Positions 1-64,000 of a stretch of 64,000 nt of DNA are shown here, piece after piece (the stretch's first letter is position 1; every line of letters starts with the position of its first letter). The stretch lies in assembly GCF_028372415.1 (NCBI RefSeq), contig NC_092875.1, positions 436,859,377 to 436,923,376 of the forward strand, written 5' to 3'. This DNA is from Notamacropus eugenii (taxonomy: Eukaryota; Chordata; Mammalia; Diprotodontia; Macropodidae). The position numbers and the translations under genes are program-made. The notes below the pieces were generated by a model. That model searched no databases. It worked only from the letters and a program-made list of their open reading frames with translations, and was not told where the DNA came from.

Positions 1-560
1 AGAAGAACCAAATAAAAGCATATAGTTATAAGGGAACTTTCTCAAGAGGAAACTGGCTGTTCTGCCTTTCTCATACAATTATTCAGAGTTCAAAGGGCAC
101 AGCAGTCATTACCTAATCAGTTTTTACAAAGTCTTGCTGGGGTTGATAGGGCCCTATTTTGAAGGGTGTGTAAGTTTAGCTTTCCAGAACAGCATCAGCC
201 TAAGAGCAGTACATTTTAGTTCAGAAGTAGGAACCCAGGCTAAATTTGTAGGGATATTATGCAGCACCTTTGCTACCAGTCAGCTCCCTTCCTCACCACT
301 TTCTGGGACCTATCTCTAGATCATACTGGGAGTGTTAGTACATTAACATCCACTGACAGTGTCAAAGACCACCATGTGGACATACACTTGCTTGATACAT
401 ACACTCCTTTTAAAAGACTACCAGTCCTTCCTAATTTTCGTGACTGTAGCCCATTGGAGGCTCACTGTTACAGAGGAGATCATGCATGAATTTCAGTCTG
501 GTATTCATAGCATCATAGATTTTACAACTGGAAGGGACTTTAGAGATTATCTGATGCAAT
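1..560. other. Bicupin intron, no feature seen
   Basis: I see no exon matching the missing end of cupin 2 and no clear repeat before the L2 copy begins. Confidence 0.5.
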
Positions 561-1110
561 TCCTCCATTTTATTTTATCCAATTCAATAAACATTTATCA
601 AACACCTACTATGTGCCAAGCATTTTATTAAGCACTGGGTCAAAAAGAGACAAAAAGTGGTCTCTGCCCTCAAGGATCTTACAATCTAATGGGGGAGACA
701 TCATGCAAGTAAATATATACAAAGCAAGCTATATATAGGATAAATAGAACAAAATCAAAAAAGGGAAAGCACTGGAATGCAGGGATTGGGTAAGGCTTCT
801 GGTAAAAGGTAAGATTTTAGTTCGGACTGAAAGGAAGTCAGGGAGGTCAACAGTTAGAACCAAGGAGGGGGAGAATTCCATGTACGAGGGATGGGCAGAG
901 AGAAGGCCTGGAGCCCAGAAATGGAGTGCCTTGTTCATGGAACAGCTAGGAGACCAGTGTCACTGGATCAAAGAATGTGTGCTGGACAGTAAGGTATACG
1001 AAGACTGGAGAGGTAGGAGGGGGCTAAGTTATGAAGAGCTTCAAATGCCAAGCAGAGCACTGAGGTGGGCAGACCCACCATCAACAGTCCAGGAATGATG
1101 AGGGCCTGTG
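561..1110 (-). mobile_element. L2-clade LINE, 3' part
   Basis: Minus-strand L2 3' end (ttgtaag..ccttgagggcag..., then ...cacatagtaggtg). Translation of the inner part gives EALHNLAPSYLSSLRIPY, the ending of an L2/CR1 reverse-transcriptase ORF. It is decayed. Confidence 0.75.
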
Positions 1111-1337
1111 CTACAGTGGTGGCACTGTCCACTTTCCACAAGGAAGCGGAGGTCCCCCCCAAGCTATTGCCTGAGCTAACACAGGTGGTAAGTAGCTAGA
1201 GCATTAACCTAGGACCTCCAACATCAAAGTCAAAGTTTTTTCTACTGGAGCAGATTATCTACAGTTTCTTTTCCCCTTTTTTTGCATTAGAGAAGAAAAA
1301 TAAGAAATCGGTTTGCACAACAGTTTTAAGAAATCAC

Positions 1338-1451
1338 CTTTCCACATCCACTGATGACATATCCCATTTCATTAGCGTTAAAATGAAAATGAGGCTGTCT
1401 TAAGCCATTGGTGTAAATTCTGAGAGTTCCCAGAGTAAGGGAATTTTCATG
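1338..1451 (-). CDS. Bicupin coding exon 7 (metal site of cupin 2)
   Basis: 38 codons in phase 0: HENSLTLGTLRI, then GLRQPHFHFNANEMGYVISG. H366, H368 and E373 lie exactly 200 residues after their cupin 1 partners. It ends SGCGK at a GTGATT donor. I found no continuation between 1337 and position 1, so the rest of cupin 2 and the stop lie left of the window. Confidence 0.92.
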
Positions 1452-4313
1452 CTGAAAGCAGAAAGAAATATAGATGTTTAGTTAATGCACTCTATTACAA
1501 CATAATAATCTCTTCAAAGTCAGAGGGAAGGGGATATTAGAGGAGTGTTGGCTCTTTCTGATCAATGTAGCTACCCAAGTTAGATCATTCAGAATCCCAA
1601 ATACAAGGTGAGCCCTAAATTCCCTGTCCACAATGCCCTAATTAATCTGTTGTTTGACAAACTCCTCCTGACTTGAAAATATTTATTTTTAAAAGAGAAA
1701 TTTGGATCTTACTCTGTTATAAATTCCAGTGTCTATACAATAATATTCCTCAAATTACCTGATTCAAGGATTCACTGAAAATTTTCTCATTGTCAGTTAG
1801 TCCATTTCCATTTTTTCGATACCGAGCCCATTGAATTATTCCTCCTGGAAATCGAAATTCTTGTGAACCTGAAATAAGAGGAAGTTTGAAAATCACAAGA
1901 CAAACCAAAAGACTTCCAGCCTATAAAAAATGGGAGCAACCACAGGACTCAGTAAGATGTCAGCTTTGTTTTAGGCAGATCAGATGACCACTGGAGGGAA
2001 TGATTTGAGGGATGTCACATGATTCTACTGGTCCCCTGAATCAACATGCTTTCCTTGGGATGCAGGGAGCCATAAAGCTAAAATTACAATTGTATACAAC
2101 TGTGAGTCACTGACATCCCATTTTGCTTGCACCAAAAAAAAGATATGAGGTAACTTCATATCTTTCTAAAAGTGCAAAGAGAAAATCCCCCCAGATCTTC
2201 ACACTGTGAATCTCTTCAGTAATATGAGTTTCATAAAATCCTCATTCGGTTCCACATTTATTGAATATATAAACAATATCACTGCATGCTATATTCATTG
2301 GGTTTGGACCTCAAGAAAAATATCATGTTGCTTCATCCTTTACCTTTAAGATCATAAAAGTATCGCCACACCAGGCTGTCTGGAGACTGTACATAGCTGG
2401 CATTCATAACCAGCTCAGCCAAATTGGGAGGGAGATTGACAGCCTGATCTTCTTCTTGTTTCTGGAACGTTCTAATGAAATTAACTCCACCTTGAGGCTA
2501 AAATGTACAAACAGCAACCCCATTAGTTGTTTTCTTTTTTTAATTGTACCTCTTTAAGACATCAAAGACACAATAGCCCCATCTAAAGTCAAAATACAAT
2601 TAAAAGTTTGGGAAGTATCTCACAAGCATTAAAAGGCCTATCCTGGTTTTATGCCAGCCTTTCCAGCTGAAAGAAATACTGGGAGCATCAGTTGTAAGGG
2701 GCCCTTTTCTTGCCCATGTTTCTCTTAGTTCCTCTACCTCTTCCTCATTTCATCTGGTCACTGGTGCTCAGAAATATCAATCTTGAAACTTGACCTCCTT
2801 CATCTCCCTGCTGGCTACCTCTGCTCAGAGCCCTTACTGGCACACTCTCCAAATTCTACCTATTTCTTGGAACAGTATTTGTTCTCTCAGTAGTTTGCCA
2901 CAAGTCATCTTAAGACTTAGGGGATGTCAAAAGTCACTTTTCACCAGGAAAAGAGTAGGGATCCTTGTCTCAGACGAAGAGCATACAAACATGTGTATCA
3001 AATACATTAAGTGCTTAATGTTTAACTTAAGTGAATTTCACATTACTCCCCAACAAAGTCTTCCAAGGAAATCCCCAAGAAAGGGAACAAAAGCAGTTCC
3101 ATTTCTTTTTTCTAGCATCAGGCAAGACGTACAGGAGGGCCTCAGGAAATACTATCCCAAAGTGGAATGGCCTGCCTTGAGAGGATGCTGGAGGATCACT
3201 TGGGAGGGAGGCTGTAAAAAAGCATTTTTTTTCAAGTAGGAGTTGTGCTGGAAATCCTTCAAGGCCCCTTCTACTCTGAGGTCCTACAATTCTAGGTTGG
3301 ATAACTAGTATAGTAAACTTGAGAATTAATTATTGAATTAAATGTCTTTAGACTCATCCAGGGCCAGATTTCTTCTAGGCCCCACCCTGAAGACCTGGAC
3401 TGGCTTTCATGGTCCATCTAAGTTGATCCAAAGCTTCATGGTGGCGTACACTTCAAGCCATTGTACAAACCTTGAGGGACCTGGATGCAATGTCCTCTGG
3501 AGTAGAGAAAAACACATCATCGACATCCAGAGTCTGAAGCTCATCATGAGTGGTAAAGAAAAGCAGGAAAAGGCAGTCCTCAGTTCCCACATTCTTTATC
3601 CAGTGCAGAATATTTTTAGGAAAGAAGATCACCTGACCAGCAGTGACATTGTATGTGGTGACCACACTGCCTCCATCGTCCACTACACCAATCCAGGCAG
3701 TCCCCTACAGCACAAAGGGAAACACACCATTTGTGTGTGCACAGGTTGGTAATGATGCTTTCCAAATGGCAAATTATATAATAATAACAACTTGGGCTTG
3801 TATGGCACTCTCTATTTTTGCACTGTGTTTGTATATATTGCCATTCTTTCTTTGGGTTCTCACAACACCTCAATGACAGGCAGAGTAGTAGTAGTTCTAA
3901 CACTAGTACTAGTAGCAATAGTTGTAGTAGGAGTAGTAATAGTAGGACCATTTATAGATGAGGAAGTTGAAACATAGACAAGTCCAAGATTGCAGTCCTG
4001 AGTTCATTGAAAAATTTAATTTCATAAGCAGCTCAAAAGCTCACCAGGAAGGAATTTGTGTCTGTTCTCTTATATTTAATAAAACCCATGAAGTGCCAGA
4101 CAGAAAGGAGCCTGATAATGCAGAGGGAAGACAATGAAATTTTCAGTAGATCCTGCTCCTATGAAGGTGAAACTCAACCACAGTATAATTAAAGGCAGGT
4201 TTTTGGCAAAAGTTCAAGTGCAACATAGACATATGTATATATACACATACACATACATACCGATATGTACTCATACGTATGTATTACATGTGTAGTGTGT
4301 ATGTATGTGTGAG

Positions 4314-4344
<31 letters not shown>

Positions 4345-7300
4345 ACAAAGTGCTGGCTCTAGGAGGCAGTGAGATGGCTGAGGAGATACAGCATTGGGCC
4401 CGGAGTCAGGAAGACCTGAGTTCTGGCCTCAGACACTCACTAGCTGTGTTCCCCTGGGTAAGTTACTTAACCCCTTTCTGCCTTGTACTTAGGGGCAAAC
4501 TGCTCCAGTAACTTTGCCAAGAAAACCCCATGGATAATATTGGTATGTTATGGTCCACGGGGACATGCCTGAACTACAACGAAGTGCTTTGCGAGCCCTA
4601 AAGTGCTTGGCCATTTAGTGTTTTCCAGTTGCTTTGTACCTAATAAATGTTTGGTGAACTGAATAGCGTGCAGATGCATCACTCATCTCATCACTGGCTA
4701 ACTCCCCTGCCCTCAAACAGACAAGGTGTGCCAAATTTTGGTGGCCAAGGGAACACAAGCATTGACAGACATCCCCTAGGGGTCTTCTTGAACTGAAGGA
4801 AGGCAACCCCAGAACTACCACGACGCTGTCTGGTCAATGAGTCTGAGATCCCTATCAGATCTCACTTGAACTTTGGCTGAAGCTTTCCTTTCATTATCCT
4901 GTGATTAATTTCCACCCCCATTGGAGCAGGATCCTGAGGTTTCATTGCCTTTGCTCTGTTTTATCACTTTCCCTCTTACCTGGGGCTTCACAAGTTTTAC
5001 TGGCAGTATACATGCATGCGTGTGTGTGTGATGCATATAAGCACTGTATAGCTATTCATGTATGTGTAGATATGTCAGCGTACATGTACGTACACAAAAG
5101 GCACAGAAATTGTAGATGAAGTCATATTTCCAAGGAAAAACAAGCAGGATAATTTCACTAGGGGAAAGCATGCAGACAGAGGAGTCCTATGCAACAAGGC
5201 TGGCAAGTTAAGATGGGCCCAGGTCGTGAGAAACTTTAAATGCTTTTGATTTGTTTTCAAGAATTATGTATATCGTAGCATGTGTATGCAGAAAAGGCAG
5301 TCTGATATTATAGAAAGAGCACTGGTCCAAGGTTAAATCCTGGCTTTGATACTTATTAACTAGGTGACATTATGGAAATCATTTAACATCTCTAAGACTC
5401 AGTTTCCTCATCTGTAAAATGAAAATAATGAAACACGACCTACCTCACAGAGTTGTTAAAAATCCTTTTGTAAACTTTAAAATGATATATATCTTTATTT
5501 GTCACCTATTATTGTAAAAGGGACAACTAGGTGGCACCGTGGATAGAGTGCTGGGCTTGGAGTGAGGAAGACTTATCTTCCTGAGTTCAAATCTAGCCTC
5601 AGACACTTACTAGCTGTGTGACTCTGGACAAGCCCCTTAACCTTGTTTGTCTCAGTTTCTTCATCTGTAAAATGAGCTGGAGGAGGAAATGGCAAATCAC
5701 TCTACTTTGCCAAGATACTAGATGCCAAATGGAGTCATGAAGAGTCAGACAGCAATGAAAATGATTAAACAACAACAAAATTATTATAAGAAATACTGAA
5801 CTAGGATTCAGGAGATCTAGATTCTGGTCCCAGCTCTTCTAAGAAGATTTTAAATAAAGCCTTGGCTTTGGAGTCAGGACCTGGGTTCAAATCCTTTCGA
5901 CTTTGGACCCTGGACTTTCCAAAAGTCTTTTTAACCTCCCTGGATCTCAGTTTCATGGAGTTGACTAGAAGGTCTCAGAGTTCTCTTTATCTCCAAACCC
6001 AAATGTCCTGTGTCTCCATTTCTTTATTTGTAGAATGAAGGTGTTAGAGGAGATGCTCTCTAAAGCATCTTTCGGTCTTAAGATTCTGATTTAAGGTAAA
6101 TAATTAGAAACTGACACTAAACGTGGTTATAATCATTAATTTTTCACATCACATAGAGGTTGGTTGCATATCCCTTAACCAAATCATACAGGCCTAATCA
6201 AATCTGTTCTTTTCTATGAGTGCCTCCCTATATTTTATCTGGACTAAAAGAAAATTCTCTGGCCCTGATTCACAAAAGATGATCAGTTTGCAAAACCACA
6301 GCCTTGATCCCAGGGGCTCCTAATTTCACCTTGGAAAACTGATTCTTTCAGTTACTACTTTTCCTAGAGAGAAATGACAGTTTCTTGGCTGTACATCGGA
6401 ATGGGCATTCACTGCTATTGCCGGCAGTGTTGAACCCTATATAAAGAGACAGCATGGAATAAACAGAGGATCATAATGAGACTTATATAGCAATTTAAGG
6501 CTTGCAGATTTCTTTACGAATATGATCTTGTTTTAGCCTCCAAACAACTAGGAGAGATGGGTATTACTGTTGTCCCTACTGTGAAGATGAGGAAACAGAG
6601 GTTAAGTGATTTACCTGTAGTGCTACAGCTAGATTTGAAGGAAGATCCTCATGACTTTACTTGTAGTGCTCTAGCCACCATGTCCCTTAGATAAAGTGTT
6701 AAGACTTTGTGATAGAGCTTGGGTTTGACTTCTGCCTCCGTCATGGCCAAGTCAATTAGCTTCTAGGCTCCTTAATATCTTCATCTTTTAAACGGAGGTA
6801 AAATGACTTGCACTACCTACTAAATGGGGTCTATTAAAGAGCGGAAGGGAAGGAGCATTGAGTCTGCTATGTGTCAGACACTCTTAAGCTCTTTACAAGT
6901 ATTATCTCATTGAATCGCCTTTAAGTTATGAATCGTTCTTATAAAGTATGTGGTATATGATTTAGCACTTTGGACAAAAGTTACAGTTGATGCCAGAAAT
7001 AATTTAAGCCATGGGGCTAATGTTAAAGCTCTTAAAATACATGGCCCAAATCAGAGGGGCTGTCCTGCTTTCTCAGGCTACAGGTTTTTCAATGATGAAT
7101 ACAGATACACAATATAAATGCTTGCCTTCAGAAGGAGAGCAACCCAGACCTACCTGTGCAAGGTAGCCATGTTCATTGGCATTGAAGTGCCAGTGTGGGG
7201 CACGGAGGCCTTTGCTTTTGATCCTCAAGGTTCCAAAAGTCATGTGTGACTGCTGCCTATTCAGGCTGGTGCCAAAGGCCTCTTCTTCAACACTGAGGTA

Positions 7301-10300
7301 GTCCTTGAGATTATTCCGGTATCGTGCCCATTGGATAGCACCACCTGGGAACTCAAATACCTAGAAAACCATGGACAAAGGGAACTGTCAATAGGGAAAA
7401 TGTCATACTTGAGGGTTAGAGCCACTGTGGACCTGTTTGTTTGGAAGGTGGAGTGAAAGATGAGAGATCAAGTCAATTTTTAAAAAAAAATTCCTAAATG
7501 CTTATTCTAGTCAAGGCACTGTGCTAGGCACTAAAGATAGTCTGACACTCGGGTCTCACTGATAAGAGTGCTTTTTCCCATGATGCAGCTTCCTAACCTA
7601 CCATGCTTGTCAATCTTGTGCAATTTTCTTCCATGTCTCTCATAAATCCACCCCAGGAGAGCCACCCAAAGTGCCCAGGACCTTCCCTCAGCTCTTCTGA
7701 CATTGCAAAGATACCAGTGGAAAAAACCAATACAGCTTTTGCCCTCAAGAAACTTCTCATCTAATTCAAGGATAAGTTGTCATTCAGTCGTGTCTGACTC
7801 TTCAAGACCTCATAGTATACCAGGCCCTTCTGTCCTCCATTCTCTCCTAAAATCTGTCCAAGCTCATGTTTGTTACTTCCATGACACTCTCTGTCCCTCT
7901 CATCCTCCGCTGTCACTTTCTCCTTTTGCCTTCAGTTTTTCCTGACATCAGGGTCTTTTCCAATGAATCTTGTCTTCTCATTATGTGGTCAAAGCATTTA
8001 AGCTTCAGTGTCAGTGGTTAACCTTCCACTGAATAGTCTGAGTTAAGTATTGACTGATTTGATCTTCTTGCTGTCCAAGGAACTCTCCAAAGTTTTCTCC
8101 AGCACCACAATTTGAAAGCCCTTTGTGGCAGTCAGTTTTCCTTATAGTCCAACTCTCACAGTCATACATTGCTTTTTGAGTCATACGCACATATGGGATT
8201 TTCTTAGGAAAGATATTGGAGTGATTTGTCATTCCTTTCCCCAGTAGATTAAGGCAAACAGAGGTTAAGTGACTTCCCCAGAGTCACACAACTAATATCT
8301 CAAGCTAGATTTGAACTTAGGTCTTCCTGACTCCAAGGTCAGCCACCAAGCTGCCTCAGGAAACAAACAAAGCAAAACAAAACACAGCTTTGATTATATA
8401 GACTTTTGCTGGCAAGATGCTATCTCTCCTTTTTAGGACGCTGTCCAGATTTGCCTCAGCTTTCCCTTCAAGGAGTGTTTTTTGTTGCCATCCACAGTGA
8501 TCTTTGAGCCCAAGAATATTAAATCTAACACTGCTTTCATTTCTTCTCTAATTGCCCAGAAGAGATAGGACCACTTGAAGATCTCGAGTTTTTTGAGGTT
8601 AAGCTTCAAAATAGCTTTTATGCTCTCATATTCAAAAAAAAAGCGTGAGTTAAGATAGACTATAATGAGAGCAGTGGAGAGAATCAATATGTGATAAGAA
8701 CCTGGAGCAGGAAGTTAGGGTGGATCTGTTATGGTTCATAGAAAGGGCAGCACCTGGTCTTTACCTTAAATCTAGAGAAGGATAAGCAAAGATAAAGGAG
8801 AGTTCATTCCAAAAAGGGGGTATGGCTTGTAAGATTGCACAGAGGCTGGGAGGTGCAGGAAGTGAATAAAGAATAATTAGGAGGCCAGTTTGGTTGAAAC
8901 ATAAGAGTAAATAAAGGGGAGTAGTGTGTAATAAGACAGGTGCAGTAGACTGCAGCCAGCTTTCTCCTGTAGGTAATAGGGAGCAATGGTTAGAGCAATG
9001 GTTAGACTTAGGTATTTGAAGCTTTTTTTGACAGCTATGGGAAGGATGGATTGGAGAAGGGAGAGGCTGAAGGCAGCAAAGCCAGTTAAAAGGTTTTACA
9101 ATAATTTCAATAGCCCAGGATAGAGGTAACAAGAGTTGAACCAGGCATCTGAACCAGGCTGTATGATTGGAGAGAGCAGATGGGAGAGCAGGCAGTTGAA
9201 AGATTGTTAATTTTGGGGGGGCGAGGGGGGATAGGTAGGAAAAACCACCAGGGACCGAGGTGGAATGTTTCTCAAATTCAATTGTGTTCTCAGAAAGAGG
9301 GAGACTGAGTCTTAGCAGGTGTTGTTGGAGCTCACCAGCCCTTTTCCAGCGCCTTTTCCAGAACAAATGGTCTTATCAAACTCCAGAATGGAAGTCTAGC
9401 CCTATGAGCTTCCACTCTATCCTGCAGGCTTGTCACTGTGCGGCTAAGTTTTGTTAGCTTCTCCCAGCATACCTAGAAGCCAGCCTGGCCATTCGATTCA
9501 TCCCTTACGTTTAACTGCCTATGCTGATTGCTAAGGAAATGAGGCATGGCTGGTTTGGGAGTTTTTTGGATTCAGCTTTGATGTCCCCTCAAGCCACGGT
9601 CCCAGACACCCCAACCCCTGTTACTTTCCTGGTTGACAACAAAGTAGAACATGGCTGGCCCCTCTGGCCAGTCCATTTGCAACCTGGAGGAGATCATATA
9701 ACAAACAACGACATACCCTTTAAGGTTTACACAACATTTTACAAATGTCTCATTTTATCCTCATAACAACCCTGTGAGGAAGGTGCTATCATTACCCCCA
9801 TTTTTAGATGAAGAACCTAAGGAACGGAAAGGCTATGACTGACTGAGATTTGCCCAGGCTCACACAGCTAGTATCTTAAGGCTGCATTTGATCTCAGGTC
9901 TTCCTAATTCCAGGCCTATCATTCTACTACTGTGCCACCTAATCTAGGCCATATGTTGATCCATCTGGCCCTTCTGTTTAGGTAGGGCCCCAGCTATTAT
10001 CTGTTTGCATCCAGAGACTCATTTATTGAAATGTTTCATAAGAACCCAAGTAATTTGAGTGTTTGTTTTACACAGAATGTTGCTTACCTTAGATTTATGC
10101 AAACGATTAAGAAATTGGAATTTAAAGTCAACAGGATTTTCACCCTTTGGGTCAGTGGGAGTCTCTGGTGTTTTGGGAAGGTGGACTTCAGGCTGGAAGT
10201 AAATGTCTGCATGAGACCGGAAGGTGGAAACATAAACCAAGGAGAGTACCAGCACACCTATAAACGTGGTAATAACACAGGCCAGGAGACAAACCAGGAA

Positions 10301-13089
10301 GATTCTTGTTAAAGACCATTGTTTCTTCTTTTCCTACAAGAAATTATGAAACCATTATTTTTTTACTTGTAAGAAATCTGAAAAATAGTTCAAAATCCCT
10401 AATGTTGCTGATAAGAAAATTCAAGGAGAGAGATATAAATGACTTGCTCAAGGTCACACAGTTAATGGAAGAGCCAAGGTTTTGGATTCCTAATCTAATG
10501 GTCTTTCCAATTTTCCCACCTGCCACTCTAACATATTTTAGACATTATTATAATATATGTTAATATAATCAAGTCCAAATGGTCTCCTCTGTAGCTCAGC
10601 AAATTTACATTTAGGTGCATAAAAAGTCAGTTATGTAGATTTATACCTAATAATCTATTCAAAGACAAATTTTTAAAGATTCAAATAATATTGCCACCAC
10701 TTCCTACCTCCCATCCTCTACCCCAGAAACTAATATTTCTTCCTTTAAAAAAAAATTGTCCCTTTGACATACCATTTTCACTGCCCCCTAGAACAATAGG
10801 GTAGAGATAGGGTTGGCCCTATTCATAGATAGACCAAGCAGATGTCTGTGTGGCATTCTTTGTAGGATGCCAAAGCCCAGACTGTGGACATCTAGCTCCT
10901 CCACTGCCTTGCCTGAAGCTCCCATCATTTGCATCGCATTAGTCTGCTGGGTTAAACTATTGTCCCTTCCAAGAACATTCCTGGTCAAAGCTCACTGCTG
11001 ACAGTTACTAGCTTTTATCACCTTCCCTGAGTCATTTAATTGCCTTTAGTCTCAGTTTACTCATCAATGAGATGGGGATTTTAATTTCTTTAGTACAATT
11101 TGGTATAATTTCTTCTTATGAGGTTTTTGAGAGGCGTAAAGGAGAAAATCTATGTCAAGTCTTCATAAATTTTAAAACTATGTAAGTAATAGTTACTAAA
11201 ACACATCAACAAGCAGTTATGGGGGTGGGATGGGAAAGAAAACTCTCAAGGCATTGATAATCATTAACCTAGGTCCCTGGAAGAACCAGATTAGAGAATC
11301 AAGAAGACAGAGAATGAGGGCCAAGAATGGCCCAAAGTAGGATGGGAGAGGGGGATAGGGGAGGGGATGCCTCAATTCAATTCCATTCATTTCAACAAAC
11401 ATTTTTAAAGAGGCTTCTTTATAAAATACACAGTATTTGGTACTGAGGATACAAAGACAAAATGAAACAGGCCCTACCCTAAAGAAACTTATTTTGGGTG
11501 TGGAGGGAGGGGGAATCTAGAACAAATACAAATAAATGGGGAAGGGGTAAAGAAAAGATTTGTATATGCAAAACTACCATTATAAACATTTAGAGCTGAT
11601 GCAGGCTTTAGAAGTCATCTAGTTGCAATCCATATCCAGAAACAGAACTATGGAGTGGGAATGCAGAGCCAGGCGGGCTATTTTCTTTTTTGTTCTGTTT
11701 TGTTTTTTCTTTCTCATGGTTTCTCCCATTTTTTATAACTCTTCTGTGCAACATGACTAATGTGAAAATGTGTTTAATAGGAAAGCATGTGTGTAGCCGC
11801 ATCAGCCTGCATACCATCTTGGGGAGGGAGGGAGAGAAAACTTAAAATTTATGCAAGTCAATGTTGAAAACTAAAACGAAATAAATGAATAAAAAACAAG
11901 AAATCAACTAGTTTAACTTTCATTTTACGTATGAAGAAACCGAGGTCTAGTGAGGGTAATGATAGCTAAGAGATGCCAACTGAAGGTTTGTAAAGGCTTT
12001 GTATATATTAATTATTTAACTCTCATAATAAACCTTCTAGCACTGGTGTTATCCCCACTTTACAGATGAAGAAGCTGAGCATGAGAAGTTAAATGACTTT
12101 TCCATGGTCTCACGGCTAGAAAATATTGGAGGATGAATTTTAACCCAGGTCATTTTGGTCTCCAAGTCCAGACTTCTATTCACTACACAACACTGCTGGT
12201 GCCCAAAGGTTCAATATAATGTTTTTATGATCCACTGTTCCATAGTTTTCTTGGCCTGACAGCTAGGATCAGGGGCAAAAAAAGTCATCTTAAAATAAAT
12301 TTATTCTAATTCATTCACAGCCCTAAATTTTTTTAAAAATGTGGTTCTTTTCAGGTAAAGGAGGGAAAAGAAACTTTTTTTTCTGAATATGTAATAATAA
12401 CTCAAAACTGCATTATTACTTCTTTACATTCTGTTGGATACACAAAACTTATATATCTCATAGATCTGTAAGCATCCCATTCTGTATGTTGATAATTTGG
12501 CCCTGGGTATTTTGAACCTGAAGTTAGGTGACTCAGTGGATAGAGTGCCAGACCTGGAATCAGGAAGACTCATCCCCTTGAGTTCAAATCTGGCTTCAGA
12601 CACTTACAAACTGTGTGACCCTGGGCAAGTCACTTAACCCTGTTTGCCTCAGTTTCCTCATCTGTAAAATGAGGGGGGAAAGAAAATGGCAAACTATTCC
12701 AGTATCTTTGCCAAGAAAACCCCGAATAGGGTCATGAAGAGTCAGAACATGAATGAAAAAAATGAAACATCAACATCATTTTGGACCCAATCATGTTATA
12801 TATCATCTAATTTCAACCCTAGTCTACGCTAGAATCAGAAAATCTGAGCTTTATCAAGAGATTTTGCCTTTTTAAACTCCCATTTTCTCATTAGTTAAAT
12901 GAGGAGGTTAAATTAGATGTGATCTCTAAAGTCCTTAGCAGTTCTAACATTCGTTAAGTCCATATTGGAAGGAAAAGGTAATTAAAACCATAACAAGAAG
13001 CTTACCAGTCCAGAAGAGATGTTCACCTTCCCCATAGATGAGGTAGACGGGATGACATTTTCATGCATTTCAAACGCTGAATTTTCCAT
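1338..13089 (-). CDS. Membrane-anchored bicupin (oxalate decarboxylase-like), 3' end outside window
   Basis: Coding exons join in phase as 13089-13006, 10333-10088, 7360-7154, 3704-3471, 2497-2344, 1868-1759 and 1451-1338, all with AG/GT borders, giving 383 residues before the window ends. Residues 1-38 are a short cytoplasmic tail ending in a KKK/R cluster. Residues 39-61 form one transmembrane helix. About 50 linker residues follow, then two cupin domains. Cupin 1 has H166, H168, E173 and H213; cupin 2 has H366, H368 and E373, with its last ligand outside the window. This matches the manganese-binding HxH...E...H scheme of bacterial and fungal oxalate decarboxylases, and the Arg three residues before the first His is present in both domains (R163, R363). 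Sequons NVT (198) and NAS (289) fit a type II protein with the cupins outside the cell. The substrate is unknown. The position next to C18orf54 is that of DYNAP in placentals. Confidence is high for the gene, lower for its activity. Confidence 0.9.
1759..1868 (-). CDS. Bicupin coding exon 6 (start of cupin 2)
   Basis: 110 bases, phase 1 in and phase 0 out. It encodes SQEFRFPGGIIQWARYRKN and ends ESLNQ. It repeats the start of exon 3 (VFEFPGGAIQWARYR...TSLNRQ), so cupin 2 arose by tandem duplication. Confidence 0.92.
2344..2497 (-). CDS. Bicupin coding exon 5 (inter-domain linker)
   Basis: 154 bases, phase 0 in and phase 1 out. It encodes PQGGVNFIRTFQKQEED followed by an amphipathic stretch, NLPPNLAELVMNASYVQSP, and WRYFYDLK. 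It joins the two cupins and carries a second glycosylation sequon (NAS, 289). Confidence 0.85.
3110..3300 (+). mobile_element. CR1/L3-type LINE 3' end
   Basis: The pattern ...ggaatggcctgcctt...gaggctg...ccttctactctgaggtcctacaattc is typical of the CR1/L3 3' terminus. Confidence 0.6.
3471..3704 (-). CDS. Bicupin coding exon 4 (second half of cupin 1)
   Basis: There are 78 codons in phase 0: GTAWIGVVDDGG opens the strand pair, then VTAGQVIFFPKNILHWI gives cupin motif 2 with H213 as fourth metal ligand. STPEDIASRSLK matches the TP.E..A helix that closes cupin 1 in oxalate decarboxylases. The loop between FLLFF and this helix is shorter than the SENST-type lid of the bacterial enzyme. N198-V-T is a glycosylation sequon. 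Confidence 0.93.
3780..3960. repeat. MIR fragment and (TAG)n microsatellite
   Basis: A MIR-like stretch runs into TAG/TAC repeats at about 3885-3945 and then a short aggaagttgaaac tail. Confidence 0.5.
4225..4345. repeat. TA/CA/TG microsatellite
   Basis: Alternating purine-pyrimidine sequence directly before a SINE. Confidence 0.85.
4361..4590 (+). mobile_element. Marsupial tRNA-type SINE
   Basis: Head gaggcagtgagatggctgag, core cagacactcactagctgtgt, tail actttgccaagaaaacccca. Nearly full length. Confidence 0.88.
5290..5490 (+). mobile_element. MIR-like SINE
   Basis: Contains cctggctttgatactta, cagtttcctcatctgtaaa and cctacctcacagagttgtt, the MIR core and tail order. Confidence 0.75.
5519..5780 (+). 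mobile_element. Marsupial tRNA-type SINE, full length
   Basis: Starts ggacaactaggtggcacc and ends gaagagtcagacagcaatga followed by AACAACAACAAAA. Confidence 0.93.
5790..6095 (+). mobile_element. MIR-like SINE fragments
   Basis: Two decayed, head-to-tail pieces with gagtcaggacctgggttcaaatc and tagaatgaaggtgttagagga. Confidence 0.55.
6475..6690 (-). mobile_element. MIR-like SINE
   Basis: Reverse MIR order: ...gatgaggaaacagaggttaa and gtgatttacctgtagtgcta. Confidence 0.7.
7154..7360 (-). CDS. Bicupin coding exon 3 (first half of cupin 1)
   Basis: There are 69 codons in phase 0, starting VFEFPGGAIQWARYR and containing GLRAPHWHFNANEHGYL. H166, H168 and E173 are the first three metal ligands of cupin motif 1, and R163 matches the arginine before HWH in oxalate decarboxylase. 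Exons 6 and 7 repeat this stretch closely. Confidence 0.93.
7778..8640 (-). mobile_element. RTE (BovB-like) LINE, interrupted by a SINE
   Basis: The minus strand encodes FIFLGSKITVDGN region residues (DLIFLGSKITVDGNKKHSLKG) and, further on, MYDCESWTIRKT, both signatures near the end of the BovB/RTE-1 reverse-transcriptase ORF. A SINE splits it at 8193-8362. The ORF is broken and the copy is 5' truncated. Confidence 0.85.
8193..8362 (-). mobile_element. Marsupial tRNA-type SINE inside the RTE copy
   Basis: Reverse orientation: ggcaaacagaggttaagtg, tcacacaactaatatctcaa and ggtcttcctgactccaagg. Confidence 0.85.
8690..9235 (-). mobile_element. L2-clade LINE fragment
   Basis: Shares the landmarks of the L2 copies at 0.6 and 44.7 kb (aggtaatagggagc, aatagcccaggatagaggta). 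Heavily decayed. Confidence 0.5.
9240..9700. other. Intronic DNA without recognised feature
   Basis: Apparently unique sequence between repeats; no coding or RNA signal seen. Confidence 0.4.
9715..9945 (-). mobile_element. MIR-like/marsupial SINE
   Basis: Reverse order: caaccctgtgaggaaggtg, tcacacagctagtatctt and ctactgtgccacctaat. Confidence 0.75.
10088..10333 (-). CDS. Bicupin coding exon 2 (transmembrane helix and linker)
   Basis: The acceptor TTGTAG precedes 82 codons, phase 0 on both sides. EKKKQWSLTR leads into the hydrophobic segment FLVCLLACVITTFIGVLV, then a Pro/Thr-rich linker (KTPETPTDPK) and FKFQFLNRLHK. The core CLLACVI..IGVL is what I recall of the human DYNAP membrane segment, which is the basis of the proposed orthology. 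Confidence 0.9.
10370..10525 (-). mobile_element. MIR-like SINE
   Basis: gacttgctcaaggtcacaca and following, reverse orientation, in the intron just upstream of bicupin exon 2. Confidence 0.65.
11380..11530 (-). mobile_element. L2 3' end
   Basis: caacaaacattt...ggtactgaggatacaaagac...ggccctaccct, the reverse of the L2 terminus. Confidence 0.6.
11590..11905 (+). mobile_element. L1 3' end (marsupial L1)
   Basis: Ends ...tctcatggtttctcccattt...gggagggagggagagaaaac...aaattaaaacgaaataaatg-like tail. 5' truncated. Confidence 0.75.
11990..12195 (-). mobile_element. MIR-like SINE
   Basis: ctttacagatgaagaagctg and the reverse MIR core. Confidence 0.65.
12521..12775 (+). mobile_element. Marsupial tRNA-type SINE, full length
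   Basis: aagttaggtgactcagtgga to gggtcatgaagagtcagaac, followed by an A-rich end. Confidence 0.92.
13006..13089 (-). CDS. Bicupin coding exon 1 (start codon, cytoplasmic tail)
   Basis: The ATG at 13089 opens 28 codons (MENSAFEMHENV...ISSGL) that end at a GTAAGC donor in phase 0. The peptide is polar and acidic with no signal peptide, as expected for the cytosolic end of a type II membrane protein. A TATA box lies 112 bases upstream. An AG after a T-rich stretch at 13120-13119 could alternatively make this a second exon. Confidence 0.85.
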
Positions 13090-13172
13090 CGTCCAAAAGA
13101 TGTGGACTGAGGGAAGCCCTAGAAAACAAAACTATGTGGGTGTGTAAGGGAATTGAAAAGCTCTCTGAAAGG

Positions 13173-13210
13173 AGAATATCAGCATTCAAGTGAAGCAGCC
13201 TTATATAGTT
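13173..13210 (-). promoter_or_regulatory. TATA-box core promoter of the bicupin gene
   Basis: On the minus strand CTATATAAGG (TATA at 13207-13201) lies 112 bases before the ATG. Transcription would be expected near 13175, leaving about 85 bases of 5' UTR. There is no CpG island here, so a tissue-restricted TATA promoter is likely. This is inferred from motif and spacing only. Confidence 0.55.
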
Positions 13211-13284
13211 GAAAGACAAGGAAATGGAATGAGCATCTCATTTCTGTCTCTGAGATAAAAACCCTTTGAAATAGCCAGCACGAG

Positions 13285-13296
13285 AGCAATAAAAAC
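13285..13296 (+). promoter_or_regulatory. CDX/posterior-HOX-type site
   Basis: AGCAATAAAAAC fits the caudal/CDX consensus GCAATAAAA and lies about 80 bases upstream of the bicupin TATA box. It hints at intestinal expression, but the motif is short and could occur by chance. Confidence 0.25.
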
Positions 13297-13373
13297 ACTT
13301 CCTTTACCACCTAACTTGGTCAACTTATGGGAAGTTTCTCAATTTGGCCTTAAAGTAAACAAACTCCCCTGTT

Positions 13374-13376
<3 letters not shown>

Positions 13377-13448
<72 letters not shown>

Positions 13449-13480
13449 CACACACACACACGCACACACACACACACTGC
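13377..13480. repeat. (CT)n-(CA)n compound microsatellite
   Basis: About 68 bases of pure CT are followed by about 32 bases of CA with one CG interruption, roughly 170-270 bases upstream of the bicupin TATA box. Confidence 0.97.
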
Positions 13481-13639
13481 AAGACATTTAGAAGGGGAAA
13501 CACAAAGAAGTTATCAAAAGACCGTTGATGGACAGCAAGTCAGTCCAGCTTAGCCCCATCTTTATCACACGGTGTGAAGTCATAGCCTGTTTGAGCGATG
13601 ACTGTAAATGAGATGTCTGGGTGAGTTTCAGGGAAATGT

Positions 13640-14520
13640 GGTCTATTACTTCCTTCTTCTTTTTGAAATTGTATTTTATTGATCTCTTTTGTCCTTACAT
13701 TGCTTCAGTTTCTTCACGTATCCCTCCCCCTTCTAGAAAGCCCTCTCCTATAACGAAAAATATTTTTAAAGAAACAAAAGGTAAATATCAACAAAACCAA
13801 TTAATACGGCAAAAAAAAAGGCCCCAGATAGATACTGCCCCCGTATACCTCCCACCTCCTCAATGGGACGGGATGAGGTGTCCTCCCTTTTTTAATCTGG
13901 AGTCGTATTTTGTGGTTATTGTTCATATTTCCATTCACATTGCTGTAGTCATGTATATTATTTTCTTGACTGTCCTTACTTCACCCTGCATCAGCTCATG
14001 GAAGTCCCTACTTCTCCATATGCATAATATTCATCATTTTTTATGGCACAGGAATATTCCATTGTATTTATGCCCCCCAATTTGTTAAGCCATTTTCTAG
14101 TCAATTGGCATCTACTGTATTTCCTTTTTTTCTATCACAAAAGATGCTATTATAAATATTATGGTGTATATGGGGAATTTATTCTTATCAATATCTTCCT
14201 TGGAGTATATACCTAATAATGATAACTCCTGGGTCAAAGGGTATGGGTATGTTAGCCACTATTTGCATAATTCCAAGTGGTTTTCCCAAATGGTTGAGCT
14301 AATTCACGGCTCTGCAGCAGTTGTATTAGTGTACTCGTTAATGCGCCCAACATGGACTATTCCCATCTTTTGTTATCTTTACCAATTTGCTGCATATGAA
14401 GTAAAAATGAAGGGTTGTTCTGATTTGCGCTTCTCTTATTATTTTGAAGTATTCTTTCATATGGTTATTAATCGTTTAGGATTCTTCTTTTAAGAACTGT
14501 TTGTTCATTTTATTGCTTTT
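13640..14520 (-). mobile_element. L1 3' region, antisense
   Basis: Plus-strand text such as tattccattgtatttatg, gggtcaaagggtatggg and attttgaagtattctttcat is the complement of the L1 ORF2 end and 3' UTR. It lies just upstream of the bicupin promoter. Confidence 0.75.
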
Positions 14521-14621
14521 CTATTTTTTTATTCATCATACTTCTATGCATTTAATTTGGAATTATTTCTGTGGATGAACGAGGAAACAATAGACAATGC
14601 AGAAAACATAACATGTATGCT

Positions 14622-14875
14622 GTGTTGTTCAGTGGTTATTGTAGGTCAGTTGTTTTTCAGTCTGAGTCTTCACAACCCCATTTGGGATTTTCTTGGCAAA
14701 GATCCTAGGGTAGCTTGTCATTTCCTTCTCTAGCTCATTTTTATAGTTGAGGAAACTGAGGCAAAGAGGGTTAAGTGACTTGCCCAAGGTCACACAGCTT
14801 ATCAGTGTCTGAGGTTAAAGTCTTCCTGATTCCAGATCTAGCATTCGATCCACTGGACCAACTAGCTGCCTTTAT
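14622..14875 (-). mobile_element. Marsupial tRNA-type SINE, full length
   Basis: ttgggattttcttggcaaag to ccaactagctgcc, reverse orientation. Confidence 0.92.
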
Positions 14876-14894
14876 GCTGAACACAGACCACACA

Positions 14895-15100
14895 ATTTAC
14901 AGATTTTATAAGGCTCAGTTTTCTCATAGGTAAAACAAAGGAGGAAGTTAAACTAAATCATCCAAGCTCTGTTAATTACTGGTTGTGAGATATCAGGAAA
15001 GTGATTTCATGTCAGTTTCCTCATCTTTAAAAAGGGAGCACTACGCTAAATGACCTCTAAAGCTATTTCTACTTCTAAGTCTACAATCTTGTGATCTATA
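14895..15100 (+). mobile_element. MIR-like SINE
   Basis: gtcagtttcctcatctttaa and atgacctctaaagctatttc. Confidence 0.55.
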
Positions 15101-15360
15101 AGCCTTCAGTATCTATCAGTTTTTCTAGTTCCAATGTTTGTTGATTCTGATTTCCTTTTTGGCACCAGCCTGAATCTCTTCCTGGTGTTAGTTCACTTTT
15201 AGCTGCTCTGAAGTAGAATGAGTGACAGGGATGTTCATTGGGAGAACAGTGGATGAAAGCAAAGAGAACAAGGTCTAATTAAACAGTATGGCAATTTCTG
15301 TACAATCAGGAAATTAAAATAGTGCCTTGCACTTTGCCCATAGTATATTTCTTTCGTCAT

Positions 15361-15622
15361 AGCATGTTGTTAATTCAGTTGTTTCAGTCCTGTCCTCTCC
15401 TTGACCCCATTTGGGGTTTTCTTGGTGAAGATCCTGGAGTGGCTTGTCATTTCCTTCTCCAACTCATTTTACAGATGAGGAAACTGAAGCAAACAGGGTA
15501 AAGTGACCTCTCCAGGGTCACAAACCTAATAAGTATCTAAGGCCAGATTTGAACTTAGGAAGACTAGTCTTCCTAACTCCAGGCCTAGGATTCTATCCAT
15601 TGTGCCACCTAGCTACCTCAAA
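15361..15622 (-). mobile_element. Marsupial tRNA-type SINE, full length
   Basis: ccatttggggttttcttggt, gcttgtcatttccttctcca and attgtgccacctagctacct. Confidence 0.93.
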
Positions 15623-15624
15623 AG

Positions 15625-16195
15625 AAGGTTCATTTTGCTTATAAGGATACAGTTGTCACACAAAGGCCAAAGTTACATTTGGCTTATTTTGTTTCTGGCT
15701 CTCCCTGGTTCATCTGAGTACCAAGGCTTTCCCTGGTTTCTTTTTTTCTCTGTGGAGACAACCCTCAAGTCATGACAAATATAGCTAGCATGGAGTAGAG
15801 AACTCCCAGGTCTGAGAAGACAGGAAGCTACTTCAGTGTTTTGTTCTCTTTTTGGTTTTGTTTTTAATAGAATCAAGGAAATGTTAGGGACAATGTCATC
15901 AGTACAAAACCATCTGCTACACAAGAAACGATTATGCCCTGGGTGCCTATGTGGCAGGACTATTGTCCATCCTAATTCCCAGGGGTTTGTAACTCTATCT
16001 GTGCTACAGCCTAGGGATATTCCCATTAAAATTATTCTATCCCCACTGTAACCTAGTGGACTTTTGTCTTGAAAATCTATCTGCTCCCCAGGATCTACTC
16101 CCCCCATGGTAACGTAGATAGGCTTGGTTATAGTGTGACACAACTCTATGTACACACCAACTCACATATCCATAGCAGTGTACGATGTCAGAATA
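15625..16195. other. Unassigned stretch with a 160-codon minus ORF
   Basis: The ORF 16155-15673 shows no motif I recognise and a composition unlike its neighbours' exons. It could be an undetermined repeat. Confidence 0.35.
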
Positions 16196-16199
16196 GTAG

Positions 16200-16540
16200 T
16201 AAAAACAGCAAGTAACATTTCTACAGTGTCTCCTATTTGCCAGGCACTGTGCTAAGCTATGTACAATGCCATATTAATAATAAATAGCTAGCATTTATAC
16301 AGGACCTATTATGTGCCGGGCACTAGGCTAAGTGATACACAAATATTACTTCATTGGAAATTCACAACAGTCCTGGGAAGGAAATGATCTTCTTATTTTC
16401 ACTTTAAAATTGAGGAAACTGAATTCAAATTACTTTTCCAAAGTCTACACAGCTAGTAAGTATCTGAGGTCAGATCTGACCTGGTCTTCCTGACTCCAGG
16501 CCTACTGCTCTAGCCACTGTATCACCTAGCTGCCTTTGTT
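16200..16540 (-). mobile_element. SINE/MIR composite
   Basis: Two catttctacag/gcatttatacag starts in tandem, then a full reverse SINE ending gtatcacctagctgcc. Confidence 0.75.
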
Positions 16541-16549
16541 AGGACTGGC

Positions 16550-16905
16550 TGAAAGAATTCGGGATTTCTGGCATAGAGAACACTTAAAGGGGACATTCCA
16601 GCATCTTCAAGCATTTCTAGAGCTATCATATGGAAAAAGAATTGGGCTTATTTTGCTTGACCTCAAAGGGAGAACCGAAAGTTACAGATGTAAGTTGTAG
16701 AGGCATATTTTGATTCTGTGTAAGGAAACCATTCCTAACAATTGGAGTATCAAATGTGGAATGGGTGCCTCTGACAGGAGGGGCTTTCAGTCCTCTAGAG
16801 ATTTTGATGCAGAAGCTTTTAGCCATTTGTTAGGAATCTTGTAAGTCACCTCTTAGGTGTGGGCTAGACCCGATGACCAGCTTTCCAATTCTAAGATTAT
16901 GTGTA
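16550..16905 (+). mobile_element. CR1/L3 3' end
   Basis: tcatatggaaaaagaattgg ... ccgatgaccagctttccaat, typical of the CR1/L3 terminus. Confidence 0.65.
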
Positions 16906-17059
16906 AATATTATACTGATTTTGCTGCTGAGGAAACAGGCTCAGGTTATATGATCTGATTATACTGTGATTATACTATTAGGAAGAGAACAGAGCTGGGA
17001 TCTGAGGCCAGGTCTCCTGACTGCAAATCCAGTATTCTTTCCGCATGTGCTAGGAAATG

Positions 17060-17335
17060 TTCCTAAAGTCAGACTTCTCATAGGAAGACTTATATGAACT
17101 GATACAAAATGAAGTGAGCAGAACCAGGAGAACGACATACCTAACAACGGTAATGTCACAAAATAACGAACAGCAACCAAAACTGAAGGCTGTATGGTTA
17201 TAATGAACAAGCTTGGCCCCAAAAAAGAGATGAGAAAGTGTACTTCTCTCCATCCTTTGAAGAGGTAGGAACTATGGGTGTGGAACACTGAATACTTTGT
17301 CAGGTCCTATTCATGGTTTTTAGTAGCTGGAATAC
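17060..17335 (+). mobile_element. L1 3' region fragment
   Basis: ggaagacttatatgaactga and tgaagtgagcagaaccagga, as in the L1 copies at 25.3 and 25.8 kb. Confidence 0.65.
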
Positions 17336-18165
17336 TTTCCTCTCCTCTTATTCTTTATTCTTAGTTACAGGAAGTGGTAGTAGGGTTAGGGAAGGAGGAA
17401 GGCAAGACACTCCATCCACTATGCCACAATGCCTCTCTATTCCCATCTGATCCCAGTAAACAGAGTACCTCCCCACTGGTATCTCTCTGCCTGGGGATAG
17501 TCAGAACACAGCCCTCAGAAAGGACCTAAGTGGGACATGCTGGGGGCTGGGTCACAACTTGTCTACTGCTCCACTCCCCAGATCCCCGGATTCTCAACCT
17601 TCTGATCCCATACCAGAGCCACAGGCCCAAAGATGTCAACAAATTTATAAAGTGACTTATAAGTAAGTTTAACCTTCAATCACAAGCCATCCCCAAAAAT
17701 CTAGAAGCAATTTTTCAAAAACTTAAATAAATTGTTTTCTATGTTTCTTTTCTATACCAATGCAATTTATGACTCCTATAGGAAACAGTTCCTCTATGGA
17801 CAAGGAAAGGAAATTTAAGCCAGAACAGAAATCAAATAAGTATGAATATGGTTATATCACCACAGCTACTCCTAAGAAAATAAATGTAACTCAGATTTGC
17901 TGCCTACTTAACTTTGATCTATGATACTCATTTCCATTGCCGTAATGTCACAGGAACAAGCCCCTGGAATACTGATGCTCGACGATTATCACATTCAACT
18001 ACCTGAGACTCCTGTGAAAAGAACCTGCCCCAAAGTAATTAAACTGTCAGTCAAGAATAATGGGTTTCCTTTAAATTGGGGATGTTGAATTGGGTCCACA
18101 CACAAATGATTCACATTAACACAATATCTACAAGAGGCATTTAACTAAGGAAAAGCTTGGCCAAG
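17336..18165. other. Intergenic DNA without recognised feature
   Basis: No gene, RNA or clear repeat seen. Confidence 0.4.
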
Positions 18166-18169
18166 AGAA

Positions 18170-18490
18170 GTATTTGTGATGTGGTGGCTGAAGGGTTAGC
18201 CTTGGAGCCCTGAGTTCAAGTCTTGATTCGGACATATGTCAAATATATATATATATTTATGTATGTATGTATGTATACACACATTTGTATATATATTCAA
18301 GAATGGAAAACTAGGATTCAGATTTAGAGGTGGAAGGAACCTTAGAGGCTCTTGGATACAACAACCTCATTTTATCAGCAAGGAAACTGAAGCACAAAGA
18401 TAAACTTATCCAGGGTCACACAGGGAGGTAGCAACTGAGGCAGAGTTTGGAGCCAAGCCCTATCCACTCTTCCAGATTGGAAGCACCATC
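18170..18490. mobile_element. SINE fragment, TA/GTAT microsatellite, MIR-like SINE
   Basis: A short SINE head (18170-18235, plus), a TA/TATG repeat (18240-18295), then a reverse MIR-like copy (18310-18485). Confidence 0.6.
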
Positions 18491-18699
18491 CCTTCATTTT
18501 TGTAGAATTATGTTTTTGCATTTCAAATTAAATCTTTTTAAAACCTCTACCCAGTTTCTAAGATATTACTTTCCTGGGGAATATGTTGTCTTGGGGCTTG
18601 TTCTAGAGGGTAGTTAGAGGGCTCTAGTTTGTTTCTTATATATGGGGGGAATAGGGACCCTAGGGAATAAGTTGTACAGGGAAGAAAATAAGATATAGG

Positions 18700-18990
18700 G
18701 AATGGGAAGGGGGAAAGGGAATAAGCATTTACTTATATAGCAACTACTCTGTGATAGTCACTATGGTGAGGGCTTTACAGTATCATTGAATTTGATCCTC
18801 ACAGAACCCTGAAAGGTAGATGCTGTTTCTAATCCCTTTATATAGGTTGGGAAAACCAAGGCAAATAGAGGTTAAGTGACTTTGCCCAGGGTCACACAGC
18901 TAGTGTTTGAAGTGGGAGAGACTATCTAGTCTAAGTACCTGATCTTACAGATGAGGAAACTGAGGCCCACTCTTATTCCCACTCTCTTTT
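18700..18990 (-). mobile_element. MIR-like SINE
   Basis: ggttaagtgactttgcccag, then a second aggaaactgaggccc end. Confidence 0.7.
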
Positions 18991-18999
18991 CTCTTCAGT

Positions 19000-19765
19000 C
19001 TCTCCCTATCTGCTGGATTCTTTCCATGCTGTTTACAAACATGCTCATATCCACTTGATCCTCAAAAAAAACCCCCAAAAAACCTCAAAACCCTCCCTTG
19101 ATATGACCATCCCTGCTAGCTATCAACCCATATTTTCTTCTGTCCCTCTCCAAACTCCTTGAGAAATCCATCTACATTAGTTGCCTTGAATTTCTCTCCT
19201 TTCATAATCTTCCAGTCCTCCACAATCTTATTTCTGATCTCAAATCATTTAAAACTATTCTTTCCAAAGTTACTAATGATCTTGTAATTGCCAAATTTAA
19301 TGGCTTATTCTTCATCCTCATCACTTGATTTCTTTGCAGCATTTAACACTGTGGGTCAGTCTTTTCTCCTGAATACTGTTTCCTCTCTATGGTTTTATGA
19401 CTTGTTCTTTTGGTTATTCTCCCAGCTATTTAACTATTCTTCAGTTTCTTTTGCTAGCTTGTCATCCATGTCACACCCACTACATGTGGGTGTCCCCCAC
19501 ATGGGTACCATTGGGCTCTATTATCTTTTCCCTTTATACTATATTACTTAGTGACAATAGTTCCCATGGGTTCAATTGTCATTTCCTTGCAGATGATGCT
19601 CAGATCTATATGTCAACCCTCATCCCTCTCTTGTACAGTCATGTGCCTCCAACAGCCTTTTGGACATTTGGAACTGGATGTCTGATAATCATCTAAAATT
19701 CAACATGTCCAAAACGTTATATTTCTCTCCCAGCTCTCCCTGTATTTTTTTAACTTCTCTACTTC
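19000..19765 (+). mobile_element. L2/CR1-clade LINE, reverse-transcriptase region
   Basis: Broken plus-strand frames resemble FSLYTI, HFLADDAQIYMS (the ADD catalytic motif) and the usual region before it (HPLHVGVP). Several stops and frame changes; a fossil. Confidence 0.75.
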
Positions 19766-19879
19766 TTTTGAGGTTCAGTTTCTAAAGCAGAAAAAGTTAT
19801 AGTCCATTGTACAGACAGACCCTGATATATTGGGTTCATTTTTCAGTGACACATTTTAAAAGTGACTTGATGGACCTGA

Positions 19880-20075
19880 GTGTGTGAGGCAGCATGATAC
19901 GGTTATATAATGCAACTGACTGGGAGTCAGGAGGACCTAAGTTCATATACCACCTAAGACATTTACTTTGGGACCCTGAGCAACTCTGTTCCTCAGTTTA
20001 CTTATCTTTAAAAAGATGGGATTGGACTCAATGACTTCTAAAGTCCCTTTCAACTCCTAATCAGTGATTTTTCAT
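19880..20075 (+). mobile_element. SINE (MIR/tRNA type)
   Basis: ctgggagtcaggaggaccta, gttcctcagtttacttatct. Confidence 0.7.
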
Positions 20076-20390
20076 GTTCAGAAAAGGCTAACCACAGTGC
20101 TGAGAAAACTGAAAACCATGCTAGGCTAGGATGCTTTGAGGAATGTTTCTTAGTTGGAGAGAAGACCTAGGGAGAATATGAGAGTAGTCATCAAGTATTT
20201 GAAGGGTTACCACATGAAAAAGATTTAGACTTGTCCTCACCCTTAGAAAAATGAGGACTTGAGAGACAGAAGATAGAGCAAAATATACTCAAGCTTAAAT
20301 TACTTCCCTATTACTGGAGATATTTGGATTGGATGGTCACTCATAGAAGATGTTATAAAAGTCATTCATGTCTTCAGTAGAAAAAGGGTT
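20075..20390 (+). mobile_element. CR1/L3 3' end
   Basis: gtcatcaagtatttgaaggg, ttacttccctattactggag; the same family as 16.55 and 47.64 kb. Confidence 0.6.
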
Positions 20391-20394
20391 AGAT

Positions 20395-20596
20395 CAGGGG
20401 TGGGGAACCTGTGGTCTTGAACCACATCACCCTCTAGGTCCTCAAATGCAGCCTTTTGACTGGGTGCAAGTTTTGCAGAACAAATTCTTTTATTAAGGGG
20501 ATTTATTCTGTGAATTTTGGATTCAGTCAAAGAGTCACACTTGAGGACCTAGAAGTCCACATATGGCCTTGAGGCTGAGGGTTCCCCACACCTCTG
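20395..20596. mobile_element. Nonautonomous hAT transposon (MITE)
   Basis: Terminal inverted repeats CAGGGGTGGGGAACC and GGTTCCCCACACCTCTG bound 202 bases, flanked by near-identical GTTAGAT target copies. No transposase coding. Confidence 0.85.
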
Positions 20597-20707
20597 TTAG
20601 ATGTACTTTGAGGCTTTATGATTTTATGCTTCATTTCCTTAGTTACAAACAGGTAATATAAATGACCTGTTACATATAACCCCTATTCTCTTCTCCCTAA
20701 TATGAGG

Positions 20708-21175
20708 CTACTCCTTATTGCCAGAGACAATTCTGAAGAGTAACCAATTTGCCTGGCATGAGGTACTATCTACCTGGTCTGTCCTGCCACTTTTCTTCCT
20801 CCTTTCAAGGAGCTTGCTCTCTTTTTCCCAGCTCTGTTCATCTGTTCCCTTTTCTTCACTACCTTCAGAGAAGTTCATTTTACTTCGGGCAACATCTTCC
20901 TCAAATAGACACCTTCCCTTAATAAGACAGTCCTCCAATTTAGGAATGAGCAGTTTCTCAAAAGCTTTCTTTTTAAACTGGCTGTTTGGAACAGTATTAT
21001 AAATGGTGCCAAGCTGGCACAAAGACTCAATTAACCCATAATATTTCTGGAGTATAAAACCATTTATGTATAGCATTGTTTCTATGGGGAAATTAATTCT
21101 GAGTTTTAACTCAAAATCCCTGGAATAAAATCCTGCAAAGCCAGTGACTACAGTTTCCCTGACTATGGCATCCAT
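20708..21175 (-). CDS. Unidentified 155-codon ORF
   Basis: It starts MDAIVRETVVTGFAGFYSRD and continues with a helical stretch QKYYGLIESLCQLGTIYN, a basic segment FKKKAFEKLLIPKLED, then a Glu/Lys/Ser-rich tail. Composition looks protein-like rather than repeat-like and I do not recognise the family. It lies in intergenic DNA between the bicupin promoter and the C18orf54 3' end, boxed in by a hAT MITE at 20.6 kb and an L1 head at 21.24 kb. No poly(A) tail is visible after the stop. A TGA stands three codons before the ATG. A CAG|GTAGAT inside the tail could be a splice donor. It may be a retrocopy, an exon of an unknown gene, or chance. Confidence 0.3.
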   Translation of the reverse strand: MDAIVRETVVTGFAGFYSRDFELKLRINFPIETMLYINGFILQKYYGLIESLCQLGTIYNTVPNSQFKKKAFEKLLIPKLEDCLIKGRCLFEEDVARSKMNFSEGSEEKGTDEQSWEKESKLLERRKKSGRTDQVDSTSCQANWLLFRIVSGNKE

Positions 21176-21237
21176 TACTTTTTCAAATTGCCAGAGAAAT
21201 GGGTAGGGCTGGGGAGCTTTTCATAAGAAGGTAGCAG

Positions 21238-23075
21238 AGAGAGGTGGAGCCAAGATGGTGGAAAAAAGCCAGGAAGTTGCTTGAGCTCTCCCAAACTTTC
21301 CTTAGAAATGTTAAATCAAGCCTCTAACTGAATTCTGGAGCAATAGAACCCCCCCAAAAATGAAGTGAAACAATTCTGCAGCCCAAGATAACTTAGAAAG
21401 ACTTCAGGAAAGGTCTGTCTCACTTGAGTAAGAGGAGAGTGCAGCCCAGCACAGGCAGGGTTCAGGCAAGTCAGCAGGAGGCTCTTAGCCACAGCACAGA
21501 TCAGCAACCAAGGCCCTGCAGTCCTGGATCAGCAGGCCAGAGGCATAGCAAGCCAGCTGGGAGGCCAACAACCCTAGTGCAACAGGTAAACTTCTAGTCA
21601 TGAAATGTAGGGCACAACAGGTGCAACCCACTGGGCCATCCTAGCTTAGAGAGCAAGGCACTAACCCCGGAGGCCTTGGCACAGAAAGCCAATGATCAGC
21701 TCCTTTTCAAGTGCAAGAAGCTTTGGATAATGCCCCATGCACCCAGGAGCAGAGCTCAACTTTTAAAGTCACAAAATAGTCTAGAAAATGAGCAAAAAAA
21801 AAAAAAAAAGAGCCCTGACTATGCAAAGCTATGAGGGTGACAGAGATCAAAACATAAAAGAGGACAACAATGTTAAAATGCCTATATGTGAACCCTCAAA
21901 CAGAAATACGAATGAGTCTGAAGTCCAAAAATTCTTCTTGGAAGAGCTCAAAAAAGATTTTAAAAATTAAATGAGAGGTAGAAGAAAAATTGGGAAAAGA
22001 GATGGGAGTTATGGAAGAGAATCATGAAAAAAGAGTCAACAGTTTGGAAAAGGAAGCACAAAAATTGACTGAAGAGAACGACTCCTTAAAAAATAGAACT
22101 AACCTTATGCAAAAGGAGGTACAAAAGCCAACTGAGGAAAATAATTCTTTAAAAATTAAAATTTGATAAATGGAAGCTAGTGACCCTAGTCAAACATAAT
22201 CAAGAGAATGAAAAAATAGAAGAAAATGTAAAATTCCACTGGAAAAACAACTGACCTGGAAAATAGATCCAGGAGAAATAATTTAACAATTACTGGACTA
22301 CCTGAAAGCCATGATTAAAGAAAAGGCCTAGATAGCATCTTGCAAGAAATGATCAAGGAAAACTACCCTGATATCCTAGAACTAGAGAGTAAAATAGTCA
22401 TGGCAAGAACCCACCGCCCACCTTCTGAAAGAGATCAAAATGAAAACTCCTAGGAATATTGTAGCCAAAATCCAGAACCATGAGGTCAAGGAGAAAATAC
22501 TGCAAGCAGGCAGAAGGAAACAATTCAAATATCAAGGACTTATGGTTAGGATTACACAGGATTTATAGCAGCTTCTACATTAAAGGATCAGAGGGTTTGG
22601 AATATGATATTGTAGAAGGCAGAGGAGCTTGGATTACAACCAAGAATCAACTACCCAGCAAAAGTGAGCACCATCTTTCGGGGGAGAAAATGGACATTTA
22701 ATGAAACTGGGGATTTTCAAACTTTCCTGATGAAAAGACCAAAGCTGAACAGAAAATTCTATCTTCAAATTCAAGACTAAAGAGAAGCATAAACAGGCAA
22801 ACAATAGGAAAAAAAAACTACTATGTTATTCAATAAAGTTAAACTGTTTACATGGGAAGATGATACTTGGAACTCTTAAGGACTGTATCTCTATTAGGGC
22901 AGTCAGAAGGAGTATACGTAGACAGAGGGTATGGGTATAAGTTGACTTTGAAGTGATGATGTAAAAAACTTAAGGGGTGAAGAAAAGGACTGTATTGGGA
23001 GAAGAAAGAAGCAGAATGGGTTACATTATATTGTGTGAAAAAGGGCAAAAGAGAGAAAGGAGAGGAATTGAACTG
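21238..23075 (+). mobile_element. L1 5' region with ORF1, no ORF2 (half-L1-like)
   Basis: Starts at the L1 head gaggtggagccaagatgg. The first ORF1 block is 21788-21970 (MSKKKKKRALTMQ...FFLEELKKDFKN), then coiled-coil and RRM-like stretches (ITGLPESHD, PRNIVAKIQN, RITQDL-like) in broken frames, then the inter-ORF region. It stops near 23075 without ORF2. Confidence 0.8.
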
Positions 23076-23084
23076 TCACTGTTA

Positions 23085-23255
23085 CTGTCACTGGATCATA
23101 TAGCTTGCCTTGTATTTCTTGGCATGCTGTCTCCCACATTAGATTGTAAGCTCCTTGAGGGCAGAAACTGGCTTTTGTCTCTTTTTGTTTCCCTGGTGCT
23201 TAGCACGGTATTTGGCACGTAGTGCTTAATCAACATTTATTAAGATTCTATGATT
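23085..23255 (+). mobile_element. L2 3' end
   Basis: gattgtaagctccttgaggg ... ggtgcttagcacggtatttg, the classical L2 terminus. Confidence 0.85.
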
Positions 23256-23299
23256 ATTTTTAGAAAAATTTTCCTTACATTGAGCTTAAATTCTTCTCT

Positions 23300-23460
23300 A
23301 AGTTAAATATCTCACATTTGTAAAGCACCTTATATGCTACCTCATTTCATCTTCACAACCCTGTGAAGTAGACACTATTATTATACTGAGAGAGGTTAAG
23401 TGATTTGTTCAGCTAATAAGTTTCTGAAGGAGGATTTCAGCTGAGGGCTTTTGCTTCTAA
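23300..23460 (-). mobile_element. MIR
   Basis: cttcacaaccctgtgaagta, gagaggttaagtgatttgtt. Confidence 0.8.
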
Positions 23461-23469
23461 GACCAGGGC

Positions 23470-23660
23470 TTTGCTTGCTAGAGTCCCTAGCCGCCTCTGC
23501 TCCTTGTCCCTAGGAAGGATAGAGAGCGTCTAGAAGAGGAAAGGTGGAGCGCTGTCAGCTTTATTCTCAGCTACAGTTTCGCCTGAGTTGGCTTTGAGTG
23601 GCTTCCACATGGCTTAGGGCTTCAATGTCCCAAAGGACGAACACAACAACAGTCCTTCAC
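23470..23660. mobile_element. Marsupial interspersed repeat, family unnamed
   Basis: Ends aaaggacgaacacaacaaca, as does the copy near 62.88 kb (aaggaaggacaaacaa). Confidence 0.45.
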
Positions 23661-24300
23661 TGTGGTGGTAGCAGTAGCGATGGGCGGTGGCTGGTCCATA
23701 GCAGCTCCACTCATTTCTCACCTCTCTCGCTGCTGTGCTGGTGCTGTCTTCCCCTTGTGTTGTTTTTTTCAGCTATTTACAGAACCTCCTTAAGTTGCCA
23801 ATTCTACTTTATGATACCTATTACCACTTCTGGACATAGTCATCAGTGACCTTCTACATGATTATTTTTCATTTCGGATTTTTCTCCTCTAGAAATTCAG
23901 GAAACAGTGGCCCAGCAGAGATCAGGATGAATGATAGAAACAAAGCTATTAAAAATACAAAGACTTTCCTGGTAAAGTGTGACCTTGATATGATTCAGAG
24001 TCCATAGGTTGCTCCTGATTATGAATCACTCAACCGTGACCTCATTCTTAAAGCAGATTTTTTTCCCCTCAAACCTCCTCTAGCTTGCTAAGATGGTTAC
24101 ATGTTCACCAAGCCTTTTCACATTCGGTGCTTTCTACTGGAAATACTTTGCTTGTCCCTCTTATACTTAAGTAAACTACAAAATAACTAAGGATTATTTA
24201 TCTATATATTATATAAATTATGTAAAACACACACATATACGAAATGTGCAAAGATCTAATAGACTGGAAGTTCTTAGAGAGCAGGTCTTATTTAAACTTT
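23660..24300. other. Intergenic DNA without recognised feature
   Basis: Nothing firm seen; a TG/TA repeat follows at 24310-24365 and a MIR-like piece at 24430-24560. Confidence 0.4.
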
Positions 24301-24984
24301 TATCTACTGTAACACATATATATGTGTGTGTATATATATATGCATATACATATACATATATGTGTTCATTAAATGTTTATTGAATTATTGAATTTCAATT
24401 TGTGGACTCACTCATCCAGCAAGCACTTTCATGTTTCTATATGCCAGGGACGAGGTGGCATGTGGAAGGGACAACCTGGGGTCAAGCCCTACCTCTGATA
24501 CAAATAGGCTGTGTGATCCTGGCCAACTCACTTAATCTCCCAGTGCCACAATTAGCTCTGAAAGACTTTAAGTTATAGAATAGGTGGCAATTTCTTAGAA
24601 GTTTCCTCACCAGGATTTCTGTACATTGATTCCCCACAAGTCTGGACCAAAAAAAAAAAATGTGCTAGGTTCTGGGGGTAAAAGGATAAAAATACCTATT
24701 ACAAAAAAATTAGTGCCTCTCTTTAAGGAATTTATTCTACTGCAGGTATGGAGGAAGATATATACAGAGATAAGTAAATACACAGAATTGGAATCTTTAA
24801 TTAGTCCAGGATTCAGCAGTGGGTCTAATCAATGTCATTTATACACAATTTCTGAATATATCAATTAATTTTATGATCTTTCATAATTTAAATCCTGATG
24901 ACCTTGGGGTCATAAGAATTTTTCTGTGACATTGGAAATCAACCTTATAGTCTATTTCATACAAATCAATACTTAGAAATATTA

Positions 24985-25755
24985 TCAGAGGGTGGAGCCA
25001 AGAGAGAAAAGTGAAAATTTTTTCCAAGCTCTCCCAACACATCCCTCTAAACAACTTTAAAATGTGAATATCCTTTAACCCAGCAATACCACTGCTAGGG
25101 TTGTATCCTAAAGAGATCATAAAAATGGAAAAAGGACACACAGGTACAAAAATATTTATAGCAGCACTTTTTGTAGTGGTCAAGAACTGGAAATTGAGGG
25201 CACACCCATTAATTGGGGAATGGCTGAACAAAGTTGTGGTATATGACTGTAATAGAATACTATTGTGCTATAAGAAATGATGAATAAGAAGACTTTACAG
25301 AGTCCTAGAAAGACTTATGTGAACTGATGATGACTGAAAGGAGCAGAAGTAGGAGAACTTTGTACACAGCAACAACCACAGTGTGTGAGGAATTTTTCTG
25401 GTAGCCTTAGTACTTCATTGCAATGCAAGGACTTAAAAAATTTCCAATGGACTCTTGAGGCAAAACACCTTCCACATCCAGCAAAAGAACTATGGAACTG
25501 GATTGCAGAATGAAGCAGACCACTTTCTTTTGTATTATGTTTTGTTTTGTTCTGTTTAACGGTTTGTCCCATTCATTTTAATTCTTCTGTGCAACATAAC
25601 TCAGGTGAAAAAGTATTTAATAGGAATGTATGTGTAGAACCCATATAAGATTGTACACTGTCTCAGGAAGGGGCTGGGGAGAGAGGGGGAAAAAATCTAA
25701 GATATATGGAAGTGATTGTAGAACACTGAAACAAAATAATTTAATTAAACAAAAG
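24985..25755 (+). mobile_element. Internally deleted L1: 5' end joined to 3' end
   Basis: gagggtggagccaagagaga is the L1 5' head. After about 75 bases it runs directly into the L1 ORF2 end and 3' UTR (cctttaacccagcaatacca ... A-rich tail), so roughly 5 kb are missing. Confidence 0.75.
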
Positions 25756-25774
25756 CCAAAAAATAAAAATGAAC

Positions 25775-26065
25775 TTCAGAAAAACTGGAAAGACTTATAT
25801 GAACTGATACTGAATGAAGTAAGCAGAATTAGGAAAACATTGTACTCAGTAACAGCCACAGAGTGCAATGACTGACTGATAGACTGAGCCCTTCTCAGCA
25901 ATGCAAGGACCTAAAACAATTCCAATGGAGTCATGATGGAAAATGCCATCCATATCCAGAGATGGTCTATACAGTGAGAATGCACAGCCAAGCAGTCTCT
26001 TATTTGTTTGGTTTAATTTGGGGTTTTTTGTTTTTTTCTTTCTCATAGTTTCTCCCATTTAATTC
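25775..26065 (+). mobile_element. L1 3' end, second copy
   Basis: gaaagacttatatgaactga ... tttctcatagtttctcccat, directly behind the previous L1. Confidence 0.8.
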
Positions 26066-26069
26066 TACA

Positions 26070-26680
26070 AGCAGTCAGAAAGAAAGAATCCAAAAGTGTT
26101 AACATCTTATAAATCTTCAAATATAACTAACCCTTAAAAAAGAAAAAGAACATCAAAAATACATTGCCTTACACCACCACTGTTTAGACCAGAGAATCTC
26201 ATCTGTTATAGTAGCAAATTCATTTCTAAAGTACTTTTGCTTCAATAATAAACATCCAGGCCAAAGAATTGGTATCTTACCTCAGAAAGATTTGGTGAAC
26301 CCAATTAGATGTGTTTTTGCATCTTCTATCTCAACCACACCAACGTAAATAATTTTATCAATCACAAGCTAAATTTAATGTCTTATTGTCACTTCAGAAA
26401 GTAGTAATTTTATTATTGTGTGAAAAGTTTTGTATGTAAGTAAATTAGGGCCCTTGCGAAAGTTTTCAATCACTCCTTTTGTACACGTTATTATTTGATT
26501 AATTTTTCATTCGGTTCAGTTCAGTGAGCAGGTTAGGTTTGTTTGTAAAGAGGAAATGTGTCCTATAGAGAAGCAGGTAAATGTCCCATGTAGGGAACAG
26601 GCTCACCTGTCCTTTCTGAAATTATTTTCATCAAGGACCCTTTCCAATTACATCTGCAAAATAGATTTTCCCCAAGCATA
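26070..26680. other. Intergenic DNA without recognised feature
   Basis: No gene or clear repeat seen; apparently unique. Confidence 0.4.
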
Positions 26681-26689
26681 GATCTACCC

Positions 26690-27250
26690 TAGGTACCTCT
26701 ACCCTATGTAAACTCCAGCAGCTCCCTCTTGCTTCCAATACATAATCTAAACTCCCCCATTTGTTGTTTAAAGACACTCACAACCCAACTGTAACTTCCC
26801 TTTCCAGGTTTATCGTATGTTGTAACATTCTATTTCCATTTGTACTCAAAGGTCCTCCTTGCCCGGAATGTACTCCTTCCTACTGGTCTTTTTACACACA
26901 CTCATTTTCTTTAAAAGTCAGATTAAGGTAAAGGAAAAGAGCAGTAGCTCTGGAGACAAGAAGACCTGGTTTCAAATCCTGCCTTGAATACTTATTGTGC
27001 AGATACTGACCTTGGGCAAAACACAAACTTCTTATGCAAGACAAGAAGCATTTATTAAGTACTTATTATTAAGCCATGCACTCTGCTAAATACTGGTGAT
27101 ACAAGCACATGCAAAAGTCCTTGCCCTCAAGTTTATATTCTAATAAGGACAACACACAAAAGGAGGCTGTAAAACTGGGGGAGAGAGAAGGGAAAGTACC
27201 TGATATCACTGTATGGAGGGTGGAGGAGGATATTATAAAGAGTGTGGTGA
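26690..27250. mobile_element. L2 (plus), SINE fragment (plus), L2 3' end (minus)
   Basis: L2-like 26690-26930, a SINE piece 26935-27015 (agacaagaagacctggtttc), then a reverse L2 terminus 27035-27250 (gcatttattaagtacttatt). Confidence 0.6.
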
Positions 27251-27405
27251 CTCACTGACAAAATATGTACTGCCAAGGCTTACCTCGGCCTCTTTTTAAT
27301 GAGGGATCAGTATAGCTACAAATGGGAAAAAGAGGTGGTTGTGATCTACATCTTTTTAAAACAACAATCAGAAGCCCCTCAAATTAAGCAGAGAAAAGGA
27401 GATAT

Positions 27406-27489
27406 ATAGGATGTTCCAAAAGTCTTGGAGCAATTTTAAGGCAACAACAACAATTTAAAACTGCACTAAGACTTTTGGGATACCTTGTA
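27406..27489. mobile_element. Mariner-type MITE
   Basis: An 84-base near-hairpin: GGATGTTCCAAAAGTCTTGG at one end and the inverted ACTTTTGGGATACC at the other, at TA dinucleotides. Confidence 0.75.
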
Positions 27490-27499
27490 TTTCACAAAT

Positions 27500-27725
27500 T
27501 TAATTAGGGAGAATTTTTACCTAAATACAGAGATGATAAAAAAAATATAATGAGGACAATTCCAATTATATAAAATCAAAAAGCTCATGATGAAGCAAAA
27601 AAAAAAAATGCAGTGAGAACTAAGGGAACAATTGGAGGGAAAGTTGATATAGCAAATTTATCTGATAAATGTCAAATGTCCAAGATATGTAAGGAATTAG
27701 TCTAGTAAGTCTTCAAGTCGATGCA
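27500..27725 (+). mobile_element. L1 ORF2 fragment
   Basis: aaaaagctcatgatgaagca ... tccaagatatgtaaggaatt, near the ORF2 3' end. Confidence 0.65.
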
Positions 27726-27729
27726 TTTT

Positions 27730-28220
27730 ATAGATATTGGGCTCTTAATCTTTTACTTTACATGATTATTCAGGATTTTTCATGATGTCCCCAGAATTCA
27801 TATTCCTTATTTTTCAATCATTTTGACAGCATTTTTAAGAGCTTCTAACTTAAATCTTAAGTTTAGTCTAACAAACCAGTCATCAGCGTCATTTCAAACC
27901 TTTTATATAAGTAGAAACCACTTACTGACATTATAGTATTACAAAAAGATAATTCTGTGAGACTAATTCCAGAAGGAATTTTTATTAAGAATATAATAAC
28001 TGCTTACAAAAACAATGAAATAAGCATACAAAACAAGGAATATAATCTTAGAGATTTTTTTGGCCTTAAGGTAAAACCAAATAAATTCCATTAATCAATA
28101 AACATTTACTAAGCATCTAGTACGCAGAGGGTACAAATACAAGCAATGAAGTAATCTACACTTTCAAGGCACATCAAACAAAAACAAAAAGGAAACGACA
28201 AAATGCTTGTGCTCAGGGTC
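27730..28220. other. Intergenic DNA without recognised feature
   Basis: An L2-like scrap (aataaacatttactaagc, near 28098) is all that is seen. Confidence 0.35.
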
Positions 28221-28228
28221 CCTTCAGA

Positions 28229-28465
28229 GATAGCCTGGTAGTGCGGTAGATAGAGCTGGGCTTGGAGTCAGGAAGACCTGAGTTCAACTAGACTTATCTT
28301 CTTAAAATCTGTGTAACCCTGGGCAAATAATTTAACCTGTTTACCTCAGTATCCTCAATTGTAAAATGGGGATAATAGCACCTACTTTCCAGGGTTGTTG
28401 TGAGGATCCAACAGGATTTTGTTAAAAGCACTTTGCACCTCCTAGGCACCATATAAATGTTTATG
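28229..28465 (+). mobile_element. SINE with MIR-like tail
   Basis: ggagtcaggaagacctgagt, cagggttgttgtgaggatcc. Confidence 0.85.
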
Positions 28466-28539
28466 CCCTTTCCCCTTTGCTTTCCAGGTAGCTTAGATTC
28501 TGTTAAGTCTAGATTTATTATTTTAAAAAAATATATAGT

Positions 28540-28661
28540 TGTAGTACATATATATATATATATCTGTACATATATCAATACAGATATATATACATACACA
28601 CACATATACAGATATATATATATACATATATACATACAGATATATATATGTATGTATATAT

Positions 28662-28695
<34 letters not shown>

Positions 28696-28710
28696 ATATA
28701 TGTATATAGC
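28540..28710. repeat. TA/CA microsatellite
   Basis: Alternating TATA, CATA and (CA)n. It accounts for the Tyr/Ile- and His/Thr-rich ORFs here. Confidence 0.93.
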
Positions 28711-28979
28711 TCTGGTTTTTCTGACCCCCTTACATCACTTTGGATAGATATTTCTGTATTTCCTGACATACTTCACATTGCATCACTTTATATGGATATG
28801 TTTATATTTCCTGGTGTGCTTCATGTTATACTTTTTTATACTACCATAATAAACCATGATATTAACATCTATTATATTTTATTATCTATATGAATATAAC
28901 ATTATATTCAATGATCTCCACTTATCAGATACGTATTCTTTTTCTAAATTTTTGTGACTACATAACTGTGAATATTTTG

Positions 28980-29880
28980 TACAAATTAGTCTTTTTTTGT
29001 CTTTTTATGATGCTTTTGGGATAAAACTGGAATAGCTGGGTCTAAATGTGTTATTAGTTTTAGGACTTAATGAATTTTGCTTTCCAAAAACGTATGTTTG
29101 TGCCAGGCTAGTCATCGATGTATTAGCATGCCTACTTCCCCACAGTCCCACTAACACTAGATTTACGGATTGTTTGCTATTTTTTCTTTTCAAATGAGTG
29201 GAAATTGATATCTTGAGCTTTTCTTGACTTCAGTTTCACTATTAAAGATTTGCACATTTTTTCATGTTTGTATTTCCTCATTCACAAATAGACTACCCTT
29301 CTCTTTGGCCATTTTCCCAACAGGAAGAGTGAATTGTCAGTTTTATAGATGTGTATAATTTCCTTACAGATTCTAAATGTAATATCTGTATCTAATATAT
29401 TTACTGCAACTATTGTTCCCAACTTATTTCTTTCCATTTTAGACATTACTTTTTTTTCCTTTGGATAATAAAAGCCATTAAATTTGTCTCCAATTTCCAT
29501 TTGTTTGATTAAAATGTTCTTCCTCTCTGTAGCTCAGATGTGATTCTTTTTTTTTCCCCAGATTTTTTAAAACTGAGACCACTAATTTAATTAGGGGTTT
29601 TTTTGTGAGATATGATTCTAAAACTATTTTTCTGGTTATATGACTACCCAGTTTTCTTAGTTTTATTGATTTAATTTAACAAACCCTAAGTGTTTTTAAA
29701 AAGTGGATTTGTAAAATCCACTTCCCAAATTCTTTAATTCAGATTGGTTTCTATCTCTAGGTTCTCTACCCTTGTTTCATCCATCTAGTTTCTCTATTCT
29801 TTCTCCAGTACCAGGCAGTTTTAATAAATACTGCTTTGCCAGTATTAGCACTTACTTTGGTGTCTTTCTTTTTTAGTGTT
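28980..29880 (-). mobile_element. L1, antisense
   Basis: Plus strand reads as the complement of L1 ORF2 end: gggataaaactggaatagct, tttggccattttcccaacag, ttctctattctttctccagt. Confidence 0.6.
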
Positions 29881-31038
29881 ACTTAGTTTTAGTGTTACTA
29901 AGTTACTTAGGTACTTCACAATTACTTAGTGTGAATTTGGTCATATTGTTACTTCTATGAAACAGGCTATTATTTTGTTTTGTATGATGGTGAGTCATTG
30001 TTATCTTAGGAAGTATGTACAAGGAGTTAGTTGAGTAAGGAATACAGTATAATAATGGCTTCAAAAGTTATTGTCCTTTGGAAGTAAATCTTTTAAACAA
30101 AAATTCTGTTTTGAAAAGTTATGAAAATACTTCCTATATGTCAATACTGCTACAAATGTTAAAAAAAATCATGCTTTTCAAAAAGTTGTATTAGTGATGT
30201 CTTAAAACTTTTCCACTAAAATAAAACTGTAAAGATGCTTCCTGATGTTGGTTCTTGGATAGTTGGTTCGCTGGCTCTGATCTGCTTAGAGAAATTCCTG
30301 TCCAGTTCAACAAGCTGATTTGTGGAGAATTTAAACACTGAAATGATGCAACATGCCTAAAAATGCTTTCAATACACAGTAATTCACTTATCACTATACA
30401 ACTTGTTTGGTTTAGCTCAGTAGATGATCCAAATACCCATAGACAGAAAGTAACCTACTGATATGCTAAATTCAAATACAATTAGGGCCAACATACAAGA
30501 CTGTGAAGCATCTTGAGTACAACTGTTATGGAACTAGCAATCTTTTTTTGAACTCTACATTTCCCAATGCCTCAATTTGTTCTTGTTTGCTAATACATTA
30601 AACCTTTAATATGTGCTCTGTGCAAACAAAAAAGATTATGTATCTTGTGTAACACTGTAGCAATAAGCTTTCACTATAACTTTTTTACATTATATCACCT
30701 TAGAAAATTTTACAATTTTTCAAGCTCACTGAAATAGGATTCTGTTTATAGTAATCAATCTACTACTACAAAGTAGTATATAAGAAAACAGCTTTGCTTA
30801 TTAAAACAGTATATACTACAAAGTAGATATAAGAAAATAGACTTGTTGAGGAATTAAGAAAAAGGAATAGTGCATAGGAAAAAAAATTATGTAAATCTTG
30901 AAGAACAGAAATTATCCATCTAATGTGACAAACATTTACTAGCCTGAAAACAAGTAGGGTGAGCTTTATGATACATCACCAGTTCTATTATTTGGGTATA
31001 CAATGAAGTTAGGGGGCAAAACAATGTCATTTAGGAAT
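29880..31038. other. Downstream flank of C18orf54
   Basis: AT-rich DNA without clear repeats; it may hold a longer C18orf54 3' UTR. Confidence 0.35.
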
Positions 31039-31044
31039 TTTATT
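31039..31044 (-). terminator. Candidate poly(A) signal for C18orf54
   Basis: AATAAA on the minus strand 89 bases after the stop codon. Others further left are possible, so a longer 3' UTR toward 30 kb cannot be excluded. Confidence 0.4.
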
Positions 31045-31132
31045 TTAAGGGAGCAGGATAATTTATGGTAATTACCTCTGAAATAACCAAAAAATCCATT
31101 TTGGCTCATTTATGACCATTTAAAAATAAATT

Positions 31133-31250
31133 TCAATTTTTGTTGGTTAGACACGTTTTTATCTCTTCGTTGTTCTGTGATTGTATTAGGTTCGATTTGC
31201 CACGGGTATCTTCAACTAGTTCTCTCAGGCGAGACAAATGGTACAAAGCG
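31133..31250 (-). CDS. C18orf54: C18orf54 last coding exon and stop
   Basis: The exon completes the helix [18 protein letters not shown] and ends [13 protein letters not shown] with TGA at 31135-31133. The acceptor is unusual: an 11-base T run, then CAAAAAG just before the exon. The junction codon reads Asn where the human protein, as I recall it, has Lys. Confidence 0.88.
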
Positions 31251-34200
31251 CTTTTTGAAAAAAAAAAACATATAATAAACTAATGGCATACAGTAAATAT
31301 TCAGTACATAAAGAAAAAAATATAGCACAGTTCTTATATAAAATAACTAAATAATAACTTAAGACTACTGAATTTTGAACATTTTCCCTCAAAGAAACTT
31401 TTTGTGTTTGTTTTAACTTAGTTCTTTAAAAAGGTATTTGAATATTATTTGGGACTAATAAATAATTTATCTTAGTTTCTATAAATGTGAATAATTCCAA
31501 GAACATAAGTATTTTAATATTTATAATAAAAATGGAAAAGTTACTACCCGAGTATGTAGGAAATATGCTTTTGTATAGTTTCAGCAAATATAACTCTTTG
31601 GTGTGAGACAATGTGCAAATACTGTAACTTCTTGACTCTAGCTGCTACCTCTCTAGTAAATGAAATAATGTGAATCCCTTCTGTACACAGCAAGGATATA
31701 CTGAAGATTACTTAAGGAAATAAAAAATACTATGCACTCCTCAAAAGAAAGGTAATATAGAAAAATAATAAGAGTGTTAAAAAGATATTCTCATTGAACA
31801 TCTAATTTTCTAGGCCTCTATTTTTATCTGAATGCATGGTAGCATATAATCAATTAAATGAAAATATATCATACTTTCTAGGGCATTCATATGATGCTTA
31901 CACCATACATTATTACTGTCATATATCTTCAACGTGTATGGATCATAAGTCTCTAGGATATTCTCCCAATGACAATTTCTTCAGTGCCTTCAGCAGATGG
32001 CTTATAAACCTCTCCCAACCACATTCTTAGTGATTTCAGTGTTCATATTGAATACCCTTTTAACAGTTCCTTACTTCTTCCACTCCTGTGGCTTCTATCT
32101 CCACTTAACTTCCTCAAAGTGGCAAATGCCTTAAATCTCAAAATCACCCAAAATTACTCCACTTATACCTGCTTTCATAACATTCTATCTTATCGTATAT
32201 TTATTTATCTGTGTACATCTCCCCTCCTCTCACCTCCCATACCCCACTGATAATTTTGTTAATTCAGGGATCAGATTGGTTTTCATTACATACCAGGCAC
32301 TGAGCTTGGTGCTGGGGACATACATTTTTGAAAAGTGAAGCAGGTCCTTCCTTCAAGAAATTTACATTTTTATAGGGGAAGACAACACATATAAGGAAGT
32401 AGTGACCAAGGAAGGGAGTCTTAGGTATGGTGAATAAAGTCATAAGGCAATCAATTCTCCTTTCCAGAAGTAATGACAGTTTTGTTTTGATAAAATGTCT
32501 GAGTAGTTGAACATAAGGCATGCTCTGGGGCTGGCTAGATAAAATGGATTATAATTACTCACTCACCAATAATGACATTTCAGACTCAGGGAGGAAAATT
32601 GACAACTGACACTGAGGACGAAGTCCCCCCAAATCAGAATATAATAAGCAGACAAAAACTTGAAAAATCATAGTTGCTTGGAATTATTTTGCATAGGGAC
32701 AAATAGTCTGAAGTACCTCAATATCTACTGAAGGTTGTCATTTTATAGTATAGCACAGCATAATAAGTGATGTTGATAATGATGACCTGAATCATCAAGA
32801 AAATGATTTTGTTATAATGCTGTCTATATGATAAACACCTATGTAATACAGTGGTTCAAAATTTTCTTTCTTAAATAAAAATTAGAATAGATTTTTTAAA
32901 AAGATATTTCAGTATTTACAGAGAGGCAATTTAGTTTAGTAGATAAAACATTGGCCTCAAAGTCAGAACCACATGGGTTCACATTCACCTTTATACAAAT
33001 TGTCTTTGTGACCTGCAAAAAATGTCAGACATGGTCCATGTCTTTAAAGATATTATTAAAATAAAACCTAAAACAAAAAGACCCATAAATGCATTTATTT
33101 ATATACCATATACATGCAAATGTTGCAAATATCTCAGAATCCGTATACCTTACCACCCCCTACTCAAGTTCTTTTCATCAACCCTTGTTGGTTCTGTCTG
33201 AACAAGATCTCTCACAAAAATTGCAATGCTTCCTTTACATAGCCACCAGCCTAGTTCAGACCCTCATATTACATCTCACTTGGAAAATTACAATAGTCTA
33301 CTAATTGTTTTCTCTGCCTCCAGTCTCTCCTTTCTCTACCCTACACTGCACAAAGCTGCCAAAATAATCTTCCTTGTACATAGTAAGAACTTCATAAAAA
33401 TCTGACTTGTATTTCCTAAGGTCTTCTATTTTATTCCCTTGCTCAAAATCTTCAACAGTTCCCTACTGCTTCTAAGACAAAAGACAACCTCCTAAGCCTG
33501 GTATTTAAGGCCCAACACAATCTTTGCAGCCATTATACATCATTCCTCTTCACATAGATTTTGAGCAGCTCCTAGATTCAACCTAGGATTCCAGCGCTCA
33601 TGAAGACCATTTGGGGGCCTAAGATGCAACTTCTTCTTTACACTTAAAATCTTTCTCTCCCCTCAAGCTTCCGCTCAGCTACCACCTCCTTCATGAAGTC
33701 TTCCCCACCTCCCCTCTAGTATATGTATTCTGCCTCTCCTCAAATTTTCCTAGAGCACTTAGTCTGGATCTGCCTATTACATCTTATGTTTTATTATATT
33801 TTCCTATGTGCATGTCCAATCTTCCCCCTTCCCAGTTAAATATAAGCTCTTGAAGTAAGAGACTATCTTAAAAAAAAAAAAAAATCTTTCAATCTTTGGT
33901 AGCAAACACAGCCTTTACAAGTGTTTTAACAAATGTTTGCTGTATTATGCATACATAAATATGATGCATAAATTAAATCTAAGTCCCAATTAGTGCAACT
34001 AATGAATTCTGTGATGTGGGTCTTGTATACTCAAATTTTCACTTTTTTAAAGTTATAATTGTATAAATGTAAATTGTCCTTATGTGTACATCAAAACATT
34101 CCATCTAAAAATTTGTGTTACTCAGATATAAAAAGGGAATCTGCAGTGATTTATTTTTAGGATCCTTAGATGGAGATATGTGCCACAAGAATTATTAATA

Positions 34201-37200
34201 GCTTACCCCCAAAGAAAACTCTGTTAAGTCATCAATTAAAGAGGAGTGCCCAAACAGATTTAATAAACAAGACAGGTTTCTTGAAAATGTTCAACAATGT
34301 TACACTTAGGAACTTTTAAAGTTTTTTAGGCAAGGGAATAGCTGATAAGTTAGCTACCAACATATCCATTAAACAATTTAACTAACATTAATATTTATAA
34401 TAAGAATGTACTTACTTTTGAAGAGATCTAGTAATAGGAATTACATCTTCCTTTGTGGACCCTTCATCCTCTGGAAACTATCAATAAAAAGAGCAAGTCA
34501 GGTTAAGTATTAAAATTTACAAAATATAACATACACATGTGCATATATATACACATATATATGTACATACATATACCTTTTATATGTCTACATATATAAA
34601 CATAATAAAAATTACAATGTATTTCTAAACAATGTGGTATATACAATATTGCTGGGGAAACAGAACCTTCAAAAACATCTGTTGATTTTCTGAAGCAATA
34701 ATAAATTTTCATGAATATCTGTCTCCACTCTGATTACAGTGGTAGATGCTCAATTTTGTAATACAACTGTATAACTGCAAATCTAAGGAAAATTATTCTA
34801 TGAGAATTAAGAACTGGAAATAAAGAAAATGTGTTTCAAAGTAAATAGACTACATAATTTGAGTACTGTATTGATTCAAATATTGGCCATAATCTTTACA
34901 GCACAGCTTGTTTATAAAACTATAATCTTGGACAAGAGACCTAGCCATATGATTAATGGCAATGGAGGAAAAAGCCTCATAAAACAATACAAGAAACTAA
35001 AATACTTAATGCTTCCACTTACCCTCCCCATCCTCAGTCCACAAAGTAGTGGACAAAGCTAGTTTGAGTAATCACCCAGGCCTGTGTTTCATATCCTAAA
35101 TGTGAAGAGCCCTGCAAAATTCCCCAATGGCAAGGATTCATTCTAAGTTCTTCTCCCCCCAATCCATAAGAAGCTGAAAATATTGATGATGCTCAGCCAT
35201 GGGAAGGACAGGGAAGATAATTTGGGTGGGGACAGGGGAGAGGAAAGCATTGTAGAGTTGGCTCAACATGAAGAGGTTTTCATGAGAAAGGGAAAGGAGA
35301 TCAGAAACCACCCAAACATCAAGAATTTACCCTGGGCAAGGATGCAACCAGAGTCCCACACTCCATACCTGTGGAAGCTGATGCATCAGATTCAGGAATC
35401 TGTATGAGATAAAGTACACCAGAGAAGTAAAGGGGGAAAGGGATACGAGGGATGAGCTATTCTGAATAGAAAAAAAGGCTAAAGAATGAAAATTCCAAGA
35501 GAAAAAGGTTGGGTATAAGAAGAGCTCCAGAACAGATAAAACAATAATGAGATTCAGACAGGAAAAATGAGGAAAAATAAACAGACAAAAAAGACTATAA
35601 ATACTGAACAAGTATTATACTACAAAGAAAAACCAAAAATACAAAATGGAATAGAATCCTACAGATTTCTCAGAGATCACAGAAAAACAGCAAGAAACTC
35701 CAGAACTGTTCAAAAGAGAAACCAAATATTCAAAAGAAGGTATCAGAGTAGTAACTACATAGTAAAATAAAGTTCTCAATACAGAACTAAACAATACAAA
35801 CAGCAAAGCAAAAAACCTAAAGCACATAATGGATAAAGAATATTCTCAAAGTTGTAGAGACTATAAAAAAATGACATATTAGGAACTTCTCCATAAAAGT
35901 TGAAATAAATTTTAAAAAAGAAAAGCAAACAATAGCTTTGACCAAACTAATTCTGTAGAAACCAAAGTGACTGACCTTGACAAAAGTATAAACAGAAATA
36001 ACTTTAAGGCTCACAGAATTCCCCATACTACATTAAAAGACCTGAAAACCATAAATACAGGAAATAATTCCAAAAAACTTTCCATAACTTCTGAATACAG
36101 GCATTAAAATACTAATGGATAGAATCCACACAGATTGACAATTGAGAAAAATCCCACATTTGAAGCTCCAAGGCATGTAATTAGTTATATTTCAGAATTT
36201 CAAAACTACACCACAAATTATATAAGCATCCAGGAAAAGGGCCTTCAAATATGTGAATAATTTATAAGACTTCTGTAGCCCAAGGATATCAGACAAAAAT
36301 AACAGGATATTCCACAAAGTAATGGATTAGAGTTGCCCAAAAAGAAAGAAAGAAAAAAAGGATCAAGGATATTTTAAACAAATGCACAGAAGACAATGGA
36401 AGGAAGGCAAGAAAATAGGGCAGCTTCAAAAGCTATATGTCGAATTTATTAAAGGACAAGCAAGCTGTGCATGTCATGGCTTCCTATAAAAAAAAATTAG
36501 AGTAGTTCAAGTTGCAATCCCAAATAAAATATTCTCAAAAGCTGAACCTAATCATCACTGAAAAAAAGATGGACCTGAAACAAAATAGATTTCTTGTTCA
36601 ACTGTTTCAGTTGTATCCAACTCTTCATGATCCCATTTGGCAATGATACTAGATGATTTGTCATTTCCAGAACTGAAGCATATAGGGAGTAGGTGATAGC
36701 TAGGGGAATTGGGAACAAAATGGATGCATTTATCAAAAACAAGAACAAAAGGGCAGTACATATGAATGGTAAACAGGACAGCTATTAAAAGAGAAATGCA
36801 CAGAAGCAGAGAGAGACACACAAGAAACAGTAAATGTCTTTGAGAAGAAAGGCCTAAGCAATGAAATAAATCTTCTCCTGTTTACGGGCAGTTATTATCC
36901 CCCCCCAAAAAAAAAGAAAAAGAAAGTTGGATTGAGAGAGGTAAAGGAATAGAAAAAGATCATCAAGACACAAAAAGAAGATATGTGGCTAAAGAGTTAA
37001 AAGAATCTTAAACATCCTAAGGGAAGGATTAAGAGCAGAGAACATACTCATTGCTCCCTTATAAGTTAATTAATAGTTTCTCAAAAAGTATATGGGGATT
37101 GGGGGCTTTTCCAAGTACAGTGGAAGTAATTGAGGGGAGGATAAAGGGATGAGAAAGTATGTTTCATGCTAGAAAAGCAAATAAAAGGCTTCTATGAAAG

Positions 37201-40200
37201 AAATGTTCCCATGGAAGTGGGGGTGGGGAGAGAGGGGAGTGTAAGTTTGTGATGAGAGTGAAGAGATTCATAATGGATTTTGTATAGGGAGAATAGCCAC
37301 AAGACAAGACTACTTTCTCTAAGGGTTGTACTACCTACGCAAAGGGATTCATTTATATATTCCCAGGATTAGTCTGCAGCACCAAGGTGTTAGAGAAGAC
37401 ATAGACATGGAGTAATTTTATCATGAATAAGAAAGTCTGCCCCCCCAAAAAGATAGGCCCATCAAAAATTAAATGAATATATACAAGAAGGGAAAATGGA
37501 GTGAGGTCTATAATAACAGAAATATATACACTGGAGTTAAAAGTTTGTATTCTAGAAGCTCCACCTCTCACAACATAAAATAAATAAGGAATAAATTTGT
37601 CCAAGAATGGGAGAACAGGATTCAGAAGCAAGAAGAAAGAAATGATGAGGGCAAAGTAAATGAAAACCTTTTCAATTAAGTAATTAATTAATTTTTAGCA
37701 TTCACTTCCATAAGATTTTGAGTTCCAGATTTTCCCTTCCTCCCTTCACTACCCCTCCCAAAGACAGCGTGCAGTCTGCTACAGGCTCTACATACACATT
37801 CACATGAACATATTTGACATCAGTCATGGTGGAAAGAAGGACTAGAACCAACGGGAGGAGCCACGAGAAAGAAGAGACAAATGGACAAACAGAAGATAAC
37901 AGACAGCACACTCCATCTGTGTCTGACTCCATAGCTGTGTTCTGAACATGGGCAACGTTTTCCATAAATGAAAACTTTTTAGAAAAAGGCATTGCAATCA
38001 ATCAAAAAACAAGTGCTTATTGAGAGCTCACAACGTGCCCTGTGCACTGGGCTAGGTGTTGAGAATGGAAATACAGACAATAAAATAATGCCTATTCACA
38101 AGGAGCTTACATTCTAATGAAGGCTACTTAAGAATGTTACTTAAACAAAAAAGCTGGGGATGGAGATGGAGGATTTTGAATCACATGCTTACCTTTGCAA
38201 GGAATGGCAAGGATGAATAAGGAGGATGACAGATAAATAAACAGAAAGAAAGCAAAATTTAAAATTTAAGGAAGTTTAAAGAACCTGGGAGAGGGCAAAT
38301 AAATTAGAATGAAGTAGAGAAAAGCTTGTGAGAATACATGAGTACCAAATTAATTTAAGTAGGGTCAAATACTGACTTGTAAAGGGAGGATAAAGTCAAC
38401 ATAAAAGAAATAAATGGCAGAAGACAAAAATCTCACAATCACAGCCTTATATATGAGTGCATTAAGTAACTCAATAAAATGAAATAAAAATGGCAGAACA
38501 GATAAGAAAAAATATATACTGTGCTTAAATATACTGTGTTTAAAACACACGTAAAAAAATAAAGACACATGGAACAAAAACAAGAAGTTCTAAGAAATTT
38601 AATATGCATCAGATGATTACAAATCAATCACAGTCATACTCTCAGAAAAAGCAAAAATGAAAATTCAAAATGCTAAGGACTGTTAGTTACATTACACTTT
38701 AAAGCAAGTATTCTTAACCGTTTAGTGGCCATGAATGTCTCTGGCAGTGTGGTGGAATCTATGGACCTGTTCTCAGAATGTTTTTAAATGCAGAAAATAA
38801 AATACATAGAATTATAAAGGAAAATAATTATATTTAAAATTAACAAACTATTTAAAAAATAAATTCATGGATTTCCCTGAAATCTATCTACAGACTCCTG
38901 ATTAAGAACCCCTGCTTAAAAGGAACCCAAGTCAACAAACCAAAACAACACTAACATATTGGTACAAAATATTATAACATCTAAATTCATAAAGTAAAAG
39001 CTAACTAAACTCAAAAAGACATTAACAATAACACAGTTAACTAGGAACTTTTAATTTTTTTTTCAAATCTGGATAAATCTAACAAGCACAAAGAAAAAAG
39101 AAAATACAAAACGGAATGCACTGCTGGAGAAATTTTATTTGAAAGATTTACACTCTTCTAAATGAGATTAAAGAATACACAGATCTTTTCAGTACCTTTG
39201 CAAAAATAGACCATGTAGTATACAGAAATTAAAAATAAATGAAAAAAAGCAGAACTACCAAATATATCCTTTAAAGGTCATAAGACATTAAAATGAATAA
39301 TAATTATCAATAATTAGTAAAAATAATTAATTACAAATAAGTGGTAATTATTAATTGCAACACAATGAAATAATTAATAATAATATGGATAACAAATAAA
39401 AATTCAGATTGAGATATAAATGGAGATTTAAGAAATCCTGAATAATAAGAAAGTCAAAGAACAATTTATAGAAAAATTAACAACTTCATGATAAAAAACA
39501 ATAACAGTAAGACAACATACCAACATTTTGGGGCTGCAGCTATCCTCAGAATAAAAATTCTCTCTCTGAAAACGTAATAAAATAAGAAATGAGAAAATTA
39601 ATGCATTTAGTATACAATTAAAAAAATAGGGAATAAATAACAAAGAAGTACAAAATACTGAAAATTCAAGGAGAAATAAATAAAAAGGCAAACATACTAT
39701 ACAAATGCTTATCCCTTCCCTTTCCTCTCTCCCTTAGATAATAAAGATCTGTTTTGTTTAAGTGGAAATTTCTGTGCTCTGTGTTAATATTTTCACATTA
39801 CAGTAAGCTCCAAACGTATATAGGATTTAGTTATAAAAGATCACAGCAAAATAAATGGAGGAAAACTGATGGGAGTATTTTTCACGACTTTGGCTAAGGG
39901 GAGAATGATTTACCAAATAAGAGTCAGAGGAGGGTACAAAGGATAAAAAAGGGTTTTCAATTACATGAAATTGAAAAGCTTTTTGTGAATAAAGTAATAT
40001 AGATGGGACAAAAAGAGAAACTTTCAACAGAAAAAATGTTTGCATCAAGTATCTTTGGCAAAGGTCTGATATCTAAGAAAGATACTTTGTATTAATTCCC
40101 TAAAAAGGACCAAGAGTTATTCTCTATAAGTAGTAAAAAGATATGATCAGGTCTTCAGGGTTACATGATCAACAAGATGAAGAACTAGACATGTTTTTCT

Positions 40201-43200
40201 GAACTCCTTGACTTCTCAAACCTCTCCAGGCCAGAAAATAGGTGCCCCAGATAAAGCAACTTCAGCTGTCTCCATGATATAGGACAGCCAGAAATCAAAG
40301 ATAAGATTAAAAAAACCCAAAAAGTAGAAACTAGGAACTGCCACCTCTCCTGACCTCCTGCCTTGAGGGGAAATCCAGAATGAATACCTTATAAATTCTT
40401 ATTCCATGAGGAATACAGAGAATAGAGAGATACTAGATAATTATAGGTGTCATGAATCAGAGAATGACAGTCTAGTTTAGAAAGAAAGAGAAGATACACA
40501 ATGAAGAAAATGAGAGAAACCCTCTCTGGGAAAGCAGCACAAAAAAGTGAAATTTTTAAAACTAACAAACAGGACTAACAAAAAGAGAAGAGAAAACCTA
40601 CTTGGCTAATAGAGAAAAGGGGAAGAGGGGAAGAACTAAATAATTAGATAAAAAAGCAGGAAAGAACACCAATGTCGGTAATTAATTTATATGTTGCAAA
40701 TGCCAAGCATCCTAATTTATCAGGGATGTATTAATTAATTTGTAAGAAGATATAGACAATAACATAATAGTAACAGAGATTTTGATATCCCTTTCTGTTT
40801 TGGATAAGCCTAAGGTCAACAAAAGACAAAATATGGAACTGAACAAATTATTGGAGAAACTAAAGTTAAAAGACTTATGGCATACTCTAAATTGGACTGC
40901 AAAAGATTGTACATATTTCTCACCACCACTACATAGAACTTTTACAAAAATTGACCTATACTAAAGCACAGAGATGTTGGAAACAAATATAAAAAAACAA
41001 GAAAAGCTGATATATCTATTACAGACCATAACACAATAAAAATAGTTGTTAGTTCAGGGACCACAAACAAAACAACACAGACCTAAATAGAGATTCAATA
41101 ATAAAATCCTAAATAAAAAATGGGTCAAGAAAAAACCAAAGAAATGATTATTAATTACGTCAAAGAAAATGTGGGGCTTACTGACTGGAAGTTTTGTTTG
41201 GCCAGACAAGACTCTGGGAAGCCACTAGGGAACCCCTCCGGCTTTGAAAACCCAGATGTTGACGCTGCTCTCACTGCTAACTATGGTCAGACAGTTGGAT
41301 ATGCCTGTTGATCTATGATGTCTATATTGCTTATGTCAGGCATTTGGAAGCGTGTCTGTTGACCTTTGATTTTTCTGTATTTTCTCTGAAGTTCATGGTG
41401 CTGACTTTTTCCCCTGAACTAAGTGAATGATACATATGCTTGATTAAAGTGATTGTTGACCCCTCAAAAGTTGCCTTTCCTTTTATAATGCAGATCTAAG
41501 AACCTGTGATAGCAGGACCCCCCTGTATATGTCAGCGTGCCTGCTTTACATTATGGGGACGAGGATGGGATCTGCGTAAATTAAAAGGAAAGTATAGGGT
41601 TTTGTGGGACTGGGATAACTATCTGTTGTTTCCAGTTGTGGTGGCTATAGTTCTGTGGAGCCCCAAAGGTAGGGATGGCCAGAGTGAGGGCCTGAGTGGA
41701 TTAGCCCAGCTCCTCACTGTGCTGGAGGAGTGAAGGCCCTGAAAGCGTACTGTATTCAGAAACCAGATCAGGGCTGTGAGAGCTTGGAATAGACCCTGGG
41801 TCAGGGGCGGAACCACCCAGCAAAAGTGGAGAATGGCTTGTGCGCTGACCTTGGTGAGGTGAGAGGAACGGGAGCACAGTTGTCTGCACACAGATCCAGG
41901 AGGGAGGAAGGAGCACTTGGCTTCTGCTAGAAGATGAGGAACCCAGGAGCTTGCAGTTCAACCTAGGGGCAAGATGGGAACTGCACAGAAAAGCACTAAG
42001 TGTGCTTTTTTGAAGCCTTCTCCTGGGACAATTTGGGTCCCAGGGGGTGGAGTTGCCTATGGTGGGTGGGGGGAAGTGCCAGGTACCCCCAAGGACTCCA
42101 CCCTGATGGTTGTGTTGCCCAGCTGCCCCTCACGACTTGGAAGCAGGGGCTGGAGCATTGTTAAGACTGGGACTTGGCTCATTAGAGCCTATAAGTGAAA
42201 GTGAATGCAACTGCAGGGTGAGGAGAACACACTCCTTAGAGGATTTTATTTGGACACTTTGTTTTGGATTAAGGAAGGAGGAGTTGGCTGTTCACTCCCC
42301 AAGATTCACCCCCAAAGAATGATGTTATGTTACATACTCTGCAAATGTAAAGTTCATGATGATGTTTATTTTGTGAGAACTATGTTGTATTTACTAAAGA
42401 AATGTTAACGGCCACTCAGATACAAGTTGTCCAAGTAACCTGCTTCAATCATCTGGACTTGGGATCTCAAAGTATAACGCCTCTATTTATTCCAGGATCA
42501 ATGCCATTTAGATGTTAAGGCCAAGGATCCTGGAAGGGTGGATTGTAATGGCAAGCAAAGTAGGATCTTTTGCTGGTTTTGTTTTAGTGTAATCAAGTAC
42601 CACTAATTGAATCTTGCCTTTATCAACCAAGAGTCTTTACTAGGAGTAAAGTATAGAAACAAGAGTTTCCTTAACTAGAAACAGTATATGTATTTGTATT
42701 GTTAATTATTTTAATATGATTAAAGATCTTCCCTACCCATTAATGGGCATGCCCATTAAGGGGAGTTTGATTAGGATTTGTAGGAAGGCCCTCACCTTTT
42801 GTTAAGATTCTAATGAGGCAATGTTTCTCAAGGATGGTGATGCCCTCTGGCTCTAAAAAATGTATAAATACTCTGAGGATGAGGTTTTACTTTGGGGCTT
42901 ACTGACTAGAAGTGTTCCTTTGGCCAGATAAGACTCTGGAAAGCTGCTAAGGAGCCCCTCTGGCTTTGAAAACCCAGATGTTGGTGCTTCCCTCGCTGGT
43001 AACGGTGGTCAGACAGCTGGATCTGTCTGTTGTTCTATGATGTATGTATTGCTTATGTCAGACATTTGAAGCATGTATGTTGACCTTTGATTTCTCTGTA
43101 TTTTCTCTGAAGTTCAGGGTGCTGACTTTTTTCTCTGAACTAAGTGAATGATACATGTGCTTGATTAAAGTGATTGTTGATTCCTCAAAAAAAAAAAAAT

Positions 43201-46200
43201 AAATAAAATGATAATGAGGAAATAACAAAAAATTTCTGAGATGCAGCTAAAGCAGTTCTCAGGGAGAAAATCTTATCTCTGCAATCATATATTAACAAAT
43301 AGAAAAGGAGAAGATTATACAAATTGAATATGTATTTAAAAAATTAAAAAGCTAACAAATTAAAAACAAAACCCTAAAATAAGCACAAAAGAAAAGATAC
43401 TAAAAGTTAGAAGCAAGGAAAAATTGTAAGTAAAAAACTGAAATAACTAAAATTAAAAGCCAGTTGTTTAAAAAGACTAACCTTATTAAAATACGGCAGA
43501 AAATCAAATTAATAAAGTAGCAAAAATGTGAAATTTCTGGTGAAAACCAGAAAAAATAAAAATAACCAGACCATATGCTAGCAAAATTGCAAACACAAAA
43601 TAGAAGAATGCTTCCAAAAATACAAAATACTAATACTATCAGAAGGCCAGAGAGATCTCAAATAACTCAATCTCAAAAAAAAGAAATAGATCTAGCTGTT
43701 AAAAAAAAGCTACAAAAAAAATCCTGGTCCTGAAGAATTCAGAGGAGAATTCCATCAAATTTTCAAAGAACAATTAGTGCCAATACTTCACAAATTATTC
43801 TCAAAAATTAAGAAAATACTCCACCGGCATTCTTTTATGAGATAAACAATAGTCCAAATATCTAAACCAGAAAAAGAAAAAACACAGAAGGAAATTACAA
43901 GCCAATATTACTAATGAATACTGACTCAAAAAATTTAAACCTTGTCAGACAATAATTTATTCAATAAATCATTTATTATAACCAAGTGGGACCAGGGATG
44001 CAAGGGTTATTTTGTTAGTAATATACACAAAAAGATTGGTGATTTAATTTTTTTTTATTCTGCTACTTTACTAAAGCTAATATCACTATCAGATTTTTAA
44101 AAAGTAACTCTCTGAGGATCTCTAAGTAAACTTATATCATCTGGAAATGAGAAAACTGTCTCCTCCCTTCCTGTGCTGATTCTTTAAACATCTTTCTCCT
44201 TATGTTTAATAGTGGACACATTTAAGCATTATTTTGAATTTTAATGGAAAAGTTTCCAGTGTTTTTCCAAGTCAAGAAGCATTTGTTAGACATCTACTAT
44301 GTACCAGGAATTGCACTAAGTACTAGGCATATTTAAAAAAAAAAAAAGTAAAAATAATCCCTGCTTTGAAGGAGCTCACAGTCTAATAGGGGAGACAAGA
44401 TGGAAACGACTATGCACAAACAAAATATCTATCTATACGTGTGTGCATATACATATATACACATTTATGCATATATATAAACATACATACACACATATAT
44501 AAATATATAAGTATATTTATTTATTTATATATAATTTGGTGATAATTAACAGAGGGAAGATATTAACATGAAGGAGGATAAAGAGACCAAGGAAAGGTTT
44601 GTGAAAAGTGAGATTATAGTTGAGACTTGAAGAAAACTAGGAAAACCAGGAGGAAGTGAGGAGGGAATTTCATTCATCAGTGACAACTAGGGAAAATGTA
44701 TGAGTTCAGAGATGGAATGTCTTGTATGAGGAACAGCAAGGAAGTCAGCGTCAAAGTATTTGAGGGGAGAGAATTCTTTAGATTTCCTACTGGAAATGTA
44801 GGAAGGGGTAAGTTATGGAGGGCTTTATAAGCCAAATAGAGGTTTTTATATTTGATCCTAGAGACAACAGGCAGCCACTGGAGTTCACTAAGTAAGGGAA
44901 AGATGTGGTCAGACCTGTGCTTTAGGAAAATCATATTGATAACAGAGTGGAAGAAACACTAAAATTGGGAGAGATTTGAGGCAGGGAGGCTACTGGAATA
45001 GTCTATGTCTGAGATGACAAGAGCCTGAATCAGAGTGATAGCAATATTCACATAGAGAAGGCATTGTAAATGAGATGCTCTCCATTATAAACAATGCTAA
45101 CTCTTGATTACATATTATATGCTTTGATCATATTAAGCAACAGTAATTTTCATTATTTGCATTTTAGTGTTTTAAACACATGATATGTTTTTCCATAGGC
45201 TTTTTCTGCCTCTACTGACTTAATCATGTTTTTAAAACTTATTATTCAATTGTGGAAAAAATTTCCTACAATTAGAAAATCATTACATTCCTAGTAAAAA
45301 TCTAAACCGCTAAAAGTATGTCTTTCAATAATTGCTCTATGGTCTGTTAACCTAGTTAGTATTTTTGTATCAATATTTATTAGTGATAGTGGTCTATACT
45401 TTGTTTCTCTGCTGTCTCCCTCTCTGGTTGAGGTAATAACCATATTTACCCCAAATTAGGAATTTGGAAAGTATCCTCTTTCTCATTTTTGTTAAGATTT
45501 TGAAGCAGAAGGTTAATTTTTCTTCAAATATCTGATAAGACTTCAATTTTAAACCCACCAGGATCAGTGTTTAGGTTTTCCATCTCCTCTTCAATCTGGA
45601 ATTTTACACTTTAATATTCCACTGTTTTTCAGTGTGGTACAGTAGCATATTCAGTCCTCAAGTCAGGAAGACCTGGGCTCAAGGCCTCCCTGCCCCCAGT
45701 CTTCTCGGTGATCTCTAGTTAGCCTCTCAGTGTTCCTGGCAATGGTAGAGGAAGTTTCCTCATCTAGGAGTTCCCTATAGTAATGAAATCACAGCTCCAA
45801 TCCACTACCTCTACCATTTAACTACAGTCTGTTTTCCTTACCTCTCAAGACACAGTCCTCCTCCTCCAAACTGCTCCACCCCAGTCTCCTACTTAAATGG
45901 ACGTATTTGTGGTACTATTTTTTTCTTGCTGCTTAACCTACCCTTCCCTGGCTAGATAACTGTGAGGATCAAGGGAGTCCCACTTCCAGCTCTAATGTGG
46001 AAATAACCTTGTTCCAAGGTTAAGAAATAAGTTCCTCTTTTCTTTTTCCCTGAGGTATTTCTTTATGGGGCCAAATACACAAAGTCAAAATCTTTTGTCT
46101 CCCTTTGTGCCTGACTGACATTAAAGAGCCCACAATCTGTTCTTTTGGAATCTATGTCACTACAATTCTGAAGGACTTATGATGAAAAATGCTATCCATT

Positions 46201-49200
46201 GCCAAAGAAAGAACTGATGGTATCCAAATACAGAATGGAGCATACTATTTTGTTTTCTTTATTTTTCTTGAGGGTTTTTTTGGTCTATGTTTTTCTTTCA
46301 CAAGATGACAAATATGTAAATATTTTGCAAATTGCTTGCCTTCTCAATGAGGAGGGCGGGGTAGGAGGAAGGATGAGAATTTGGAACTCAAAATTTTAAA
46401 AATTAAAATTATTTTTACATGTAATTGGGGCAAAAGAAAATACTAAATAAATTCCAGAAAAAGATTCTAAGTCACCAGATCAAAAATTAGAACTTTAAAA
46501 TTTTTCAAATTTATCTCTCATTCTTAAAATTCTTTTGTGTTCCTAATATTGCCCACTTCTAGTTTTCCAAAAAAGAATGCTTGAAAATCAATTCCTTTAA
46601 AAGTCCTTAACTTTTCATAATAAGCTATTCTTGTATGTAAATCATTTACCTTTATTTTTTAATATACCATATTCCAATTTCTTTCACCTGCTGTACAATC
46701 CCACACAATTCTATCTAGGATTCCATGATACTACTTTTTCTTTGACAAAGCTTTACATCTCAATAATCCCCCCATGAGTATTATGACTAAAGTTTCTCTC
46801 CAATGATGATATATGTAATTCTATTAATTTAGACTTTGAATTCTTATTCTAATGCTTCTGGGAAGTTTTCTTTATCATTTCTTGAAATACAGTTTTCTTC
46901 TTTTCAGGCTATCCTACTGCTATGCTAAGATTTTGGGATGGGTGGTTCAGGAAAAGGTTCAGACCAATCCTGGCTCCGGAAGAAAGAGCTACAACAGACT
47001 AACAGTATAAAGCTTGCTCTTGTTTCAGTGCACTTCTGTATTGGTGCACTTCTGTATCAGTGCACTTCTCTCATTGGAGGGAATGTGCCCACTTCTTGCA
47101 AGAACCATAATAAAAGATTCTTCTTTTACTCCAGATTTTAGTTTTGTTATTGGGCCCAGGTGTAAGCATTACTCTAGATGGGGAGGGGTCTTTGGGGAAG
47201 GGTGCTATTTATAACACCTTGAATACTTAATTTTTAGAAATTCTGATCTTTTCAGCATTTACAATTAGGTCCTGGGGAAATAACAGATTTGCTGAGAGAA
47301 TTAATATGTTTTGATTTACTCCCTCTGTCATTTTAAAATTTACTGACATATAGGTGTTTTAATTTAAAACAACAACAAAGCATCTACTACCACCTATGAC
47401 AGAATGTAGATCTACAAAGAAGCCCAAGGCTACTGAATTTTAATACTTGATTAGCTCAATTATTTCAGCAAATAAACTGGCAACTAAAAAAGCAATGCAA
47501 TTTTACACTATGGTAAGAGAAGTATTAAAGATGCATGAGTCTAAGAGGGTTATGTCATATAGTCAATGCTGGTTTACATTAAAAAAACACAGATAAAAGG
47601 ATCAGTCAGAAAATTAAAAAAAAAAAAGATGGCTTAGTTATGCAGTAAGAGGGAGAAATTATAGATGGAAACTCAAGGGCTATTTGAAGGACTATCATAT
47701 GAAAGAGGCATTAGACTTGTTTTCCTTGACCCCGGAAAGCAGAACTAGAAGTAATGAATGGAAATTGTTGAGACAGATTTAAAACTGATAAAAGGAAAAA
47801 CATCCTAAGAATTAGAAACATCCTAGGGTAGGCTGCCCTAGGAGGTCTTTTAAACAAGAGGCTGAGTAACTATTGAGGATGTTACAAAGGGGATCCCTTC
47901 TCAAATCTGGGCTAAGGTGGATGACTTCTTAGATCACCCTTCACTCTGAAATTCTATGAAGATAAAGAGGTCGGCAGGAAAGGGCTGTAGCAATCTCTTC
48001 CAAGTCTTAATACAGTCCTTGGCTTAACTGTAGGTGATCAGACTCAATATAAATCTGACTGTGCCCAAACTACCAAAAATCCTATGTAATTATAGTCAAC
48101 CATATCCCTCACATGATCATCATGGCAGTCACAGCAATTCCACCCACCCTTCTAGATGTTAGGCTCTTTCAAAATGCAGATTACAGGTTGGGTCTTATAT
48201 AACCACCATCTATGGCTCTGCTAATATTTTCTATCTTTTTGGGCAATAGGGCCCAAACACTTGCAGTCTATTTTATGGGGCACCTTGTATTTAAAGCAAC
48301 AGTATATATAAATATTGTTTTAAATATCAACAAGTTAATATCTCAAGCAAATATGCCAGAATTTTATAAAATTTTTGTTATACATTTCCATTTTTAAAAA
48401 GTTTAGGCATAATAAAATAAACTTAAAACTAGGTTACTCTGCACTTCTTATATTGTTCATTACATTTATTTCCTTATAGTCTTATCTCCCTAATAAAAAT
48501 ATAAAGCTCAATGAAGTTAAGGACATGTCTTATCTTTATTTTTTTCTAACAAGTGACATATTGCTCTAAACAGAGTAGGTGCTTAATAAATTTAACTTTT
48601 TAAGTTAAATGTACTGGATATGGGAATAAAAATTAGGAGAAGATTTTTTTAACAAGTTCACAGATCTTAGAAAAATAAGTCAAATATTTGCTTACTTGTT
48701 TAACTTCTTCATCTTGTTCAGCGTATGTATACCGATTAAAAGTTTCTTGCACTGCTTGAAGGTTAAACAACATTTGTTTCAGAGCTTCCACAGGACCATG
48801 ATGTTTACCTCCAGACAGCGTACTTCTCTAAAAGCAAAACATATGCTTGACTTTCCAAAGTCGTATAGCATTAATTTAAAAAAAATCACCTACTACTTTT
48901 ATAATAGAATTACAGAGCTTGAGCGAGACTACAAAAATCACCTTGTCCAACTCCCCTATTTTACTATTATTTATTAACAACAACATATACTTAAATAATG
49001 CTTTACAATCATAAAAAGTGCATTTTAACTTATTGTCCCAACCACCCTGTGAGGTAGATAGGCAAAATATTATTATTCCCATCTTAGGGATGAGGAAACT
49101 GAAGTTCAAAGAATTTGTTCAAGGTCACACAACTAGTCAGTGGCAGTCAGGACTAGAACATGGATCATCTGTCCTTCAACTGGTCTATTATATTAATACG

Positions 49201-52200
49201 CCTGGATAAGATTTGTGTTAACACTATTTTAAAATTCATTCCCAGTGCCACCTAACAGTGTAGTCATGCCCCAATTCTTGCTGTCTTCACTAATTGTAAA
49301 AACAAGATAGCTACAAAATAGGAATACCTCTGAGATCCAATGTTTTATAAATTTCTTTTAAAAGTCAGTGATAATGATCACATCATTATTTTCTAACTTC
49401 CAATGGAAGTGTTAAGTGCTCTAAATAGCTAGCTCTGTCAACAAGAGTACTGAACAGGGCTAGTAGAAATGAAAGAACAACAATGACTTAAAAACTTTTT
49501 TCTCTTAATCAAAATTTAGGTAGATAATGAATAACTGCCCTTTAAGCTTTTAATAAACTAAGGAAGTACACAAAGTAAGGAAAAGAAAATATGAGTCATC
49601 TCATACCTTTACAAAAATGTTTTGGGGTGGGAAAAACATCAACAAACATTTATTGTGCACCTACTACAGCACTTTGAGCATAATGCCAAGGGTAACAGAA
49701 AGATTTTGAATGATTCTGCAGAAACTATCAACAGGAGGGCATCAATCCAAACCTTCTTAAATAGTTTTGAGGCACAAATCTCTAAACAGTCATTTTTAAT
49801 TTGAATTATTAATCCTAATGTGCCAAGACATGTGACTTCAATGTATATTTGCAATGGTTAGCATAGTAGTTTCTTTGTCATGTTAATCAAAGCTGAATTT
49901 TCATGTTCTATATGTAATTTTTGTTGTATGCTCATTTTCTCATACAGTAACTGTGTAAAATATATTTATAACCACTTCATAGGATTGTAGTACTTATTAT
50001 TTGAATTTATTATTGTTATATACTATATATTACATGTAATATATTAATATAATAGTTATAATATAATATATAATTATATATAATATGTATTATAATATAA
50101 TATTATTATATTATCATTTGAAATTATTACAAAGGTTTAAAGAAATACGTGAGCAACATCTAGAATTAATATGATGCCAAGTCCTTGGTAAGAAACATAA
50201 TCTCCCAATGATAAAACACTGTGACAATAAGGAAATAAAATTTACTAAGATTCGCTTTCTGATACTGCTTCCAGGAACTCAGTAAAAAAAAAAAAACAAC
50301 AAGTCTGTTAGTCATTATAGTCATAGTTCTTACACATTTAAAGTCAGTATCTTAAATAGTCCTATTTTAACAGTTGGAATAAGTTTTGCTCCCTTTTGAA
50401 ACTAATATTGTCACAAAACCCCTTTCAAGTTAATAAAAATTCAACTTAGCTTACCGGATTACCCTTATTTAAACAATCTTCAAGGAACTCATGAACACGT
50501 TTCACTTTTATGATTTGTTGAGGTCTTTCGTCACAATCCACAGGCACAGGTGATTTGCTAAATACAGGGTAAACAAGTAATACTAGCATCTAGGACTATA
50601 ATTTTATTAGCCACAAATTATGGTTAAGCCTTACTAATTTCAAACTAGAAACAATGATATAAAGTATTGAAAAATATAAATTAGGCAAGGTCATTTTAAG
50701 AAGAAACACAGTTCTATTATTTCTAAAGATCTTTATGGATATTCTAACTGGGTAAATGGACATCTCCAATGCTGACTTTATACAGTACTTCAGAAGTCAA
50801 GTCTGCACAGTTAGCATGCAATGAGATGGAGCTGCTTTAAGCAAAGTCACCTTGTTTGCCTCTATTCACCTATCCAAAAATCCAACAGCGTGCAGTCTGA
50901 ACTGATGCGCACATGTGTTATTCAAGACATCTTCAAAAGCTCAGTGAATATGGAATGTGACTGGAAAATCATAAGGAAAGGAATGATGTGCCTCTCTCAT
51001 GTAATTAAAAAAAATGTTACAGCTTATAAATTCTCAAGGTATAAACAGAAAACAAATATACTGATTTGAATTAAGGCAACCTGGATTCTGGAAGATCTGG
51101 ACAACTTACTAGCTACGTGACCCTGGGCAAATCAATGATAATAGTAATGACGTGTGTGTGTGTGTGTGTCTATGTGTATGTATATATGCATATATACATA
51201 CACTTACGTATATACACACATACATATATACAAACATATACACATATAAACAATATATAATTATATGTTATATATAAGATGTGTGTGTGTATGCACCAAT
51301 TTAAGATTCCGTATAGAGCTTTAACTAAGCTATATCATTTGATTCTCACAAGAATTCTAGCAGTTAGGTATTATTATTATCCCCATTTTATAGATGTGGA
51401 AATGGAAGCTGAGAAGTTGGCTTAACCTCTACATTCCTCAGTTTCCACATCTTTAAAATGAAAGGGTTACACTGTGGCATCCAAGGCCTCATCTAAATTC
51501 TAAAACTATAATCCTATGATTTCTATATCACATATAAAAACAATTTCAACATTTTAATGTCACATTGTTCATGTAAACAAAAATGGGGGCTTCCCACACA
51601 ATAGAATTTAAATCAAAATTCCAAAGAGCATCTAGAATCTGTAAGAGTCTCTGAAAACAAACGTTTAAAATCTGGTAATTCATTATTTTTCACATTATAC
51701 TGGTAGGCAATATAGTTTAATTTTAGGTGCTAATACCAAATCTGTTAGACACAAACAGACCCTCTTCTGTACCAGCCCCCAAACTGTGTTCACATCTTAT
51801 AGCCCAACATGTTAATTTCCCAAACATATTTTCCCAGAGTACCTGACAACCCCAGGTAAATTGTTCCACATGTAAGCAGTCCTTTTCATAAAATTACAAA
51901 GCCAACCAGGATTTTAAGAGATGATGAATTCAACTTCCTCCTTTCACATACTTCAATTACTAATCCCTCATATCCCGTTTTCAAGACAATCATTCCATAC
52001 TTTTTTAGCCCTTCTTTATTTTTAAAATCATACTGATATTTATGGAGTAATCAGTAAACGCCTAGAGCTATACTGGGCCATGAATTAACTCTACAGCCAG
52101 CATGACTGGCCTACTTTCTATTCCTTCTCTCAAGAAACAGTTCTTGAATTTTCCCCCTTCAATATGTGCCTGCACTGTCCCCACTTTCCAGAATGCCCAC

Positions 52201-55200
52201 CTCTCTCCTATTCTACCCATTCAAGTCCTTATTCAAATCTCATCTTCATAAAGCTTTCCCTTAACCCAACCAATAATAATCTCCCTTCTCTGCATTCTCA
52301 CATCATTTTTTGTCCATACCACTTAGTCATTTTCTTTTTTATGTAAGGTTTCTCTTTAAATTGTAAACTCCTTGAAGACATGAAGTTTACATCCCCCACA
52401 GCACTTAGCACAGTTCTTGCACATTCGTACACAAAAAACTGATACTAACTAAAAAAGAATGGCATTCTGTTTTAGGTACTCTTAACCTATAGTGCATGAA
52501 CCAGTTTTAAAAACTATTTTCATAACTGTATTTCAATATAATGATTACCTTTGTAATCCCATGTATTTTATTTTATATATTTTAAAACATAATCCTAAGG
52601 AGTCCATATGCTTTATCAGACTGATACAAAGGTCCATGACACAAAATTATTTAAGAATCTGTTCTATTTGAAGAAGATAAACATAATAGAAAACTAAGTA
52701 AGTAGGAGTAAGCAGCCTTGTTGGGAAAAGCAAATGCATATATAACATCCATTCCTATTCAGATTAACAATGATTTCTTCCTCCTCTGCTTCCTTCATTC
52801 TTATTATTTATATTTTACAGAGAGAATATATATAGCACAGTTGTACAATGGAAGTTCCAAGTCCACAACCAAGGAAATAAAGGAGAAGCTTACAGAATCA
52901 CAGATCAGAGAAAGGGGGCCTCTTTCTGCGCTTATGATTATTTCTTCACTTAATTTTTCTTTGATTGGAGTCGTCAAGCTTGGTCTTTACAAAGAGAAGG
53001 CTCTCTTTCCTCCAAAATTATTACTAGTTATTAATAAGTCTTATTTTTCTTTATATCTACCTCAATCTCTTCATATGCCTGATAATACATGAAATGTCAC
53101 ACAAAGGCATCTATAAAACAATCTGACTACTCCTTCAAAATAAGACAGAATGTGCTTATTTTTTCACCTTTTGGAATAAAGAAGGAAAAAAAGTGGAAAT
53201 TATATATGTTGTATGGAGTTATAAGTAAGACTTAATACCATCTTTTGATGCAAATAAGAATCACAATTTAAAATATAGAAGACAGTGCTAATGGTATACA
53301 ATTACCATTTTTGTGTTTATATATAGGGTGTGCTAAAAGTCTTAGTCTTAAGATTTCTGGGTCATTCTGCATAAAGTCCTTTTATCTGAAAAACTGCTCC
53401 CAAGGCAAATTTCCTCAAGTGCAAATCTGACCATGTGATTTCTCTACTCATTCCAGTGGCTAATTGCCTCTAAGATAAAATGTAAATTCCTCATTACCTT
53501 TTAAAGCCCTTCACAACCTTGCTCCACAGTATTTTTCCAATCTTACTACCTCATTGAAATGCAGCCAAAATGGCTTTTTCTCTGGTTCAACACACAACAC
53601 ACACTCTCATGTTTGCACCACCAAGATGCCACAACCCATGCCTGGCATATGCTCCTTATGTCTAGAGTGTCATAGAGGCCATCTTTTCCTTTAAAATGGA
53701 GCCTACCACCCTATTTTCTTGATGAAGGCTTTACTGATTTGACTGTTAGTGCCCTCCATCTCAGATTAACTTGTATTTAACTACTTTATATGTGTATAAG
53801 TATCTATTAATTTTACATTTATACTATATATATATATATAGACATGTCTACATGTCTATACCTATATCTATATCTCTCTCTATATATACACTTGTCTATT
53901 CCATTAGAAGGGCATTGTGAATATGGACAGTATTCTGTTTTTCTGCTTGTCTCCCCAGAAGTGCTTAATAAAAACTGGTGGATTAATTTCTATTTTTTCC
54001 CATTCCAATCAACACTATTGCTTACTCACAAAGTAACTGGGATATTTTCCCATGATCTTTCTGCTTCTAGTATATCTAAGGAGCAGGGACTGACATCATT
54101 TTTCTTGGTACTTGATAATCCTTCAGAAGAATGCTCTAGAGTTCTCTTGGCCTTCAGGATAAGCAATTCAATTTTGTCATCTATATTTTTTGAAAAATAA
54201 AATTAGATATTTAAGAAAAGTGAAATGCAATATCGTTACTCTAGAAAGATAAACTATCACTCAGATCATAGATTCACACAATCTGAATTGTGCATAAGCA
54301 GCAATACTTAAAAAAAACAAGCAATGTTAAAATTAAATTTTAGAGAAACAAAAAAGAAAAATGCAAACAAAAAATATATGTAAACTGAATTCCATACAGG
54401 GTTAAATATAAAAGTCCCTGTATGTTATTAGCTTGTTTCTCAGATTTAATAGCAAAATTGTAAAAGAAAAGTTACCACTGAATGGCTTTTTGGATTGCCC
54501 TGAGAAAGGTGTACTCTCGTACTGAAACTGACCAAGTTCACAACTGTGTTTACAATTAACTAATACTCTGTCACTCATGGAATCTGAAATGCTACAGTGA
54601 TTAAGTGAATGTTCACAACAATCCAATTTATCAGCAAACTGAGTTTTCCTTTTCTCCATATAAATGTGTTGTTTCTTTTTTTGCATCCGAGAACTACTTT
54701 GCCTGGATGAATTGGGTAACAGATCTTGATCATGTAGCCAAAGCGGATAATTGTAATCAGGAATACTAGTTATCCCTGACACATTAAGCTCAGATTTCTG
54801 GCTAGTAAGCCATCTTGGGTAATTTTTTCTAGTTTGATGTTCTGAAGTTTCTTTAGAAGGCATCTCTGAAGAATATTCTGATGATGTAGAAATATATTTG
54901 CAATGTTTATTTGAAGCATTTTTTATCATGCCACAATGTTTTTCATTGGTATCTGAGAATAGAACAGGAGTAAACAGGTCCTCATTTCCCACAGGATTGC
55001 AAGGATCTAGAAAACTAGGATTCCTTTCATTTTCTGATGAAGCATTTTTAAGAAATTTTCTGTCCTGTTTGCTATTTTGATGTACTGATCCAATATAAGT
55101 ATCGGTGGGCAGTGATCCATCTGGTGGAAAACGTACTAGATCATCAGTAGTTAGGCTAATAGAATCTATGTCACAAGTCATCTGGTTTTTACAAGACGTC

Positions 55201-56606
55201 TTTGATCGTTTGAAGTCAAAGTCTTGAAAACCTAAAAAAAAGCATGTTGCATATCTGTGATTATCCATATATATATAAACATATATAAATATGTAACATA
55301 AATATAATTATAAATGTTTATGAATGTAATGACAAGACTAGCTACAATTTAAAAAAACATTTTTTTCTTCTCTCCTCTCCTAAAACACTTTACAAGTAAA
55401 AATAAAGTTATCCATGGTTCACAATATTTCACCTCTTTGTTTCTGTGGGCCATATGTCACTGTCATTCTCTTGCCTAGTATGTTTTCTTGTTTTACTCAT
55501 TCCAGTTATTCTCTATCCTCTTTTCTTTCCTAGGTTTTTTGTTTCCAGTTATTCTACTGGGCCTTTTTCTTTCACTGTCTGCCTTAAAGCCTGAATATAA
55601 AGCCTCCTAGCCTTTAAGTGTCCCCTTCAGTCCCCTGTCAGTGCCAAATGAAGAAAAGAAAGGGAATGATGGATCAGGCCAAGGATTTGGAAGAGCAGTA
55701 TTTTTAATAATATCAAAACACTATCGTGGACTGAGCACTTAATTTTTATTTGATCAAAACTGGTGTGAGAGGAAGGAAAAAAGCACAGAATTAAAGAACT
55801 ATTAAATTAGGAAGGAATCAGAGGTCATGTAATCCAAACTGTTGTTTTTTTGTTTTTTAATAGATGAGGAAATCAGAACCAAAGAAGGTAGGTTAAATCA
55901 CTTGTTCAAGGTTGTTATTAGTGACCAGGCCAACAACAAAATCCATTTCTAGTTTAGAGTTCCTTCCTGTACACAGCAGGAACATAATCAAATAAAAGAT
56001 TTACTCCCTTAAATTACTCAATGCATTTTATCCTCTAGCTTCCTCTTACCACTATCAATGAAAAGAATCATAGAAATGTTAAAACTCAAAAAGTTAACAG
56101 ATCTGAAGTACCATGAACTAAAAAGAATCTGCAACTGAAAAAGCTTGGGAACCAAATAATTACATAACAATTTTATGTAAGATCAGGTTTTGTAAAATAA
56201 TTCTTATCTAGTCTTCTCTCCCCATAAAAACTAATATTCCAAAAGTACAACGCATAAAATTGTTGCACATAGTTAAAAACATAGCAAAGTACAATGAAAG
56301 CATACCATTTGGGGATTTAGAAAGAAATTTGGAGAACTTGGAATTCCGAGCAAGGTAAGACTTTCTAATACTTTTATCATGAGACATACAATTTAGCTCA
56401 AAATCATCAATGTAGGCCTGTAATGCCTGAGAAGCAGAGCTGTAAAGCTTGTTTTTATACTTTATGGAGCCACTGAAGTCAGAGGAATTACTGCTGTTCA
56501 AGCTGCAACTTGCTAGAAGAGAAGACACTGTGGATTTAGGAGGATAAACGCTGCATGTTTTAATTGGTTTTGCCATGATTTTCTCAAAATGGGCTCCTAT
56601 TTCCAT
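31133..56606 (-). CDS. C18orf54: C18orf54 / lung adenoma susceptibility protein 2
   Basis: Coding exons join as 56606-56306, 55231-54476, 54180-54030, 50557-50455, 48827-48696, 34477-34416 and 31250-31133 (stop). Phases 1, 1, 2, 0, 0 and 2 agree across every junction and the product is 540 residues. Recognition rests on [15 protein letters not shown] and [15 protein letters not shown] at the N-terminus, [11 protein letters not shown] in the middle, and [19 protein letters not shown] and [17 protein letters not shown] at the C-terminus, all hallmarks of LAS2. Most of the long exon is Ser/Asn-rich and probably disordered; conserved helices cluster near the C-terminus. The protein was named from a mouse lung tumour susceptibility locus and its biochemical role is poorly known. 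The start could be M1 (56606) or M11 (56576, MAKPIK). An upstream noncoding exon in the CpG island is likely. Confidence 0.95.
31280..32260. other. C18orf54 last intron, mostly unassigned
   Basis: Plus-strand text at 31950-32180 faintly resembles an L2/CR1 endonuclease region; the rest shows nothing. Confidence 0.35.
32265..32425 (-). mobile_element. L2 3' end
   Basis: ccaggcactgagcttggtgc ... tcaagaaatttacattttta. Confidence 0.7.
32925..33035 (+). mobile_element. SINE fragment
   Basis: ggcctcaaagtcagaaccac, within a decayed SINE head. Confidence 0.55.
33100..33960 (+). mobile_element. L2-type LINE, 3' half
   Basis: ttcaacagttccctactgct ... taccacctccttcatgaagt ... ataagctcttgaagtaagag ... 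caaatgtttgctgtatt, the order seen across the L2 3' region. Confidence 0.7.
34416..34477 (-). CDS. C18orf54: C18orf54 coding exon 6
   Basis: 62 bases, phase 0 in and phase 2 out: [28 protein letters not shown] is a conserved stretch before the C-terminal helix. It sits 14 kb from exon 5, across the L1/ERV nest. Confidence 0.9.
34530..34605. repeat. TA/CA microsatellite
   Basis: Alternating TA/CA/TG sequence next to C18orf54 exon 6. Confidence 0.8.
35160..37350 (+). mobile_element. Decayed L1-like sequence (5'/ORF1 region)
   Basis: A-rich plus-strand DNA with ORF1-like remnants (atggatagaatccacacaga) and a SINE tail fragment at 36595-36675 (minus). Frames are broken; edges unclear. Confidence 0.45.
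37675..37990 (-). mobile_element. L1 3' UTR, antisense
   Basis: tttagcattcacttccataa, gattttgagttccagatttt, ccctcccaaag: the complement of the L1 terminus present forward at 46.14-46.44 kb. Confidence 0.7.
37995..38155 (-). mobile_element. L2 3' end
   Basis: agtgcttattgagagctcac ... aaggagcttacattctaatg. Confidence 0.75.
38160..38690. other. A-rich intronic DNA
   Basis: Probably old L1 sequence; no firm landmark. Confidence 0.35.
38705..38914. mobile_element. Nonautonomous hAT transposon (MITE)
   Basis: Starts CAAGTATTCTTAACCG and ends TTAAGAACCCCTG; flanked by CTTTAAAG and CTTAAAAG as 8-bp target copies. Same family as 56713-56882. Confidence 0.8.
38930..39700 (+). mobile_element. Decayed L1 ORF2-like sequence
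   Basis: A-rich plus strand resembling the L1 endonuclease region; no usable frame. Confidence 0.4.
39720..40150 (+). mobile_element. L1 ORF2 3' fragment
   Basis: tttgcatcaagtatctttgg, caaaggtctgatatctaaga, typical of the ORF2 end of marsupial L1. Confidence 0.75.
40780..41171 (+). mobile_element. L1 ORF2, left part (split by ERV copy)
   Basis: aaattggactgcaaaagatt ... cagaccataacacaataaaa, the end of the endonuclease domain. It continues at 43201. Confidence 0.75.
41172..43200 (+). mobile_element. Endogenous retrovirus RNA copy: R-U5-internal-U3-R-poly(A)
   Basis: A fossil of an LTR retrovirus family. It begins at the R start, about 30 bases past where the 3' U3 TATA (42863-42870) would direct transcription. 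R repeats at 42893-43186, where ATTAAA (43164) precedes an A tract (43187-43199). Ten-base flanks at 41162-41171 and 43201-43210 match at nine positions. It is inserted in L1 ORF2. It has no coding capacity and is too short for a complete virus. The two R copies are clearly diverged, so it is old. Confidence 0.8.
43201..44035 (+). mobile_element. L1 ORF2, right part
   Basis: ctgagatgcagctaaagcag ... tcctggtcctgaagaattca ... agtgggaccagggatgcaag, the start of the reverse-transcriptase domain. Decayed and 3' truncated. Confidence 0.85.
44040..45620 (-). mobile_element. L1 (antisense) split by an L2 copy
   Basis: L1 ORF2 complement at 44040-44260 and 45075-45620. Between them 44265-45060 is a minus-strand L2-clade LINE whose translation gives [20 protein letters not shown] followed by ALHNL, the end of an L2 RT ORF. 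A TA microsatellite sits at 44430-44535. Confidence 0.7.
45625..45800 (+). mobile_element. SINE fragment
   Basis: caagtcaggaagacctgggc, with the different tail also seen at 57.9-58.07 kb. Confidence 0.6.
46140..46445 (+). mobile_element. L1 3' end
   Basis: gccaaagaaagaactgatgg ... atttggaactcaaaatttta ... acatgtaattggggc. 5' truncated. Confidence 0.85.
46450..46925. other. Intronic DNA, possibly L1 antisense remnant
   Basis: AT-rich; no landmark strong enough to name. Confidence 0.3.
46930..47216 (+). mobile_element. ERV LTR fossil (partial)
   Basis: An LTR-like 3' part with caataaaaga-type poly(A) signal (47105 region) and the following R/U5-like gttattgggcccaggtgtaa. Different family from the 41.2-kb element. 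Solo and incomplete. Confidence 0.6.
47220..47630. other. Intronic DNA without recognised feature
   Basis: Nothing firm seen. Confidence 0.35.
47635..47965 (+). mobile_element. CR1/L3 3' end
   Basis: aagggctatttgaaggacta ... ggtaggctgccctaggaggt ... cttcactctgaaattctatg. The best-preserved copy of this family here. Confidence 0.8.
47970..48690. other. C18orf54 intron sequence without firm feature
   Basis: A weak L2-like 3' end may lie at 48465-48600 (ggtgcttaataaatttaact). Confidence 0.35.
48696..48827 (-). CDS. C18orf54: C18orf54 coding exon 5
   Basis: 44 codons in phase 0: [18 protein letters not shown] then [13 protein letters not shown]. This is the most conserved helix of the family. 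The donor is GTAAGC. Confidence 0.94.
48905..49205 (-). mobile_element. MIR-like SINE
   Basis: accaccctgtgaggtagata, gatgaggaaactgaagttca, aaggtcacacaactagtcag. Confidence 0.85.
49210..49985. other. Intronic DNA without recognised feature
   Basis: A short L2-like start (caacaaacatttattgtgca, 49639) is the only landmark. Confidence 0.35.
49990..50120. repeat. AT-rich palindromic tract
   Basis: Nearly pure A/T with many TATAAT and ATTATA inversions. Confidence 0.75.
50455..50557 (-). CDS. C18orf54: C18orf54 coding exon 4
   Basis: 103 bases, phase 2 in and phase 0 out: [14 protein letters not shown] and [15 protein letters not shown], flanked by a TTTAG acceptor and GTAAGC donor. Confidence 0.9.
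51070..51530. mobile_element. SINE fragment, TG/TA microsatellite, MIR pair
   Basis: SINE 51070-51140 (plus), alternating repeat 51150-51290, MIR-like pieces 51300-51525 (tcctcagtttccacatcttt). Confidence 0.7.
51530..52165. other. Intronic DNA without recognised feature
   Basis: No gene or firm repeat seen. Confidence 0.35.
52170..52445 (+). mobile_element. L2 3' end
   Basis: ccattcaagtccttattcaa ... ttgtaaactccttgaagaca ... acagcacttagcacagttct. Confidence 0.75.
52450..53390. other. Intronic DNA; mariner TIR scrap at 53325
   Basis: ORF 52718-53092 has no recognisable content. gggtgtgctaaaagtcttag (53327) is a mariner-MITE end. Confidence 0.35.
53395..53790 (+). mobile_element. L2-type LINE fragment
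   Basis: tccagtggctaattgcctct ... aaagcccttcacaaccttgc ... cttgatgaaggctttactga. Confidence 0.65.
54030..54180 (-). CDS. C18orf54: C18orf54 coding exon 3
   Basis: 151 bases, phase 1 in and phase 2 out: [19 protein letters not shown], a predicted helix, then SWENIPVT. The donor is GTGAGT. The sequence agrees closely with the human protein as I recall it. Confidence 0.92.
54476..55231 (-). CDS. C18orf54: C18orf54 long central exon
   Basis: 756 bases, phase 1 at both ends, after a T-tract acceptor. It encodes 252 residues that begin [10 protein letters not shown] and are rich in Ser, Asn, Lys and acidic residues, with [15 protein letters not shown] and [15 protein letters not shown] as a repeated YP.WL motif. 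It ends KKPFSG at GTAACT. Confidence 0.93.
55270..55790. other. Intronic DNA without recognised feature
   Basis: Nothing firm seen between the first two coding exons of C18orf54 except a MIR at 55795-55960. Confidence 0.4.
55795..55960 (-). mobile_element. MIR-like SINE
   Basis: taatagatgaggaaatcaga and aaatcacttgttcaaggttg. Confidence 0.6.
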
Positions 56607-56610
56607 TCAT
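56306..56610 (-). CDS. C18orf54: C18orf54 first coding exon
   Basis: The acceptor TTTTAAAG ends at 56611 and coding starts at 56606. The exon encodes about 100 residues including the LAS2 signature [13 protein letters not shown] and ends SKSPN at a GTATGC donor, phase 1. An out-of-frame ATG at 56610 stops after eight codons, so initiation may shift to the second or third ATG. Confidence 0.92.
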
Positions 56611-56712
56611 CTTTAAAACAAAAACAGTAAACACACAAAACGGTACATGAGATTTGAGTTCAAATAACACATGTAACTACACTAATATAAACATGGTATT
56701 ATTTCTTTAAAG

Positions 56713-56882
56713 CAAGAGTTCTTAATCTTTTTGGTGTCATTGATTCCCTTGGCATTGTGATGAAGTCAGAATAATGTTTTTAAATGGATAAAATAAAATA
56801 CAAAGGAAACTTTCCATTATTGAAATACAGTTATCAAAATATTAAAAAGACAAGTTCATGGACCCCTGGGTAATAGCCCTGG
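56713..56882. mobile_element. Nonautonomous hAT transposon (MITE)
   Basis: CAAGAGTTCTTAATCTTTTT to ATAGCCCTGG, flanked by CTTTAAAG and TCTTTAAG. Same family as 38705-38914, with a shorter middle. Confidence 0.75.
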
Positions 56883-56924
56883 TCTTTAAGATGAATCCTT
56901 AAGATTCTCTCTCAAATTTTATAA

Positions 56925-56960
56925 AGAATGTCCCAAAAGACTTTTAGGATACCTCATACA
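56925..56960. mobile_element. Collapsed mariner MITE
   Basis: AATGTCCCAAAAGACTTTTA then GGATACC: the two inverted ends of the 27.4-kb family with the middle gone. Confidence 0.5.
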
Positions 56961-57038
56961 TTTTATTTCCTGGTATTAATCACTTATCAGCTAAAATGTA
57001 TCTTACAAACCTGATTTTATATAAAACTATATTAACTT
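56960..57038. repeat. Direct repeat, copy 1 of 2
   Basis: Contains ATTTTATTTCCTGGTATTAA then CTTATCAGCTAAAATGTATC; partner at 59184-59265, about 80% alike by eye. Confidence 0.65.
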
Positions 57039-57039
57039 T

Positions 57040-57880
57040 ATTGGTAGGGAAAGTGGTAAATATTTTAGAAATCAAACCAAGGACATAAAGCATATTTAAT
57101 GATTAAATAATAAACACAATTTTGATATAAATTACAATACACTTTATTAAATTATTAGAACTTGAATCTTTAGTTATCCTCATATAGTATATTAAAATCT
57201 AGTTACCCTCCAGTGTTATGCTATAGATCTCACTACTCATCAGGAAAGGATGGAGAAAAGGCCAGCTAGGAAGAAAGAACTATTGTGAAAGGGGGGAGGA
57301 CCAGTGAAATTTGGGTAGAAAGTTGGATGAACTAAGAAGGGCAACATGGAAGCTGCTAATGGCCAATGGGGTGAGGAAAGTCTCCTAGATATCTGATACT
57401 TTTTAAATACAGTACACAGGTGAAAATAACAGTGCTATCTCATAATCTATATAGCAGTGAAAAACAGATCAGAAAACTGGGCCAAGGTTTCTGGCCTATC
57501 TGTCCTATGCCACGAGGATTTTGGCCAAAGGGTCAAACCTTATGCCTGAATACAATATAAGCAAAATTAGATGCCTGTTATAGTACTACAGTCTAAAAGG
57601 TTTAAAGTCTTCATCAATGTATGTTGAAGAACAGCACTGATTTGATTCAGCACATAAAAGGAGAGGACCAAACAGTATTCACTTTTTCAAGGTCCTACAA
57701 AATACAAGTGCATGCTGTTGTATTTTCATAGTGATGCATTCTATGACATCACAACAGAAAGCATTCCTTTCCAGCAATATTATTTTCCAACCTTTAAACA
57801 TTCCTGTAGAGAAAAAAAATGGAACTGAGAAGGGAAAAGAGGAAAAAGGAGACATTTAAATGAGGGTGGGAGAGAAAGCA
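57040..57880. other. C18orf54 intron 1, no firm feature
   Basis: No gene or named repeat seen. Confidence 0.4.
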
Positions 57881-57884
57881 ATAA

Positions 57885-58075
57885 TTAGAATACCTACTTG
57901 GCACATAATCATGAAAACTTGATTTCAAATAATCTAGGGTAACATACAGGCTGTGTGACTTGAAGAACTCACCTAACCTTCATGCCTTGGGCAACTCTTA
58001 ACAATTGAAGTCACAGCTGCTGATCTATCTGCATGGGTAAAAGGAGTTCCCTACAGTGGTATGAATTCAGTTTTT
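57885..58075 (+). mobile_element. SINE fragment
   Basis: ctgtgtgacttgaagaactc and agttccctacagtggtatga; the tail type also seen at 45.7 kb. Confidence 0.6.
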
Positions 58076-58194
58076 ACTAGAAAAAAAAAATTGAATTGGT
58101 AGTATGAAAGTTTCTAAAATCTCTCATAGATTTTCATGGCAGTAGAAGACTATTTTGAAAGTCCTTTGATCTTTACTCACTGTTAGGCTTCCAC

Positions 58195-58340
58195 ATATAT
58201 ATATTTTCATTTGTATAGAGCATGATACCTTCATTTTTATACTGAGGTCAAAAAGCCTGTCCAGGACCACTTAATTTTTTAAAGGCCAAGGAGGTATGGA
58301 ATCCAGGTCTCCTTTCCATATTGACCAAGTCCAGTATCAT
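58195..58340 (-). mobile_element. MIR-like SINE fragment
   Basis: Reverse MIR core, decayed. Confidence 0.45.
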
Positions 58341-58659
58341 GGGAGAAGCTACAAAAATAGTTTAAAGTTTCCATTTCCCTAGGTTTTATTAGTGGTCACT
58401 AAAAGGAATAGGGTGAGAAAGAAGTATTATTGTATTATCACCTATGCTAGTGGTTTTCTCCAGGATGACAAACTGCCATTATTTAAAATTTCTTTAATGT
58501 GCATACATAGCACAGTCTGTTTTTTTTTAACCTAAAGAATTATAAAAAAAAATATGCTGCATTATTTGTAGAAACTGTACCATTAAATAGTTGCCCTTTA
58601 CATAAAACTAATTAGCCATAAAAAGTAATTTTTTAAAAATGACCTTGTTTCTTTCTATT

Positions 58660-58805
58660 TATCAGTCAGTAAACAAACATTTATTAAGCTATGTGCTAAT
58701 CACTGGAAATTTAAAAACATGGTCCCAGCCTTCAAGGAGCTCACATTAGGAGACAACATGAAAACATTTATCTACATACAAGATATATACAGAATGAATG
58801 GAAGC
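58660..58805 (-). mobile_element. L2 3' end
   Basis: aaacatttattaagctatgt ... ccttcaaggagctcacatta. Confidence 0.8.
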
Positions 58806-59183
58806 TAATCTCAGAAGCAGTGAGACTATTCCCTTTATCTTTCATAGGTACCATTTTAATCAACGTGAAACACTCCAACTTTTTTCAACGCTTAAGTTAA
58901 GGCTCATGTTGCCTACTTCCCTTCAAGGAAGTTGAAATACTTTAGAAATAAACTCATTTAACTCTTTTCTCTATTAAACTCTTTTCTACTATTAAAATGA
59001 AGAGATTATCCCTGTCAACATTACAGCATTAACAGCTTCCTAAAAAAGTGAAGTTATCATCTCGGAGCTTAACGTTATTCTTATTCTACTGATAACATAG
59101 TAATATTTTTAAAATGTGCTGTACAAAATGCAAAGGATCTCAATTTTTAGCATTTCTATCCGCTTATTTGTAAAACTAAAATA

Positions 59184-59265
59184 CATTTTATTTCCCTGTA
59201 TGAATTACTTATCAGCTAAAATGTTTCTTATAAACCTAATGTTCTATAAAACCATATTAATAATC
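59184..59265. repeat. Direct repeat, copy 2 of 2
   Basis: Partner of 56960-57038: ATTTTATTTCCCTGTATGAA then CTTATCAGCTAAAATGTTTC. Confidence 0.65.
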
Positions 59266-60000
59266 ATTTAATTTTCATTTTACAAAATGCCCCAAGTCCT
59301 ATACCTGGATAAGAGGGTGAAAAAGCAGAATGGAGCTGCCTTAAAGACAAAGATAACGGCTACGACTAGCAATGCAGGCGGCAGGGACCCAGAAGGAATA
59401 AAATGAATCACTCTCCTTCCTGCGCAGGTGAGCCCCGTTCTAGGTTACCTGACCTCCGGATTCCCGGCCCAGCCTCCCACCGACACACAAGCTTCATTCC
59501 CCGCTTCTCCACCTGCTGCTTCCACGCCCCATTGTTGCAAAGAGAAGCATCATCCAATGATGTTCTCCGGGGGGTCTGGACTAAGCGGGGCTCACCGGAC
59601 CCGGAGAAGCGGCCTAAAGCCTCAGCCCACCCAAGGAAGGGGAGTGGGGGATGGGGGGGATGCCGCCAAATGCCCGAGGAAGGACGCGAAACAGGGCTTC
59701 AGGGATTCTTCCACAGTCAGGGGGCAGGAAATTATTTTTCATGGAATTAACTTTACTCGATAACCATCCACGCTGACTTCCCGTGCATAATGATCTCCCT
59801 GACCCAGGGAGAGCTGAGTGTTAAACACCACGGCCCTACGGGGCCTCCCCCAGACGGCCCCGGCTCCGCAGGGCCGGGCCCCGGAGGCCGCTGTCGGTTC
59901 CTCCTGCAGGAGCTCCTCGCGCCTTTAGTCGCCGCTTACGGAGAAGCGGTCTCCCCCAGGGGGGCCGACTTCAGCCAGCCTTCAGCCTCCCAAACCAGAC

Positions 60001-60181
60001 GCGTTCCCCGCCCCCGCCCCCGCCCCCGCCCCCGCCCCCGCCCCTCGGGGCGCGTTCCCCGCCCCCATCCCCGCCCCTCGGGGCGCGTTCCCCGCCCCCG
60101 CCCCCGCCCCTCGGGGCGCGTTCCCCGCCCCCACCCCCGCCCCTCAGGGCACGTTCCCCGCCCCCACCCCGCCCCTCGGGG
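60001..60181. repeat. 33-bp GC-box tandem array
   Basis: A first unit of about 50 bases made of repeated CCCCCG is followed by units at 60051-60083, 60084-60116, 60117-60149 and 60150-60181. Each unit reads CGCGTTCCCCGCCCCC... and ends CCCCTCGGGG. It holds many GGGGCGGGG Sp1/KLF boxes, and the minus strand has runs suited to G-quadruplexes. Confidence 0.93.
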
Positions 60182-60538
60182 CTCTTCCCCCAGCCCGCCC
60201 GCGTCCTTTCGGTCCCCACGGCGCCTCCTCCCCGCCCGCCCCGGGGCGTGTACCTCTGGCCCCGCCCCCTCCTCTTCCTCCTCCCTCCGGGTCCCCGCCC
60301 TCATGAACCTCCCCGGGCGGTCGTCGCCAGCCCACCTTCCCGGTCGCTCCTAGGCCCCGGACAAGGGACTACACAAAACGGGACCCATTTCCGTGACCCC
60401 GGCTCGATGTTCGGTGCACCCACGGATCCCGGGCAGGAGCGACGCATAACCCCCGCGATCGCCCCTCGCCTGGGCCCTTGCAGCCCCGTCACAGCGGAGG
60501 GTAGCGCGTCGCCCTGCCTGTCTTTCAAACCGACTTAC

Positions 60539-60640
60539 AAGTGGGAGCACGGGCTGCACGCATGCGCGGTATTCGTTCGGCTTGGGGAGGCGAGAGGGTG
60601 GGAGGCTTGAACTGAGGAGATGTGGGGTGGCGGAGGTATG
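60539..60640 (-). other. Predicted noncoding exon 1 of C18orf54
   Basis: CTT|GTAAGT at 60539/60538 on the minus strand is a strong donor inside the CpG island, just downstream (in the sense of transcription) of the ZNF143 motif. The upstream edge is a guess. Confidence 0.45.
60556..60568. promoter_or_regulatory. NRF1-like site
   Basis: GCACGCATGCGCG resembles the palindromic NRF1 consensus (CGCATGCGC core) and lies about 85 bases from the ZNF143 motif. Confidence 0.45.
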
Positions 60641-60651
60641 TTAGCCGCGGC

Positions 60652-60670
60652 GCCTTCTGGGAGTTGTAGT
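60652..60670 (-). promoter_or_regulatory. ZNF143/SBS motif
   Basis: On the minus strand ACTACAACTCCCAGAAGGC is a near-perfect match to the ZNF143/THAP11 promoter element ACTACAATTCCCAGAATGC, which is common in bidirectional CpG-island promoters. Confidence 0.85.
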
Positions 60671-60699
60671 TTTATTCCCCCCATCCCCCACTCCCCATC

Positions 60700-60951
60700 C
60701 CTCTTGCATTGGCGGGGATGCTTCTGGACCATGACAACCTGCTCTGCCCTCCTCCCCACCTCCAGTTCTTCCTCTGCTCTCTTCCATCACCGCGGCTCCT
60801 CCTCCAGCTCGGGCTGGGGACAGGCCCTTCCTTCTTTTGGCCGCTCTCAGAATCAGGGTGAAGGGAAGAGGTGAGCGAGGGGGACTCGAGGGCTCTGTCT
60901 GCTGCTGCTGCGGCCGGGAGAGACCCAGCCCCGCAGCCCCACCTCCTCCAG
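60700..60951 (+). other. Possible noncoding exon 1 of a divergent transcript (STARD6 side)
   Basis: CAG|GTGAGC at 60951 is a strong plus-strand donor on the right shoulder of the island. In human STARD6 lies head to head with C18orf54. No STARD6 coding exon was found up to position 64000, so the assignment rests on context. Confidence 0.3.
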
Positions 60952-61104
60952 GTGAGCCTCAGCTTCCTCCTTACCCAGACCCCCCCCCCCGAGAGAGAGA
61001 GCCCGCAATGGATGGAGGCACCCCACTTGGTCTCAGCGGCCCCCCTTCTGTGGGATATCCAGAGATACCCAGCAGCCCTGCCCATCACCGGCCCCACCCT
61101 GTCC

Positions 61105-61286
61105 CTGGGCATCCCGCTGTCCGGGCTGACCAGGTAGAGCCAGCCCTGGAGGAGGGTGGTGGGGCTGGGCATCCCGCTGTCCGGGCTGACCAGGTAGAGC
61201 CAGCCCTGGAGGAGGGTGGTGGGGCTGGGCATCCCGCTGTCCGGGCTGACCAGGTAGAGCCAGCCCTGGAGGAGGAGGGTGGGGCT
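61105..61286. repeat. Three-copy 60-bp tandem repeat
   Basis: Three 60-base units begin at GGGCATCCCGCTGTCCGGGC. Units one and two are identical and the third differs only near its end. Because 60 is a multiple of 3, both strands show 20-residue repeats in open frames, which should not be read as protein. Confidence 0.95.
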
Positions 61287-61319
61287 GGATTTTCCGTAAA
61301 TGCCTCGGGAAGGATGACA

Positions 61320-62160
61320 TTATCCTGAGCTCAAGCTGGAGTCCCAGGCGTGTCCAGAGAGATTATGGCCAATGTTGGTTCGGAAACTAGGCTTTGTTTG
61401 AGAGAAGTGTCTGCATGTTAAAGAGGGAAGGGGGGGACTAGTGCCTGGGTGCAAATGGTTTGGATATTTAAAAGGGGAGGTTCTTTTTAAGCTTTTTCCA
61501 CTAGCCAAATGTGGAAAGATTACCCTTAATTTCTGATAAATGGGATCCATTTCTGCTGATTTGACATAAATACCTTCAGGTAAAACATCATTTGGTTTTG
61601 CTTCTTTTCTTCTCTGACCTGTAATAGAATCAGATAGCTTTGATTAAAAAAAATTTTTATCCGTTTGTTCTTTATTTGTCAAATCCTTCAAATCAGGAGC
61701 TATAAAACTGTGATACCTCTTAAATCTGGTTATTTCTAGATCAGCATTCAAGATCTTTATCAATATATATATGCATATACATTGTTCGATATCTATTGGA
61801 TCCATATGTATATAGACTTGTACCTAAACATACATGTATATACAGACCTATACATATACATTTATACACATACACACTCTAAGACAACCACAAGCCAATG
61901 TTCAAAGAGCAAAGGTGGTCAAATAGGTGAAAATATAAAAATCAAAGATGCGATTTTGAGAAGCTTGATTTAACTTCAAATAGCTTTTTAAGAGATTGTA
62001 TTAAGCATTTTATTGTTTAAGGATTTCCAAAAATATTTCCTGTAACTTCGTTTTAAAAATTTTCCCACACACTAGCTTTTTAAGAGTTCTTGATAAGATA
62101 GTTCTTTATTTAATTTTGTATTCAAAAGGATTGCCATGTCTCATCCCTTCCACATCCTCT
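61320..62160. other. Right flank of the CpG island, no firm feature
   Basis: TA/CA alternation at 61760-61880; no STARD6 coding exon seen. Confidence 0.4.
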
Positions 62161-62166
62161 CTTGAG

Positions 62167-62230
62167 TCCTTCCTTCCTTCCTTCCTTCCTTCCTTCCTTC
62201 CTTCCTTCCTTCCTTCCTTCCTTCCTTCCT
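62167..62230. repeat. (CCTT)n microsatellite
   Basis: About 15 perfect tetranucleotide units; reads GGAA on the minus strand. Confidence 0.97.
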
Positions 62231-62629
62231 CTTCCTCCTCCCCCTCTGTCCACATGGGGAATCATACACTTATCTGTGGATGCTCTGCCCAAAAGTTTAT
62301 AAATTTTGATGGCCAGAACCTCACAAAATATCTTGAGATTTATTTTATAGGCTAGATTTTTTTTTTCTCTCCCCAATTTGTTCATTCTGTCACTTAAAAA
62401 AAAAACTGGAACAATTAACTCTTTTGTATCATTTAGTTTCATTTACGATTTCTTGAAATACAGCACTGGTAAACCAGACTTTGATAAAGACCCTTAGGCT
62501 TCAAATGGAGTTACTTGACCATGACTTAAACCCAGATCATTTTGGCTCTCAGTGAATTTATTCATTTGTTTCTTTATTTTAGTAGGAAACTAGGCCATCT
62601 TTTACCTCATTTTTTACCTATCCTTAAAT

Positions 62630-62885
62630 ACACGGAATGGTTCTTGGGCTGGGAAAGACCATAGTTTAAAAAAACCCAAGGACTCTCACAACATCTGGGG
62701 TCCTTTCCAGTTGTCCTGATCTGTGTCTTGCCACTGGACTCAGATGGCCCTAGAGAAGATAAAGAGGCTGATGACTTTGCACAGCTCTGCCTCTCTTAAA
62801 TCCAACTCACTTGCAAGTCAAGAGATCGGCCTCTATGTCATTGATCCTCTTTGAAAGGAAGGACAAACAAGGGTCAACAAAGCCT
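62630..62885. mobile_element. Marsupial interspersed repeat, family unnamed
   Basis: ttccagttgtcctgatctgt ... ggactcagatggccctagag ... aaaggaaggacaaacaaggg; ends like 23470-23660. Confidence 0.55.
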
Positions 62886-63094
62886 CATTGTAAATGTATG
62901 TAAATGTGCCCTTCCCCCCCCCAACTGGGGTTTAAGTTGTAAGTAATGGAATATGTTCCTTTATTTTAGAAAAACAATACAAAAAAAAATTATCAAATAT
63001 AGTAACAAAATTAATCTATCAAAATATATTGATTTTTAATTTAGAGAAATGTAAAACTTGTCGAAATTCATAATACGTATCCTCAACGGCCACT

Positions 63095-63265
63095 GAAAAT
63101 TTGGTAAAGCACATATTTATTAAACACCTACTATATACGAAGCACTATGTTAGGTTAACTGGAAGTGGAGTTTAGATAACAGGATCATAAGACACAGATC
63201 ATGAACATAAGACGCAGATGCAGACAACTATAATATATAGCGATATAAAATGATAAGTACATTGG
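63095..63265 (-). mobile_element. L2 3' end
   Basis: cacatatttattaaacacct and the following reverse L2 terminus. Confidence 0.75.
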
Positions 63266-63299
63266 AGAAGTACAAAACAAATTGTTAATGAAATCCAGG

Positions 63300-63895
63300 A
63301 TGAAAAATAAAACTGTTCCTAGCAAAGGGTGTGGCTGTTTTTATTTTACTAAAAGTGCCTCTGATTGAATAATGTGATTAAAGAAGATCTTTCCCACCCA
63401 TTGATGGACCTGCCCCTTTATAGGAAGCTTGATTAGGGGAGTTGTTTAGTAGGAGGGTCCCAAGTACCTTTTGTTTTTTCTATTAAGGCACTGGTCAAAG
63501 GGTTATGCCCTCTGGCTCTAAAAATGTAAGTACTCTGGGGGTAAGGTTTTACTTTGAGACCTAGTTTTTGTAAGAAGGTTTGAGTGCCAGAAAAGGACTC
63601 TGGGAAGCTGTTTTTAGGCCCCCCCACCCCTCACCTTTGAAAACCCAGATATCTGTGCTTCCCTCTCTGGTAACTACGGTCAGACAGTTGGACCTGTCTG
63701 TTGAATTATGGTCAGGCAGAGGAAGCCATGTCTAGTGACTTTTTGATTTCTCTGTATTTGAAGTTCAGGGTGCTGACTCCCCTGAAGTAGGTGAATAATA
63801 TATGTGCTTGGTTAAAGGAATGATACATGTTTGATTAAAGTGATTGTCAACCCCTCAAAAGTTGCCTTTCCTTTTATGAATGCAGATCTGAATGG
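63300..63895 (+). mobile_element. Solo LTR, same ERV family as the 41.2-kb element
   Basis: Shares gattaaagaagatctttccc, atgccctctggctctaaaaa, aaaacccagatatctgtgct and the end cccctcaaaagttgcctttc. A fossil; it shows the U5 that follows R in this family. Edges are approximate. Confidence 0.8.
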
Positions 63896-64000
63896 CCTTG
63901 GATCTTGGAACAAAATGACTGCTTGAATTTGTAATGGGTAAAATCAAATCAATTTCAGGGCTTTCTCTAATGACACTCAGCAGCCCTAGAGTAAAAGGAA

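Follow-up and report, generated by a model that had tools for sequence, protein, structure and literature searches.

Gene structure and genomic context

The window analysed here is a stretch of 64,000 nucleotides (C14:436859377-436923376) from one assembly of the 3.45 Gb genome of Notamacropus eugenii. As claimed in the preliminary description, it contains seven exons with AG/GT borders, all on the minus strand, that join in phase to encode 383 amino acids. Exon 1 (13006..13089) provides residues 1-28, predicted to be cytosolic, and ends at the donor GTAAGC; its ATG at 13089 is preceded in the genomic DNA by an in-frame stop, with no other Met between the two. Exon 2 (10088..10333, residues 29-110) encodes a CLLAC transmembrane anchor and a stalk. 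The first cupin is divided between exon 3 (7154..7360, residues 111-179) and exon 4 (3471..3704, residues 180-257), the latter carrying H213, the sequon N198, and the loop D233-E234-L-Q-T237. Exon 5 (2344..2497, residues 258 to approximately 308) encodes a linker with the sequon N289, exon 6 (1759..1868) begins the second cupin, and exon 7 (1338..1451, residues 346-383) contains R363, H366, H368, and E373 of that cupin.

Because the end of exon 7 is a donor site, the gene continues past the window edge at base 1. Two further minus-strand exons were located by tblastn in the 60 kb left of the window: exon 8 (C14:436858555-436858701), which completes the predicted metal site of cupin 2 with H411, and exon 9 (C14:436856798-436856932), which encodes the C-terminus and ends in a TAG stop. 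The full gene has nine exons, comprises 1431 bases including the stop, and encodes 476 amino acids. While the exons of the 383-residue product first described are correct, that product is incomplete.

This is the sole gene matching Cupin_1 in the 3.45 Gb genome according to an exon-by-exon search, an approach that can miss weak ones. Six candidates were scored and the two that matched are both exons of the bicupin gene. When the cupin part was shuffled 20 times, no shuffled version matched at E ≤ 0.01 across the same 324 kb around the gene, so the cupin match is not due to chance. The sequence supports an intact gene for a membrane-anchored bicupin in a vertebrate.

The gene lies between LAS2, which we take to be C18orf54, and RAB27B. 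All three are on one strand, as in the human C18orf54-DYNAP-RAB27B block. Upstream, a LAS2-domain open frame (PF15792, E 3.4e-10) spans 54405..55307 on the minus strand, with the genome search matching at 54831-55040 (E 6.0e-8), and a second minus-strand LAS2 exon lies at 54074..54184 (E 1.9e-10). RAB27B was absent from the 124 kb and 324 kb around the gene and was found farther out, downstream and on the same strand (C14:436298259-436314444). Three of its stretches are 97, 86, and 76% identical to the RAB27B protein used as query; a fourth, 50% identical and with stops, spans non-coding DNA. The human gene order is given as MBD2, SNORA37, POLI, STARD6, C18orf54, DYNAP, RAB27B, CCDC68, TCF4, a list in which C18orf54 and DYNAP are directly adjacent (PMC4868023). 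One study reports DYNAP from birds and an ortholog from alligator (PMC5327406). Another assigns it to an amniote-conserved block and describes it as absent in galliforms and passerines (PMC5327424), such that the two papers conflict over galliforms.

Several other features were observed. Another chromosome carries a LAS2 copy that is broken and contains two stops (C1:172570649-172570816). A GC-rich island at window positions 59500-61499 reaches 60-78% GC in four 500-base steps, compared to 30-42% around it, and is perhaps the LAS2 promoter. A minus-strand open frame of 170 residues (20711-21220) has no Pfam match. Rfam returned no matches over the window.

A shared CLLAC anchor

The CLLAC domain (PF15675, a family presumed to include human DYNAP) is encoded at 10232..10321 on the minus strand, corresponding to residues 33-62. 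Its match to the full protein (E 4.6e-13) scores 48.9 bits, above the curated cut-off of 25. A whole-genome search found the domain at four sites, all contained in approximately 215 kb of the C14 minus strand; besides the bicupin gene, these are three DYNAP-like genes located 160-215 kb downstream of it. In those three genes, the anchor exons run straight into tails rich in Ser and Thr, with open frames of 121, 1464, and 2693 residues from the acceptor and Ser plus Thr contents beyond residue 40 of 51, 72, and 56%. Exon 2 of the bicupin gene has no such tail and ends at a splice donor. A search for relic exons gave no cupin match at E ≤ 1 in the 240 kb holding the three DYNAP-like genes. The two long Thr/Ser-rich frames, of 1464 and 2693 residues, belong to minus-strand genes at C14:436687567 and 436655565, approximately 172 and 204 kb beyond the left edge of the window, and by their look would encode giant membrane mucins.

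These observations make it very improbable that the gene is dead, untranscribed, or an artefact such as bacterial contamination: its nine exons are intact and separated by introns, its neighbours are vertebrate genes, and its anchor is common to the DYNAP-like genes. Contamination and recent gene transfer were both rejected in view of the introns, neighbours, and shared anchor. In addition, a prokaryote scan with the single protein, covering one genome for each of 84,980 species in a mode that reaches close relatives only, returned 46 pattern matches and confirmed no relative among them. A scan of viral contigs gave three pattern matches and no relative.

Domain architecture, metal sites, and topology

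The 383-residue part matches Cupin_1 (E 3e-27) and CLLAC (E 3.8e-13) in Pfam, and thus the original cupin reading holds. With the full 476 residues, matches are obtained to Cupin_1 (E 2.3e-37) and Cupin_2 (E 2.2e-16) alongside CLLAC. The two cupin halves are 47% identical over 149 columns.

Each cupin contains a predicted site of three His and one Glu, together with an equivalent of the substrate Arg. In cupin 1, the predicted ligands are H166, H168, and E173 (HxH-x4-E; 7172..7195, minus strand) and H213, with the Arg being R163 (7202-7204, minus strand); both sets of coordinates were worked out from the borders of exon 3. In cupin 2, the predicted ligands are H366, H368, and E373 (HxH-x4-E) and H411, and the Arg is R363. 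Both arginines named at the outset are therefore present. The HxH...E...H sites proposed for the two cupins also exist as motifs, though H411 lies outside the 383-residue product.

The protein has a single hydrophobic stretch at approximately residues 35-64, in agreement with the one transmembrane helix expected; the best twelve 19-residue hydrophobic windows begin at residues 35-46. Residues EKKKQW..R precede this stretch. Human DYNAP was found by experiment to be a type II protein with its C-terminus outside (PMC8329785). From the basic residues before the helix and this topology, we infer that the N-terminus is inside and the C-terminus outside. Of the sequons, N198 and N289 would lie on the outer side, as described at the outset, whereas N23 would fall inside.

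Relationship to prokaryotic bicupins

Bicupins of this sort occur in bacteria, fungi, and plant seeds. A search of plasmids returned 67 records, all below 60% identity to the query. In an alignment-based scan of prokaryotes, 578 of the 596 matches listed were relatives; the best 80 of at least 578 were retained and are 23-31% identical to the query. Together with six proteins from plasmids, these made a set of 86 bacterial proteins, of which 85 gave two domains; one (L112) was left out as a single motif was found. Given that domains were selected by the HxH...E motif, the constancy of this motif among them is uninformative. The equivalents of R163 and H213, in contrast, are identical in 85/85 N domains and 85/85 C domains of this set of the best 80 of at least 578 plus plasmid proteins.

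In a tree built from 62 domains, cupin 1 and cupin 2 of the query came out as sisters (support 100/99). The query and a set of chlamydial proteins with one archaeal protein group apart from domains of the oxalate decarboxylase (OxdC) type (99/93). A first tree drew on 38 of the 85 bicupins, while the final tree and the approximately unbiased (AU) tests used 30 of the 85, hand-picked and with L102 omitted. The AU tests, whose groups were named after the first tree and whose alignment has only 123 columns, disfavour joining cupin 1 with OxdC N domains (p 0.0018) and cupin 2 with OxdC C domains (p 0.0033). They also disfavour joining cupin 1 with chlamydial N (p 0.0097) or chlamydial C domains (0.011), and cupin 2 with chlamydial C domains (0.00036). 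L102, an Alicyclobacillus bicupin, has the most similar halves of the 85 (47%, within the best-80-of-at-least-578 and plasmid set); it forms a long branch that was weakly joined to the query (77) in the first tree.

As cupin 1 and cupin 2 are closer to each other than to any other domain compared, they appear to have had a duplication of their own, and we consider a separate duplication probable on the basis of these trees. Two comparisons point the other way. First, the domains of cupin 1 and cupin 2 are 44% identical, which is within the range between bacterial N and C domains (median 37%, maximum 47% among the 85 bicupins from the best 80 of at least 578 and plasmids) and would count against a separate duplication. 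Second, profile scores are near-equal for cupin 1 (74.4 chlamydial N, 71.2 OxdC N, 67.5 OxdC C, 67.2 chlamydial C) and cupin 2 (69.6 chlamydial N, 65.7 OxdC N, 68.0 OxdC C, 63.7 chlamydial C), with a slight lean of cupin 1 to OxdC N and of cupin 2 to OxdC C that would run counter to it. Gene conversion could mimic duplication, yet cupin 1 lacks a counterpart of the intron that separates exons 6 and 7.

Comparison with oxalate decarboxylase

The gene product was originally described as being of the oxalate decarboxylase type. If it were a true cell-surface oxalate decarboxylase, it would cleave oxalate in a Mn-dependent manner at its N-terminal site. Known parts of OxdC include the lid SENST161-165 with Glu162, the residues Arg92 and Arg270, Trp132, and the Trp96/Trp274 pair (PMC3585803, PMC11433825, PMC8254039). 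In favour of this function, OxdC chains are the best matches in a single-sequence PDB search with the 383-residue part (E 8.6e-16), the NCBIfam model TIGR03404 (bicupin_oxalic) matches with E 2.6e-44, and R163 and R363 correspond to Arg92 and Arg270. However, the TIGR03404 match scores 151.8 bits, below the cut-off of 254.2.

The lid provides mixed evidence. The DELQT sequence of cupin 1 fits the motif [SD]E..T, which is present in 72/77 OxdC-type N domains, 0/77 OxdC-type C domains, and 0/14 chlamydial-type domains; the corresponding NQLQT of cupin 2 does not fit. (OxdC-type bicupins are here the 85 minus seven chlamydial-type proteins and L102, a split made after some of the loops were known.) An OxdC-N profile and one further alignment place DELQT, and hence E234, on the SExxT lid with a two-residue gap, whereas a MAFFT domain alignment sets E234 off the lid Glu. 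The loop is 13 residues long in both query cupins, compared to 15 in OxdC-type N domains (77/77), 12 in OxdC-type C domains (77/77), and 12 in chlamydial-type domains (14/14).

The tryptophans argue against the decarboxylase function. The position of Trp132, as assigned through the OxdC rows of the PDB alignment, is I205 in cupin 1 and Val in the other cupin; it is W in 77/77 OxdC-type N domains of the best-80-of-at-least-578 and plasmid set. Of the Trp96/Trp274 pair, the first is kept as W167 and the second is replaced by F367. These two positions are W in 77/77 OxdC-type N and 77/77 OxdC-type C domains, respectively, although the scan pattern required at least one domain to have W or F. In OxdC, Phe in place of residues of the pair strongly lowers efficiency (PMC8254039). 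With both Trp132 and Trp274 lost, OxdC-like redox chemistry may be gone. These losses, the sub-threshold score, the shorter loop, and the AU tests lead us to regard a true oxalate decarboxylase as quite unlikely. The original assignment draws support from the ligands, arginines, top PDB match, and, across a two-residue gap, the lid-like DELQT, but fails on several other marks: by its sequence, this is a bicupin with OxdC-like parts that is similar to a standard OxdC and yet set apart from it by those marks.

Predicted physiological role

Taken together, we are inclined to favour a nine-exon, CLLAC-anchored bicupin whose two cupins arose by their own duplication, which is a tandem relative of the DYNAP-like genes, and whose ectodomain acts enzymatically on a small carboxylic acid. 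The parts of this prediction differ in strength. The gene, its anatomy, and its locus are held with high confidence, while action on a small carboxylic acid is tentative and falls somewhat short of an even chance. Stated more broadly, the gene is probably a member of the DYNAP locus that encodes an ectodomain metalloprotein for small carboxylates.

In the favoured model, the gene and its DYNAP-like neighbours are tandem relatives within the C18orf54-DYNAP-RAB27B block. The protein's short N-terminal segment would lie in the cytosol, and a DYNAP-type CLLAC anchor would keep the two cupin barrels on the cell exterior or in the Golgi lumen. In each barrel, three His and one Glu would coordinate a single divalent metal, and the Arg would be placed to hold a carboxylate; two metal sites with a nearby Arg suggest that a small carboxylate is held at a divalent metal. 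Cupin 1 is the likelier active site, given that only this cupin has the lid-like DELQT. The loss of Trp132 and Trp274 argues against the full OxdC mechanism and leaves sensing, or a small-acid reaction such as an oxidase-like one, with a smaller chance of decarboxylation.

An oxidase or dioxygenase whose substrate is a small acid, such as oxalate or a 2-oxo acid, and whose site has a shorter loop is one such option. The query loop, which is intermediate in length between those of OxdC-type N domains and those of OxdC-type C and chlamydial-type domains, is in line with this, and changes to the lid convert OxdC into an oxidase (PMC3585803). We nevertheless think this specific activity unlikely. 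To our knowledge, the short-loop group of bicupins has no characterised member, and this counts against it.

A non-catalytic surface sensor or binding protein is rated slightly higher, though still as rather doubtful. Its barrels would bind metal and perhaps a small acid, and its anchor would signal or recruit dynactin. Human DYNAP, with the same kind of anchor, binds parts of dynactin and is located in the Golgi and plasma membrane (PMC8329785), and the missing Trp132 and Trp274 are also compatible with a sensor. However, all eight metal ligands and both Arg residues are kept, likely beyond the needs of a bare scaffold, and the lid-like DELQT of cupin 1 also speaks against a sensor.

Origin and significance

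It is possible, though we would not presume it, that the DYNAP locus began with the bicupin, an old vertebrate surface metalloenzyme under this reading. Its anchor exons would then have been copied in tandem, the cupins lost, and Ser/Thr-rich tails grown to produce membrane mucins. Human DYNAP would be a small survivor, with the enzyme having been lost en route to humans. If true, this would account for the anchor and the outer tail of DYNAP; the last exon of the human gene encodes a membrane segment and a Ser/Thr-rich tail (PMC8329785).

Human DYNAP transforms cultured cells (PMC4540312, PMC8329785). A vertebrate membrane-anchored bicupin at the locus of this gene may point to where DYNAP came from, and it predicts cell-surface chemistry or sensing of small acids that humans may lack. 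In the open-access literature, no paper was found that joins a cupin with dynactin-associated protein. Searches judged by title and the start of the abstract gave no paper on such a protein among those on vertebrate cupins or oxalate decarboxylases. Likewise, the papers listed included none on a marsupial cupin of this kind, on an animal bicupin of this kind (by title), on a cupin-bearing member among articles on CLLAC or on DYNAP with dynactin (by title), or on a vertebrate or lancelet oxalate decarboxylase. These negatives cover open-access papers, and database annotation of the gene may exist.

Comparison with known systems

Four known systems are most relevant to the bicupin. It shares with DYNAP (dynactin-associated protein, C18orf26, human 18q21.2) a CLLAC anchor, as well as a predicted type II topology and the C18orf54-RAB27B locus. 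Unlike in human DYNAP, the anchor exon is spliced on to two cupins. The human protein is 210 amino acids long with the Ser/Thr-rich tail in its anchor exon and has no cupins at that length (PMC8329785).

When the PDB was searched with a profile combining the query and seven short-loop relatives, MncA (Synechocystis Sll1358, PDB 2vqa; E 1.2e-56) was the top match, followed by OxdC, and bacterial and seed bicupins were among the matches. MncA differs from the query in being bacterial, and its match says little on the query alone, as 7/8 rows of the profile are prokaryotic. OxdC/YvrK (PDB 1j58, 4met) shares with the query two cupins, four predicted ligands in each, and the Arg92/Arg270 equivalents, and its lid may correspond to the DELQT of query cupin 1. 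Relative to this enzyme, the query has a shorter loop, no Trp132, Phe for Trp274, a membrane anchor, and cupin halves that are nearer each other than to the OxdC halves. The bicupins of Chlamydiae and a Nitrososphaeraceae archaeon (L036-L038, L062, L066, L082, L091) resemble the query in their short loops, lack of Trp132, and grouping (99/93), and are 25-30% identical to it where aligned in full (6/7). They differ in that their N and C halves form sets of their own and none of their 14 domains (14/14) has the lid motif.
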